Origin: Torymus aiolomorphi
Taxonomy: Eukaryota; Arthropoda; Insecta; Hymenoptera; Torymidae
Assembly (NCBI GenBank): GCA_036365515.1
Contig: CM070874.1
Span: forward strand, 219,650,942 to 219,714,941
Length of the DNA stretch: 64,000 nucleotides
Reading direction: 5' to 3'
Part shown: piece by piece, positions 1 to 64,000 of the stretch
How the letters are laid out: each line of letters begins with the position of its first letter
How positions within the stretch are numbered: the first letter of the stretch is position 1
Notes under the pieces: generated by a model
Told to the model about the DNA's origin: nothing
The model's input: only the letters and a program-made list of their open reading frames with translations
The model's database searches: none
Translations under genes and position numbers: made by a program

Positions 1-273
1 CGGGCCCTGGAGGAGGCCCGCGCCCGCCGCCTCGCCGAGGAGGCCGAGCTCCAGGCAGCACGCGCTCGGTGGGATCAGGCCCGCCGAGACGAAGAGCGGG
101 CGGCCGACGACCTGGGCCTCGCGCGGGAACGCTCGCCCGTCTGGCCGAACCCGCCAGGAGCGGGACGCCCCCGCTTCTGCTACGTGTGCGGGTGGCCGGG
201 GGTGCGCCTACCGCGCAAATGCCCCCGAGCGGCCACGCATCCGCCGAAAACCACGGCGCCTCCCCGTGGCTAG
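1..273 (+). CDS. C-terminal end of an LTR-retrotransposon ORF (partial)
   Basis: Frame 1 is open from the window edge to a TAG at 271-273. The peptide begins with an Ala/Arg/Glu-rich, probably coiled-coil stretch of about 55 residues, then a Pro-rich turn, then a cysteine cluster of the form C-x2-C-x9-C-x5-H around residues 61-80 (CYVCGWPGV...KCP...H). That cluster looks like a degenerate zinc knuckle. The frame stops 259 bp before a polypurine tract and LTR, where the last ORF of an LTR retrotransposon should end. The 5' part lies outside the window, so I cannot tell whether this is Gag or the end of Pol. It shares the high GC of the LTR and contrasts sharply with the AT-rich DNA beyond 1808. 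The superfamily cannot be assigned from this fragment. Confidence 0.5.
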   Translation, partial: RALEEARARRLAEEAELQAARARWDQARRDEERAADDLGLARERSPVWPNPPGAGRPRFCYVCGWPGVRLPRKCPRAATHPPKTTAPPRG

Positions 274-532
274 CCCGGGGAGGGACGCTTTCGGTTCAGC
301 AGGCCCTCCCTTCGAGGGTCCGAACCGTGCAGTTTTTTTTTGGTTGAAATTTTTTTTTGTACATAGTTCTTTTTCTTTGTAAATATTTTGTTGTATATAG
401 TGTATAGGTGATGTGCCCGAGAGGCTGGAATAAAAGGAAGAGCCTCCACCTAACCTGTTGTTTTCGCCTTATTTCTGCGCCCTTCCTCTTTTCAGATGTC
501 GCGTACGGGGTACGCCAAATCTGGGTGGGGGG
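274..532 (+). other. 3' untranslated region and polypurine tract of the LTR element
   Basis: There is no reading frame of note between the ORF end and the LTR. The stretch has T-rich runs at 330-360 and ends in a purine tract (GGGTGGGGGG, 523-532) directly before the LTR's TG. That is the position and composition of a plus-strand primer (PPT) for reverse transcription. Confidence 0.6.
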
Positions 533-1808
533 TGTAACGGGTGCAGGCAATAAAGGCGAAAGAGCCGCGTGTACCGCGACGCGAGGTTTCAAACGCGCGC
601 GCTTGCACGTACAGCGGCTCGCTGCGCGCCAAGCGGGACGCGCGGGAGGCGAAGCAAGAAGAAGAAGAAGACGCCGCCGTGGCGCTCCGAAGGGACGCCG
701 CGGCCATTGATGGGCAGTCTAGTCCTGTAGCGCAACAAGTGCGCACGTGCTCTCCCGCCTCTCCAGTGCCGTGCCTCCGAGTGCCCCGCGAGTGCCGCAT
801 CCCGCCCTGTGGAATAGCCCTCCGCGCCTCCGATCCGCCGCCAGCCCCGCAGCGACGCAACACCGGCTGCCTTCGCCGGCCGGGCCACTCCGCCAGCGGA
901 AGAGTGAGAGGAGGAGAGAGAGAAAGAGGTGGCAGCCGAGGCTCGAGCAGCTACGAGGCCCGACGCCTCGCAGCGAGGAGGCGGGAGTGCGAGAGCGTGA
1001 GAGAGAGAGAGAGAGAGGGACAGACCTCGGGCGACGCGCTGGCCAGCGCCAAAGTAAGTGTGCGCTTCTTTTGTATTTTTGCCGCGTAGGTTTTGCGTGC
1101 GAGCGGCCACGCGTAAGTAGTGTTGCGCGGCTATCCGACGCCGCCTGCGTAGAGGCAAGCGGCCTCGTGTTCGAGAGCGCGGCGGCCATTTTGTGGCGTC
1201 TCGCGGCGCGGTGACGCCGGCCGTGCGACCGGCCGGCTCCGCGTAAGTCTCGGCCTGCGCGTTCGTTTTTGTAGGTGATGTTCGGGCTTCGCGCCCCTTA
1301 GCGCGATTCCTTTTTGGACAATAAACCTTCTTTATTTTACTTTTTCTTCGTTCGTGTCGAGTCTGTCATTTCGCGAGTAACCGTTCCCTATCTCCCCGAA
1401 TACCGCCCTCTACCCTTTCAGCAGCTGCAGCTAGTCGGAGGCATCACCTCCTACAGGAGCAACGTCAACGGGGAAATTGTAAGTGAAAGTCGCTCAGGTT
1501 AACCTGAGCGGCGTTGTACGGGAACACCGGCGAGAGTAATTAAAGCTAGTGCATATCTAGCCGCCGGTGAATTGTGCGCCGAAGTCACCGGCAGCGGCAG
1601 AGCGCAGCGCCGGGTCTAGTAGAAGGCGGCCTAAGCTTTCTACAGCGAAAGCCGGGCGCGCTTGTTCTGAGCCTGCGCCAACGCGCTCCGGCCGGCCGAC
1701 GGGTCCGTCTACAACGGCGCGCTGCTCTGGGCGTAGTAGACGCCCGTATATCACCTGGCGCATCCCAGAGAGGGATTAATACCCTCTTTTAAATTCACCC
1801 CGTTACAA
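533..1808 (+). mobile_element. 3' LTR of an LTR retrotransposon (1,276 bp)
   Basis: The segment begins TGTAACGGGTG right after the polypurine tract and ends CACCCCGTTACA, so it has TG...CA ends within a short near-perfect inverted repeat, as retroviral-type LTRs do. It is GC-rich, with a purine (GA)n tract at about 988-1018 and a polyadenylation signal AATAAA at 1320-1325 that could mark the R region. The overlapping ORFs across 540-1214 on both strands come from GC-rich composition and are not genes. The downstream flank starts with (AT)n, so insertion was into or beside an AT microsatellite. The 5' LTR is outside the window. Confidence 0.75.
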
Positions 1809-2254
1809 TATATATATATATATATAAAGTTGTATAACGTTAGTTTCCAGGACCTCATGATACTGTATACCTATACGTGGCTAAAGAAATAATGTCTCTT
1901 ATGGGGGTCGATGTCCTCAAAACTGACGTTAAACATATGTAGATTCAGGGACGGTCCCCAAAACTAACAAATGTCCCCGAAACCAACGTTAAACATCTGG
2001 AATGTCCTGGAAACTAACATAAAACATATATATATATATAGACAATGATATTTTGTATACAGAAAACAAACGCAACAATACCTCTTAACAATTTTTGTTG
2101 TATGTTAACCCATGTTAACAAGTCAAAACGGACGACATTATTACGCCGAATTTTTAACTTATCGGAAATGCGACGAAATAGACATATAAATTCGCGCTTA
2201 TATACACAGCTAAGACGTATATACAAGTGGAACAAAAACAATAACACCAGTTCG
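1809..2254. other. AT-rich spacer with degenerate short repeats
   Basis: This starts and ends with short (TA)n runs (about 1809-1826 and 2027-2040). Between them, variants of 'aactaacgttaaacat' and 'tgtcc(c)c/t-aaac' recur near 1840, 1920, 1960, 1985 and 2010. The segment 2041-2254 lies just downstream of the Penelope-like ORF (minus strand) and may be its 3' untranslated region. I see no gene. Confidence 0.5.
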
Positions 2255-3274
2255 TTAGCATTTGAATTTCCTTAGTACCGGAAAATATGATTTATTAAGA
2301 GTAAATAGGTCTTCTTTCTTATTTATGTTATTGCTATGACATTTGATATGCATCATTTCGGACGTTAATCTTTTTTTATAATTGCTTTCGTTATCCAAAA
2401 TTTCAGCGCCCTCCCAATCGAATTCATGGTTAAAAGAATTTTGATGAATGGTGACTACAGAATCTTTATTTTTGTTATTTTTATGTTCATTGACTCGTTT
2501 TTTTAACGTTCTTTTTGTTTCCCCTATGTATGTAGCCGGACAATCCTTGCATGTAAATTTATATACAATGTTCGTTCGGTCCCATTTTTTTGTTACATCT
2601 TTGCCAAGTTTTATAATAGAGTTAAGACTCTTTTTTACTAACGGGACTGAAGTAATATTGTATAGTTTTAGGATTGACGATAATTTTTGGTAATTATTAT
2701 TTATATAGGGCAGCTGAATTTTTGGAAGATTTTTGAATTTATCATTGCTTTTTTTGTGTATATGTTTGAGAGATATTTTTCGGTAGTGTATGTTCCTTTT
2801 TATAAATTCTAACGGATAATTATTGTTCAGTAACATACTTTGGACTTTTCGCAAATTATCCTTGTGGAATCTTTTATGGGACAATAGTATTGCTCGATCG
2901 ACAAGGTTGTAGACAATGTTTTTCTTTTGATGTACTGGATGATTTGAAGAAAAGTTAATTACTCTCCCGGACGACGTTGATTTTTGAAACCAATTTGTAA
3001 TTAATCTATTATTCTTTTTTATGATGGTTATGTCCAAAAAGTTTATACTATTATTATTTTCTAATTCATATGTAAACTGTAAATTATTGTGATACGCATT
3101 AAAAGTGTTAATAAAACACTCTACATGTTCTTTTTTTATACAAATAATAGTGTCATCTACGTATCTATAGTAAAAGAGAGGAGTGCAATTATGTATGTTT
3201 TTTAATTTTTCTAAGCATGACTTTTCTAAATCATCCATTACAATGTCAGCAAATAACGGCGAAATGGGTCCCAT
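2255..3274 (-). CDS. Penelope-like element ORF, C-terminal part: reverse transcriptase palm/thumb plus GIY-YIG endonuclease
   Basis: The 339-residue frame starts inside the reverse transcriptase domain (PISPLFADIVMDDLE) and carries the catalytic YVDD at residues 38-41. A thumb/linker follows. The C-terminus has a Cys-x2-Cys pair (242-245) and a GIY-YIG nuclease module: VY at 237-238, YIG at 249-251, then Arg and His in TKRTLKKRVNEH and a Glu near 306. RT followed by GIY-YIG is the diagnostic architecture of endonuclease-bearing Penelope-like elements, whose protein copies RNA at nicked target DNA. The first ATG sits at a deletion junction and is not a genuine start: fingers and early RT motifs are missing. 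A second, very similar copy is split around the Polinton at 37381-37782 and 56812-57218. Confidence 0.85.
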   Translation of the reverse strand: MGPISPLFADIVMDDLEKSCLEKLKNIHNCTPLFYYRYVDDTIICIKKEHVECFINTFNAYHNNLQFTYELENNNSINFLDITIIKKNNRLITNWFQKSTSSGRVINFSSNHPVHQKKNIVYNLVDRAILLSHKRFHKDNLRKVQSMLLNNNYPLEFIKRNIHYRKISLKHIHKKSNDKFKNLPKIQLPYINNNYQKLSSILKLYNITSVPLVKKSLNSIIKLGKDVTKKWDRTNIVYKFTCKDCPATYIGETKRTLKKRVNEHKNNKNKDSVVTIHQNSFNHEFDWEGAEILDNESNYKKRLTSEMMHIKCHSNNINKKEDLFTLNKSYFPVLRKFKC

Positions 3275-3612
3275 TTTTTTCTAGCAGTTTTAAATTTCAT
3301 TTCAGAGTAGTCCAAATATCTATTAGATAATACTAAGTCCAAATTCGAATTTAAAATTAGATCTCTTATATTTTTACGTTTTTTTGTGAGAAAATTAATA
3401 TGTAAATTGATATCTTGTATTTCTAGCTTTAGTAATTTATGTAAAAAATAACTATTCCAGCTGATGAAAATCTTTTTGCACGAATTACTATGAAAAAATA
3501 CGTTCGAAAAGTTCTTACTCATATTCACAATATTTCTTGGAATGATGTTGTTGTCCCTGCATTTCAGAAGGAATAGCCTTTGCGATGTACATTTGGCCAG
3601 GTCATCCGTCAA
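3238..3612 (-). pseudogene. Penelope-like element ORF, N-terminal part, joined to the RT by an internal deletion
   Basis: This 124-residue frame holds the usual Penelope-like N-terminal region: basic, helical, with LFLLKCRDNNIIP, then KLLKLEIQDINLHINFL. It runs up to KFKTARKKW near 3272 and then reads out of frame into the C-terminal segment. The join lies at a short shared sequence (AAATGGG). Relative to the second copy, the DNA encoding RT motifs from DKGNVTV through DVKSLFTNIP is absent, and so is a CTC at the junction. This copy therefore cannot make a working RT. The initiator is uncertain: the first codon here is TTG and the upstream frame carries no ATG before a stop. Confidence 0.7.
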
Positions 3613-3994
3613 GTTGTTCCAATCTTTTAAAAGGTTTACAGTGCTTTTTCCATATCAAGAAGCGCGGGAGCGCTCCGAAGGCAAGTATAGAAGAAGCCTA
3701 AAGGAGCGACCCGTGCTACATATACATTGAAATGGGAGTACGAAAAATTCAATGCGCTTTTACGTATATTGCGTTAGTTTTTACTATATAACATATCCCT
3801 CTTAATCGAAAGCCATTTCATTGCTCTACTCAAATCAAAACATTTTATTTAAAAAGATTATCTCGTTCAGAAGATATAGAGAGCTGAATTTTTTTATGTG
3901 CGATTTCCTTTTATACTTTTCTTCTCCTTATTCCGGTCCGGTTTGCAGCTCTTACGACACTTCCGGTTGTTGTCGTCTATCTTACGCTTGTATA

Positions 3995-4091
<97 letters not shown>

Positions 4092-4858
4092 CCGTATCTG
4101 ATCGATCTAACCTTATATACAAAATGTCAGTATTTTTTTATATACAAATGTTATCATATCGTGAGTTATTTAATAACACATTTCAAAGATCTCAAGAAAT
4201 TGCTAGATTGTTTAGGTTAAGAACTTATTCTTAGCAATCTAAGAAGAAGAATTTTTATCTATCTATTATTTTATAGATATACATTTTACAAATGTTATCA
4301 AATCGTGAGTTAGTTAATTAGTTATGTATTTGAAAGATCTCAAGTTGTCAACTGGTGATGAGAAAAATTGATCTATTCGTCTATCAATCAATGGGGAAAA
4401 TAACTTTCATTAGATAAGTACTTACTAGCTAAATGTTAAATGGCTAAAATCATTTTTTTAAACTTGATACTTTGTGAGATTTTTGTTTTTACAGATATCA
4501 TACCAGAAGATTTTTTTCGAGTCATTTTGAAGATATGTATAATTATAGCCAATAATGTTGAGGAGTTCTAATTGTGTACTGTCTGAGAAATCTAAATTTG
4601 AATTAACAAAAATGAACGAGTGCCCTCATGACCCTTGGAGTTATTATTAATGAACAAGAAAAAGTTATTTTAATACAAGAACAGACACGTACTACTCAAG
4701 ATAGAAAAACCAAACCAATATTACTATGGGGGAAATATATTATTATTTACGACACAATATTTTTCAAGACATATCTATAATATAATTATAGTGAAGTCAG
4801 TGCAAGTTTTCAGATCAGATATAATAAAATGTTTTGTATAATAAATGAAATAAAGTAG
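3613..4858. other. AT-rich intergenic DNA with a long (TA)n microsatellite
   Basis: Uninterrupted (TA)n fills about 3997-4086, roughly 45 repeats. A GC-richer stretch at 3655-3720 could be the 5' end of the Penelope-like element. A 'atcgtgagttatttaat' phrase is repeated near 4158 and 4302, suggesting a small local duplication. The end (4785-4858) is a partial copy of the 32371-32440 direct-repeat unit, which is the flank of the giant element. I see no gene. Confidence 0.6.
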
Positions 4859-4866
4859 CGGTATGA

Positions 4867-5045
4867 ATGGGTTTGAAGTTTGCAACGTTGCGATCCAACG
4901 AAAATTCGATTTTCGAAAAACCACTTTTTTCCACATGGATGATATAATGTACTACAAATAATGGAAGAATACATCAAAATTGATTAAAATAAATCAATTC
5001 CAAACTACCCCCCACCCCTAACACGGAATTCGTAAGATGACCTAA
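4867..5045 (+). repeat. Left terminal inverted repeat of the giant element
   Basis: About 180 bp from ATGGGTTTGAAG to the CCTAAGAGAA before the first satellite monomer. It contains the symmetric box AAAATTCGATTTTCG and the C-rich run CTACCCCCCACCCC. It matches the right end (31543-31721) in inverted orientation almost base for base, and the internal copies at 6437-6612 and 30284-30459 with scattered differences. Confidence 0.85.
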
Positions 5046-6436
5046 GAGAAAAAAATTCTCTCTTCGCGGCGTTTGGTATTTCCAAACTTTTTATTACTGG
5101 AATTATTTTCTGAGGATACAAAATACCCGAAAAAAAATTAGGAACCAAATCGACTCCCCGGAACACCCCCAAAAAGCTGATTATATAGGGGTAGTAACGG
5201 AAAAAAAATTCTCTCTCCGCGGCGTTTGGTATTTCCAAACTTTTTATTGCTGGAATTATTTTCTGAGGATACAAAATACCCGAAAAAAATTAGGAACCAA
5301 ATCGACTCCCGGAACACCCCAAAAAGCTGATTATATAGGGGTAGTAACGGAAAAAAATTCTCTCTCCGCGGCGTTTGGTATTTCCAAACTTTTTATTGCT
5401 GGAATTATTTTCCGAGGATACAAAATACCCGCAAAAAATTAGGAACCAAATCAACTCCCGGAACACCCCCAAAAAGCTGATTATATAGGGGTATGAACGG
5501 AAAAAAAATTCTCTCTCCGCGGCGTTTGGTATTTCCAAACTTTTTATTGCTGGAATTATTTTCTGAGGATACAAAATACCCGCAAAAAAATTAGGAACCA
5601 AATCGACTCCCCGGAACACCCCCGAAAAGCTGATTATATAGGGGTAGTAACGGAAAAAAAATTCTCTCTCCGCGGCGTTTGCTATTTCCAAACTTTTTAT
5701 TCCTGGAATTATTTTATGAGCACATAAACTACTCGTAAAAAAATTACGAACCAAATCGACTCCCCGGAAAACCCCCAAACAGCTGATTATATAATCAGAT
5801 ATATAGGGGTCGAGACGGAAAAAAAATTCTCACTGCACGGTGTCTGGCATTTCCAAACTTTTTAAAGCTGGAATTACTTTTTGAGCATAAAAACTCCCTG
5901 TAAAAAAATTACGATCCAAATCGACTACCCGGAAACCCCCTAAACAGCAGATTATATAATCAGATATATAGGGGTTGTGACCGAAAAAAAATTCTCTCTC
6001 AGCGTCGTTTAGCATTTCCAAACTTTTTATTGCTGGAATTATTTTATGAGCACACAAACTACTCGTAAAAAAATTACGAACCAAATCGACTCCCCGGAAA
6101 ACCCCCAAACAGCTGATTATATAATCAGATATATAGGGGTCGTGACGCAAAAAAAATTCTCACTGCTCGGTGTCCGGCATTTCCAAACTTTTTAAAGCTG
6201 GAATTACTTTTTGAGCATAAAAACTCCCTGTAAAAAAATTACGAACCAAATCGACTCCTCGGAAAACCCCCAAACAGCTGATTATATAATCAGATATATA
6301 GGGGTCGTGACGGAAAAAAAATTCTCACTGCTCGGTGTCTGGCATTTCCAAACTTTTTAATGCTGGAATTACTGTTTGAGCATAAGAACTCGCTATAAAA
6401 AAATTACGAATCAAATTGATTCCCCGGAAAACCCCC
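5046..6436 (+). repeat. Satellite array, family A (150-bp then 165-bp monomers)
   Basis: Nine monomers are marked by TTTCCAAACTTTTTA at about 5080, 5232, 5382, 5532, 5686, 5851, 6016, 6181 and 6346. The first spacings are 150-154 bp, then 165 bp. The longer type carries an extra 'ataatcagatatata' segment, which is a partial duplication of the adjacent 'gattatat'. Other shared boxes are ACTCCCCGGAA and AACCAAATCGAC. ORFs of 89-162 codons on the minus strand are a by-product of near-3n periods. Confidence 0.9.
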
Positions 6437-6780
6437 ATGGGTTTAAAGTTTGCAACGTTGCGATCCAACGAAAATTCGATTTTCGAAAAACACCTTTTTT
6501 TCACATGAATAGCATAATATACTGCAAATAATGGAAGAATACATGAAAATTGATCAAAATAAATCAATTCCAAACTACCCCCCACCCCTAACACGGAATT
6601 CGTAAGACAACCTAAGAGAACGAAAATTCCATTTTTCTAAAATCAAATTTCTCAGGGAGAATGACACCAGATATTGTAAATAACACAAGAATTCATCAAA
6701 AATAATTGATATAAACCGATATCAAATTATCCCCAACCCCAAAACCACCCCAAACGGGTGATTATACAGGTTAGATGTAA
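6437..6780 (+). repeat. Internal copy of the element terminus plus a linker
   Basis: 6437-6612 repeats the terminal sequence in the same orientation as the left end (ATGGGTTTAAAGTTTGCAAC...). The linker that follows (6613-6780, with 'agggagaatgacaccagatattg') also occurs inverted at 30110-30283. The flanking bases are palindromic (CCCCCATGGG on the left, CCCATGGGGG on the right), so there is no direct target duplication here. It looks like an internal duplication, not a separate insertion. Confidence 0.75.
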
Positions 6781-9700
6781 AAATGCAATAAAAAAAAATT
6801 CTCCCTCGGCGGCTTTGAGATTTTCCAAACTTTTTATTGTAGAAATTACTATCTAGGAACACAAGCTACATGTATAAAAATTAAGAAGAAAATAAACTCC
6901 CCGGAACATTTCCAAACGGGCCCAAAAAGGTGACAAACAGCGTGTTTGTAAGAAAAAAAAATTCTCCCTCAGCGGCTTTGGGCATTTCCAAACTTTTTAT
7001 CGTGGAAATTACTTTCTAGGAACACAAGCTACATGTAGAAAAATTAAGAAGAAAATAAACTCCCCGGAACATTTCCAAACGGGCCCAAAAAGTTGATAAT
7101 ACAGCGTATTTGCAGGAAAAAAAATTCTCACTCGGCGGCTTTGGGCATTTCCAAACTTTTTATCGCGAACATTACTTTCTAGCAGCACAAGTTACATGTA
7201 AAAAAATTAAGAAGAAAATAAATTACCCGGAACATTTCCAAACGGGCCCAAAAAGTTGATAATACAGCGTATTTGCAGGAAAAAAAATTTTCACTCGGCG
7301 GCTTTGGGCATTTCCAAACTTTATATCGCGAAAATTACTTTCTAGCAGCACAAGCTACATGTAAAAAAATTAAGAAGAAAATAAACTCCCCGGAACATTT
7401 CCAAACGGGCCCAAAGAGGTGACAAACAGCGTGTTTGTAAGAAAAAAAAATTCTCCCTCAGCGGCTTTAGGCATTTCCAAACTTTTCATCGTGGAAATTA
7501 CTTTCTAGCAACACAAGCTACATGTAAAAAAATTAAGAAGAAAATAAACTCCCCGGAATATTTCCAAACGGGCCCAAAAAGTTGATAATACAGCGTATTT
7601 GCAAGAAAAAAAAATTCTCACTCGGCGGCTTTGGGCATTTCCAAACTTTTTATCGCGAACATTACTTTCTAGCAGCACAAGCTACATGTAAAAAAATTAA
7701 GAAGAAAATAAACTCCCCGGAACATTTCCAAACGGGCCCAAAAAGGTGACAAACATCGTCTTTGTAAGAAAAAAAAATTCTCCCTCAGCGGCTTTGGGCA
7801 TTTCCAAACTTTTTATCGTGGAAATTACTTTCTAGCAACACAAGCTACATGTAAAAAAATTAAGAAGAAAATAAACTCCCCGGAACATTTCCAAACGGGC
7901 CCAAAGAGGTGACAAACAGCGTGTTTGTAAGAAAAAAAAATTCTCCCTCAGCGGCTTTAGGCATTTCCAAACTTTTTATCGTGGAAATTACTTTCTAGCA
8001 ACACAAGCTACATGTAAAAAAATTAAGAAGAAAATAAACTCCCCGGAACATTTCCAAACGGGCCCAAAAAGTTGATAATACAGCGTATTTGCAGGAAAAA
8101 AAATTCTCACTCGGCGGCTTTGGGCATTTCCAAACTTGTTATCGTGGAAATTACTTTCTAGCAAAACAAGCTACATGTAAAAAAATTAAGAAGAAAATAA
8201 ACTCCCCGGAACATTTCCAAACGGGCCCAAAAAGTTGATAAGACAGCGTATTTGCAGGAAAAAAAATTCTCACTCGGCGGCTTTGGGCATTTCCAACCTT
8301 TTTATCGCGAACATTACTTTCTAGCAGCACAAGCTACATGTAAAAAAATTAAGAAGAAAATAAACTCCCCGGAACATTTCCAAACGGGCCCAAAAAGGTG
8401 ACAAACAGCGTGTTTGTAAGAAAAATTCTCCCTCAGCGGCTTTGGGCATTTCCAAACTTTTTATCGTGGAAATTACTTTCTAGCAACACAAGCTACATGT
8501 AAAAAAATTAAGAAGAAAATAAACTCCCGGAACATTTCCAAACGGGCCCAAAAAGTTGAGAATACAGCGTATTTGCAGGAAAAAAATTCTCACTCGGCGG
8601 CTTTGGGCATTTCCAAACTTTTTATCGCGAACATTACTTTCTAGCAGCACAAGCTACATGTAAAAAAATTAAGAAGAAAATAAACTCCCCGGGACATTTC
8701 GAAACGGGCCCAAAAACGTGACAAACAGCGTGTTTGTAAGAAAAAAAATTCTCCCTCAGCGGCTTTGGGCATTTCCAAACTTTTTATCGTGGAAATTACT
8801 TTCTAGCAACACAAGCTACATGTAAAAAAATTAAGAAGAAAATAAACTCCCGGAACATTTCCAAACGCGCCCAAAAAGTTGATACTACAGCTTATTTGCA
8901 GCAAAAAAAATTATCACTCGGCGGCTTTGGGCACTACCAAACTTTTTATCGCGAACATTACTTTCTAGCAGCACAAGCTACATGTAAAAAAATTAAGAAG
9001 AAAATAAACTCCCGGAACATTTCCAAACGGGCCCAAAGAGGTGACAAACAGCGTGTTTGTAAGAAAAAAAATTCTCCCTCAGCGGCTTTAGGCATTTCCA
9101 AACTTTTTATCGTGGAAATTACTTTCTAGCAACACAAGCTACATGTAAAAAATTAAGAAGAAAATAAACTCCCCGGAACATTTCCAAACGGGCCCAAAGA
9201 TGTGACAAACAGCGTGTTTGTAAGAAAAAAAATTCTCCCTCAGCGGCTTTAGGCATTTCCAAACTTTTATTGTGGAAATTACTTTCTAGCAACACAAGCT
9301 ACATGTAAAAAAATTAAGAAGAAAATAAACTCCCGGAACATTTCCAAACGGGCCCAAAAAGGTGACAAACAGCGTGTTTGTAAGAAAAAAAATTCTCCCT
9401 CAGCGGCTTTGGGCATTTCCAAACTTTTTATCGTGGAAATTACTTTCTAGGAACACAAGCTACATGTAGAAAAATTAAGAAGAAAATAAACTCCCCGGAA
9501 CATTTCCAAACGGGCCCAAAAATTGATAATACAGCGTATTTGCAGGAAAAAAAATTCTCACTCGGCGGCTTTGGGCATTTCCAAACTTTTTATCGCGAAA
9601 ATTACTTTCTAGCAGCACAAGCTACATGTAAAAAAATTAAGAAGAAAATAAACTCCCCGGAACATTTCCAAACGGGCCCAAAAAGGTGACAAACAGCGTG

Positions 9701-12195
9701 TTTGTAAGAAAAAAAAATTCTCCCTCAGCGGCTTTGGGCATTTCCAAACTTTTTATCGTGGAAATTACTTTCTAGCAACACAAGCTACATGTAAAAAAAT
9801 TAAGAAGAAAATAAACTCCCCGGAATATTTCCAAACGGGCCCAAAAAGTTGATAATACAGCGTATTTGCAAGAAAAAAAAATTCTCACTCGGCGGCTTTG
9901 GGCATTTCCAAACTTTTTATCGCGAACATTACTTTCTAGCAGCACAAGCTACATGTAAAAAAATTAAGAAGAAAATAAACTCCCCGGAACATTTCCAAAC
10001 GGGCCCAAAAAGGTGACAAACATCGTCTTTGTAAGAAAAAAAAATTCTCCCTCAGCGGCTTTGGGCATTTCCAAACTTTTTATCGTGGAAATTACTTTCT
10101 AGCAACACAAGCTACATGTAAAAAAATTAAGAAGAAAATAAACTCCCCGGAACATTTCCAAACGGGCCCAAAGAGGTGACAAACAGCGTGTTTGTAAGAA
10201 AAAAAAATTCTCCCTCAGCGGCTTTAGGCATTTCCAAACTTTTTATCGTGGAAATTACTTTCTAGCAACACAAGCTACATGTAAAAAAATTAAGAAGAAA
10301 ATAAACTCCCCGGAACATTTCCAAACGGGCCCAAAAAGTTGATAATACAGCGTATTTGCAGGAAAAAAAATTCTCACTCGGCGGCTTTGGGCATTTCCAA
10401 ACTTGTTATCGTGGAAATTACTTTCTAGCAAAACAAGCTACATGTAAAAAAATTAAGAAGAAAATAAACTCCCCGGAACATTTCCAAACGGGCCCAAAAA
10501 GTTGATAAGACAGCGTATTTGCAGGAAAAAAAATTCTCACTCGGCGGCTTTGGGCATTTCCAACCTTTTTATCGCGAACATTACTTTCTAGCAGCACAAG
10601 CTACATGTAAAAAAATTAAGAAGAAAATAAACTCCCCGGAACATTTCCAAACGGGCCCAAAAAGGTGACAAACAGCGTGTTTGTAAGAAAAAATTCTCCC
10701 TCAGCGGCTTTGGGCATTTCCAAACTTTTTATCGTGGAAATTACTTTCTAGCAACACAAGCTACATGTAAAAAAATTAAGAAGAAAATAAACTCCCCGGA
10801 ACATTTCCAAACGGGCCCAAAAAGTTGAGAATACAGCGTATTTGCAGGAAAAAAAATTCTCACTCGGCGGCTTTGGGCATTTCCAAACTTTTTATCGCGA
10901 ACATTACTTTCTAGCAGCACAAGCTACATGTAAAAAAATTAAGAAGAAAATAAACTCCCCGGAACATTTCCAAACGGGCCCAAAAACGTGACAAACAGCG
11001 TGTTTGTAAGAAAAAAAAATTCTCCCTCAGCGGCTTTGGGCATTTCCAAACTTTTTATCGTGGAAATTACTTTCTAGCAACACAAGCTACATGTAAAAAA
11101 ATTAAGAAGAAAATAAACTCCCCGGAACATTTCCAAACGGGCCCAAAAAGTTGATAATACAGCGTATTTGCAGGAAAAAAAATTATCACTCGGCGGCTTT
11201 GGGCATTTCCAAACTTTTTATCGCGAACATTACTTTCTAGCAGCACAAGCTACATGTAAAAAAATTAAGAAGAAAATAAACTCCCCGGAACATTTCCAAA
11301 CGGGCCCAAAGAGGTGACAAACAGCGTGTTTGTAAGAAAAAAAAATTCTCCCTCAGCGGCTTTAGGCATTTCCAAACTTTTTATCGTGGAAATTACTTTC
11401 TAGCAACACAAGCTACATGTAAAAAAATTAAGAAGAAAATAAACTCCCCGGAACATTTCCAAACGGGCCCAAAGATGTGACAAACAGCGTGTTTGTAAGA
11501 AAAAAAAATTCTCCCTCAGCGGCTTTAGGCATTTCCAAACTTTTTATTGTGGAAATTACTTTCTAGCAACACAAGCTACATGTAAAAAAATTAAGAAGAA
11601 AATAAACTCCCCGGAACATTTCCAAACGGGCCCAAAAAGGTGACAAACAGCGTGTTTGTAAGAAAAAAAAATTCTCCCTCAGCGGCTTTGGGCATTTCCA
11701 AACTTTTTATCGTGGAAATTACTTTCTAGGAACACAAGCTACATGTAGAAAAATTAAGAAGAAAATAAACTCCCCGGAACATTTCCAAACAGGCCCAAAA
11801 ATTGATAATACAGCGTATTTGCAGGAAAAAAAATTCTCACTCGGCGGCTTTGGGCATTTCCAAACTTTTTATCGCGAAAATTACTTTCTAGCAGCACAAG
11901 CTACATGTAAAAAAATTAAGAAGAAAATAAACTCCCCGGAACATTTCCAAACGGGCCCAAAAAGGTGACAAACAGCGTGTTTGTAAGAAAAAAAAATTCT
12001 CCCTCAGCGGCTTTGGGCATTTCCAAACTTTTTATCGTGGAAATTACTTTCTAGGAACACAAGCTACATGTAGAAAAATTAAGAAGAAAATAAACTCCCC
12101 GGAACATTTCCAAACGGGCCCAAAAAGTTGATAATACAGCGTATTTGCAGGAAAAAAAATTCTCACTCGGCGGCTTTGGGCATTTCCAAACTTTT
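6781..12195 (+). repeat. Satellite array, family B, left arm (about 33 monomers of about 162 bp)
   Basis: Two monomer types largely alternate. Type 1 has CAGCGTGTTTGTAAG, CTCAGCGGCTTTGGG and ATCGTGGAAATTAC. Type 2 has CAGCGTATTTGCAGG, CTCGGCGGCTTTGGG and ATCGCGAACATTAC. This makes a dimer of about 325 bp. All monomers share TTTCCAAACTTTTTA and CTCCCCGGAACATTTCC, which also relates them to family A. Diagnostic variants recur at an offset of about 2,270 bp (GACAAACATCGTCTTTG at about 7747 and 10016; ACTTGTTATCGTGG at about 8134 and 10404), so a block of about 14 monomers is itself duplicated. Confidence 0.9.
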
Positions 12196-13413
12196 TATCG
12201 CTGGAATTATTTTATGAGCACACAAACTGCTCGTAAAAAAATTACGAACCAGATCGACTCCCCGGAAACCCCCCAAACAGCTGATTATATATTCAGGTAT
12301 ATAGGGGACGTGACCGAAGAAAAATTCTCTCTCAGCGACGTTTGGCATTTCCAAACTTTTTATCGCTGAAATTATTTTATGAGCACACAAACTACTCGTA
12401 AAAAAATTATGAACCAAATCGACTACCCGGAAAACCCCCAAACAGCTGATTATATAATCAGATATATAGGGGTCGTGACGCAAAAAAAATTCTCACTGTT
12501 CGGTGTCTGGCATTTCCAAACTTTTTAAAGCTGAAATTACTTTTTGAGCATAAAAACTCCCTGTAAAAAAATTACGAACCAAATCGGCTCCCCGGAAAAC
12601 CCCCAAACAGCTGATTATATAATCAGATATATAGGGGTCGTGACGGAAAAAAAATTCTCACTGCTCGGTGTCTGGCATTTCCAAACTTTTTAATGCTGGA
12701 ATTACTGTTTGAGCATAAGAACTCGCTATAAAAAAATTACGAACCACATTGACTGCCCGGCCAACCCCCAAACAGTTTATTATATAGGGGTCGTCACTGA
12801 AAAAAAATTCTCTCTCAGCGGCGCTTGGCATTTCCAAACTTTTTATTGCTGGAATTATTTTATGAGCACACAAACTACTCGTAAAAAAATTACGAACCAA
12901 ATCGCTCCCCGCAAAACCCCCAAACAGACAATTATATAATCTGATATATAGGAGTCGTGACGGAAAAAAAATTCTCTCTCAGCGGCGCTTGGCATTTCCA
13001 AACTTTTTATCGCTGAAATTATTTTATGAACACACAAACTACTTGTAAAAAAATTACGAACCAAATCGACTCCCCGGAAAACCCCCAAACAGCTGATTAT
13101 ATAATCAGATATATAGGGGTCGTGACGGAAAAAAATTCTCACTGCTCGGTGTCTGGCATTTCCAAACTTTTTAATGCTGGAATTACTTTTTGGGCATAAG
13201 AACTCCCTATAAAAAAATTACGAACCAAATCGACTCCCCGGAAAACCCCAAACAGCCGATTATATAGGGGTCGTGACGGAAAAAAATTCTCTCTCAGCGG
13301 CGCTTGTCATTTCCAAACTTGTTATAGCTGAAATTACTTTATGAGCACACAAACTACTCGTAAAAAATTACGAACCAAATCGACTCCCGGAAAACCCCCA
13401 AACAGATGATTAT
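12196..13413 (+). repeat. Satellite array, family A, inner part of left arm
   Basis: The array switches from family B to family A inside a monomer at about 12195, where TTATCGCTGGAATTA replaces TTATCGCGAAC. About seven monomers of 150-165 bp follow, with AACCAAATCGACTCCCCGG and mixed 'ataatcagatatatagggg' forms. It ends at the spacer at about 13413. Confidence 0.85.
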
Positions 13414-13584
13414 ATATAAAGATTTTTGCCATTTTCAGATTTAGCTAAAGTTGACTACTTAATATATTTAAAAAATGATAATAACTGTATCTCTTCGCTT
13501 GTCATTCTTGCAGTCACCAATAAAACCACTTCGACGAATTCCAACCAAAATTAGAAACTATAAATTAATATTTCGTTCATTATG

Positions 13585-13801
13585 ATGGGTCTGAAGTTTG
13601 CATCGTTGGAATGCAACGAAATAATTTTTTACAATTGTTTAAGTTATTAAGCAATGAAAATTTTATCTAAACCTTTGTTATTTTATACTATAAAACACTA
13701 AATCTACACGCAAAATTAATATAATTTAGTATAAACTTGAAGTAAAATGAATTATTTTTTTTTATTTCGTTGTGCTACAACGTTGCAAACTTCAGACTCA
13801 T
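13585..13801. mobile_element. MITE (217 bp) with the same ends as the giant element
   Basis: The ends are ATGGGTCTGAAGTTTGCATC and its near-complement, with inverted repeats of about 45 bp reaching GCAACGAAATAA. It is flanked by the perfect 8-bp duplication TCATTATG (13577-13584 and 13802-13809). The AT-rich centre has no ORF. Confidence 0.85.
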
Positions 13802-14477
13802 TCATTATGAACGTTCGGAATTTCAAATACGTAAATAACTTACATATCTCTTTACTTTGTCATCGATAAGATTCATTTGTTTTTTAATAAAACTTAAGAT
13901 ACATATAATGTAAATATTAATAAATTATGACTAAATTTATTAAAAAGTTAATAAATTTCGTCATAAATACTCATAATTCATTATATTCTCCAAAGGAACA
14001 TTTTTTTATTATCTTCTATTAATTACGAATATTGAGGGGAATATCGTAGGAATGTAACCGAATAGTTCGAAATTTTTTTAGTTCTTCTTTTTTGCATTAA
14101 AAAATAGCATGTAGGTGAAAAAAATTTCTTAAGCATATGAAATTGCAATGTTTGGACATATATAAAGCTCATATAACACTTTTCATTTCATTTTAAAGTT
14201 TTTAACAATAACTTTTGACTCATGTATTTTACGAGTTTTTTTTCGAGTAAAAAGTCGGAAAAAAAGTTCGATTTTGAGTGCATAGACTTCATTGTTTGCA
14301 TGAAGTTCATAAATGTTTTCGGAGCCTTTAAACCTTATTAGTTTACTAAATTAATGTAGTGGTTATAAAACGTGGGTGATTTTAATACATAATTCTATCA
14401 TTTATATAATTTTGTTCATGTTTTATAAAAAAAAATAGGCAAAAATCTTCGAACTACTCGAACCACCCCTAGAATAT

Positions 14478-14632
14478 CGGCATGTTCTTGTTTGTGCACA
14501 TAAGGATTGTGCACATATTAATTGTGCATACTTTAGCATTGGTATATATCTATATATATAGATATGTACCAATGCTATCTGCGCACAATAAATATGTGCA
14601 CAATCCTTATGTGCACAAACAAGAACATGCCG
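14478..14632. mobile_element. Hairpin MITE (155 bp)
   Basis: It is almost entirely palindromic: CGGCATGTTCTTGTTTGTGC on the left is mirrored on the right, and the centre is (TA)n-like. A 6-bp direct repeat GAATAT flanks it (14472-14477 and 14633-14638). The transcript or single strand would fold into one long hairpin. The ORF crossing it is incidental. Confidence 0.65.
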
Positions 14633-14805
14633 GAATATCCTGGGCGAAGAAATATAATTACTTTTCTGAGAGTAGGAATCGAGTCTTCATAGAAAGAACA
14701 ATTGTTTTTGAATCAGACACAGATTTAGACTGAAAAGATAATTTCTATTTTAAAAGTATAACTTGGCTTTAAATAGAAAATTATTTTATTTAAATAATAA
14801 TAATA

Positions 14806-15350
14806 CATGTTTGTAAGAAACTATTGCATCTTGTAGAAAAAATGTTCATTATGTCAATTAAAAACATTAGTAAAACTTGGTTTTCTTCTCTCTCTAAAGC
14901 AGTTGACAGACAAATTATGCTTTAGCTACATATTGGCATTACTAATTTTTAAATAGGAAACTTGTGGAGGTTCGCTGCAAACTTACGTTTATAAAATAAT
15001 TTTCTTTACGAGTAACAAATACCTATATTTAGGGAGTATCTTTGCCCACGATATAGATATCGAAAGGCTTCCCCTTGAAAATTTAATCAATACGCATTGA
15101 CAAATGTCAGTAACTTTTTCCCCTGAAATTTCTTAAAAAATTTAGAAAATTAAAAATCTTATATTTGGGCTAATTTTCACAGCACATCAACCTACCAGGG
15201 CTCAAATTAAAGGTTTTGGCAAACAAAGAAAGCTAAACAAATTGTGCAACGATCGTAAGTGTGTTCCTGTTCCCATTAAATAAATATATTGATTGGAAAG
15301 GGACATGAACAACATAAAAAATGACTGAATGTCGACCTTTTTTTTTAATT
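14806..15350 (+). repeat. Diverged direct duplication, first copy
   Basis: 'tgtttgtaagaaactattgc' to 'gacaaatgtcag' (14806-15110) recurs at about 21221-21590, where a fragment of a MITE end (21325) interrupts it. The segment 15175-15350 ('cctaccagggctcaaatt' to 'aaaaaatgactga') recurs at about 22690-22850. The second copies are split by a hAT-like insertion and by a further short duplication (22135-22340). No coding capacity is evident. Confidence 0.6.
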
Positions 15351-16123
15351 TTGTGTACGTAGCTAGATTCTTTACCCTTATTTATAATTGTTTTTTTTTT
15401 TTAAAAGCAAACATTTTGAGCTTTAACTCATTTTTTAGCGCTCAAACATTGGAATTCCCAAAAAGTTAAGAGTTCCTGAGATTTACTCATATATTAATGT
15501 GAATAATTATTTATGATACAAAGTAATATTAAACATGCACATCTCTTTTTAGATGGTAAACGATAAGTAACCGTAATAATTTTTACTTGATGTTTAATTT
15601 TGTGACTATTATTCAAAATCTCTTAAATACTGAAGATTAATATTTTAAAAATCTATAACTCTTTGAATATTGGTTTTTCGTATATGTTGAATGCAACATT
15701 TTAATTTTAAAATTGCCTAAATTTTCAAGAAAAAATTATTCTGATCTCAAAAGATTGTTTTTATTTGTTTAAATGGCGTTTTTGTTTAAACAAATGCATT
15801 TAAATCAAGGTTCCTGCCATTTTGATAAATTGTAAACTAGAAATTTAGATTTTACGAATCAAAATCTATAAAAAACGATGGTTACTTTATTCAATTGCAA
15901 CAGCCGGTATAGAAAGGGAAACAGAAGCGAAAACTTTTGCGGCGCCTGGGCTAGCTAGAATCGCTAGAAACTGAAAAACGGCTCGCCAGCGGCAAAGACA
16001 CTCAGTCCACGCGCACGCTGACATAACAACAATGCCGCCGACGCTGCAACCGCACTCGGTAGGTCCCGCCTCCCTTCTCCTTCAGTCCATTGCTGTTTGC
16101 AACTTCTGCGTGCTTTTCTCAAG

Positions 16124-16925
16124 CTTAATTTTATCTAATACAAAAAATTTCCTAGCGGCTATTTCAGTATATAGTTGGAGTAAAGCGCGCATTCAGGGAT
16201 TTTCAAAATCATTATATTTGAAAGTTAAACCGATACTTGACAATTGGTGCGATGGCAAATCAATTTTAATGTTTACTAAATAAACAACTTATTGTTTAAA
16301 AAAAAAAAAAAAAAAATGATGAACATATGACTTTTTAATACATAATAATATATTACAGTTCGTTTACTCAAAAATATAAAATTAAGGTAATGTTACGAAA
16401 TAATTAATACATTAATAAAACATTAATAATTAAATTAAAAACAAATATTTTATTTAAAATAAAAAATATAAATACATGTATAAAAATGAATAACTAAGTA
16501 AAATATAATATTATTATTGGTCCTCCACAAAAAGTTTTAATTTTATTACCACCTATAGATGATTTTGTACCGAACTGCCAATGTAAAGCATGCATCAAAA
16601 ACTCATGTTGTTGTGTTCGAGTAGCAATTCCATGCTGTTCCTTCTGTTTTTGTCAGAAAAATGAAACTTGTAAAAATAAATTTGAATAATATTATATTTT
16701 ACTTAGTTATGAATTTTTATTCATGTATTTATATTTAAATTAAATATTGATTTTTTGTTGGTTTAAACAATAAGTTGTTTATTTATTAAACATTCAAATT
16801 GATTTGCCATCGCACCAATTGTCAAGTATTGGTTTAACTTTCAAATATAATGATTTTGAAAATCCCTGAATGCGCGCATTACTCCAACTGTATACTGAAA
16901 TAGCGCTAGGAAATATCGAAAAATT
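16124..16925. repeat. Inverted repeats bracketing a Cys-rich ORF
   Basis: 16124-16300 is mirrored at about 16765-16925 (for example GCGATGGCAAATCAATTT against its complement), and 16468-16512 is mirrored at 16690-16735. The unpaired core between the inner arms is 16513-16689, almost exactly the Cys-rich frame. The structure resembles a MITE that has acquired a foreign insert, but I could not define a target duplication. Confidence 0.55.
16498..16689 (+). CDS. Possible Cys-rich peptide or exon fragment (63 codons, no ATG)
   Basis: The frame is open from GTA after a TAA (16495-16497) to TAA at 16687-16689. The last 40 residues include 12 cysteines, in doublets and triplets (NCQCKAC, SCCC, PCCSFCFC), preceded by a hydrophobic Pro-rich stretch (PPQKVLILLPPIDDF). 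Such a composition is unlikely in random AT-rich DNA, which argues that this was once protein-coding. No start codon exists in frame, so it may be an internal exon or a captured gene fragment. I do not recognise the family. Confidence 0.35.
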   Translation, partial: VKYNIIIGPPQKVLILLPPIDDFVPNCQCKACIKNSCCCVRVAIPCCSFCFCQKNETCKNKFE

Positions 16926-17339
16926 AGCTTTTGTTAAATAACGAAATAAATAGTTAATAACAGAAAACTTAAAATAATGCAAATGAATATGGTGGTTTTT
17001 ATCTCAAAGAATAAGAGGAAACTTTCATTTTAAAAAAAGTTCATTTTTTTCAAAGTTATTATTAATCAAAGTTGCAAAAAAAACGTAAAAATCAAATTTC
17101 AAAAATTCATAACTTTTCAAATTTTGAGTTTATAGAGATTTTGCAAATAGACGTGTTCTTTAAAATGAGCTAAAGTTTTAGGAAAAAAATACTCCGGGGC
17201 AAAAAAAATATTTATTATTATTTGTTTAAACAATTGCATTTTAAACAATTTCTACCACTTTTTTCGAATTTTAACCTCGATATTCGGATTCTACGGGTCA
17301 AAATCTATAAGAAACAACTGTTTTTATCCGGGGACATAT

Positions 17340-17690
17340 TGCATACGGGACGGTACCCAGCTCCTAGACTATATATACTGTAGGCGCTTGGCTCTCCGGC
17401 GTGCGCCGCGCCGTCGCCGCACCTCGAGCACAGGCTCTACTGTTGCCCGTTGTCTGCGCTCTCTACGCCTCTGTGGCAGCTAGCTATCTCTCTCTCTCCG
17501 CGGCTCTCGCGCTGCTGGGCTCGGCCGCTATAGATTCTAACTATACCTATAGCTTGCGGCTCGCTCGACCGGCCGAGTGTTTATGTTTCGCCGCGCTCCG
17601 ACTTTCATCGGCTTTGTTATTGTTGCGAACTCGTATACGTTCCGATTATAAGCGCTTTTGAAAACTATATATATAACTCTCTCATAATAC
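17340..17690 (+). promoter_or_regulatory. GC-rich patch behind a TATA box; possible LTR or element promoter
   Basis: A TATATATA run at about 17370 is followed by 250 bp of markedly GC-rich, pyrimidine-patterned sequence and then a return to AT-rich DNA. That is the look of a core promoter and leader, for example of a solo LTR. An 86-codon ORF across it starts with GTG and has low-complexity Ala/Leu content. I regard it as compositional. Confidence 0.3.
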
Positions 17691-18369
17691 ATATTCCTAC
17701 TCTCTAAGGCCTAATATATTATTGATTAAATGTTAATCAACAATCAAATACCTCAACAGTAAGAGTAAAATTTCCAATTATCTTACGGTGCGATAAAATT
17801 TAAAAAACATTTTTATTCAGAGAATAATTAGAATATCGCTTAACTCTATAACCGAAAGTACGATTTACAACACGAAAAAACAATTCGGCGATGCGCAAAA
17901 AAGCCGTTAATTGGTTTATTTAGACGCAAAGAAACTAAAACGACAATCTCAAGTCAAAATCCATACGGGCTAGGATGATGAGCCTAAACGATTTTACAGT
18001 TTGCAGTTGTTTGATGTAATCAGAACACCATATTCCTCTGAAATATAATTAATTATAGTCTATAATATAAAAAAATGTTATTATATTATACACATTTATT
18101 ACTCTAGTGGAGTTGAAATTTTAATAATTTGAAAAATCATATTTTAGAATAGATAAATTACATACAATAATTTTTTTAAATGAATATATTTTAATATAAA
18201 ATTGCATTCTATGTGCATATTTGATTTTGCATAAATACATTATTGAAAAGTATATATAAAATTATATTTGAAAACATTTACGGGGAAAAATCGTAATTAT
18301 TAAATTGCAAATTAAAAATACAAAGGTTTATGTCAAAAGTCAAATTCACAAATTTTTTACATGGTTATT

Positions 18370-18850
18370 GGCGCGTGAATATATCGACGGCTGCGCGGAA
18401 CAAGGTTGTATTTCAGCGCGCGGACGAAGAACGTTGTATCTCACCGCGCGGACGAAGAACGTCATATCTCACTGCGCAGATGAAGAACGTCGTATCTCAG
18501 CGCGCGGATAAAGAACATCGTATCTCACCACGCGGACGAAGAACGTCGTATCTCACCGCCCGGACGAAGAACGTCGTATCTCTCCGCGCGGATAAAATAT
18601 CTCGGCGCGCGGACAAAAAACATCGTATCTCGCCGTATACTGGCCGTGTACGTCGCAAGAACGCCGAGATACGACGTTCATCGTCCGCGCGGTGAGATAC
18701 GATATTCTTCATCCGCGCGGTGAGATACGATGTTCTTCGTCCGCGCGGTGAGATACGACGCTCTTCGTCCGCGCGCTGAGATACGACGTTCTTCATCCAC
18801 GCGGTGAGATACGACCTTGTTCCGCTCAGTCGTGGATATATTGAATAAAT
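18370..18850. repeat. Palindromic minisatellite (about 28-30 bp units in both orientations)
   Basis: About eight units of GCGCGGACGAAGAACGTCGT + ATCTCACC run head-to-tail from about 18395. Around 18640-18655 the orientation flips and about six reverse-complement units follow to about 18815. The outer flanks are also complementary (GCGGAACAAGG against CCTTGTTCCGC; 'atatatcgacgg' against 'tcgtggatatat'). One strand could fold into a hairpin of about 480 nt. Overlapping ORFs here are repeats read in frame. Confidence 0.85.
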
Positions 18851-18904
18851 AAATTCATTGAACTAGGATTCGTTATGAAAAAATCTTTAAAACAAAAGTG
18901 ATCA

Positions 18905-19045
18905 TCGGGTGGGGAGAAGATTCTATCTCGGCGAATCGCGTGAAAAGGTCCTATTCTAGACGAGCGCGTAAGAAGGTGGGACTCTACTGAGATAGGACCT
19001 TTTCACGCGCTCCGTTGAGATAGAACCTTCTTCTTCCCACCCGAG
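18905..19045. repeat. Hairpin-forming inverted repeat (about 140 bp)
   Basis: 'cgggtggggagaagattcta' on the left pairs with 'tagaaccttcttcttcccac' on the right, and 'cgcgtgaaaaggtcctat' pairs with 'ataggaccttttcacgcg' inside it. It sits just after the palindromic minisatellite and shares its 'gagatag/tatctc' vocabulary, so the two may be related. Confidence 0.7.
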
Positions 19046-19209
19046 GAAATATCCTCAAATTATAAAAAATTATATAAAAAATTATAAAAAAATATAAATT
19101 TCTTCTTTTTTCTACATATATTTCCTACCTATTTACGGCTCTTTATGTGTGCCACGAAAAAATTATGATTTCTTCGACGAGGGGCGCATCGACATCACGT
19201 TCTTTAGAA

Positions 19210-19425
19210 ATGGGTCTGAAGTTCGCAACGTTGGAGTGCAACGAAATAAAAAAAAAAATTTTTCTTCATGGTTATACTAATTAATATTAATTTTGTGTGT
19301 AGATTTAGTGTTTTATAAAATAACTTTGTAACAAAGGTTTAGATGAAATTTCCATTGTTTAATAACTTAAATTAATTGTAAGAAATTATTTCGTTGCATT
19401 CCAACGGTGCAAACTTCAGACCCAT
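19210..19425. mobile_element. MITE (216 bp), second copy of the same family
   Basis: The ends are ATGGGTCTGAAGTTCGCAAC and its near-complement, flanked by the perfect 8-bp duplication CTTTAGAA (19202-19209 and 19426-19433). The internal sequence matches the 13585-13801 element in the opposite orientation. A further isolated end fragment (ATGGGTCTGAAGTTTGCATC) lies at 21325. Confidence 0.85.
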
Positions 19426-19472
19426 CTTTAGAACGTATTTTTAGAAAATTATAAAAACAAAAAATTTTTTTC

Positions 19473-21212
19473 ATAACGGACAAATAGTATTTAATTTTAA
19501 TTTTGATAAACATGCAGCATCGCGGAGATAATATTTTTGTTAATAGTAGGCACACCGTATCCAAAATCAAATTTACCAAAAATTTAACAAGAGTTGATAG
19601 CTTAAATAAATTGGTACAGCGTTTTTTACCATATTCTGGCAGTTTTTTTTAGCAACGTTTAAAAGTATAAAATTGTCTTCAGTACGGAGGAAATATCTAA
19701 ATTTAGGCCTCTTCTGATGTCCCATGAGCTTATCCTTGCATAATAGTAAGTTCTATGTAGTGGAACATGTTACTGGAAGTGGATTATATAAATATTTGCT
19801 TGACTTAGCTAAATATCTGAGAACCATAGATATGTCACAGTACTATAAAAGTTATTTCCCTCTTATGTCTCGATAAAAATAAAAAAATTTCTTTGAAGGC
19901 ACATCTACAGGACAAAGTTTTTCTGAATGTTAAAAAAAAGTATGTACAAGCTCAATTTAATAGTATCATTTTTCGTCGAAACTTATAAGTCAATTTTGCA
20001 TTAATAAGAAGTTTCACTTTTTTTTTTAAATGACGAAACTTGGAAAAGATATTTAATTTTGAAGGCACATCTACTAGACAAACTTTCTTGTTCTTTAAGC
20101 CTTTCTGAATGCGAAAAAAATTATATACTTTTAAATCTAAAAATTAAAGATAATTTCGTCTTTTTCTAAATGACGACACTTATAAATACTGGCATCTACC
20201 TTTTTGATCTTGCAAGAATAATTATCTACACTGAAATTATTACTTTAAAAGTTACAGTTTTCTAAGGAATAATCGTTATTACAATTATAACTTCCCATAA
20301 TAATTTGTTGCAGGCGATAATTCAATAAATATCTGAAAATATAAAATATCAATATTTTTTAATCATCATATCAGCTTTACGTAATGCATATTGCAATTGA
20401 AGTAAATAAGTGAATAAGGAACATCAGTCATCCCATTTAATTTTTTATTTAAAAATTATAAGAAATACGTTAAGCTGATGTGATGATTGAAAAAAATTGA
20501 TATTTAATATTTTCAGATATTATTTGAATTATCGCTAGTAGCAAATTATTATAGGAAGTTATAATTGTAATAACGTTTATCACTTAGAAAACTGTAACTT
20601 TTAAAGTAATAATTTCAGTGTAGATAATTATTCTTGCAAAGATCAAATAGGTAGATGCCAGTATTTATAAGGTGTCGTCGATTAGAAAAAAGACAAAATT
20701 ATTCTTAATTTTAGATTTCAAAGTAAATAATTTTGTTGACATTCAGAAAGGCTTAAGGAACAAGAAAACTTTGTCCTGCAGATGTGCCTTTTAAAAAAAT
20801 TTTTTAATTTTTTTCGAGAGGTAGGAGGGAAATAACTTTTATAGTACTGTGATACATCTATGGTTCTCACATATTTAGCTAACTATAAGTCAAGTAAATA
20901 TTTATATAATCCACTTCCAGTAACATGTTCCACTACATAGAACTCACTATAATGCAAGGATACGCTCGTGGGGCATCAGAATTTAGATATTTCCTCCGCG
21001 TACTCAAGACAATTTTATACTTATAAACGTTAATAAAAAAACAGCCAGAATATGGTAAAAAAACGCTGTACCAACTTTTTTAGGCTATCAACTCTTGTCA
21101 AATTTTCGGTAAATGTGATTGGATACGATGTGCCTACTATTAACAAAAATATTATCTCCGCGACGCTGCATTTTTATAAAAATTAAAATTAAATACTATT
21201 AGTCCGTTATAA
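19473..21212. repeat. Large palindrome (about 1.74 kb)
   Basis: The left arm from 'cataacggacaaatagtatt' is mirrored by the right arm ending 'tccgttat', with a loop at about 20390-20465. The left arm is about 165 bp longer because a segment near 19900-20100 ('gaaggcacatctac') is duplicated. Arms differ by scattered substitutions and indels. I found no gene and no clear target duplication. Confidence 0.8.
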
Positions 21213-21597
21213 AAAAACTTTTTTGTTTGTAAGAAACTATTGCATCTTGAAGAAAAATTGATTATATCACATAAAAACAGTAAGCAAATTAGTAAAACGT
21301 GTTTTTCTTGTCTTTATATATAAATGGGTCTGAAGTTTGCATCGTTGCATCGCATATATAAAGCAGTTGACAGAAAAAAATTATACTTTAGGTACACATT
21401 GGTATTAGTAATTTTTTAAATAGGAAACTTGTGGAGGTTCGTTGCACACTCACGTTTATAAAATAATTTTCTTTACGAGTAACAAATACCAATACTTAGG
21501 GAATATCTTTGGAAATGATATAGGTATAGATAAGGATGCTAGCCTTTCCCCTGAAAATTTAATCAATACGTATTGACAAATGTCAGCAATTTTTTAC

Positions 21598-22115
21598 TAG
21601 GGGTGCACGACTACTCGAAGATCCGAACTATTTGCTCTATAAACTCAACTCGACGAACTCAAGTCGAATCAAATGTTTTACTTGATATATTGAGTAGTTA
21701 GAAATAGTTCGAGTAGTTCGAACTTTGATCGAGTGGTTTGAAATTATAGAACACTTCCAACTTCCAGTGCATAGTAGTGAATAAATTATAAAAGAATTAT
21801 AAATAAAAAATTATAGATAATTATAAGTAATCTTAGGATAATTATAATTATTATCGCTAAGTAGTAGCTAAATCCAAAAACAAATTACATTCAGCTAATT
21901 AAGTATATAATATTATAAGTTACTAAGAGAGCCAGCTGGTTCTATCTAGATCGAACTACTTAATTCGAGTAGCTCGACTTCATTCGAGTAGTTCGAGTTG
22001 GTCCGAGTAGTTCAATCTGACTCGAGCAGTTCGAAGTATAATGTACTCGATTCAAGTTCGAAGAAAAAGCTCGATACAGTTCAAACACGCCAAGCCGAGT
22101 ACTTGTACACCCCTA
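21598..22115. mobile_element. hAT-like non-autonomous element (518 bp)
   Basis: It begins TAGGGGTGCACGAC and ends GTACACCCCTA, the style of hAT terminal repeats (C/TAxGG with TGTAC). The flanks match in 7 of 8 bases (TTTTTTAC at 21590-21597, CTTTTTAC at 22116-22123). Inside are many degenerate copies of CGAGTAGTTCGA and its relatives, as expected for subterminal transposase-binding motifs. There is no ORF. Confidence 0.7.
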
Positions 22116-22134
22116 CTTTTTACCCGTACTAGAT

Positions 22135-22345
22135 TCTAAAGCAGAGCGTGCTACGCGCGCCTGAACACGAACCTATCTTACCTACTGAATTCGCAAATGA
22201 AATTTTTTGACAACGCTCTGAAGTTGGCTCTGTAAGCTTCAATTCGATAATAATCACTATCACCTTTTACAATAGGAACTAGATTCTAAAACAGAGCGCG
22301 CTACGCTTGCCTGCACGCTAACCTATCTTGTTTGTATTGTTTGCA
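22135..22345 (+). repeat. Short direct duplication
   Basis: 'actagattctaaa-cagagcg-gctacgc' is present at about 22130 and again at about 22275, each followed by 'cctatctt'. It is a local duplication with no coding content seen. Confidence 0.5.
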
Positions 22346-22869
22346 GATTTGTCACTGAATTTTACAAACAAATGCATATAACTTTGCAGGTTTTGAAAAT
22401 TTTTCAATTTTGATATCGGCGACTTCCCCTGAAATTTAAAAAGGAAGAAAATGAGACCTTGCAAATTAAAATTGAATGAAAAACAAAAAAGATTTGTATT
22501 TGATATTGATTTTTTTTTTTAATGCACAAAACATACTTTTGCAAAATTGGAAATTCTCTAACAAAAATATTTTCCGTTATGTTCAGAACTCTGCTTCGTG
22601 TCATATTAGTTTTCAGATTCGAATGTGTAAATGAATTTTTGTAAAAAATGTTCATAGCTTTAGGTCTACTAGACCGCTGGAGCCACCTTAAAAAATTTTC
22701 ATAGCACACCGACCTACCAGGGCTCAAATTAAAGTTTTTGGCAAACAAAAAAGTTAAACAAATTGTGCAACGATCGTAAGTGGGCCCCTGTTCATATTAA
22801 TAAATATATCAATTGAAAGAGGACATGAAAAACATAAAAAATGACTGATTATTGACCGTTTTTTTATTT

Positions 22870-23125
22870 TGAGTCGATTTGGTTCATAATTTTTTTACAG
22901 GGAGTTTTTATGCTCAAAAAGTAATTCCAGCTTTAAAAAGTTTGGAAATGCCAGACGCCGCGGAATCAGATTTTTTTTTTGGCACGACCCCTATATAATC
23001 GGCAGTTTGGGGGTTTTCCAGAAAGTCGATTTGGTTCGTAATTTTTTTACAGGTACTTTGTGTGCTCATAAAATAATTTCAGCAATAAAAAGTTTGGAAA
23101 TGCCAAACGCCACCGAGTGAGAATT
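22870..23125 (-). repeat. Satellite family A, inner part of right arm
   Basis: Less than two monomers in reverse orientation (GTCGATTTGGTTCGTAA, TAAAAAGTTTGGAAATGCCA). This is the mirror of 12196-13413 but much shorter, so the arms are asymmetric at their inner ends. The change to family B lies near 23110. Confidence 0.8.
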
Positions 23126-26100
23126 TTTTTTCCTGCAAATACGCTGTATTATCAACTTTTTGGGCCCGTTTGGAAATGTTCCGGGGAGTTTATTTTCTTC
23201 TCAATTTTTCTACATGTAGCTTGTGTTCTTAGAAAGTAATTTCCACGATAAAAAGTTTGGAAATGCCCAAAGCCGCTGAGGGAGAATTTATTTTTCTTAC
23301 AAACACGCTGTTTGTCACCTTTTTGGGCCCGTTTGGAAATGTTCCGGGGAGTTTATTTTCTTCTTAATTTTTTTACATGTAGCTTGTGCTGCTAGAAAGT
23401 AATGTTCGCTATAAAAAGTTTGGAAATGCCCAAAGCCGCCGAGTGAGAATTTTTTTTCCTGCAAATACGCTGTATTATCAACTTTTTGGGCCCGTTTGGA
23501 AATGTTCCGGGGAGTTTATTTTCTTCTTAATTTTTTTACATGTAGCTTGTGTTGCTAGAAAGTAATTTCCACGATAAAAAGTTTGGAAATGCCCAAAGCC
23601 GCTGAGGGAGAATTTTTTTTTCTTACAAACACGCTGTTTGTCACCTTTTTGGGCCCGTTTGGAAATGTTCCGGGGAGTTTATTTTCTTCTTAATATTTTT
23701 ACATGTAGCTTGTGCTGCTAGAAAGTAATGTTCGCGATAAAAAGTTTGGAAATGCCCAAAGCCGCCGAGTGAGAATTTTTTTCCTGCAAATACGCTGTAT
23801 TATCAACTTTTTGGGCCCGTTTGGAAATGTTCCGGGGAGTTTATTTTCTTCTTAATTTTTTTACATTAGCTTGTGTTGCTAGAAAGTGATTTCCACGATA
23901 AAAAGTTTGGAAATGCCCAAAGCCGCTGAGGGAGAATTTTTTTTTCTTACAAACACGCTGTTTGTCACATTTTGGGCCCGTTTGGAAATGTTCCGGGGAG
24001 TTTATTTTCTTCTTAATTTTTCTACATGTAGCTTGTGCTGCTAGAAAGTAATGTTCGCGATAAAAAGTTTGGAAATGCCCAAAGCCGCCGAGTGAGAATT
24101 TCTTTTCCTGCAAATACGCTGTATTATCAACTTTATGGGCCCGTTTGGAAATGTTCCGGGGAGTTTATTTTCTTCTTAATTTTTTTACATGTAGCTTGTG
24201 TTGCTAGAAAGTAATTTCCACGATAAAAAGTTTTGAAATGCCTAACGCCGCTGAGGGAGAATTTTTTTTTCTTACAAACACGCTGTTTGTCACCTCTTTG
24301 GGCCCGTTTGGAAATGTTCCGGGGAGTTTATTTTCTTCTTAATTTTTTTACATGTAGCTTATGCTGCTAGAAAGTTATGTTCGTGATAAAAAGTTTGGAA
24401 ATGCCCAAAGCCGCCGAGTGAGAATTTTTTTTCCTGCAAATACGCTGTATTATCAACTTTTTGGGCCCGTTTGGAAATGTTCCGGGGAGTTTATTTTCTT
24501 CTTAATTTTTTTACATGTAGCTTGTGTTGCTAGAAAGTAATTTCCACGATAAAAAGTTTGGAAATGCCCAAAGCCGCTGAGGGAGAATTTTTTTTTCTTA
24601 CAAACACGCTGTTTATCACCTTTTTGGGCCCGTTTGGAAATGTTCCGGGGAGTTTATTTTCTTCTTAATTTTTTTACATGTAGCTTGTGCTGCTAGAAAG
24701 TAATGTTCGCGATAAAAAGTTTGGAAATGCCCAAAGCCGCCGAGTGAGAATTTTTTTTCCTGCAAATACGCTGTATTATCAAATTTTTGGGCCCGTTTGG
24801 AAATGTTCCGGGGAGTTTATTTTCTTCTTAATTTTTTTACATGTACCTTGTGTTGCTAGAAAGTAATTTCCACGATAAAAAGTTTGGAAATGCCCAAAGC
24901 CGCTGAGGGAGAATTTTTTTTTCTTACAAACACGCTGTTTGTCACCTTTTTGGGCCCGTTTGGAAATGTTCCGGGGAATTTATTATCTTCTTAATTTTTT
25001 TACATGTAGCTTGTGCTGCTAGAAAGTAATGTTCGCGATAAAAAGTTTGGAAATGCCCAAAGCCGCCGAGTGAGAATTTCTTTTCCTGCAAATACGCTGT
25101 ATTATCAAATTTTTGGGCCCGTTTGGAAATGTTCCGGGGAGTTTATTTTCTTCTTAATTTTTTTACATGTAGCTTGTGTTGCTAGAAAGTAATTTCCACG
25201 ATAAAAAGTTTGGAAATGCCCAAAGCCGCTGAGGGAGAATTTTTTTTTCTTACAAACACGCTGTTTGTCACCTTTTTGGGCCCGTTTGGAAATGTTCCGG
25301 GGAATTTATTTTCTTCTTAATTTTTTACATGTAACTTGTGCTGCTAGAAAGTAATGTTCGCGATAAAAAGTTTGGAAATGCCCAAAGCCGCCGAGTGAGA
25401 ATTTTTTTTCCTGCAAATACGCTGTATTATCAACTTTTTGGGCCCGTTTGGAAATGTTCCGGGTAGTTTATTTTCTTCTTAATTTTTTTACATGTAGCTT
25501 GTGTTGCTAGAAAGTAATTTCCACGATAAAAAGTTTGGAAATGCCCAAAGCCGCTGAGGGAGAATTTTTTTCTTACAAACACGCTGTTTGTCACCTTTTT
25601 GGGCCCGTTTGGAAATGTTCCGGGAGTTTATTTTCTTCTTAATTTTTTACATGTAGCTTGTGCTGCTAGAAAGTAATGTTCGCGATAAAAAGTTTGGAAA
25701 TGCCCAAAGCCGCCGAGTGATAATTTTTTTTCCTGCAAATACGCTGTATTATCAACTTTTGGGCCCGTTTGGAAATGTTCCGGGGAGTTTATTTTCTTCT
25801 TAATTTTTTTACATGTAGCTTGTGTTGCTAGAAAGTAATTTCCACGATAAAAAGTTTGGAAATGCCCAAAGCCGCTGAGGGAGAATTTTTTTTTTCTTAC
25901 AAACACGCTGTTTGTCACATTTTGGGCCCGTTTGGAAATGTTCCGGGGAGTTTATTTTCTTCTTAATTTTTTACATGTAGCTTGTGCTGCTAGAAAGTAA
26001 TGTTCGCGATAAAAAGTTTGGAAATGCCCAAAGCCGCCGAGTGAGAATTTTTTTCCTGCAAATACGCTGTATTATCAACTTTTTGGGCCCGTTTGGAAAT

Positions 26101-29100
26101 GTTCCGGGGAGTTTATTTTCTTCTTAATTTTTTTACATGTAGCTTGTGTTGCTAGAAAGTAATTTCCACGATAAAAAGTTTGGAAATGCCCAAAGCCGCT
26201 GAGGGAGAATTTTTTTTTCTTACAAACACGCTGTTTGTCACCTTTTTGGGCCCGTTTGGAAATGTTCCGGGGAGTTTATTTTCTTCTTAATTTTTTTACA
26301 TTAGCTTGTGTTGCTAGAAAGTGATTTCCACGATAAAAAGTTTGGAAATGCCCAAAGCCGCTGAGGGAGAATTTTTTTTTCTTACAAACACGCTGTTTGT
26401 CACCTTTTTGGGCCCGTTTGGAAATGTTCCGGGGAGTTTATTTTCTTCTTAATTTTTTTACATGTAGCTTGTGCTGCTAGAAATTAATGTTCGCGATAAA
26501 AAGTTTGGAAATGCCCAAAGCCGCCGAGTGAGAATTTTTTTTCCTGCAAATACGCTGTATTATCAACTTTATGGGCCCGTTTGGAAATGTTCCGGGGAGT
26601 TTATTTTCTTCTTAATTTTTTTACATGTAGCTTGTGTTGCTAGAAAGTAATTTCCACGATAACAAGTTTGGAAATGCCTAAAGCCGCTGAGGGAGAATTT
26701 TTTTTTCTTACAAACACGCTGTTTGTCACCTCTTTGGGCCCGTTTGGAAATGTTCCGGGGAGTTTATTTTCTTCTTAATTTTTTTACATGTAGCTTGTGC
26801 TGCTAGAAAGTAATGTTCGTGATAAAAAGTTTGGAAATGCCCAAAGCCGCCGAGTGAGAATTTTTTTTCCTGCAAATACGCTGTATTATCAACTTTTTGG
26901 GCCCGTTTGGAAATGTTCCGGGGAGTTTATTTTCTTCTTAATTTTTTTACATGTAGCTTGTGTTGCTAGAAAGTAATTTCCACGATAAAAAGTTTGGAAA
27001 TGCCCAAAGCCGCTGAGGGAGAATTTCTTTTTCTTACAAACACGCTGTTTGTCACCTTTTTGGGCCCGTTTGGAAATGTTCCGGGGAGTTTATTTTCTTC
27101 TTAATTTTTTTACATGTAGCTTGTGCTGCTAGAAAGTAATGTTCGCGATAAAAAGTTTGGAAACGCCCAAAGCCGCCGAGTGAGAATTTTTTTCCTGCAA
27201 ATACGCTGTATTATCAACTTTTTGGGCCCGTTTGGAAATGTTCCGGGGAGTTTATTTTCTTCTTAATTTTTTTACATGTACCTTGTGTTGCTAGAAAGTA
27301 ATTTCCACGATAAAAAGTTTGGAAATGCCCAAAGCCGCTGAGGGAGAATTTTTTTCTTACAAACACGCTGTTTGTCACCTTTTGGGCCCGTTTGGAAATG
27401 TTCCGGGGAATTTATTTTCTTCTTAATTTTTTTACATGTAGCTTGTGCTGCTAGAAAGTAATGTTCGCGATAAAAAGTTTGGTAATGCCCAAAGCCGCCG
27501 AGTGAGAATTTCTTTTCCTGCAAATACGCTGTATTATCAAATTTTTGGGCCCGTTTGGAAATGCTCCGGGGGCTTTATTTTCTTCTTAATTTTTTTACAT
27601 GTAGCTTGTGTTGCTAGAAAGTAATTTCCACGATAAAAAGTTTGGAAATGCCCAAAGCCGCTGAGGGAGAATTTTTTTTCTTACAAACACGCTGTTTGTC
27701 ACCTTTTTGGGCCCGTTTGGAAATGTTCCGGGAATTTATTTTCTTCTTAATTTTTTACATGTAACTTCTGCTGCTAGAAAGTAATGTTCGCGATAAAAAG
27801 TTTGGAAATGCCCAAAGCCGCCGAGTGAGAATTTTTTTTCCTGCAAATACGCTGTATTATCTACTTTTTGGGCCCGTTTGGAAATGTTCCGGGTAGTTTA
27901 TTTTCTTCTTAATTTTTTTACATGTAGCTTGTGTTGCTAGAAAGTAATTTCCACGATAAAAAGTTTGGAAATGCCCAAAGCCGCTGAGGGAGAATTTTTT
28001 TTCTTACAAACACGCTGTTTGTCACCTTTTGGGCCCGTTTGGAAATGTTCCGGGGAATTTATTTTCTTCTTAATTTTTTTACATGTAGCTTGTGCTGCTA
28101 GAAAGTAATGTTCGCGATAAAAAGTTTGGAAATGCCCAAAGCCGCCGAGTGAGAATTTTTTTTCCTGCAAATACGCTGTATTATCAACTTTTTGGGCCCG
28201 TTTGGAAATGTTCCGGGGAGTTTATTTTCTTCTTAATTTTTTTACATGTAGCTTTTGTTGCTAGAAAGTAATTTCCACGATAAAAAGTTTGGAAATGCCC
28301 AAAGCCGCTGAGGGAAAATTTTTTTTTCTTACAAACACGCTGTTTGTCACCTTTTTGGGCCCGTTTGGAAATGTTCCGGGGAATTTATTTTCTTCTTAAT
28401 TTTTTACATGTAACTTGTGCTGCTAGAAAGTAATGTTCCCGATAAAAAGTTTGGAAATGCGCAAAGCCGCCGAGTGAGAATTTTTTTTCCTGCAAATACG
28501 CTGTATTATCAACTTTTTGGGCCCGTTTGGAAATGTTCCGGGTAGTTTATTTTCTTCTTAATTCTTTTACATGTAGCTTGTGTTGCTAGAAAGTAATTTC
28601 CACGATAAAAAGTTTGGAAATGCCCAAAGCCGCTGAGGGAGAATTTTTTTTTCTTACAAACACGCTGTTTGTCACCTTTTTGGGCCCCTTTGGAAATGTT
28701 CCGGGGAGTTTATTTTCTCCTTAATTTTTTTACATATAGCTTGTGCTGCTAGAAAGTAATGGTCGCGATAAAAAGTTTGGAAATGCCCAAAGCCGCCGAG
28801 TGAGAATTTTTTTTCCTGCAAATACGCTGTATTATCAACTTTTGGGCCCGTTTGGAAATGTTCCGGGGAGTTTATTTTCTTCTTAATTTTTTTACATGTA
28901 GCTTGTGCTGCTAGAAAGTAATTTCCACGATAAAAAGTTTGGAAATGCCCAAAGCCGGTGGGGGAGAATTTTTTTTTTTTTACGAACACGCTGGTTGTCA
29001 CTTTTTGGGCCCGTTTGGAAATGTTCCGGGGAGTTTATTTTCTTCTTAATTTTTTTACATGTAGCTTGTGCTGCTAGAAAGTAATGTTCGCGATAAAAAG

Positions 29101-30109
29101 TTTGGAAATGCCCAAAGCCGCCGAGTGAGAATTTTTTTTCCTGCAAATACGCTGTATTATCAAGTTTTTGGGCCCGTTTGGAAATGTTCCGGGGAGTTTA
29201 TTTTCTTCTTTATTTTTTTACATGTAGCTTGTGTTGCTAGAAAGTAATTTCCACGATAAAAAGTTTGGAAATGCCCAAAGCCGCTGAGGGAGAATTTTTT
29301 TTTCTTACAAACACGCTGTTTGTCACCTTTTTGGGCCCGTTTGGAAATGTTCCGGGGAGTTTATTTTCTCCTTAATTTTTTTACATATAGCTTGTGCTGC
29401 TAGAAAGTAATGGTCGCGATAAAAAGTTTGGAAATGCCCAAAGCCGCCGAGTGAGAATTTTTTTTCCTGCAAATACGCTGTATTATCAACTTTTGGGCCC
29501 GTTTGGAAATGTTCCGGGGAGTTTATTTTCTTCTTAATTTTTTTACATGTAGCTTGTGCTGCTAGAAAGTAATTTCCACGATAAAAAGTTTGGAAATGCC
29601 CAAAGCCGCTGAGGGAGAATTTTTTTTTTCTTACAAACACGCTGTTTGTCACCTTTTTGGGCCCGTTTGGAAATGTTCCGGGGAGTTTATTTTCTTCTTA
29701 ATTTTTTTACATGTAGCTTGTGCTGCTAGAAAGTAATGTTCGCGATAAAAAGTTTGGAAATGCCCAAAGCCGCCGAGTGAGAATTTTTTTCCTGCAAATA
29801 CGCTGTATTATCAAGTTTTTGGGCCCGTTTGGAAATGTTCCGGGAGTTTATTTTCTTCTTTATTTTTTTACATGTAGCTTGTGTTGCTAGAAAGTAATTT
29901 CCACGATAAAAAGTTTGGAAATGCCCAAAGCCGCTGAGGAGAATTTTTTTCTTACAAACACGCTGTTTGTCACCTTTTGGGCCCGTTTGGAAATGTTCCG
30001 GGAGTTTATTTTCTTCTTAATTTTTTACATGTAGCTTGTGTTCCTAGAAAGTAATTTCTACAATAAAAAGTTTGGAAAATCTCAAAGCCGCCGAGGGAGA
30101 ATTTTTTTC
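23126..30109 (-). repeat. Satellite array, family B, right arm (about 43 monomers)
   Basis: The same alternating type 1/type 2 monomers of about 160 bp as the left arm, on the opposite strand. Diagnostic variants recur at offsets of about 2,440 bp (TTACATTAGCTTGTG at about 23865 and 26305; ACTTTATGGGCCCG at about 24131 and 26570) and about 645 bp ('acatatagcttgtgctgc' at about 28732 and 29388). Repeated block duplication has therefore occurred. Conserved ORFs (MQEKKFSLGGFGHFQTFYRE...) are translations of the satellite. Confidence 0.9.
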
Positions 30110-30459
30110 TTGCATTTTTACATCTACCCTGTATAATCACCCGTTTGGGGTGGTTTTGGGGTGGGGATAATTTGATATCGGTTTATATCAATTATTTTTG
30201 ATGAATTCTTGTGTTATTTACAATATCTGGTGTCATTCTCCCTGAGAAATTTGATTTTAGAAAAATGGAATTTTCGTTCTCTTAGGTTGTCTTACGAATT
30301 CCGTGTTAGGGGTGGGGGTAGTTTGGAATTGATTTATTTTGATCAATTTTCATGTATTCTTCCATTATTTGCAGTATATTATGCTATTCATGTGGAAAAA
30401 AGGTGTTTTTCGAAAATCGAATTTTCGTTGGATCGCAACGTTGCAAACTTTAAACCCAT
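30110..30459 (-). repeat. Internal terminus copy plus linker, right arm
   Basis: Mirror image of 6437-6780: the linker 'caatatctggtgtcattctccc' and then the reverse-complemented terminal sequence ending TTTAAACCCAT at 30459. It is continuous with family A DNA on its outer side. Confidence 0.75.
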
Positions 30460-31542
30460 GGGGGTTTTCCGGGGAGTCAATTTGGTTCGTAATTTTTTTA
30501 TAGCGAGTTCTTATGCTCAAACAGTAATTCCAGCATTAAAAAGTTTGGAAATGCCAGACACCGAGCAGTGAGAATTTTTTTTCCGTCACGACCCCTATAT
30601 ATCTGATTATATAATCAGCTGTTTGGGGGTTTTCCGGGGAGTCGATTTGGTTCGTAATTTTTTTACAGGGAGTTTTTATGCTCAAAAAGTAATTCCAGCT
30701 TTAAAAAGTTTGGAAATGCCAGACACCGAGCAGTGAGAATTTTTTTTGCGTCACGCACCATATATATCTGATTATATAATCAGCTGTTTGGGGGTTTTCC
30801 GGGGAGTCGATTTGGTTCGTAATTTTTTACGAGTAGTTTGTGTGCTCATAAAATAATTCCAGCAATAAAAAGTTTGGAAATGCTAAACGCCGCTGAGAGA
30901 GAATTTTTTTCGGTCACAACCCCTATATATCTGATTATATAATCTGCTGTTTAGGGGGTTTCCGGGTAGTCGATTTGGTTCGTAATTTTTTTACAGGGAG
31001 TTTTTATGCTCAAAAAGTAATTCCAGCTTTAAAAAGTTTGGAAATGCCAGACACCGTGCAGTGAGAATTTTTTTTCCGTCTCGACCCCTATATATCTGAT
31101 TATATAATCAGCTGTTTGGGGTTTTCCGGGGAGTCGATTTGGTTCGTAATTTTTTACGAGTAGTTTGTGTGCTCATAAAATAATTCCAGCAATAAAAGTT
31201 TGGAAATACCAAACGCCGCGGAGAGAGAATTTTTTTCCGTTACTACCCCTATATAATCAGCTTTTCGGGGTGTTCCGGGGAGTCGATTTGGTTCCTAATT
31301 TTTTTCGGGTATTTTGTATCCTCAGAAAATAATTCCAGCAATAAAAAGTTTGGAAATACCAAACGCCGCGGAGAGAGAATTTTTTTTCCGTTACTACCCC
31401 TATATAATCAGCTTTTTGGGGGTGTTCCGGGGAGTCGATTTGGTTCCTAATTTTTTTTCGGATATTTTGTATCCTCAGAAAATAATTCCAGCAATAAAAA
31501 GTTTGGAAATACCAAACGCCGCGAAGAGAGAATTTTTTTCTC
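30460..31542 (-). repeat. Satellite family A, outer part of right arm
   Basis: Six to seven monomers mirroring 5046-6436. The same order of long (165-bp) and short (150-bp) types appears when read outward, though with fewer monomers. Minus-strand ORFs of the left arm have plus-strand counterparts here, as expected for mirrored satellite. Confidence 0.85.
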
Positions 31543-31721
31543 TTAGGTCATCTTACGAATTCCGTGTTAGGGGTGGGGGGTAGTTTGGAATTGATTTATT
31601 TTAATCAATTTTGATGTATTCTTCCATTATTTGTAGTACATTATATCATCCATGTGGAAAAAAGTGGTTTTTCGAAAATCGAATTTTCGTTGGATCGCAA
31701 CGTTGCAAACTTCAAACCCAT
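31543..31721 (-). repeat. Right terminal inverted repeat of the giant element
   Basis: Inverse of 4867-5045, ending CTTCAAACCCAT, followed by the 8-bp duplication CGGTATGA at 31722-31729. Confidence 0.85.
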
Positions 31722-32815
31722 CGGTATGATGTGTTAAATGAAGTGTTTATAACAAATTTAAAACCTCTACTTAAAATCAGAATTTAAAATAATGTGAGAC
31801 GTTACAGCCTTGGTCAAAAAAAAGCATTTTTTGTCTATACTTCAAGAAACTGAGTCAATATTAGTGCTGTGCTCTTGTACATATTTACTTAAACACCAAC
31901 TAAAAAATTATGCCAAATGAACATTAAAATACAGAAAAAAGCCAAAATGATGTGTTATTGTTGTAAAAATTTCAACGAATAAAAGTGCTCAGTTAATCTA
32001 ATTTTATAATTTTCTCACGGTGGGAGATGTCAAAATGTTTCAGAGGATTTCTCAGTAAATATTTTTCTACACAAGATTCAGATAACTACAAGATTTCTTG
32101 TGTATATCAACAATAAAAATAATCAGATACGTATTAAATGAATAAATATCTATTTTTAAAATATAAAATGTTGGTTATAAAAATGAACATTGACACTTTG
32201 TGTTGATTTATTATTTTTTTTTTAGATTATATGAGAAATTTCTTACGGTGGGAGACGTCAAAACGTTTCAGAGGAGTTCTTAGTAATTTTTGCATATACT
32301 ATAAACAACGGCCTGAAGAAATGGAAATCTACAAGCGTCCTGTACGAGAAAATAACTTAGAAATATAATAATAGTGAAGTCAGTGCAAGTTTTCAGGTCA
32401 GATATAATAAAATGTTTTGTATAATAAATAAAATAAGTAGCAGTATGATGTGTTAAATGAAGTGTTTATAACAAAGTTAGAACCTCTACTTAAAATCAGA
32501 ATTTAAAATATTGGTCAGACGTTAGAGGCTTGGTTAAAAAATAGCATTTTTTGGCTATACTTCAAGAAACTGAGTCAATATTAGTGCTGTGCTCTTGTAC
32601 ATATTTACTTAAACACCAATTAAAAAATTATGCCAAATGAACATTAAAATACAGAAAAAAGCCAAAATGATGTGTTATTGTTGTAAAAATTTCAACGAAT
32701 AAAAGTGCTCAGTTAATCTAATTTTATAATTTTCTCACGAAGGGAGACGTCAAAATGTTTCAGAGGATTTCTCAGTAAATATTTTTCTAGACAAGATTCA
32801 GATAATTATTTAAAA
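31722..32815 (+). repeat. Direct tandem duplication that was the target of the giant element
   Basis: 31722-32085 ('gtatgatgtgttaaatgaag' to 'caagattcagataa') recurs at about 32442-32808, with a few per cent differences. The DNA just before the second copy (32371-32448) matches the left flank of the giant element (4785-4866). The original locus was therefore a tandem array of about 720 bp units, and the transposon landed inside one of them. Confidence 0.8.
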
Positions 32816-34433
32816 AGTATACAAGAATGTTAAGAAAGCTTTTATTATCAGTAATTATAGTTCATAAACTTATTGTTTTTAATTTTACAAGATGTGTGCG
32901 GCAATCATGAGTTATTAAATTAAGCTGTTTTATTCTTTCTACTATAAAAGAATATCGATAAAGCTTTTTTCTTCCAATGATTCTTAGTTCATAAATTTTT
33001 GTTTTTAATTTTGCAAGATGTGTCTGATAGATTATTAATTCAAGTGGTTTCTAGTGAAAACTTCAACGAATCCAAGTGTTGAAAATAATGTAACTAATGA
33101 TTGGCTTATGGTGAGGGGCACCAAATGATTCAGAGGAGCCATTTGTTCTGTGAATATACAGTACATGAAACCATAATATAAATTACTGTAATGGCCACTT
33201 TTTGAATCTGCAACCAACATTTTAATTTGCTAGCTGATTGTGATGCAATAGTATGATTATTAGATCTAGTACCCTTGCAAGTCTTTGATAAAATATTATG
33301 AAAAAGAAATATGTGGATATCAAAATAATGAAATGAGTTCCAGCTTTAGAATGTGCAATAAAAGGCTAAAGGTAAATTTTAGCACAAATTTAATAATGTA
33401 ATAATAATTTGTCAAAAAAACAAAAGCAAATGGATGCATAAGATTGTTTTATAAAAAAAACTTAGTATCAGGTTCTGTTACGTAAGGGTAGTTGTTAACT
33501 TGGCAAACTTTGAGCTTCGCATTTTGTAAAGGCTAGAGGATTAGGTGATTTCAGAGAAATAGATGCGAAAGAATAGTTTTTAAAAAACTTTGTACCGCCT
33601 GCTGCTATGGAAATGGCAGTTGACATGAGAACTCAACTTCTCAGCCAACTTTGAGCTTCAAGTTTTATAAAAGCAAGAGAATCAGGTGATATAGAGATTT
33701 GAATTGTAATTCTGAGAACTTGTACTTTTTTCTTTTATTCCTTGCGATAGCTACAATAAATACTAATAAAAGTTTAATGTTTTTATCCAAACAATCTTGC
33801 TCTCAACAACTGTCCAACTCTCTACAAAGAACTTGACTGAAAGATTAAATGTTTTTTTGAAACAATTATAATAAACAGTTTTAGAAATTACTTTTTAAAG
33901 TATTTTCTATCTGTAAATTATTCATTATTATATTTTCTCTACAAAATATCTCAAAAAATGGTCCATTTCTATATCTTTTAAAAAATCCATTCATAAATTA
34001 TTTTAGAAAACTTCTACAATCCTTTACAAACTTTTGCAAGCAACGAGAAATTCTTTTCCAAAACCTTTACAATCACTTTACAAAAACTTTTACAAACGAT
34101 AAGAATTTTTTCGTAAACCATAAGAATTATTTTCCGAAACCTATACAATATCCTAAAAAATTATTTACGTTTTATTTTATGAAAAGGAATTCTACGAATA
34201 AATAATAAATGTTTGCGTTCTAAAGCCGAAATAAATTTCTTTCACGCGGAAACTGAAGGTCAAACCCAAAAAAGTTGTGAAATCAATTAAAGTGTAGTTT
34301 TATACTTAACAGACATTATTTACAATGTAGTTTTACTCTTAAAAAGTTGCGAAATCTCTTTAAAAAATTATTTTACAAAAGTAAAAACTTACAGGCAAGA
34401 ATAAGTTTGGTTACTATTCTACATAGTTGGTAC
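32816..34433. other. AT-rich DNA without recognisable genes
   Basis: Low-complexity AT-rich sequence. Two 40-50 bp phrases recur near 32860 and 32985 ('cataaa-tt-ttgtttttaattttacaagatgtgt'). 'aacagacattatttacaatg' at 34308 resembles the outer end of the 34434 element. No ORF over 61 codons and no RNA gene was recognised. Confidence 0.5.
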
Positions 34434-37341
34434 TTAACAAACATTATTTACTAAACTCTCCCACGCTCTCTTCCCCTTCTCTCTCTCCCTCTTTACCAAA
34501 AACTTTAATAAGAGCTTCAATATTTTTTTCAAAACAATCAACACGTTCTTTAAAAAACTAATTTTTTAAATATATTCTGTCCACACCATTTGTCTATAGT
34601 CCTTTTATTTATTCTGATCTCATATATTCAATAACCACTCTCTACAAATGGTAAGAATTTTTTTCATAACTGTACAAATAACTTGTATTTATTCGAATCT
34701 CATCTATTCAATAAGCACTCTGCAAATGGTAATAATTTTTTTCATGACTGTACCAATAATAATATTGTTAATATAAAACTTTCTACGAAAGTATAAAATA
34801 AGGCAAGTATAGACGTTTTTTCTGTATAATCTATAAAATAATAATATTTATGTTTTATTAAAAGAAATCAAATAAATACCAGTGAAAAAGTCTTTTACTT
34901 CTTTGAGTCATTGTATGCTGAACAAATTATATGTAAGTAAGTACATTCAAATTGTTCATTGCAAATCAAACAAATGACAGTTGTGAAATCAATTATCGAT
35001 AGTCAAGTAATGCAAACAACTCTCGGAAACAACTGTATGACTATTCTCAGAAATGTACTAAAATTTGTACATCCTTCTATACAAATTAAACACAAGAAAG
35101 TACTGAAGTCAATTTATTGTAGTGAAGTACCCATAAGTTAACTTGACGGAATAATACAACTTTTCGTAACTACTTAAAAATATTCAGTCAGCGGGCATAA
35201 AGTACTACTTAACGCCTAACAGGCGTAATAGCTCCCATACTCCTACCAAACTTTATAGAACCTACGCACTTTACGCCCGTGTGGGCGAAAATTATTTTAA
35301 TTATATAACTACTATGCCTTCTTTTTATTTCTAAAATTCATAAGAATTTTATCAGATATTTACGAAAAGTCAAAGCCTATATAAAAAAAATGACATAGTT
35401 ACCACCACATCTCCATTTTTCATTGATCTTTCTCAATTTTGAAATTTCTATAATATTGCGCTTCTTGGGAGGACAATAGAAGTCTGTAGAGCTGCTCTAG
35501 CAGGGGTGGTCCTCCAATCTCCCATACATACTTGGCGGGCCCGACGGTTTGCAGTTTAAGGTCTAGACATGGTCATTTTCATATAAATATTCATATGTTT
35601 AAAGATCAGATAAAACGTATTAATGGGGTGTTGCTTCTACATATTAAATAGGGCTCAGTATTGAATTTATTACTCTGCTTTTGAATAGAAAGTGCAAACC
35701 CGCATGAAAATATCATATGAGATCTCATATGAGAATATTGGACATCAGATCTCATTTGGGAATATCGGACATCAGATCTCATATGAGATCCCATAATATG
35801 TAAAATTGCAGATGACATCACACATATGATATCTCACACGAGATGTCATATGATATTTACACGACGGAAAAGAATAAAAAATAGGTGGCTTACAAAATGG
35901 TTAATAAAACCTAAAGCACTTTTGAGTAGACAATAAATTTATATGCATTTTTTATCCCATTCCCCTTTAAAAAAGACGGACACAAGGAAAAATATTTTCG
36001 GTAATGAAAGTAAATCATGGGATTCTGCACATGTAGGGATATTATATTTAAACGGTATCAATTAAAAATTAGAGCCAATGTAATTATTTATAATGGGCTT
36101 ATAGGTATAAACATTGTTAATGAATTTATGTAAAAATTTAGTATTCTACATTTACAAAGCCCACCAGTAAACTAGAAACCGTCGGGCCGCCAAGTATGTA
36201 TGGGAGATTGGAGGACCACCCCTGCTAGAGCAGCTCTATAGACTTCTATTGTCCTCCTAAGATGCGTAATATTATAGAAATTTCAAAATTGAGAAAGATC
36301 AATGAAAAATGGAGATGTGGTGGTAACTATGTAATTTTTTTATATAGGCTTTGACTTTTCGTAAATATCTGATAAAATTTTTATGAATTTTAGAAATAAA
36401 AGAAGGCATAGTAGTTATATAATTAAAATAATTTTCGCCCACACGGGCGTAAAGTGCGTAGGTTCTATAAAGTTTGGTAGGAGTATGGGAGCTATTCCGC
36501 CTGTTAGGCGTTAAGTAGTACTTTATGCCCGCTGACTGAATATTTTTAAGTAGTTACGAAAAGTTGTATTATTCCGTCAAGTTAACTTATGGGTACTTGA
36601 CTACAATAAATTGATTTCAGTACTTTATTGTATTTAACTTGTATAGAAGGATGAACAAATTTTAGTACATTTCTGAGAATAGTCATACAGTTGTTTCCGA
36701 GAGTTGTTTGCATTACTTGACTATCGATAATTGATTTCACAACTTTCATCTGTTTGATTTGCAATGAACAATTTGAATGTACTTACTTACATATAATTTG
36801 TTCAGCATACAATGGCAAAGAAGTAAAAGTAAATTTGAATGTACTTACTTACATATAATTTGTTCAGCATACAATGACAAAGAAGTAAAAGACTTTTTCA
36901 CTGGTATTTATTTGATTTCTTTTAAAAAAACATAAATATTATTTTATAGATTGTACAGAAAAAACGTCTATACTTGCCTTATTTTATACTTTCGTAGAAA
37001 GTTTTATATTAACAATATTATTATTGGTACAGTCATGAAAAAAATTATTACCATTTGCAGAGTACTTATTGAATAGATGAGATTCGAATAAATAAAAGTT
37101 ATTTGTTCAGTCATGAAAAAAATTCTTACCATTTGTAGAGAGTGGTTATTGAATATATGAGATCAGAATAAATAAAAGGACTATAGACAAATGGTATGGA
37201 TAGAATATATTTAAAAAATTAGTTTTTTAAAGAACGTGTTGATTATTTTGAAAAAAATATTTAAGCTTTCATTAAAGTTTTTGGTACAGGGAGAGAGGGG
37301 GGGGGGAGAGGGTGGGAGAGTTTAGTAAATAATGTTTGTTA
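34434..37341. mobile_element. Non-autonomous element with long inverted arms (2.9 kb) and TTAA ends
   Basis: The arms of about 1.1 kb (34434-35560 and about 36165-37341) are near-perfect complements. The outer edges read TTAACAAACATTATTTAC and its complement, so TTAA borders both sides, as left by piggyBac- or Kolobok-type integration. TTAA is itself palindromic, so this is suggestive only. The unpaired centre (35560-36165) contains repeated CATATGAGATCTCATATGAG motifs, locally self-complementary. Small differences include a duplicated 'aatttgaatgtacttactta' segment at 36772-36870. Confidence 0.65.
34959..35141 (+). other. 60-codon ORF present in both arms of the 2.9-kb element
   Basis: The frame starts at an ATG-less codon (TTG-type position before CAAATCAAACAAATGACAG) and is mirrored at 36582-36764 on the minus strand with five or so residue changes. 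Persistence in both arms may only reflect recent arm homogenisation. There is no recognisable domain and I do not claim it is expressed. Confidence 0.2.
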
Positions 37342-37380
37342 ATTGTCTATTAATGGTCTTGAAGAAACTCCTTGTAGAGT

Positions 37381-37782
37381 TTGAGTTCGGATAAAGGCAA
37401 CGTAACGGTGTGTCTTAATAAATCAGATTATAACAATAAAATGTTAGAACTTCTTTCTGATGATAACACGTATAAAAAAGTAAAAAAGAATCCCTTAGAT
37501 TCATTGATAAAAGAAACTTCCAAAATTTTGAAATCTCTGAATAACTATGAATTTCTTCACAAACAATTTCACAACAATCAATTAACTTTGACGGACACAG
37601 TTCTAGCCAAATGCTACGGATTACCAAAAATACACAAGGAAGGCGCACCCTTACGACCTATTATCTCTTTAGTTAACAGTCCCACCTATTTTTTAGCGAA
37701 TATTATTTATAAACAATTAAAGAATTGTATAACACTTCCACGTTCTCATATTGACAATAGCTTGGAATTAAAGACAAAACTT
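37381..37782 (+). pseudogene. Second Penelope-like element, RT N-terminal part, interrupted by the Polinton
   Basis: The frame encodes an RT fingers region with DKGNVTVCLNKSDY, AKCYGLPKIHKEG, LRPIISLVNSPTY and HIDNSLELKTKL, typical of Penelope-like elements. It runs into the Polinton end at 37783. The frame resumes exactly at 56812 with KNVQLNSDYVLLLLDVKSLF, so the two halves were contiguous before insertion. The element's own 5' part is missing: it begins abruptly at about 37378. Confidence 0.85.
37777..37782 (+). repeat. Polinton target site duplication (left)
   Basis: AAACTT, repeated at 56812-56817. The uninterrupted reading frame of the host Penelope-like element needs only one copy, which confirms that it is a duplication. 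Confidence 0.9.
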
Positions 37783-39130
37783 AGTAGTAGGGGCAGCGCG
37801 GCTACCGCGCCAGAGCGGCTCCCGCGCCACTTACCCACCGAGCACTACTTACCGTCCGTCGGTAAGATAGGGTGCAAAGTCACCATGCGAGAGGCCCGGT
37901 AGAGGGCGCATTGAACATTTACTCCATCGATAAAATGCGTACGTATGTCATGTTGCAGGAGGCATGGGGCCCTCATGTGATGTTATGTTGTAAGTGAATA
38001 TAGAATATTTTTATAATATTCATATACGCGGCTACCGCGCCAGAGCGGCTCCCGCGCCACTTACCCACCGAGCACTACTTACCGTCCGTCGGTAAGGTAG
38101 GGTGCAAAGTCACCATGCGAGAGGCCCGGTAGAGGGCGCATTGAACATTTACTCCATCGATAAAATGCATACGTATGTCATGTTGCAGGGGGCATGGGGC
38201 CCTCATATGATGTTCAGAGAGTATGCTATATCCATTGTGAATATTTATGATGATATCAACACATTTTTATCCCATTCACTTACTACTTAAATCTTTTATA
38301 ATCTTGTTGTTGGGGAAAGGATTGAGTGTTAGTAGAATATTTCGCGGCTACCGCGCCAGAGCGGCTCCCGCGCCACTTACCCACCGAGCACTACTTACCG
38401 TCCGTCGGTAAGGTAGGGTGCAAAGTCACCATGCGAGAGGCCCGGTAGAGGGCGCATTGAACATTTACTCCATCGATAAAATGCGTACGTATGTCATGTT
38501 TCAGGGGGCATGGGGCCCTCATATGATGTTCAGAGGGTATGCTATATCCATTGTGAATATTTATGATGATATCAACACATTTTTATCCCATTCACTTACT
38601 ACTTAAATCTTTTATAATCTTGTTGTTGGGGAAAGGATTGAGTGTTAGTAGAATATTTCGCGGCTACCGCGCCAGAGCGGCTCCCGCGCCACTTACCCAC
38701 CGAGCACTACTTACCGTCCGTCGGTAAGGTAGGGTGCAAAGTCACCATGCGAGAGGCCCGGTAGAGGGCGCATTGAACATTTACTCAATCGATAAAATGC
38801 GTACGTATGTCATGTTGCAGGGGGCATGGGGCCCTCATGTGATGTTATGTTGTAAGTGAATATAGAATATTTTTATAATATTCATATAGTGTTAGCGCGG
38901 CTACCGCGCCAGAGCGGCTCCCGCGCCACTTACCCACCGAGCACTAATTACCGTCCGTCGGTAAGGTAGGGTGCAAAGTCACCATGCGAGAGGCCCGGTT
39001 GTAGAGGGCGCATTGAACATTTACTCCATCGATAAAATGCGTACGTATGTCATGTTGCAGGGGGCATGGGGCCCTCATGTGATGTTATGTTGTAAGTGAA
39101 TATAGAATATTTTTATAATATTCATATAGT
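37783..39130 (+). repeat. GC-rich subterminal repeats of the Polinton, left (five copies)
   Basis: Copies begin at about 37797, 38028, 38344, 38660 and 38896 with CGCGGCTACCGCGCCAGAGC. They run through a self-complementary TTACCGTCCGTCGGTAA box and on to CATGTTGCAGGGGGCATGGG. Two 3' variants exist: one ends 'atgttgtaagtgaatatag' (unit about 235 bp) and one ends 'tatccattgtgaatatttat' (about 316 bp). The 62-codon ORF MQSHHARGPVEGALNIYSID... occurs in every long-variant copy and is a property of the repeat. Confidence 0.85.
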
Positions 39131-40690
39131 GTTATTTGTTAATTATAAGTAGTCTTATATTTTATAAGTATATTTTATCTTAATATATTCAATCAGTATA
39201 TTTTATATTGTATAAGATTCTACAAAGATATTTTATAAGTTCATAGAAATTTTAAAAAGTTAATGATGAGCAATTCAATGAAATTTATATTAACAATATC
39301 AAATGACTATTTTTAAATTCAAAAGAAACTTTAAAATATTTAAACAAGTTAGTTTTTAAGGAAATTTATAAATTCGTGATACGTGCTATGTAAAAAATTA
39401 AAGTCCCTACGAGGAGACTGAAAAGTTAAAGTACAACAGCTGAGAATATCTCAGAAAAAATATGAATTCATTAAAGAAAGTGATTTGAAAATAACTTATA
39501 AATTCATGATACGTGCTGTGAAAAAAAATTAAAGTCCCTACAGAGAGACTGAAAAGTTAAAGTTCAATAGCTGAGAATATCTTAGAAAAAGGAATAACTT
39601 ATAAATTCGTGATACGTGCTATGTAAAAAATTAAAGTCCCTACGAAGAGACTGAAAAGTTAAAGTTCAACAGCTGAGAATATCTTAGAAAAAATATGAAT
39701 TCATTATACGTAAAAAGTTAAAGTATCTGAAAGTTTAAAATAGTAAGTATAAGATGCCTAAGGGACTTATAATATGAATAGTGTGAAAAAGTTTAAGTAT
39801 AAGACGTGAAAATAACTTAGAATTAATTCGACAAATGAATTTACCTTTTATAACTGTAAGAAAAGTGTTGTATTAAGATTCAAGACTTTAAAACTTTTAA
39901 ATTATAAGTCCTGAAAGAAGAAATTATTAAAGACCTGTAAGAATGCTATATTAAAAGTATTAGAGCTGAAATAAGAAAAAGAAACGAGTGGCTAGGACCC
40001 AGCTCGCCTAACCTTTATAGTAAGGAAATGTTTGTAAATACTTTTTATCAGCCCAAACTTAAAAGTTTCTCTGTCATGCGCAGTTCGTCACCTACCAATC
40101 TTTCCTCACTCATCTATGAATCTTTTACGTTACCACGCATGTGCATACGATCATCTATAGATCTTTCTTCTTTAATCTAAAATGAATAACTATACCGTGC
40201 AGGTGCACTGCCATCTATCAATCTTTAAACTGTCGCGCTTGCGCACCTATATACCGACAGTGGATAAAAGGCTGCGCGTCAGTCCCATGAGGCTTAGTCT
40301 CCTTACCAAACGTAAGTATTTCATATAATTACTTTTGATTTTCAGCTTATTAATATACAATCCTTACAGCTTATTGATCTATAGTTTAACTTATAATGAT
40401 TCAGTTTTTCTCTTCATTATATTAATGTAACTTAAAGTTTTCGATTATAATAACTTCGTCTTTTCAACGTATTAACATATATAATTTTCAATTCTCTAAT
40501 ACTTTATCATTTATAGTTCTATAAAATTAAATTTTTTTTTAATGCTTTGCTATTAGTTTATAATACTTGAACATTTTTTAGATACATCTCATTATTTCAA
40601 GTTGACAAGTGCTACTGAGCTTTGAGAGTATTTTTTCGTTACCGTCTGAAAATAGCTTGAAAGATTTTCATCTAATATACCGATAGTTGT
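39131..40690 (+). repeat. Deleted extra copy of the Polinton inverted arm
   Basis: 39131-39362 matches the outer arm (41513-41745). The DNA that would carry the two arm genes is missing, and the sequence resumes with the 120-140 bp tandem repeats (39365-39720). It then continues past the point where the left arm stops (44803): 40020-40690 matches 53248-52592 of the right arm in inverted orientation. This copy therefore preserves arm DNA, including a promoter-like segment, that the main left arm has lost. Confidence 0.8.
40264..40320 (+). promoter_or_regulatory. TATA-type promoter and splice donor in the extra arm copy
   Basis: GGATAAAAGG is followed about 30 nt later by an initiator-like TTAGTC and then a strong splice donor (CCAAAC|GTAAGT). 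The same arrangement is present in the right arm (53020-52969, minus strand), where it points at the three-exon gene. Assigned from motifs only. Confidence 0.35.
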
Positions 40691-41512
40691 AAGTGAATAT
40701 AGAATATTTTTATAATATTCATATACGCGGCTACCGCGCCAGAGCGGCTCCCGCGCCACTTACCCACCGAGCACTACTTACCGTCCGTCGGTAAGGTAGG
40801 GTGCAAAGTCACCATGCCAGAGGCCCGGTAGAGGGCGCATTGAACATTTACTCCATCGATAAAATGCGTACGTATGTCATGTTGCAGGGGGCATGGGGCC
40901 CTCATGTGATGTTATGTTGTAAGTGAATATAGAATATTTTTATAATGTTCATATAGTGTTAGCGCGGCTACCGCGCCAGAGCGGCTCCCGCGCCACTTAC
41001 CCACCGAGCACTACTTACCGTCCGTCGGTAAGGTAGGGTGCAAAGTCACCATGCGAGAGGCCCGGTAGAGGGCGCATTGAACATTTACTCCATCGATAAA
41101 ATGCGTACGTATGTCATGTTGCAGGGGGCATGGGTCCCTCATATGATGTTCAGAGGGTATGCTGTATCCATTGTGAATATTTATGATGATATCAACACAT
41201 TTTTATCCCATTCACTTACTACTTAAATCTTTTATAATCTTGTTGTCGGGGAAAGGATTGAGTGTTAGTAGAATATTTCGCGGCTACCGCGCCAGAGCGG
41301 CTCCCGCGCCACTTACCCACCGAGCACTACTTACCGTCCGTCGGTAAGATAGGGTGCAAAGTCACCATGCGAGAGGCCCGGTAGAGGGCGCATTGAACAT
41401 TTACTCCATCGATAAAATGCGTACGTATGTCATGTTGCAGGGGGCATGGGGCCCTCATGTGATGTTATGTTGTAAGTGAATATAGAATATTTTTATAATA
41501 TTCATATAGTGT
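40691..41512 (+). repeat. GC-rich subterminal repeats, second block (three copies)
   Basis: Copies start at about 40727, 40972 and 41279 with the same CGCGGCTACCGCGCC opening and both 3' variants. A terminal-type block inside the element suggests an internal duplication or a recombination between two Polinton copies. Confidence 0.8.
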
Positions 41513-42060
41513 TATTTGTTAATTATAAGTAGCCTTATATTTTATAAGTATATTTTATCTTAGTATATTCAATCAGTATATTTTATATTGTATAAGATTC
41601 TACAAAGATATTTTATAAGTTCATAGAAATTTTAAAAAGTTAATGATGAGCAATTCAATGAAATTTATATTAACAATATCAAATGACTATTTTTAAATTC
41701 AAAAGAAACTTTAAAATATTTAAACAAGTTAGTTTTTAAGGAAAATTTTCTATTATAAGAATAAATATTTCATAGAGGACATTGGGATGTGGAAACTTTA
41801 AGGGAAAATAAAAAAGATATGTAAGATTATTTCATATTTATTTAAAAAAGCTTTTTCATATTTATTTAAAAAAGCTTAAAAGTAATACATAGTAGAATAC
41901 ATCTTAATCTACGAGTATAAAAAGTTTCAAATTAATCTTTCTACTATAAAAATATATTTAGAAACTAGTGAACATCTTAATTAAAAAGTATTACAATTTA
42001 GCAAATAACTTTGAAAATTTAAAATTAAAGTTAAAGAGAAAATTATCTAAAAACTTATAA
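41513..42060 (+). other. Outer left arm without genes
   Basis: AT-rich arm DNA matching 55755-56310 in inverted orientation. A 'tttcatatttatttaaaaaagct' phrase is tandemly doubled at about 41830-41880. I see no gene. Confidence 0.6.
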
Positions 42061-42351
42061 TTATATAAATTCTAGAAGGCATCCACCTAAAGATTTGACG
42101 AAGACTTCTCTATTAACTAATTCTGACTCTATGTTGAGAAGCGCCTCTGGCTTCTCCAGTAATAAAGAATTAACTTTACTTGGAAGGAAAATGTCAAAAC
42201 TACTGTCTAATTCAAGAACAATTTTTAAGCCGTATTTAGTGGATACCTTTTTTAATGAGGTTATCTTATACATTTTATTTAGCTCCAAGTCCCGTAGTCG
42301 TTTTGTGGGCAGGTATGATGGACTTCTCGCTGCTTCATTTATGAGGTCCAT
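42061..42351 (-). CDS. Small conserved arm protein B (left copy, 96 aa)
   Basis: The frame is intact and begins MDLINEAARSPSYLP. It has the pattern of one small beta-rich domain: MYKITSLKKVSTKYGLKIVLEL, then FDIFLPSKVNSLL, then a C-terminal GGCLLEFI. The alternation KxTxxKGxKIVLEL...xxFLPxK recalls the strands of a single-stranded-DNA-binding OB fold, which would suit a replication accessory protein. That is inference from pattern, not a recognised family. The right-arm copy (55464-55754) differs at only a couple of residues (Met/Gln after NK; Glu/Lys in LLLxKPE). Both frames staying open suggests recent arm homogenisation or selection. Confidence 0.6.
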   Translation of the reverse strand: MDLINEAARSPSYLPTKRLRDLELNKMYKITSLKKVSTKYGLKIVLELDSSFDIFLPSKVNSLLLEKPEALLNIESELVNREVFVKSLGGCLLEFI

Positions 42352-42412
42352 GACTGAAAAAAGAAATGATAAATTATTATTTATATTTTTTTTTATAGAA
42401 TTACTTACTTGT

Positions 42413-42943
42413 TTATTCTGACGTATCAGAACTTTCAGGGGTTGAATATTGCTCTCTCAAGTCTTCCACCCAGCGGTATAAAGCGCAAACTATTTCAACT
42501 GAACAATTCTGTTTCCACCCGGGACAATGATTAATGCAGGCTAGCGGTCGTATAAATCCAGGAGTTCTTATAGATGGACAACCCAAATCCTCCAAGTTTC
42601 TTATATTATCGAAATAGGGTTGCAGCCAGTGTTTTTTGTGTTCACCTTTGACCCAAATTGTTAATAACGACCCCTGCGCTTTTTCTTTCAATTTGTCGAA
42701 AGCCGTTGACAGGTATGAATACGGCACCTCTCCGTGTTCCCAATGAATTCCGTGCAGATTGGATTGTAAATATCTATTTAAAATTTTTACATTCTAGTCT
42801 AAATCACTCCAATCACAGGGTGGTTGAAATGTCGCAACGTACGGCACCGGATTTAACGCATTAGGATCTATATAAGCAATTTCTTTAAATATAAAATTGC
42901 CGTTGTTATCTTTAAAACCTTGTGTATCTACAATTAGTTCCAT
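42413..42943 (-). pseudogene. Arm protein A, left copy, broken by an early TAG
   Basis: Counterpart of the intact 54873-55403 gene. The start ATG (42941-42943) and the first 49 codons are preserved, but codon 50 is TAG (42794-42796) where the right copy has CAG, a single C-to-T change on the coding strand. The rest of the frame is intact to the TAA at 42413-42415. The product would be about a quarter of full length unless an internal start is used. The right arm still provides a full copy. Confidence 0.8.
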
Positions 42944-43019
42944 GATAAGTTATATACTGGAAATGTAGATAACATTATTTGAATATTATTCAAGAAAAAA
43001 AGTAGAGTTAATATAATAG

Positions 43020-44480
43020 TGTTAAAAGTTAGAGTGAAAGATGTGATAATAACTTATTAATTCATAATACATGCAATGAAAAAATTAAAGTCCCTACGGA
43101 GAGATTGAAAAGTTAAAGTACAATAGCTGAGAAAATCTTAGAAAAAAAAAATATGAACTCATTATATGTGAAAAAGTTAAAGTAAGAGATGTGAAAATAA
43201 ATTATAAATTCATGATACGTGCTATGTAAAAAATTAAAGTCCCTAAGAAGAGACTGTAAAGTTAAAGTTCAACAGCTGAGAATATCTTAGAAAAAAATAT
43301 GAATTCATTAAAGTAAGAAATTTTAAAGTAACTTATAAATTCATGATACGTGCTGTGAAAAAATTAAAGTCCCTACAAAGAGACTGAAAAGTTAAAGTTT
43401 AATAGCTGAGAATGTCTTAGAAAAAATTAATAATTTATAAATTCACGATACGTGCTATGTAAAAAATTAAAGTTCCTAAGAAGAGACTGAAAAGTTAAAG
43501 TTCAACAGCTGAGAATATCTTAGAAAAAAAATATGAATTCATTAAAGTAAGAAATTTTAAAGTAACTTATAAATTCATGATACGTGTTATGAAAAAAATT
43601 AAAGTCCCTACAAAGAGACTGAAAAGTTAAAGTTTAATAGCTGAGAATGTCTTAGAAAAATTAATAATTTATAAATTCACGATACGTGCTATGTAAAAAA
43701 TTAAAGTCCCCAAGAAGTGACTGAAAAGTTAAAGTTCAACAGCTGAGAATATCTTAGAAAAAAATATGAATTCATTAAAGTAAGAAATTTTAAAGTAACT
43801 TACAAATTCATGATACGTGTTATGAAAAAAATTAAAGTCACTACAGAGAGACTGAAAAGTTAAAGTTCAATAGCTGAGAATGTCTTAGAAAAATGAATAA
43901 CTTATAAATTCGTGATACGTGCTATGTAAAAAATTAAAGTCCCTACGAGGAGACTGAAAAGTTAAAGTACAACAGCTGAGAATATCTCAGAAAAAATATG
44001 AATTCATTAAAGAAAGTGATTTGAAAATAACTTATAAATTCATGATACGTGCTGTGAAAAAAAATTAAAGTCCCTACAGAGAGACTGAAAAGTTAAAGTT
44101 CAATAGCTGAGAATGTCTTAGAAAAATGAATAACTTATAAATTCGTGATACGTGCTATGTAAAAAATTAAAGTCCCTACGAGGAGACTGAAAAGTTAAAG
44201 TACAACAGCTGAGAATATCTCAGAAAAAATATGAATTCATTAGAGAAAGTGATTTGAAAATAACTTATAAATTCATGATACGTGCTGTGAAAAAAAATTA
44301 AAGTCCCTACAGAGAGACTGAAAAGTTAAAGTTCAATAGCTGACAATATCTTAGAAAAAGGAATAACTTATAAATTCGTGATACGTGCTATGTAAAAAAT
44401 TAAAGTCCCTACGAAGAGACTGAAAAGTTAAAGTTCAACAGCTGAGAATATCTTAGAAAAAATATGAATTCATTATACGT
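43020..44480 (+). repeat. Arm tandem repeats (about 120-140 bp units), left
   Basis: About ten imperfect units share ATTCATGATACGTGCTATG, AAATTAAAGTCCCTAC, AGACTGAAAAGTTAAAGT and AGCTGAGAATATCTTAG. Mirrored at about 53575-54760 in the right arm and partly at 39365-39720. No hammerhead core was found in them. They make up much of the arm length. Confidence 0.85.
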
Positions 44481-44800
44481 AAAAAGTTAAAGTATCTGAA
44501 AGTTTAAAATAGTAAGTATAAGATGCCTAAGGGACTTATAATATGAATAGTGTGAAAAAGTTTAAGTATGAGACGTGAAAATAACTTAGAATTAATTCGA
44601 CAAATGAATTTACCTTTTATAACTGTAAGAAAAGTGTTGTATTAAGATTCAAGACTTTAAAACTTTTAAATTATAAGTCCTGAAAGAAGAAATTATTAAA
44701 GACCTGTAAGAATGCTATATTAAAAGTATTAGAGCTGAAATAAGAAAAAGAAACGAGTGGCTAGGACCCAGCTCGCCTATCCTTTATAGTAAGGAAATGT

Positions 44801-45034
44801 TTGAGAAGATTATGTAATGTCGCAGCTCCTAACGATAAGAATGATGCTGTAAATTTGATTACTCTCGAACGTATTGTACAAGCTGAAGTACAAAAAGTGT
44901 ATCAGTCAACAGCACACTTAAGAACTGAGCTTAAAAATTTAGATGATATTGTTGACATCCATAGAGATGTAATAGATGATAAATTGAGAAAATTGGAATT
45001 TGAAATAGCAACCATACGTAAAAGTAACTCATAA
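44801..45034 (+). CDS. Truncated ORF ahead of the integrase (77 aa, no ATG)
   Basis: The frame enters from the arm boundary (unique sequence starts at 44804) and has no ATG in phase, so its 5' end was probably lost when the arm and the internal region were joined. It opens RRLCNVAAPNDKNDAVN, a phrase resembling the xNVxxPxxxxDAVN connector seen in trimeric fibre-type proteins, followed by a heptad-like helix. It stops with TAA at 45032-45034, seven bases before the integrase ATG, and is in the same phase as the integrase. It could be the end of a lost structural gene. That is a weak inference. Confidence 0.35.
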   Translation: MRRLCNVAAPNDKNDAVNLITLERIVQAEVQKVYQSTAHLRTELKNLDDIVDIHRDVIDDKLRKLEFEIATIRKSNS

Positions 45035-45040
45035 CCTTTG

Positions 45041-45975
45041 ATGATGGAAAAAAAAAAATATATAGTAGAAGAATTACACAAACCTGCTCGTCGTAATTAC
45101 ACACGTCGAAAATATGATATACGAGATCTAGATGAAACATGGCAAGCTGATCTTGTGGAAATGATACCGTATGCACATAAAAACAAAGGTTACAAGTATC
45201 TTCTTACTGTCATTGATGTGTTTTCTAAGTTTGCTTGGACGGTACCAGTGAAAAGTAAAACTGGAAAAAATGTATCTGAAGCTATGAAATTTATATTAAA
45301 AAAAGGACGAATACCTAAAAATTTACAAACTAATCGAGGAAAAGAATTTTATAATAAAGAATTTGAAAGTTTAATGCTAAAATATAATATAAATCTATAT
45401 TCATCCTATAGCAAACTCAAAGCCTCAATTTGTGAACGTTTTAATCGTACATTAAAAAACAAAATGTGGAAAAACTTTAGTTTACAAGGCAGTTATAAAT
45501 GGATAGATATTTTGCAAGACCTAACTTTACAGTATAATAATACTAAGCACCGAACGATTGGTATGAAGCCCGCAGATGTTAATTCTACAACAGTTAATAA
45601 AGTTTATAATCGTTTATGCATTCATCAGAAAACCTCTAAACGTCCTTGTAGGCGTGCAAAATTTAAACTTGGTGATAAAGTTCGAATAAGTAAAAATAAA
45701 ACTGTTTTCGAGAAAGGATATACACCAAACTGGTCTACAGAAATTTTTACAATAAATAAAGTATTACCTACATCACCATTTACATATCATTTGAAAGATT
45801 ATCAAGATAAACCAATCGCTGGCGGATTCTATGAAGAAGAACTTATGAAGACTAAATATCCTGATATTTACTTAGTAGAAAAAATTATAAAAAACATGGC
45901 GATAAAATTTATGTAAAATGGTTAGGTTTTGATAAGTCTCATAATAGTTGGATAAAAAAAGTGATTTATGAATAA
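45041..45975 (+). pseudogene. Polinton integrase (retroviral-type, rve fold), damaged
   Basis: In Polintons this enzyme inserts the excised or copied element into chromosomes. The start is the ATG pair at 45041. The N-terminus (EELHKPARRNYTRRK) is typical of Polinton integrases from insects. The core has the first catalytic Asp in WQADLVEM (residue 38 counting from 45038), the IDVFSKFAW strand, and the Glu in KASICERFNRTL (133). The expected second Asp is Asn in LQTNRGKEF (codon AAT, 45332-45334), a change expected to abolish DDE chemistry. The first frame ends at 45916. A chromodomain-like tail (VKWLGFDKSHNSWI) continues in another frame to TAA at 45973-45975, after an apparent one-base loss in the A-run at 45889-45894. 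Poly(A) signals overlap the stop (45971-45980). Confidence 0.85.
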
Positions 45976-46007
45976 ATAAAATTGTAAATAAGATGAACTA
46001 ATTGTTT

Positions 46008-46221
46008 TTATTTAATACCTATTTCCTTACATTTTTTTACAAGAATTGGATGCAAAATTTCATTAACTTTATCAATTCTTCTCCTAAAACGTTCTCTGTC
46101 ACGAGCAATTTGTTCCCATTCTCCACACCGAGCCTTATGATATGCAAACCTCCACGCATGCATTACATGAACAGTTAGCTTTTCATCAAAATGTACATTC
46201 TTTTTAACACGCATTGGACAC
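46008..46221 (-). CDS. PPP1R15 (GADD34-like) domain protein or exon in a Polinton
   Basis: The 68-residue frame from ATG 46212-46214 holds a PP1-docking motif of the RVxF class (KNVHF, residues 5-9). It continues with the PPP1R15 core: an HVMHAWRFAY stretch, then GEWEQIARDRERFRRRI (residues 31-47). In cells PPP1R15 proteins target protein phosphatase 1 to eIF2-alpha, reversing the translation block of the integrated stress response. Several large DNA viruses carry short proteins of this kind against host shutoff, and this one is of similar minimal length. Upstream, TTTATTATTTTAG at 46222 is a good splice acceptor, so the sequence may be a last exon and not a stand-alone gene. A poly(A) signal (46007-46012) overlaps the stop. 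Its 3' end faces the integrase gene 32 bp away. The family call is from motifs. Function in this element is inference. Confidence 0.8.
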
Positions 46222-46309
46222 CTAAAATAATAAATTTCTATATTACATATGTAGAATATTTACTATAAATTAATATATAAATTACTATTATACAAAAAAA
46301 TATACTCAC
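46222..46309 (-). other. Candidate 88-bp intron between polymerase and PPP1R15-like exon
   Basis: On the minus strand the donor GTGAGT begins at 46309, overlapping the polymerase stop codon (TGA 46306-46308). The acceptor TTTTAG ends at 46222. The intron is AT-rich and of usual insect length. Splicing leaves phase matched on both sides (two bases plus one), removing the stop and continuing into the PPP1R15-like frame. Unspliced RNA would end the polymerase normally. Confidence 0.6.
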
Positions 46310-49300
46310 TTATTATTTATTTTATAATGACCCCATGCTAAAGTATCTATATTATTGTCTTGAACATATCTTTTATCATCATATGGACTTAAGGCAATCT
46401 TTAACTGCTTTATAGTTTCTACATTATGGAGTCGGGATCTTATGGAATACTGTTGTCGTTTTTTAATAGATAAATTTTGCAAACAATCTACAAAATCATC
46501 AAACTTTATAGTTTTTTTAACAACTGAAACCTTAATACCTTTTATTTTTTTCATATGATCTTGACCATAAAAGCGAGTACTGTACATTTTACTTCTTAAG
46601 CCAACGAATTCTGTAAGAATCTGACCATTACACTCATCTTTCATAAGACCAACAATTTTTTTATTTGCATGAGGCATATTAAAGATGTTTTCACTGGGAT
46701 AGTCTGAAGTATCAAACTTTGAGAGATTCTTTTCCATATCAGCATAAAAATCATCACATTCAACAGCATAAATCAAGCTGTCTGTGTCTGTATAAAGAAG
46801 CTTACAATTTTCTTTATACATTTTTTTCATATAACTATAATGAAAATCATAAATCAGAGTTTTAGAAATGTCTAAAACTGAAAGTCCAACGTAAATTGGT
46901 TTATCTAACAAAACTTCAACTTTTTTAAGCTGGATAGCTACTAAATTTTCATCAAAAATACTAATACTATGAAAAAGGGGACTTGATATTTGTGCTTCTA
47001 CGCCATACCTTCCAGCCCATTTAGTTGATAGCTTGACATCAACACGTTTTCTTACATTCTCCATAGTTTTACCATATACAGCATTATTCATCAATTTGAA
47101 AAAGTTTTTTTCAAAATCAGTTCTTGCTAACGCCCTCATATTACTATTTAAATTGATGTAAGACTTAAGCCATGGAGATTGTTTAAATTTCAATACTTTA
47201 TGAATTTTAACAAGCTGAAGTCCATTTTTGACAGCTTGTTTAAGTGATCGATAGTGTATAACATAACTTTTTTTATACGAAAGTGTAGCCAAAAGTTTTT
47301 CCTGTTTTGATCCCGGTAGTTTTGCTTGCTCAGGACAAAAAGGTAAGTCGTTATGAATGTCATGTATTTCTGAAGGATATTCTAAATCTACTTCTAAAAT
47401 GTACCCGTAAGGTGCATCATCATCTATGAAAAAATCTAAATTTTCACAGTCGTCTATCCACTCAAAGGAATCATAAGGGAGACATTGAGTCATTGCCCAA
47501 CCATATAAATTATTAGCATCTAAATATATTAGATATGTATTTTCTTTATTTTTATCATAATTTTCAGTCATATATTTATGATTTGCAGCTGCGTAGCGAT
47601 GAGAGCACTGACTTAATCCACCTCTTATACCTCTTTCTATGAATAAAATCATATCTATATCAGTTAATAATTTTAATTGTATGCCAGTATACTTTAGCAT
47701 TGCATCCCATGCAAATCCTGGAGTAGTATAATAATGAGCTGGATCTAAACCATATACGTTTATACTTTGATCACGAAAATTTTCAAAAACATCAGCTAAT
47801 AATAAAACATCTGTCTTCATATAAAGATCTGAATATTCTCCAAGGGTATGAATACTAAAGGTATTCCATACTTTTTGTGCATGTTCATAATCTTCATCAG
47901 ATATGGTTGAACTATTTAGCACACTGAAAAATTTTGTTTTTTCAGGTAACTCAGTTTCATCCAACTTTTCCCACGAATCCAGGTACTCGTAAGGCAGAAC
48001 GCCTTTCTTCGTTAAAAGACTGATTTTTTCTTTTTCTAAAGATGAAAACTCCTTTGAAACAATTTTATATTCACTTAAATATGAAGCTAATTTTTCTAAA
48101 GAAGATGGCATACATCTAAATGAATCTACAAAGCGAAATTTAATATCACTTTTCTCAACATGTTTTGTAAAAGAAATATACTTCTCCTTAGTCAATGGAA
48201 GTAAATCAACATCACCTTTCATATAATTCGATATATCATTAATTATAAAGTGAGCATCATAACCACTTAAGTTATGAAATATCACAGGAATCGTTCTTGA
48301 ATCTTGATAATTCAAATTACAGTTAGCATGAGCAGGACCGCGATATTTTCCTGAGAGATGACAATGATCTCTTACCTTATCACTGTTTTCTAATAATTTG
48401 TTACAAATGTGACAAATTTTTGAATTGAAATAATTAATCATTTCTATCGGTGTTAAAATTGGCATAGATCGTGGGTTTGTATATAAATTAGTAATACGGT
48501 CATGTATTACCTTCAATTCACTAGCAAACCACATAGCTGGTTTAACCCCACGATAAAATCTATATTCAGATAAAGAGTCATCAAAACTGCACTTCAAATA
48601 ATATCCTATACTAAACATTTCATGTTTTTGAAACGATAAAGTATTAGCCAAACCTTCATCTTCCTGGTTTTCTAGTACAGGCTTTAACAGACATTCACAA
48701 TCTGCATATATTGTGAATGGTAATCTTTCTTTATAATTAAAATTTTTAAAATAGATGATATCTTTACCTTTTATAGGAAGTTTCACCTTGCAATCATTAA
48801 TATTCTTACATATTCTTTCATGCTCTTTTAAATTATTTTCATTAAAGAAAAATTTAAACATCTATCACATATATATCGCTTCTTTTTTCTATGTGATAAA
48901 CTTCCTCCTACTAGACGTGATAAATTTTTTATATATATGTAATGTGATTTCAGCTGTCCCTTAATTGTTTTTTCTAATAAAAGAAGATTTACATGATTTT
49001 CTTTTTTTTCATGTGTCAAATAAAAGGGAATCACATTTTTCTCATGCAATCCGAAGACATTAACCGATATTAAAGGGTTTTGTTTTTCAAACTTGAAAAT
49101 TTTTTTTATCGTAACAGGGAATTCTATACCTGTCATATTTAAATTATTTTCATACTGAAGATAATTGCTAACCCTGTTAGGATGATTTTTACGGTTTACT
49201 GGATACAAAGCAGATAATATTGCCCATTTAAAGCATTGATTATCTTTGTTTTGAATATTAATGCAGGCATTTTTTTTATCTAAAAATGGTGGTAAAGGTA

Positions 49301-50036
49301 AATATGAATTACCACTGCGCAATGGATTGAACTTGTTCATATTAATTTGAATATTAATAATAGAATTTAAAGTCCATCCAGAATCTTTTTCTTGAAATTC
49401 TTCTACCTCAGCCAAAAGTTTATTTAAAACATGATTATCAAACCATTCACTTAAAGATGTACCTAAAACCACTTCAGCGGTTGGCGTATTGAAATGTTTC
49501 GTTTCAATACTTTCCTATGAATCTTCATTTACATCAGAAGAAAGTTTCTTGAATGAACAAGATAGTACAGTGTTAATTTTCATGGCACATCGAATATCTT
49601 TCAAAATTTTCTTCACTTGTTGGCAGAACAATACTGAGGCGTCCTTTAAAAAGGTTGATATATCTATATGTACAAGATTTGCAATTATACTAGTTCTCAC
49701 CCTTTTATTAAAAGCACTTTCAATATCAATCCAACGAACTCGATGCTCGATTTCATCCGTTTTTAAATCTGGTACTATTCCATAACCAGTTTTTCCTATA
49801 GCATCAAGCTTTGCTTTGATACTCTCAATCCTTGCTATGGCGTATAAAATAGATTGTTTTTGAGCTGTTGTCAGCGTTCTTTTTCTCAATAATTCCCGAA
49901 GACTATCTAATGATAAAACACATTGTTCTACCCATTGTTCAATAACTTTGGAATCCATAGATTTATATATTAAAATATTTTCCACCTCTTCAAAAATTTT
50001 CACATGTTCCTGACAAAGATCTTTAAATTCATCCAT
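46306..50036 (-). pseudogene. Polinton-type DNA polymerase B, nearly complete, with one in-frame stop and one frameshift
   Basis: This is the replicative polymerase of the element, of the protein-primed B type. The ATG is at 50034-50036. The N-terminal segment (to 49515) has the IESAFNKRVRT region. It ends in a TAG (49515-49517), after which the same phase stays open to 48828 (EEFQEKDSGW, NQCFKWAILSALYP, then the CDRC half of a zinc finger). A T-run near 48850 then shifts phase, and the frame 48861-46306 carries the rest. Numbered from 48861, that part has Exo I (YADCE, 52-56), an endonuclease-VII-like zinc motif (DHCHLSGKYRGPAH, 165-178), Exo II (FHNLSGYDAHF, 195-205), Exo III (YMKTDVLLLADVF, 347-359), Pol A (YLDANNLYGWAM, 446-457), Pol B (NNAVYGKTM, 592-600) and Pol C (YTDTDSL, 690-696). 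All catalytic motifs look intact. The two lesions make this copy non-functional unless read through or unless they are sequence errors. Confidence 0.88.
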
Positions 50037-50721
50037 TTTTTCAAATTAAAAAAAGACTTTTTTTTCGTAAGTGTATTCTGAAAATTAAAAAATTATGTTA
50101 TCATTTTAAATAATTATTGATAAAAAAAAATGGTGAAGAGAAATTAAAATAATCAATGATTTTGTATAATATTAGATCAGCATTTGATAATATAGAAACA
50201 GTTTAGTTGTATTAGGCAGTTATAATTAGATAGTATTTTATAAGATTTAACTTACATTATAATAAAATTAAAGATTAAATGATTGGTATAAAGCCTTATG
50301 CAATACTTTTAAAATCTTAGCAGACGACGTGGCAGTGGGCCACAAGTGAGGGACGCGTGAGTGAGAGGTACATAGTGAGAATGTAGAGTGGGAGGGGGAG
50401 GGGGATACTATCTACTCGAAGAGTTCATATGTGCCCCCGTAGGGTATAAGAAATGATGCGTGGTAATTATTTTATTAAATATATTTTATTAAATATATTG
50501 AGAGAAGAGGCGTAATTGAATGCCTGAAACGTTGACAAGGTAGATCATTGAAATCATACAAAATTAATTAATAGTTTTAATACAATAATGATTATACCAA
50601 ATTTAGTGTAAATATTATAAAAATTATTTATATACTATAAATAGTGAAATACTATAAAAAAATTATACATAAAATACTATATAAACTTAATTAAACTTAA
50701 CTAACTCGCGAATTTCATTTT
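50037..50721. other. Intergenic region upstream of the polymerase
   Basis: 686 bp between the polymerase start and the stop of the next minus-strand gene. A GC-richer island at about 50320-50460 holds a G-run (GGGAGGGGGAGGGGG, near 50391-50405) and 'gacgacgtggcagtgggcca'. These may be promoter elements for the polymerase. The rest is AT-rich and I see no ORF. Confidence 0.4.
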
Positions 50722-51897
50722 TTAATGTTCGCTTATCCGTTTTTCTCTTTTTTTAAGGAGAATTTCATTTTTTAATGTTTGCTTATCCGTTTTTCTCTTT
50801 TTTTTAGGGAGAATTTCATTTTTTAATGTTTGCCTATCCGTTTTAGGTTCTTCTATATTTAATATTTTTTTCATTTCTGCACGAACTTGATAGTCTATGG
50901 TAGGATTATGCGCAGGATTCGGAATTGTTATTAGCTTCGCGGGCGGTGGAGAATTCAATAAATTTAAATCGAATGATTGTGGACTGTATGGCTCTAACGG
51001 TGGCGTTGACCAGCTACCAAATTCAAACGTAAACGATTCTGGCGTATAGCTCTCCCTTAGCGGAGAAGGTGGTAAAGGTATTTCTTCTATGATATTGAAT
51101 GACTCCGAGGGTTGATCTATTGGTGAAATTACTTCGGGTAGAGGTCTAACTATTGGAAGAAGTTTTTTAAATATATTGGATGTTTTTTCTTGCTCCTGGT
51201 TTTGGACTAGAAAAACATTTTCACTACTTTCCACATGGTTTTGTGATGAATTGAGCTGAAAATAAAAAATATATATTTATAATAAAATATATAGCATATG
51301 TATCATAAAAAAATATTATATTGCTTACCACTTCATTTCTGCGTATACTATACACTACAGGTGATTGCGGTGATTCTTCCTACAAATAAGCATACTTTTT
51401 TAATATAATTTAATTAGAAAAATTATGCATTACTTTATAAAAAGATAAAATATTACATTATAATAAAACACTGTTATGGTATCTATCAAATCATAAAATT
51501 TTTTCAAATACGATAAAATCTATGACTATAATTTTTAGGTAGTTTTGAAAAAATAAATAAAAAAATTATAAATTTACGTTAAAATGATAGAGAAAATTGC
51601 AATATTTTCATAAAAGCTACAATTTCGCAATTCGCTAAAATAATAATAATTTATTTTGAAACTAATAATAGTTTTTAAACTTACCTGATAGTCCTCACAC
51701 TCATTCAAAACTTCATAACATAGCGTTGGTAGATTTCTTACAATTCTCGGGTCCTTTCTATGATCTTCTGCAAATGGACATATTTCAGGAAGATCTATAG
51801 TTTTTTCCTTTAACTTTTCCCACTCACATTTATGTTGTACACTATTTACAATGATTCTTCTGATTTCCGTCACATAGATCTCTGTACTTTTATACAT
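50722..51897 (-). CDS. Three-exon gene of unknown function in the Polinton
   Basis: Three in-phase exons with canonical sites: exon 1 51897-51685 (ATG at 51895-51897, donor CAG|GTAAGT), exon 2 51379-51329 (acceptor TTGTAG, donor GTG|GTAAGC), exon 3 51255-50722 (acceptor TTTTCAG). The predicted product is about 265 residues. Exon 1 encodes a Cys-containing segment (HKCEWEKLKEKTIDLPEICP) that I do not recognise. The middle is acidic and rich in Pro and Ser (PLPPSPLRESYTPES), probably disordered. The C-terminus has a basic tract (KKKRK) and nearly repeated TDKQTLKNEIL units, which come from a tandem DNA repeat of about 50 bp at 50705-50845. The basic tail suggests nuclear or nucleic-acid binding, by inference only. 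The gene points the same way as the polymerase and lies downstream of the right-arm promoter. Confidence 0.6.
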
Positions 51898-52591
51898 TTT
51901 TAACTTTAAAAATTTTCCAAATCGGACGAAGTTGCTTGTGTGAACACTTCCTAAAGACTGAATCTTGTATATTATACGTAGCGAGAAAAGCAACGCTTTC
52001 AATATATAATGCCCTTTATAGAAAAAATTTGGATTTTGGAAAGATTTTCAATGGAGCACTTAGGGTCCTTTGTTTTATGAACGCTTCGAGAGTGACGCGC
52101 GGGTGGACGATATCGTTCACACATGTGCTGGCTCGCTAAACTGCCTTTCCGAAATTTTCTTGAATTTTACTTCTAAACTAATTCTTTATCGGTTGCTTCG
52201 CGAACTAACAATATTAATGATACTTTATTTAATCAATTGTTATTTGAATGAAGCCCTTTCATTTAGTCGAAAAGTATTACATATTTTTGGCTCATTTTTA
52301 TTTTACAGAATAGTTTTACTTTATTGTTATGTATATAATAATACATAATAGAATGTACTGTTTCATTTATAATTATCAAAGTTAATTATAGTTTGCTAAG
52401 TTCTAGTATTATACATTTGAATAAAAAATTTTAAATAAAATAAACACTTAATTGAAAAGGAATATTTGTGAAATATTGAAAAAATTTAAGTGGAAAAAGA
52501 ATAATGAACTTGAGAAAAAAAAAGGTTTAAATTAATTTATATTAACTTACCAATTCGTTTTGAACTTAACTAGTGAAAAGATAGACTTCTG
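51898..52591 (-). other. Leader region of the three-exon gene with a possible 5' exon
   Basis: AT-rich and without a convincing ORF; a 92-codon plus-strand frame at 52070-52348 is hydrophobic low-complexity and was rejected. On the minus strand an acceptor (TTGCTGCAG, ending 52589) and a donor (AATTG|GTAAGT at 52551/52550) bracket a 38-bp candidate non-coding exon (52588-52551). Confidence 0.35.
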
Positions 52592-53248
52592 CAGCAACTA
52601 TCGGTATATTAGATGAAAATCTTTCAAGCTATTTTCAGACGGTAACGAAAAAATACTCTCAAAGCTCAGTAGCACTTGTCAACTTGAAATAATGAGATGT
52701 ATCTACAAAATGTTCAAGTATTATAAACTAATAGCAAAGCATTAAAAAAATTTAATTTTATAGAACTATAAATGATAAAGTATTAGAGAATTGAAAATTA
52801 TATATGTTAATACGTTGAAAAGACGAAGTTATTATAATCGAAAACTTTAAGTTACATTAATATAATGAAGAGAAAAACTGAATCATTATAAGTTAAACTA
52901 TAGATCAATAAGCTGTAAGGATTGTATATTAATAAGCTGAAAATCAAAAGTAATTATATGAAATACTTACGTTTGGTAAGGAGACTAAGCCTCATGGGAC
53001 TGACGCGCAGCCTTTTATCCACTGTCGGTATATAGGTGCGCATGCGCGACAGTTTAAAGATTGATAGATGGCAGTGCACCTGCACGGTATAGTTATTCAT
53101 TTTAGATTAAAGAAGAAAGATCTATAGATGATCGTATGCACATGCGTGGTAACGTAAAAGATTCATAGATGAGTGAGGAAAGATTGGTAGGTGACGAACT
53201 GCGCATGACCGAGAAACTTTTAAGTTTGGGCTGATAAAAAGTATTTAC
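52592..53248 (-). repeat. Inner right-arm segment shared with the extra left copy only
   Basis: Matches 40020-40690 inverted, but has no counterpart beside the main left arm, which ends at 44803. It contains the promoter-like segment described separately. One 3-4 base difference is visible ('tgcgcatgaccgagaaactt' here against 'ctgtcatgcgcag' there). Confidence 0.8.
52969..53020 (-). promoter_or_regulatory. TATA-type promoter in the right arm with first-exon donor
   Basis: On the minus strand GGATAAAAGG (53020-53011) precedes an initiator-like TTAGTC by about 30 nt and a CCAAAC|GTAAGT donor at 52971/52970. The direction is into the gene region, toward the three-exon gene. A short capped non-coding exon spliced to 52588-52551 and onward would be one reading. 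It rests on motifs only. Confidence 0.35.
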
Positions 53249-53574
53249 AAACATTTCCTTACTATAAAGGTTAGGCGAGCTGGGTCCTAGCCACTCGTTT
53301 CTTTTTCTTATTTCAGCTCTAATACTTTTAATATAGCATTCTTACAGGTCTTTAATAATTTCTTCTTTCAGGACTTAAAATTTAAAAGTTTTAAAGTCTT
53401 GAATCTTAATACAACACTTTTCTTACAGTTATAAAAGGTAAATTCATTTATCGAATTAATTCTAAGTTATTTTCACGTCTCATACTTAAACTTTTTCACA
53501 CTATTCATATTATAAGTCCCTTAGGCATCTTATACTTACTATTTTAAACTTTCAGATACTTTAACTTTTTACGT

Positions 53575-54770
53575 ATAATGAATTCATATTTTTTCTAAGA
53601 TATTCTCAGCTGTTGAACTTTAACTTTTCAGTCTCTTCGTAGGGACTTTAATTTTTTACATAGCACGTATCACGAATTTATAAGTTATTCCTTTTTCTAA
53701 GATATTCTCAGCTATTGAACTTTAACTTTTCAGTCTCTCTGTAGGGACTTTAATTTTTTTTCACAGCACGTATCATGAATTTATAAGTTATTTTCAAATC
53801 ACTTTCTTTAATGAATTCATATTTTTTCTGAGATATTCTCAGCTGTTGTACTTTAACTTTTCAGTCTCCTCGTAGAGACTTTAATTTTTTACATAGCACG
53901 TATCACGAATTTATAAGTTATTCATTTTTCTAAGACATTCTCAGCTATTGAACTTTAACTTTTCAGTCTCTCTGTAGGGACTTTAATTTTTTTCATAACA
54001 CGTATCATGAATTTATAAGTTACTTTAAAATTTCTTACTTTAATGAATTCATATTTTTTTCTAAGATATTCTCAGCTGTTGAACTTTAACTTTTCAGTCT
54101 CTTCTTAGGGACTTTAATTTTTTACATAGCACGTATCGTGAATTTATAAATTATTAATTTTTCTAAGACATTCTCAGCTATTAAACTTTAACTTTTCAGT
54201 CTCTTTGTAGGGACTTTAATTTTTTCATAACACGTATCATGAATTTATAAGTTACTTTAAAATTTCTTACTTTAATGAATTCATATTTTTTCTAAGATAT
54301 TCTCAGCTGTTGAACTTTAACTTTTCAGTCTCTTCTTAGGAACTTTAATTTTTTACATAGCACGTATCGTGAATTTATAAATTATTAATTTTTTCTAAGA
54401 CATTCTCAGCTATTAAACTTTAACTTTTCAGTCTCTTTGTAGGGACTTTAATTTTTTCACAGCACGTATCATGAATTTATAAGTTACTTTAAAATTTCTT
54501 ACTTTAATGAATTCATATTTTTTTCTAAGATATTCTCAGCTGTTGAACTTTAACTTTTCAGTCTCTTCTTAGGGACTTTAATTTTTTACATAGCACGTAA
54601 CATGAATTTATAATTTATTTTCACATCTCTTACTTTAACTTTTTCACATATAATGAGTTCATATTTTTTTTTTCTAAGATTTTCTCAGCTATTGTACTTT
54701 AACTTTTCAATCTCTCCGTAGGGACTTTAATTTTTTACATTGCATGTATTATAAATTAATAAGTTATTAT
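53575..54770 (-). repeat. Arm tandem repeats, right
   Basis: Mirror of 43020-44480 with a similar unit order but fewer units. Shared boxes are CTTTAACTTTTCAGTCTCT and ACTTTAATTTTTTACATAGC. Differences between arms are mainly single bases and unit copy number. Confidence 0.85.
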
Positions 54771-54872
54771 CACATCTTTCACTCTAACTTTTAACACTAT
54801 TATATTAACTCTACTTTTTTTCTTGAATAATATTCAAATAATGTTATCTACATTTCCAGTGTATAACTTATC

Positions 54873-55403
54873 ATGGAAATAATTGTAGATACACAAGGTT
54901 TTAAAGATAACAACGGCAATTTTATATTTAAAGAAATTGCTTATATAGATCCTAATGCGTTAAATCCGGTGCCGTACGTTGCGACATTTCAACCACCCTG
55001 TGATTGGAGTGATTTAGACCAGAATGTAAAAATTTTAAATAGATATTTACAATCCAATCTGCACGGAATTCATTGGGAACACGGAGAGGTGCCGTATTCA
55101 TACCTGTCAACGGCTTTCGACAAATTGAAAGAAAAAGCGCAGGGGTCGTTATTAACAATTTGGGTCAAAGGTGAACACAAAAAACACTGGCTGCAACCCT
55201 ATTTCGATAATATAAGAAACTTGGAGGATTTGGGTTGTCCATCTATAAGAACTCCTGGATTTATACGACCGCTAGCCTGCATTAATCATTGTCCCGGGTG
55301 GAAACAGAATTGTTCAGTTGAAATAGTTTGCGCTTTATACCGCTGGGTGGAAGACTTGAGAGAGCAATATTCAACCCCTGAAAGTTCTGATACGTCAGAA
55401 TAA
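54873..55403 (+). CDS. Arm protein A (right copy, intact, 176 aa)
   Basis: The intact frame starts at ATG 54873, behind a possible acceptor (CATTTCCAG at 54860). The product opens MEIIVDTQGFKDNNGNFIFK and continues with NLHGIHWEHGEVPY, LLTIWVKGEHKKHWLQPY, IRNLEDLGCPS and a Cys/His-rich tail (CINHCPGWKQNCSVE). Proteins with this VDxQGF...GIxW...VKGxxKxxWL...NLEDLGCPS layout recur in insect genomes, as I recall, without a known function. The acidic/aromatic spacing resembles an RNase H-like DEDD exonuclease with a substituted first motif (DxQ for DxE). That is speculative. The Cys/His tail could bind zinc. It is followed by protein B, with a 54-bp candidate intron between (55408-55461). Confidence 0.7.
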   Translation: MEIIVDTQGFKDNNGNFIFKEIAYIDPNALNPVPYVATFQPPCDWSDLDQNVKILNRYLQSNLHGIHWEHGEVPYSYLSTAFDKLKEKAQGSLLTIWVKGEHKKHWLQPYFDNIRNLEDLGCPSIRTPGFIRPLACINHCPGWKQNCSVEIVCALYRWVEDLREQYSTPESSDTSE

Positions 55404-55407
55404 ATAA

Positions 55408-55461
55408 GTAAGTAATTCTATAAAAAAAAATATAAATAATAATTTATCATTTCTTTTTCAG
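55408..55461 (+). other. Candidate 54-bp intron between arm genes A and B
   Basis: GTAAGT begins five bases after the TAA of gene A, and TTTCTTTTTCAG ends three bases before the ATG of gene B. The spliced RNA would be dicistronic with 6-7 bases between stop and start, or the acceptor could serve an upstream leader exon for gene B. The same sites exist in the left arm. Confidence 0.5.
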
Positions 55462-55463
55462 TC

Positions 55464-55754
55464 ATGGACCTCATAAATGAAGCAGCGAGAAGTCCATCAT
55501 ACCTGCCCACAAAACGACTACGGGACTTGGAGCTAAATAAACAGTATAAGATAACCTCATTAAAAAAGGTATCCACTAAATACGGCTTAAAAATTGTTCT
55601 TGAATTAGACAGTAGTTTTGACATTTTCCTTCCAAGTAAAGTTAATTCTTTATTACTGAAGAAGCCAGAGGCGCTTCTCAACATAGAGTCAGAATTAGTT
55701 AATAGAGAAGTCTTCGTCAAATCTTTAGGTGGATGCCTTCTAGAATTTATATAA
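55464..55754 (+). CDS. Small conserved arm protein B (right copy, 96 aa)
   Basis: Intact counterpart of 42061-42351, differing at about two residues (NKQYK and LLLKKPE here). The ATG lies three bases after the candidate acceptor. A single compact beta-rich domain is likely. An OB-fold-like single-stranded-DNA-binding role is a guess from the strand pattern and the company of a DNA polymerase. Two copies per element, one in each arm, would double its dose. Confidence 0.6.
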   Translation: MDLINEAARSPSYLPTKRLRDLELNKQYKITSLKKVSTKYGLKIVLELDSSFDIFLPSKVNSLLLKKPEALLNIESELVNREVFVKSLGGCLLEFI

Positions 55755-56329
55755 TTATAAGTTTTTAGATAACTTTCTCTTTAACTTTAATTTTAAATTT
55801 TCAAAGTTATTTGCTAAATTGTAATACTTTTTAATTAAGATGTTCACTAGTTTCTAAATATATTTTTATAGTAGAAAGATTAATTTGAAACTTTTTATAC
55901 TCGTAGATTAAGATGTATTCTACTATGTATTACTTTTAAGCTTTTTTAAATAAACATGAAAAAGCTTTTTTAAATAAATATGAAATAATCTTACATATCT
56001 TTTTTATTTTCCCTTAAAGTTTCCACATCCCAATGTCCTCTATGAAATATTTATTCTTATAATAGAAAATTTTCCTTAAAAACTAACTTGTTTAAATATT
56101 TTAAAGTTTCTTTTGAATTTAAAAATAGTCATTTGATATTGTTAATATAAATTTCATTGAATTGCTCATCATTAACTTTTTAAAATTTCTATGAACTTAT
56201 AAAATATCTTTGTAGAATCTTATACAATATAAAATATACTGATTGAATATACTAAGATAAAATATACTTATAAAATATAAGACTACTTATAATTAACAAA
56301 TAACACTATATGAATATTATAAAAATATT
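55755..56329 (-). other. Outer right arm without genes
   Basis: Mirror of 41513-42060. AT-rich, with a doubled 'aagcttttttaaataaa' phrase at 55938-55985. No gene seen. Confidence 0.6.
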
Positions 56330-56811
56330 CTATATTCACTTACAACATAACATCACATGAGGGCCCCATGCCCCCTGCAACGTGACATACGTACGCATTT
56401 TATCGATGGAGTAAATGTTCAATGCGCCCTCTACAACCGGGCCTCTCGCATGGTGACTTTGCACCCTACCTTACCGACGGACGGTAAGTAGTGCTCGGTG
56501 GGTAAGTGGCGCGGGAGCCGCTCTGGCGCGGTAGCCGCGCTGGCGCGGAATATAAGACTACTTATAATTAACAAATTTAAACACTATATGAATATTATAA
56601 AAATATTCTATCTTCACTTACAACATAACATCACATGAGGGCCCCATGCCCCCTGCAACATGACATACGTACGCATTTTATCGATGGAGTAAATGTTCAA
56701 TGCGCCCTCTACCGGGCCTCTCGCATGGTGACTTTGCACCCTACCTTACCGACGGACGGTAAGTAGTGCTCGGTGGGTAAGTGGCGCGGTAGCCGCGCTG
56801 CCCCTACTACT
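56330..56811 (-). repeat. GC-rich subterminal repeats, right end (two copies)
   Basis: Two reverse-orientation copies of the left-end unit. The outermost lacks the 'AGAGCGGCTCCCGCGCC' segment and ends at the element terminus (CCCCTACTACT). The left end has eight copies in total, so the ends are markedly unequal. Confidence 0.85.
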
Positions 56812-57218
56812 AAACTTAAAAATGTTCAGTTAAACAGTGATTATGTATTACTTTTATTAGACGTCAAATCTTTGTTTACAAACATCCCGGTAGAACTGGT
56901 GTGCGAAAGTATTGACAGACGAGCACAATCGATCGTTTCAAATTGCACGATTCCACTAGATGAAATAAAAAAATGTGTACACTTTCTACATAACAACACT
57001 TTTTTCACGTTCAACAATGAATATTATAGACAGATTTTTGGAACGCCAATGGGCTCACCCATTTCGCCGTTATTTGCTGACATTGTAATGGATGATTTAG
57101 AAAAGTCGTGCGGAGAAAAATTAAAAAACATACATAATTGCACTCCTCTCTTTTACTATAGATACGTAGATGACACTATTATTTGTATAAAAAAAGAACA
57201 TGTAGAGTGTGTTATTAA
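56812..57218 (+). pseudogene. Second Penelope-like element, RT palm, after the Polinton
   Basis: The frame resumes at the 6-bp duplication and encodes RT motif A (LLLLDVKSLFTNIP), FGTPMGSPISPLFADIVMDD and the catalytic YVDD (RYVDDTIICIKK). It is cut off at HVECVI by unrelated DNA starting at a TTAA (57215-57218). Over the shared part it is nearly identical to the copy at 2255-3274 (for example Gly for Leu after EKSC). The thumb and GIY-YIG nuclease are absent. Confidence 0.85.
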
Positions 57219-57375
57219 GGGGGTGTCAAACTCAATTCTGCGATTTGACCGACCCATAGGTCGGTAAGGTAGGCAGTACATACTATTGATGAAATATGAC
57301 ACAAGCGCCATCTCTGGAAAATCGTAATAGATTTTAACATAGATGGCGCTACATATTTCAAAAATATTAAAGATA
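57219..57375. other. Start of an unidentified insertion at TTAA
   Basis: Sequence begins GGGGGTGTCAAACTCAATTC directly after TTAA. It contains a small palindrome GACCGACCCATAGGTCGGT and then TCGGTAAGGTAGG, a phrase also present in the Polinton subterminal repeat. It could be the end of a TTAA-targeting element. No matching right end was found in the window. Confidence 0.35.
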
Positions 57376-58010
57376 CGCGTTTTTTTATTACAAACAATTG
57401 TACATATTTCTTGTATACGTATTTCTTTTTATAATTAATTATGCGTATTTTGCGTATACGCATTTTTATTGTTAATAATAGTGCGTATTTCACATATATA
57501 CGCATATTTATTGCAAATAATTCTGCGCATTTCGCTTATACGCATTTTATAATAAATAATTTGGTGTATTTCGCCTATACACATATTTTATTCTAAATAA
57601 TTATGCGTATTTCGCTTATACGCACTTTTCAGTGTTATCAATTGTGAGCATTTCGCCTATACGCATTTTATAATAAATAATTTGGTGTATTTCGCCTATA
57701 CACATGTTTTATTATAAATAATTATGCGTATTTCGCTTATACGCACTTTTCAGTGTTATTAATTGTGCGCATTTTGCCTATACGCATTTTATAATAAATA
57801 ATTTTGTGTATTTCGCCTATACACATGTTTTATTATAAATAATTATGCGTATTTCGCTTATACGCACTTCTCAGTGTTATTAATCGTGTGCATTTTGCCT
57901 ACACGCATTTTATAATAAATAATTTTGTGTATTTCGACTATACACATGTTCTATTATAAATAAATGTGCGCATTTCGCCTATACAAATTTCTTATAATAA
58001 TGAGATGCAG
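57376..58010 (+). repeat. Hairpin-unit tandem repeat (about 40 bp units)
   Basis: About fifteen units of the form TGCGTATTTCGCCTATACGCA + 'tttattataaataat', each itself an imperfect inverted repeat (GCGTAT/ATACGC). Variants alternate (TGTGTATTTCGCCTATACACA), giving a higher-order period of about 120 bp. Compensatory changes keep the arms complementary. The same unit recurs at 61018-61300. Confidence 0.85.
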
Positions 58011-58084
58011 ATTCGTCACTTTATTATATAGTCTCAGTTATTATTGACATTTCAAAATTCAGGACGTCGCCTCGCATGATTGCA

Positions 58085-58985
58085 ACTGTTTTCTTAAAAA
58101 TGGTAGTGCGTTTCGTAGGTTTTTGTGTCCCGGTGAAGGGACAGATCGGATGCGAGGTCTAGGTGTTTAGATGGCCGATGATGGAGTCCGGGTTATGCGC
58201 TCCATAGGTTTTTGTACTCAGGTGTCGAGACAGCTCGATTACGAGGTCTAGCTGTTCCAGGTGGCCGGTGATAGAGTGTAAGTGATGCGCTCCGAAGATT
58301 TTTGTGTCCAGATGTCGGGACAGATCGTATGCGAGGTCTGAGCGTTCCAGGTGGACGATGATGGAGTTTACGTGATACGCTCCGTAGGTTTTTGTGTCCA
58401 GAGGCCAAGACAAATCGAATGCGAGGTCTAGGTGTTTCAGATGGCCGATGATGGAGTCCGGGTAGTGCGCTTCGTAGGTTTTTGAGTCTTGGTGTCGGGA
58501 CAGCTCGAATACGAGGTCTAGCTGTTCCAGGCGGCTGATGATACGCTTCGTAGACTTCGGTGTCCAGGTGTTTTGACAGATCGGATGCGAGGTCTAGGTG
58601 TTCCAGGCGGCCGATGATGGAGTTCGGGTAGTACGCTCCGTAGGTTTTTGTGTCCAGGTGAAGGGACAGGTCGGATGCGAGGTCTAGGTGTTGCAGATGG
58701 CCGATGATGTAATCCGGGTGATGCGCTCTGAAGATTTTTGTGTCCAGGTGTCGGGACAGATCGGATGCGAGGTTTAGGCGTTCCAGGTAGCCGATGATGG
58801 AGTTTACGTGACGCGCTCCGTAGGTTTTTGTGTCCAGAGGCCAGGACAAATCGAATGCGAGGTCTAGGTGTTCCAGATGGTCGATGAGTCCGGGTAGTGC
58901 GCTCCGTAGGTTTTTGTGTCCAGGTGAAGGGACAGGTCGGATGCGAGGTCTAGGTGTTTAGATAGCCGATGATGGAGTCCAATTT
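58085..58985 (-). repeat. 90-bp tandem repeat, partly open on the minus strand
   Basis: About ten units share GGATGCGAGGTCTAGGTGTT, GGCCGATGATGGAGT and GCTCCGTAGGTTTTTGTGTC at a spacing of about 90 bp. Since 90 is a multiple of three, the minus strand reads as a 30-residue repeat (LDTKTYGAHHPDSIIGHLEH...LDLASDLSRH) through much of 58193-58849, with phase slips near 58550 and elsewhere. No known repeat family is recognised. Related units in the opposite orientation lie at 61430-61870. Confidence 0.7.
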
Positions 58986-59259
58986 AATATTATGATTTTC
59001 AAAATATTACCTGTATCTGAAATTTTGTGGCACTGTACTGCACTTTTTTGTACATATTCTGGATGTAGTTTACAAAATTTCTACCAAGAGATAGATTAGA
59101 TTTGGTTTTTATTTTTTTGGTCGAGGGTTTAATTGTTCATTGAAATTTAAACAAATTTCAATGTTTTTATTTTTTTATTCAATCTAACCATAAAAAAAAT
59201 GTCAATATGAAATCAAGTTATCTTTTGGTAGATTTTAAGTATTTGCTGCTAAAAATATA
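58986..59259. other. AT-rich flank, nothing recognised
   Basis: Short AT-rich stretch between the 90-bp repeat and the palindrome. No ORF or repeat of note. Confidence 0.4.
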
Positions 59260-60610
59260 TTGGATATTTCAGGTGAAGTCAGCAGCTCAAAATTTTAAAA
59301 TCGCTCAAAACTCGTTTTCTTTTAGTTTTTTATGAACAAAAAATGTTTCTCAAATTTTAAATCGATATAAAAATAAAAAAACTATGCAACATTGAAAATT
59401 CAATTTTTTTGCAATTTTTGGTTAAAATCCATGTTTATTCATTTTTTAACTCAAAATCTTGAAACTTTTTGTATAGTACATTGATTGGCAAAAGGTTTGC
59501 ATTTTTCTGTAGAATGTGCCAGTATTTATTTTATGACTCTTTTTGAAAGTCTCTGATTGGCTGCTTCTTAGTATACCTTCATCAAAGGATATTGAGGCTG
59601 CGGCCAAATATTCTTTATTCGACAAATTTTTTTGTATTCTTCTTCGAAAACCCTTCAAAATGCTTTTTTGATCAATACTGGCCGAGCAAAGGAAAAAAAA
59701 AGTGGATTTTTTGAAATATCAAGAAAAATCCATAATTTCAATTATTGATAACATGATTAATGAAACTGAACATTATTCATACATCTTATGGCATGGACCG
59801 TACCACTGAATTTTGTTAGAACATCAAGTAGAACATTATAAATATCTATTTTCAATAATATTAGGCTTACACAATAACCAATACCTAATTATGAATTAAT
59901 AATAAATTAAGCTATAGAGGTTAATTACTATAAAGCTGTCAAAATGAAATCAGGCAACAGACTGATAATTTCATTCATAATTAGGTATCGCTTATTGTGT
60001 AAGCCTAATATTATTGAAAATAGATATTTCTAATGTTCTATTTGATGCTCTAACAAAATTCAGTGGTACGGTCCATGCCATAAGATGTATGAATAATATT
60101 CAGTTTCATTAATCATGTTATCAAAAATTGAAATTATGGATTTTTCTTGATATTTCAAAAAATTGTAACTTTTTTCCCTATGCTCGGCCAGTATTGATAA
60201 AAAGCATTTTGAAGGGTTTTTGAAGAAGAATACAAAAAAATTTGTCGAATAAAGAATATTTGGCCGCAGCCTCAATATCCTTTGATGAAGGTATACTAAG
60301 AAGCAGCCAATCAGAGACTTTCAAAAAGGGTCATAAAATAAATACTGGCACATTCTACAGAAAAATTCAAACCTTTTGCCAATCAATGTACTATACAAAA
60401 AGTTTCAAGATTTTCAGTTAAAAAATGAATAAACTTGGATTTTAACAAAAAATTGCAAAAAAATTGAATTTTCAATATTGCATAGCTTTTTTATTTTTGC
60501 AAATATCGACCTAAAATTTGAGGAACATTTTTTGTTCATAAAAACTAAAAGAAAACGAGTTTTGAGGGATTTTAAAATTTTGAGCTGCTGACTTCACGTG
60601 AAATATCCCA
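59260..60610. mobile_element. Foldback/MITE-type palindrome (1.35 kb) with TA flanks
   Basis: The left end TTGGATATTTCAGGTGAAGT and the right end (complement of TGGGATATTTCACGTGAAGT) open arms of about 640 bp that stay complementary up to a loop at about 59905-59970. TATA abuts both outer ends, compatible with a TA target duplication as in Tc1/mariner-type elements. There is no transposase. The two small ORFs (59446-59658, 60060-60275) are arm shadows. Confidence 0.65.
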
Positions 60611-61017
60611 TATACGTGAAACAACAGGAGGGTGTAACAAAATTTGAGACCAAGGGTTGAACTTCAAATGAACCTGAGTATGGTATATAAGTTGATCCGC
60701 ATTTTAAAATATACACCTTCCATCATATAAACGCATAACTGCAAATTGAACATTTTAACAAAATTTGTATTATTAGAAGTATTGTCATTAATAATTACTT
60801 TGCATTATACTTGTCATGCTACTGAATGATTGGCAAAAGTAGAGCTACTATAATTTCATTGAGCTAGGCTCATAAGTTTCTTTAGCTTCTTTTCAAATTT
60901 TATGAGTTTTGTTGAAAAAAACGGAAAAGAATTAATTTTATGTCAAGACATCTAGTTTCTTATAAATAGATAACTAAATAAACTCATGTAATTGTAATTC
61001 TTTTCTGTTATAATTAA
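60611..61017. other. AT-rich DNA, nothing recognised
   Basis: No ORF, repeat or RNA gene seen between the palindrome and the next tandem array. Confidence 0.4.
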
Positions 61018-61300
61018 ATATGTTCGCCCATACACCTTTCCTTATAACTAATAATTGTGCGTATTTCGTCTATACGCATTTTTGCATTATAAACAACTGT
61101 GCGTATTTCGTTTATACATATTTTTGATATTATAAATAATTGTGCGTATTTCGCTTGTACGAATTTTTTATTATAAATAATTGTGCGTATTTCGCCTATA
61201 CGCATTTTTGTATGATAAATAATTGTGCGCATTTCGCATATACGCATTATTTATTATGAATAATTGTGCGTATTTCGCCTATACGCATTTTAATATTTAC
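61018..61300 (+). repeat. Hairpin-unit tandem repeat, second block
   Basis: About six units of TGCGTATTTCGYCTATACGCA with 'tttattataaataattg' linkers, in the same orientation as 57376-58010. It ends at the unrelated AT-rich stretch at about 61300. Confidence 0.85.
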
Positions 61301-61429
61301 TATTTTTTTATTACAAACACATGTCAATTTGAACGTAATTACGTTCGAATAAGTATTTATTTATAATCACGATTTTTACTTATAGTATAAAATTACGTGA
61401 TTAGTAATACTTTAAGTTTTGACATGTCC

Positions 61430-61870
61430 AACACCTATTAGCCAAAAACTACGGAGCGCACCACCTAAATATCGTCACCGGCTTCCCCGAAGACCTGGAC
61501 CACGTATTAGATACGCCCTGATATCCAAACGCAAAAGACTACAAAGCGCACCACCTAGACCTCGTCATCGGCTACCCTGAACACATGCGTATTAGATGCG
61601 CCCTGATATTTTAATGCAAAAACCCTAGACTCCATCATCGGCTACCACAAAGACCTAAACCACGCATTTGATACGTTCCAACATCTAGAGACAAAAAACT
61701 ACGGAGCGCACGACCTAGACATCATCATCGGCTACCCCGAACACTTTGCTACGTATTAGATGCGTCCTGGGATCTAAACGCAAAAAACTTCGGAGCGCAT
61801 CACCTCGACTCCATCATTGACCACCTCAAAGACCTAGACGACGCATTCGATGCTTTCAATTATCGATAAG
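61430..61870 (+). repeat. 90-bp repeat relatives, opposite orientation
   Basis: Four to five diverged units with ACGGAGCGCACCACCTAGAC, ATCATCGGCTACCCCGA and GACCTAGACCACGCATT are the reverse complement of the 58085-58985 unit. Period is about 90-100 bp with deletions. Stops interrupt every frame. Confidence 0.7.
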
Positions 61871-62255
61871 TAACACTTCCTTATAATAGTTGTCATTTCC
61901 GTATTAGCAGGTAGCAACCGTTACCGCTATAGTATTTCTCCCTTACAATTGAAGGTGGAAGCAATGTATACTAAAATCGTGTAACGCTGTTACGTCGGTA
62001 TATGCCGCTGATCCAACGATCGTATAATTGTGTAATTGTTGTAGTATGAAAAGCAACATACCGTAAAAGTATGGGTCCCTTACTAAGATTGCTAAAACCA
62101 CCTTACTTATATAGTAAAGGAACTCCTATACTCCACGAGTAAGCCGTTTTAACTGTAGCAGTAAGAGTTTTCTTTCCGTGTGCACCCGCAGAAAACTGTT
62201 ACTTTTTGGGGAGATATAATTCGTACCTAAAAATCAGGTGTGCCCTAAATACTGA
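61871..62255. other. Unassigned DNA, moderate GC
   Basis: No ORF of note. It contains 'accttacttatatagtaagg', a small inverted repeat (62100-62120). Nothing else recognised. Confidence 0.4.
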
Positions 62256-62808
62256 CATTAGTCTAGGCACCAGGGGGGTTTCCGTGGCCGATGGATGTCC
62301 ACGCCTCCACCAAACCTTTTCTTACGTATTTTTGTCTGCTGATTCTGAATTTCGAAGGTGGACAGTCGCCAGAATGTTAGTTTTTTGTTATTAACAATTT
62401 AATTGTTTAAACTGCGGCCAAATCAATATGATTAATTATAACTGAATCCTAACTGTCTAAAACTGTAGTAAATTGATCTAGAATTATGCACGTTTGCGCT
62501 CGAATTCGCGACTTATTGCACTAAATTTGCAATAATTCGGGTTCTAATCAAAATTTTTCAATTCTGAAAAAACGAGCATATTCTAGATCAATTTACTACA
62601 GTTTTAGGCAGTTAGGATTCAGTTATAATTAATCATATTGATTTGGCAGCAATTTAAACAATTAAATTGTTAATAACAAAAAACTAACAGTCTGGCGACG
62701 TTCCACCTTCGAAATTCAGAATCAGCAGTCAAAAATACGTAAGAAAAGCTTTGGCGGAAGTGTGGACATCCATCGGCCACGGAAACCCCCCTGGCGCCTA
62801 GACTACAT
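62256..62808. repeat. Inverted-repeat element (about 550 bp)
   Basis: The left arm from TAGTCTAGGCACCAGGGGGG is mirrored by the right arm ending CCCCCCTGGCGCCTAGACTA, with a loop at about 62485-62570. Arms are about 230 bp with few differences. A 3-bp CAT flanks each side, too short to be conclusive. It looks like a MITE. Confidence 0.7.
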
Positions 62809-62809
62809 C

Positions 62810-63720
62810 TCGAGTCTGTCGCGGGAGCGCAGACATTCAAGTATACCTTCGTCGTCCCTTCTCCGTCGTGTCCGCCTAGGTGATGTCCTCGGGAAGTGGT
62901 AGTTGCGTTGGCTGCCCTCGAGGAGAGTAGAATGATATGAAGACCTGTTGTTTTCTGCAGGAGCTCTTCGCCTAGAGCAAAACAAAATATATTAATAATG
63001 TTTTAGGCAGTAGGGATGAGGAGAGCAGTATCAAACTGCCAGGAACAGAGGAGTAGACAGATGGAAAGTTGGAGGCTAGGTTCGGCTATACTACAGGATA
63101 AAGTCCAAATCCGAAGTGAAGTACTTACTCGAGTGTCACGGAAGCGCGAACTACATTCAACTACGCCTTCGCCCTCCCTTCTCCGTTGTGTTCGCCTAGG
63201 TGATGTCCTCGGGAAGTGGTAGTTGCGTTGGCTGTCCTCGAGAAGAGTAGAATTATATGAAGACTTGTTGTCTTCTACAGGAGCTCTTTACCTAGGACAA
63301 TACAAAATATATTAATAATGTATTAAGGAGTAGGGATGAGGATAGCAGTATCGAACTGCCAGGAACAGAGGAGTAGACCGATGGAAAGTTGGAGACTAGG
63401 TTCGGCTGTACTACAAGATACAGTCCAAATCCGAAGTGAAATACTTACTCGAGTCTGACACAGGAGATCAAACTATATTTATATACACCTTCGCTCTCAC
63501 TTCTACGATATGTTTGTCTAGCTGATGTCTTCAAGACGTGGTAGTTGTGTTGGCTGCCCTGGAGGAGAGTAGAATTATATGAAGACGTGTTGTCTTCTGC
63601 AGGAGCTCTTCGCCTAGGGCAAAACGGAATATATTAATAAAGTGTTAAGCAGTATAGGAATGAGGATAGCAGTATCGACCTGCCAGAAACAGAGGAGTAG
63701 ATAGATGGAAAGTTAAGATA
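62810..63720 (+). repeat. 320-bp tandem repeat (2.8 copies)
   Basis: GTGATGTCCTCGGGAAGTGG at 62880 and 63202, and a variant at 63522, set a period of about 320 bp. Units include TGCAGGAGCTCTTCGCCTAG, 'aaaatatattaataatg' and CTGCCAGGAACAGAGGAGTA. Divergence rises toward the third copy. Short ORFs in it are not conserved between units. Confidence 0.8.
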
Positions 63721-64000
63721 TCTGTAGAAAATGGAAAGGGTCTTTGGAATGAAAAGTCGAAAAAGTGCATGTGCATTTCCAACTAAGACCTCATCACCCT
63801 CGCTTAAAGTTTACCAGAATGTTAACACACAATCCAATACATGTTGAGGCATTGTATATTAAATTTTAGATCTTTTCAATCAGCCAGTGTACGGGAAATA
63901 ACTTTTTTTCTTGAACATTTCTTAAAAAGAGCATACAAATTGCAATATCTCCACACTTGCTAATTATTTAGATTTGAAACTTGATAAACAATATCCCTCA
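63721..64000. other. Window end, nothing recognised
   Basis: AT-rich, with no ORF or repeat identified. Confidence 0.4.

What the first reader, a model, noticed from the sequence alone, without database searches (positions are those of the whole stretch)
46008..46221. A Polinton-type element carrying a PPP1R15/GADD34-like domain
Seen: the motif KNVHF (PP1 docking, RVxF class) and GEWEQIARDRERFRRRI in a 68-residue frame between the polymerase and integrase genes of a bounded Polinton. Known: this pair of motifs defines PPP1R15 regulators that bring PP1 to eIF2-alpha, and unrelated large DNA viruses of vertebrates carry similarly short versions to counter translational shutoff. Inferred: an insect Polinton or adintovirus-like lineage has captured the host domain for the same purpose. 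I do not know of a described Polinton example.
Basis: partly seen in the sequence, partly recalled or inferred. Interest (0 to 1): 0.92.

Follow-up and report, generated by a model that had tools for sequence, protein, structure and literature searches.

The report
Wasp Polinton carrying a PPP1R15 exon
A virus-like jumping element in an insect, probably a wasp, carries a short copy of a host switch that restarts protein synthesis, placed so that it looks spliced onto the end of the element's own DNA polymerase.

Summary
Confirmed. The 68-residue frame 46008-46214(-) matches the PPP1R15 core (phmmer vs PDB: PPP1R15A 5.9e-11, DP71L 1e-5); Pfam PP1c_bdg is sub-threshold (18.7 of 26.1 bits). Nine of ten published PP1/actin-contact residues equal human PPP1R15A. 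The carrier is a true Polinton: 19,029 bp, 37783-56811, ends AGTAGTAGGGGC, TSD AAACTT, inside a reverse-transcriptase ORF that reads through at the joined empty site. So it is not a lone retrocopy. This copy is decayed: PolB and integrase are broken, and no capsid gene was recognised. Recruiting PP1 to eIF2-alpha is inferred, not shown. Host origin, prevalence and dN/dS are untested, because the genome search did not complete. An insect-virus PPP1R15 is in print; I found no printed Polinton case.

The parts
37783..56811 (.). Whole Polinton insertion, 19,029 bp, ends AGTAGTAGGGGC...GCCCCTACTACT
   Evidence: 30-bp perfect terminal inverted match; taking out the element plus one TSD gives an open RT frame
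37777..37782 (.). Target-site duplication AAACTT, left
56812..56817 (.). Target-site duplication AAACTT, right
41279..44803 (.). Left long inverted-repeat arm (pairs with 53248-56539, 97-99%)
53248..56539 (.). Right long inverted-repeat arm
45041..45916 (+). Integrase (rve); the frame changes before a tail in another frame that ends about 45975 (chromodomain-like by eye, recalled)
   Evidence: Pfam rve E=1.1e-12; tail frames
46008..46221 (-). PPP1R15-core exon; ORF with ATG 46214 to 46008, 68 aa
46222..46309 (-). Predicted 88-nt intron, GTGAGT...TTTTAG, 87.5% A+T, phase kept
46310..48861 (-). PolB, main open part up to the predicted donor (the unspliced frame runs on to a stop ending at 46306; 851 aa)
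   Evidence: 7,981 scored proteins at E<=1e-10, 120 listed; 76% to Nasonia P0075, 67-68% to the Megastigmus adintovirus PolB. Pfam itself gives only a sub-threshold Endonuclease_7 match and no polymerase model at E<=0.1
48828..49514 (-). PolB, middle part in another frame (frame change near 48.85 kb)
49515..50045 (-). PolB, N-terminal part, set off by an in-frame stop (assigned by place and frame; not searched on its own)
50722..51897 (-). Possible three-exon gene of unknown family
   Evidence: splice-like borders seen; no Pfam match above cut-off and no PHROG match
54873..55403 (+). 176-aa ORF inside right arm (broken partner 42413-42793 in left arm)
   Evidence: no Pfam match
55464..55754 (+). 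96-aa ORF inside right arm (partner 42061-42351 in left arm)
   Evidence: no Pfam match

Best explanation
A lineage of hymenopteran Polintons carries the roughly 65-residue functional core of PPP1R15, encoded as a separate terminal exon directly behind PolB and joined to it by splicing, so that some or all PolB is made with a PPP1R15 tail. Shown: the domain, its place, the Polinton borders, an in-phase splice layout, and the same fused arrangement in a Nasonia gene model whose PolB is the closest relative. Inferred: the tail docks PP1 through K-N-V-H-F, V-H and the Arg-site arginine, binds G-actin with the helix after W33, and so brings PP1 to phosphorylated eIF2-alpha; while the element is expressed this would keep translation running against the insect eIF2-alpha kinases (PERK and GCN2, recalled). 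Also inferred: one ancestral capture of a host exon. The copy in this window is itself broken and probably inactive.
For: Homology: PPP1R15A 5.9e-11, DP71L 1e-5; profile 4.4e-14; Nasonia tail alone 5.5e-10; 5 of 5 members of alignment A1 hit PF10488 at E<=0.1, best 7.4e-6. Contact residues: V7, F9, V15, H16, R29, W33, F43, R46, I47 of the window equal human PPP1R15A V556, F558, V564, H565, R578, W582, F592, R595, I596 (ungapped alignment; sites from passages of PMC8500838, PMC10743859, PMC4394352; R578 and I596 carried over from the mouse numbers in that last paper); K63 stands for R612 (numbering extended past the aligned part). Nasonia keeps 8 of 10. Fusion: P0075 ends ...WGHYNI-LQNGKKKCVRF... 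and then the whole domain; the window donor GTGAGT is one of 2 on the minus strand of the 19-kb element. Common descent: window and P0075 are sisters, support 0.998, 121 sequences, 598 columns, domain left out. The mammalian PPP1R15 core is encoded by a separate exon (PMC4394352, passage), which suits exon capture.
Against: Pfam score below cut-off; one of the 5 A1 members also hits NIPSNAP at 0.0019, as good as the window's own PF10488 E-value of 0.0015. The Nasonia fusion is a database gene model; I saw no RNA evidence. Only 1 of 120 listed PolB relatives has the tail; 79 of the 120 reach the last PolB motif and 76 of these stop within 25 residues of it, so a spliced exon further on would not show. 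A search with the Nasonia tail gave 1 hit, itself, of 119 candidates (sizes 366-1165 aa only). IMG/VR scans found none, and 2 distant PolB loci lack it. No host sequence was available, so the direction of capture is unproven. PolB should work in the nucleus, eIF2-alpha in the cytoplasm (recalled). Constraint depends on an assumed neutral distance: 39 of 63 identical residues in an open frame arise in 30%, 4.7% and 0.02% of 5,000 neutral runs at 0.15, 0.25 and 0.4 substitutions per site.
Confidence: 0.66

Rival explanations
1. The domain is real but is made as a small stand-alone protein from its own ATG at 46214, like DP71L; the fusion in Nasonia is a gene-model artefact.
For: The ORF has its own ATG and stop; two near-identical stand-alone predictions exist, P0001 (97%) and P0002 (90% over 75% of the query); unspliced PolB has a stop codon directly at the donor.
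Against: Donor and acceptor fit and keep the phase in the window, and the fused order is predicted in a second species; the predictions P0001 and P0002 may simply not model introns (inference).
Confidence: 0.25
2. The tail is functional but serves replication or regulation rather than translation: it brings PP1 (and actin) to the polymerase complex to dephosphorylate a replication factor.
For: It is attached to PolB in the Nasonia model, and the PP1-docking half is conserved.
Against: The C-terminal half (W33, F43, R46, I47), needed for actin-dependent eIF2-alpha specificity in PPP1R15A (PMC8500838, PMC4394352, passages), is also kept in both species.
Confidence: 0.15
3. A recent host exon or retrocopy dropped into this one copy, without function for the element.
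For: This copy is decayed and the domain is intact. The intactness says little: three lesions over about 4.7 kb of PolB and integrase predict only about 0.14 lesion in 0.21 kb (my arithmetic).
Against: The same domain sits in the same position in the sister PolB of Nasonia, 39 of 63 residues identical.
Confidence: 0.05
4. Independent captures in the two lineages.
For: The next PolB relatives P0004 and P0005 show no tail in their records (P0006 is cut short of the end).
Against: Same position, strand and fusion point, and the two bearers are each other's closest PolB relatives.
Confidence: 0.07

Closest known systems
Viral PPP1R15 proteins: HSV ICP34.5, ASFV DP71L, insect-virus coGV-gp036
   Same: Short, core-only PPP1R15 domain with RVxF docking and the following helix; DP71L matches at 1e-5; coGV-gp036 is aligned as an insect virus PPP1R15 in PMC4394352 (passage; that GV means granulovirus is my reading, the word occurring in that paper)
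   Different: Those sit in larger DNA viruses and I know of none tied to a polymerase (recalled); here the carrier is a Polinton and the domain looks spliced to PolB. ICP34.5 and coGV-gp036 were not compared by sequence here
Cellular PPP1R15A/B and insect PPP1R15
   Same: Same core, same contact residues as human 15A
   Different: No long N-terminal part; located in a mobile element. Insect host PPP1R15 was not available for comparison
Hymenopteran Polintons/Mavericks and the Megastigmus wasp adintovirus
   Same: PolB and integrase, AGT ends, 6-bp TSD; PolB 67-68% identical to the Megastigmus one. Maverick/Polinton abundance in Nasonia and braconids is in print (PMC6035795, passages)
   Different: PPP1R15 tail; arms of about 3.3-3.5 kb carrying ORFs; no ATPase, protease or capsid gene recognised here. 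The gene list of the Megastigmus element was not seen
PolB fusions of Polinton-like viruses (helicase-PolB in OmPLV, Tlr1)
   Same: Extra domain on PolB (PMC12721341, passages; that paper also mentions TP and vOTU on other polymerase fusions)
   Different: Those named partners are replication enzymes, terminal protein or vOTU; here a host-signalling regulator

Membership tests
PPP1R15 functional core | Significant similarity to the PPP1R15A/B core | tested here: met
   15A 5.9e-11 single sequence, 4.4e-14 profile; 15B 0.024 and 1.1e-4
PPP1R15 functional core | Pfam PF10488 gathering score | tested here: not met
   18.7 of 26.1 bits; Nasonia 25.0, although its database record is labelled PF10488. 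The match covers positions 170-213 of a 230-position model
PPP1R15 functional core | RVxF, PhiPhi and Arg-site PP1 contacts | tested here: met
   K-N-V-H-F, V15-H16, R29 (alignment; sites)
PPP1R15 functional core | W582, F592, R595, I596 and helix for actin/eIF2-alpha | tested here: met
   W33, F43, R46, I47 identical; predicted helix 33-65, mean pLDDT of the model 68.3, pTM 0.32. R612 is K in both species
PPP1R15 functional core | Fold match to solved structures | tested here: inconclusive
   Foldseek vs PDB: 0 matches at E<=10; short model, docking end below pLDDT 50
PPP1R15 functional core | Promotes eIF2-alpha-P dephosphorylation with PP1 | not testable with these tools
   bench assay needed
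Polinton/Maverick | Ends starting AGT and 6-bp TSD | tested here: met
   that these are Polinton hallmarks is recalled
Polinton/Maverick | Protein-primed PolB and rve integrase | tested here: met
   homology; both broken in this copy; that this PolB is protein-primed is recalled for the family
Polinton/Maverick | FtsK-like ATPase, cysteine protease, capsid proteins | tested here: inconclusive
   none recognised in the frames given to Pfam (not every frame was given), and such genes can diverge beyond Pfam
Adintovirus (virus forming particles) | Capsid gene set | tested here: inconclusive
   none recognised in the same calls; only the PolB and integrase speak for it

The most novel reading that the evidence does not exclude
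A chalcid-wasp Polinton lineage makes, by (perhaps alternative) splicing, a replicative DNA polymerase with a built-in integrated-stress-response antagonist: each such polymerase molecule carries a PP1-actin recruiting tail that keeps eIF2-alpha unphosphorylated while the element replicates.
Probability: 0.5. Interest if true: 0.82.

Novelty: new variant of a known kind. Interest (0 to 1): 0.72.

Why it matters
It would extend translation-shutoff antagonism, known from large DNA viruses, to Polintons, and imply that an insect transposon or its virus form meets eIF2-alpha kinase pressure although insects lack PKR (recalled). It would also be a rare case of a host-signalling domain spliced onto a mobile element's polymerase. 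It is directly testable in Nasonia, a laboratory insect.

Tried and rejected
The own-genome search (genome search 'own') was asked 15 times with the same request and never answered; so copy number, other copies, the host PPP1R15 and dN/dS are missing. IMG/VR scans with the domain (15 stretches; 74 stretches; 0 confirmed in both), with PolB (1 stretch, 0 confirmed) and with a PolB alignment (2 of 66 confirmed, 38-41% identical; no domain in 2 of 2; the loci are part of their contigs). The protein search with the window frame gave 3 proteins, that with the Nasonia tail only itself. PDB fold search: nothing. PHROGs: nothing useful. Literature: PPP1R15+Polinton 0 papers; Maverick+GADD34 0; GADD34+ICP34.5+'insect virus' 0; granulovirus+GADD34+eIF2 1, PMC4394352; polinton+eIF2 3, judged by title and abstract start not to be about this; adintovirus+wasp 6 and polinton/hymenoptera/maverick 20 listed of 192, judged by listing, with passages of PMC8363768 and PMC6035795 seen; PPP1R15/ICP34.5/DP71L/insect 10 listed of 11 and PPP1R15A/actin 12 listed of 13; the mixed search listed 25 of 1,368, the only row showing three terms being an estuary virus survey by its title. 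The founding adintovirus paper (10.1093/ve/veaa055) is not held, so its gene lists were not checked. Rejected: chance motif; lone recent retrocopy.

Full report
What is there. The 68-aa minus-strand frame 46008-46214 was read directly. It matches human PPP1R15A without gaps over query residues 5-60 (7nzm chain C, E=5.9e-11), other PPP1R15A chains at 1.5e-7 and 1.2e-4, DP71L of African swine fever virus at 1e-5 and PPP1R15B at 0.024. A profile from the window frame, P0001, P0002, P0003 and the Nasonia tail gives 4.4e-14 (15A), 3.3e-9 (DP71L) and 1.1e-4 (15B); the next matches, bacterial-type mismatch endonucleases, begin at 0.24. Pfam PP1c_bdg is hit at E=0.0015 and 18.7 bits, under its gathering score of 26.1, so by that one criterion membership fails; the match covers 170-213 of a 230-position model. 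All 5 members of the alignment hit this family at E<=0.1 (best 7.4e-6), but one of them also hits NIPSNAP at 0.0019.

Residue by residue. Published contacts are KVRF 555-558 and V564/H565 (PMC10743859); the Arg-site arginine (mouse 15A R571, human 15B R658) and W662/F672/I676 of 15B with their mouse counterparts (PMC4394352); and W582, F592, R595 and R612 of human 15A (PMC8500838). I saw passages of these papers, not the whole texts. With the offset of 549 given by the alignment, V556, F558, V564, H565, R578, W582, F592, R595 and I596 are identical in the window; R578 and I596 are the mouse residues moved by the same 7 places as F585/F592. R612 falls on K63, with the numbering extended past the aligned part. 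The Nasonia tail keeps 8 of the 10 (I for V564, K for R612). AlphaFold2 gives helices at 11-29 and 33-65, the second beginning at the tryptophan, at moderate confidence (mean pLDDT 68.3, residues 1-9 below 50); Foldseek found no PDB match, which says little for so short a model.

The element. The insertion is bounded by AAACTT on both sides, its ends are AGTAGTAGGGGC...GCCCCTACTACT, and the first 30 bp match perfectly as an inverted repeat. The left end has extra tandem copies of the terminal segment, so only 89 of the first 244 positions stay in ungapped register; the long arms 41279-44803 and 53248-56539 are 97-99% alike. Joining the flanks with one TSD gives an uninterrupted frame across the site; its right part is a reverse transcriptase (RVT_1 E=2.9e-12), its left part has no Pfam match above cut-off. 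That it is Penelope-type is recollection. The element holds an rve integrase (E=1.1e-12), PolB, the PPP1R15 exon, a possible three-exon gene, and two ORFs in each arm. No ATPase, protease or capsid gene was recognised in the frames given to Pfam, a weak negative. PolB is broken by an in-frame stop and a frame change, and the integrase by a frame change before its tail, so this copy is probably dead. Pfam gives the main PolB frame only a sub-threshold Endonuclease_7 match; PolB is named from its homologues, many of them labelled DNA_pol_B_2, PF03175.

Terminal exon of PolB. On the minus strand PolB ends ...WGHYKINN, and GTGAGT starts within the next codon. An 88-nt stretch, 87.5% A+T, ends in TTTATTATTTTAG, after which the PPP1R15 exon continues in phase. 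GTGAGT occurs only 2 times and GTRAGT 29 times on the minus strand of the 19,029-bp element, so a donor at this very spot is unlikely by chance. The independent test is Nasonia vitripennis LOC103317258 isoform X1 (P0075, 666 aa; name and organism as in the database record): 76% identical to the window PolB, it runs straight from WGHYNI through LQNGKKK into CVRF and ends with the whole domain, and its record carries the label PF10488. Where its introns lie was not seen. A tree of 121 PolB sequences on 598 columns, with the domain left out, makes the window and P0075 sisters (support 0.998) inside a group with P0004 (Megastigmus wasp adintovirus), P0005 and P0006 (1.0). None of the other 119 listed PolBs shows the domain. 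Of the 120, however, 79 reach the last PolB motif, and 76 of these end within 25 residues of it, so an exon further on would be invisible; absence is not shown.

Age and constraint. The two domains are 39 of 63 identical. Simulated neutral drift leaves that much identity with an open frame in 30%, 4.7%, 0.02% and 0% of 5,000 runs each at 0.15, 0.25, 0.4 and 0.6 substitutions per site. With PolB proteins 24% different, a neutral distance below 0.25 would need a weakly constrained polymerase (inference), so selection is likely but conditional. No DNA of the relatives was available for dN/dS. P0001 (97%) and P0002 (90%) are close copies from unnamed contigs; P0003 (63% over 63% of the query) may be a host or an element sequence.

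Mechanism. Published work says that the conserved core of about 70 residues suffices to attenuate the stress response in cells, and that it is encoded by a separate exon in the mammalian genes (PMC4394352, PMC8500838, passages). A captured host exon with its own acceptor could be spliced to PolB without further change. I infer that the tail recruits PP1 and actin to eIF2-alpha-P and holds translation open while the element is expressed. Open problem: PolB should act in the nucleus, eIF2-alpha in the cytoplasm; alternative splicing, or action of freshly made protein, are possible answers. A PP1 role at the replication complex is the main functional rival.

Novelty. PPP1R15 cores in viruses are known, including an insect virus (PMC4394352), and PolB fusions to replication enzymes are known in Polinton-like viruses (PMC12721341, passages). 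I found no printed Polinton with PPP1R15 (25 of 1,368 listed) and 72 of the open PMC library; the key adintovirus paper is not held. Hence: new variant of a known kind.

Noticed in passing
5049-13418 and 22871-31540: Two large satellite arrays of about 163-165 bp units in opposite orientation (90.6% over 8.1 kb).
   Followed up: no
41279-44803 and 53248-56539: The Polinton's long inverted arms carry two ORFs each (176 and 96 aa on the right; the left copy of the larger one is broken) without Pfam match, and 233-bp tandem arrays; genes inside Polinton arms are unusual to my knowledge.
   Followed up: partly
37797-41513: The left end of the Polinton has several tandem copies of its terminal 0.2-kb segment and a rearranged duplicate of arm parts (38894-40689).
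   Followed up: partly
37441-37782 and 56818-57267: The Polinton interrupts a reverse-transcriptase ORF that reads through at the joined empty site.
   Followed up: yes
46306-48861: PolB contains a stretch matching Endonuclease_7 just under its Pfam cut-off (22.7 of 23.6 bits), a label also on a number of listed relatives.
   Followed up: no
50722-51897: A possible three-exon gene of unknown family upstream of PolB, with a proline-rich last part and a short internal tandem repeat.
   Followed up: no
34434-37342, 59369-60498, 62259-62805: Several inverted repeats with arms of about 0.2-0.7 kb.
   Followed up: no
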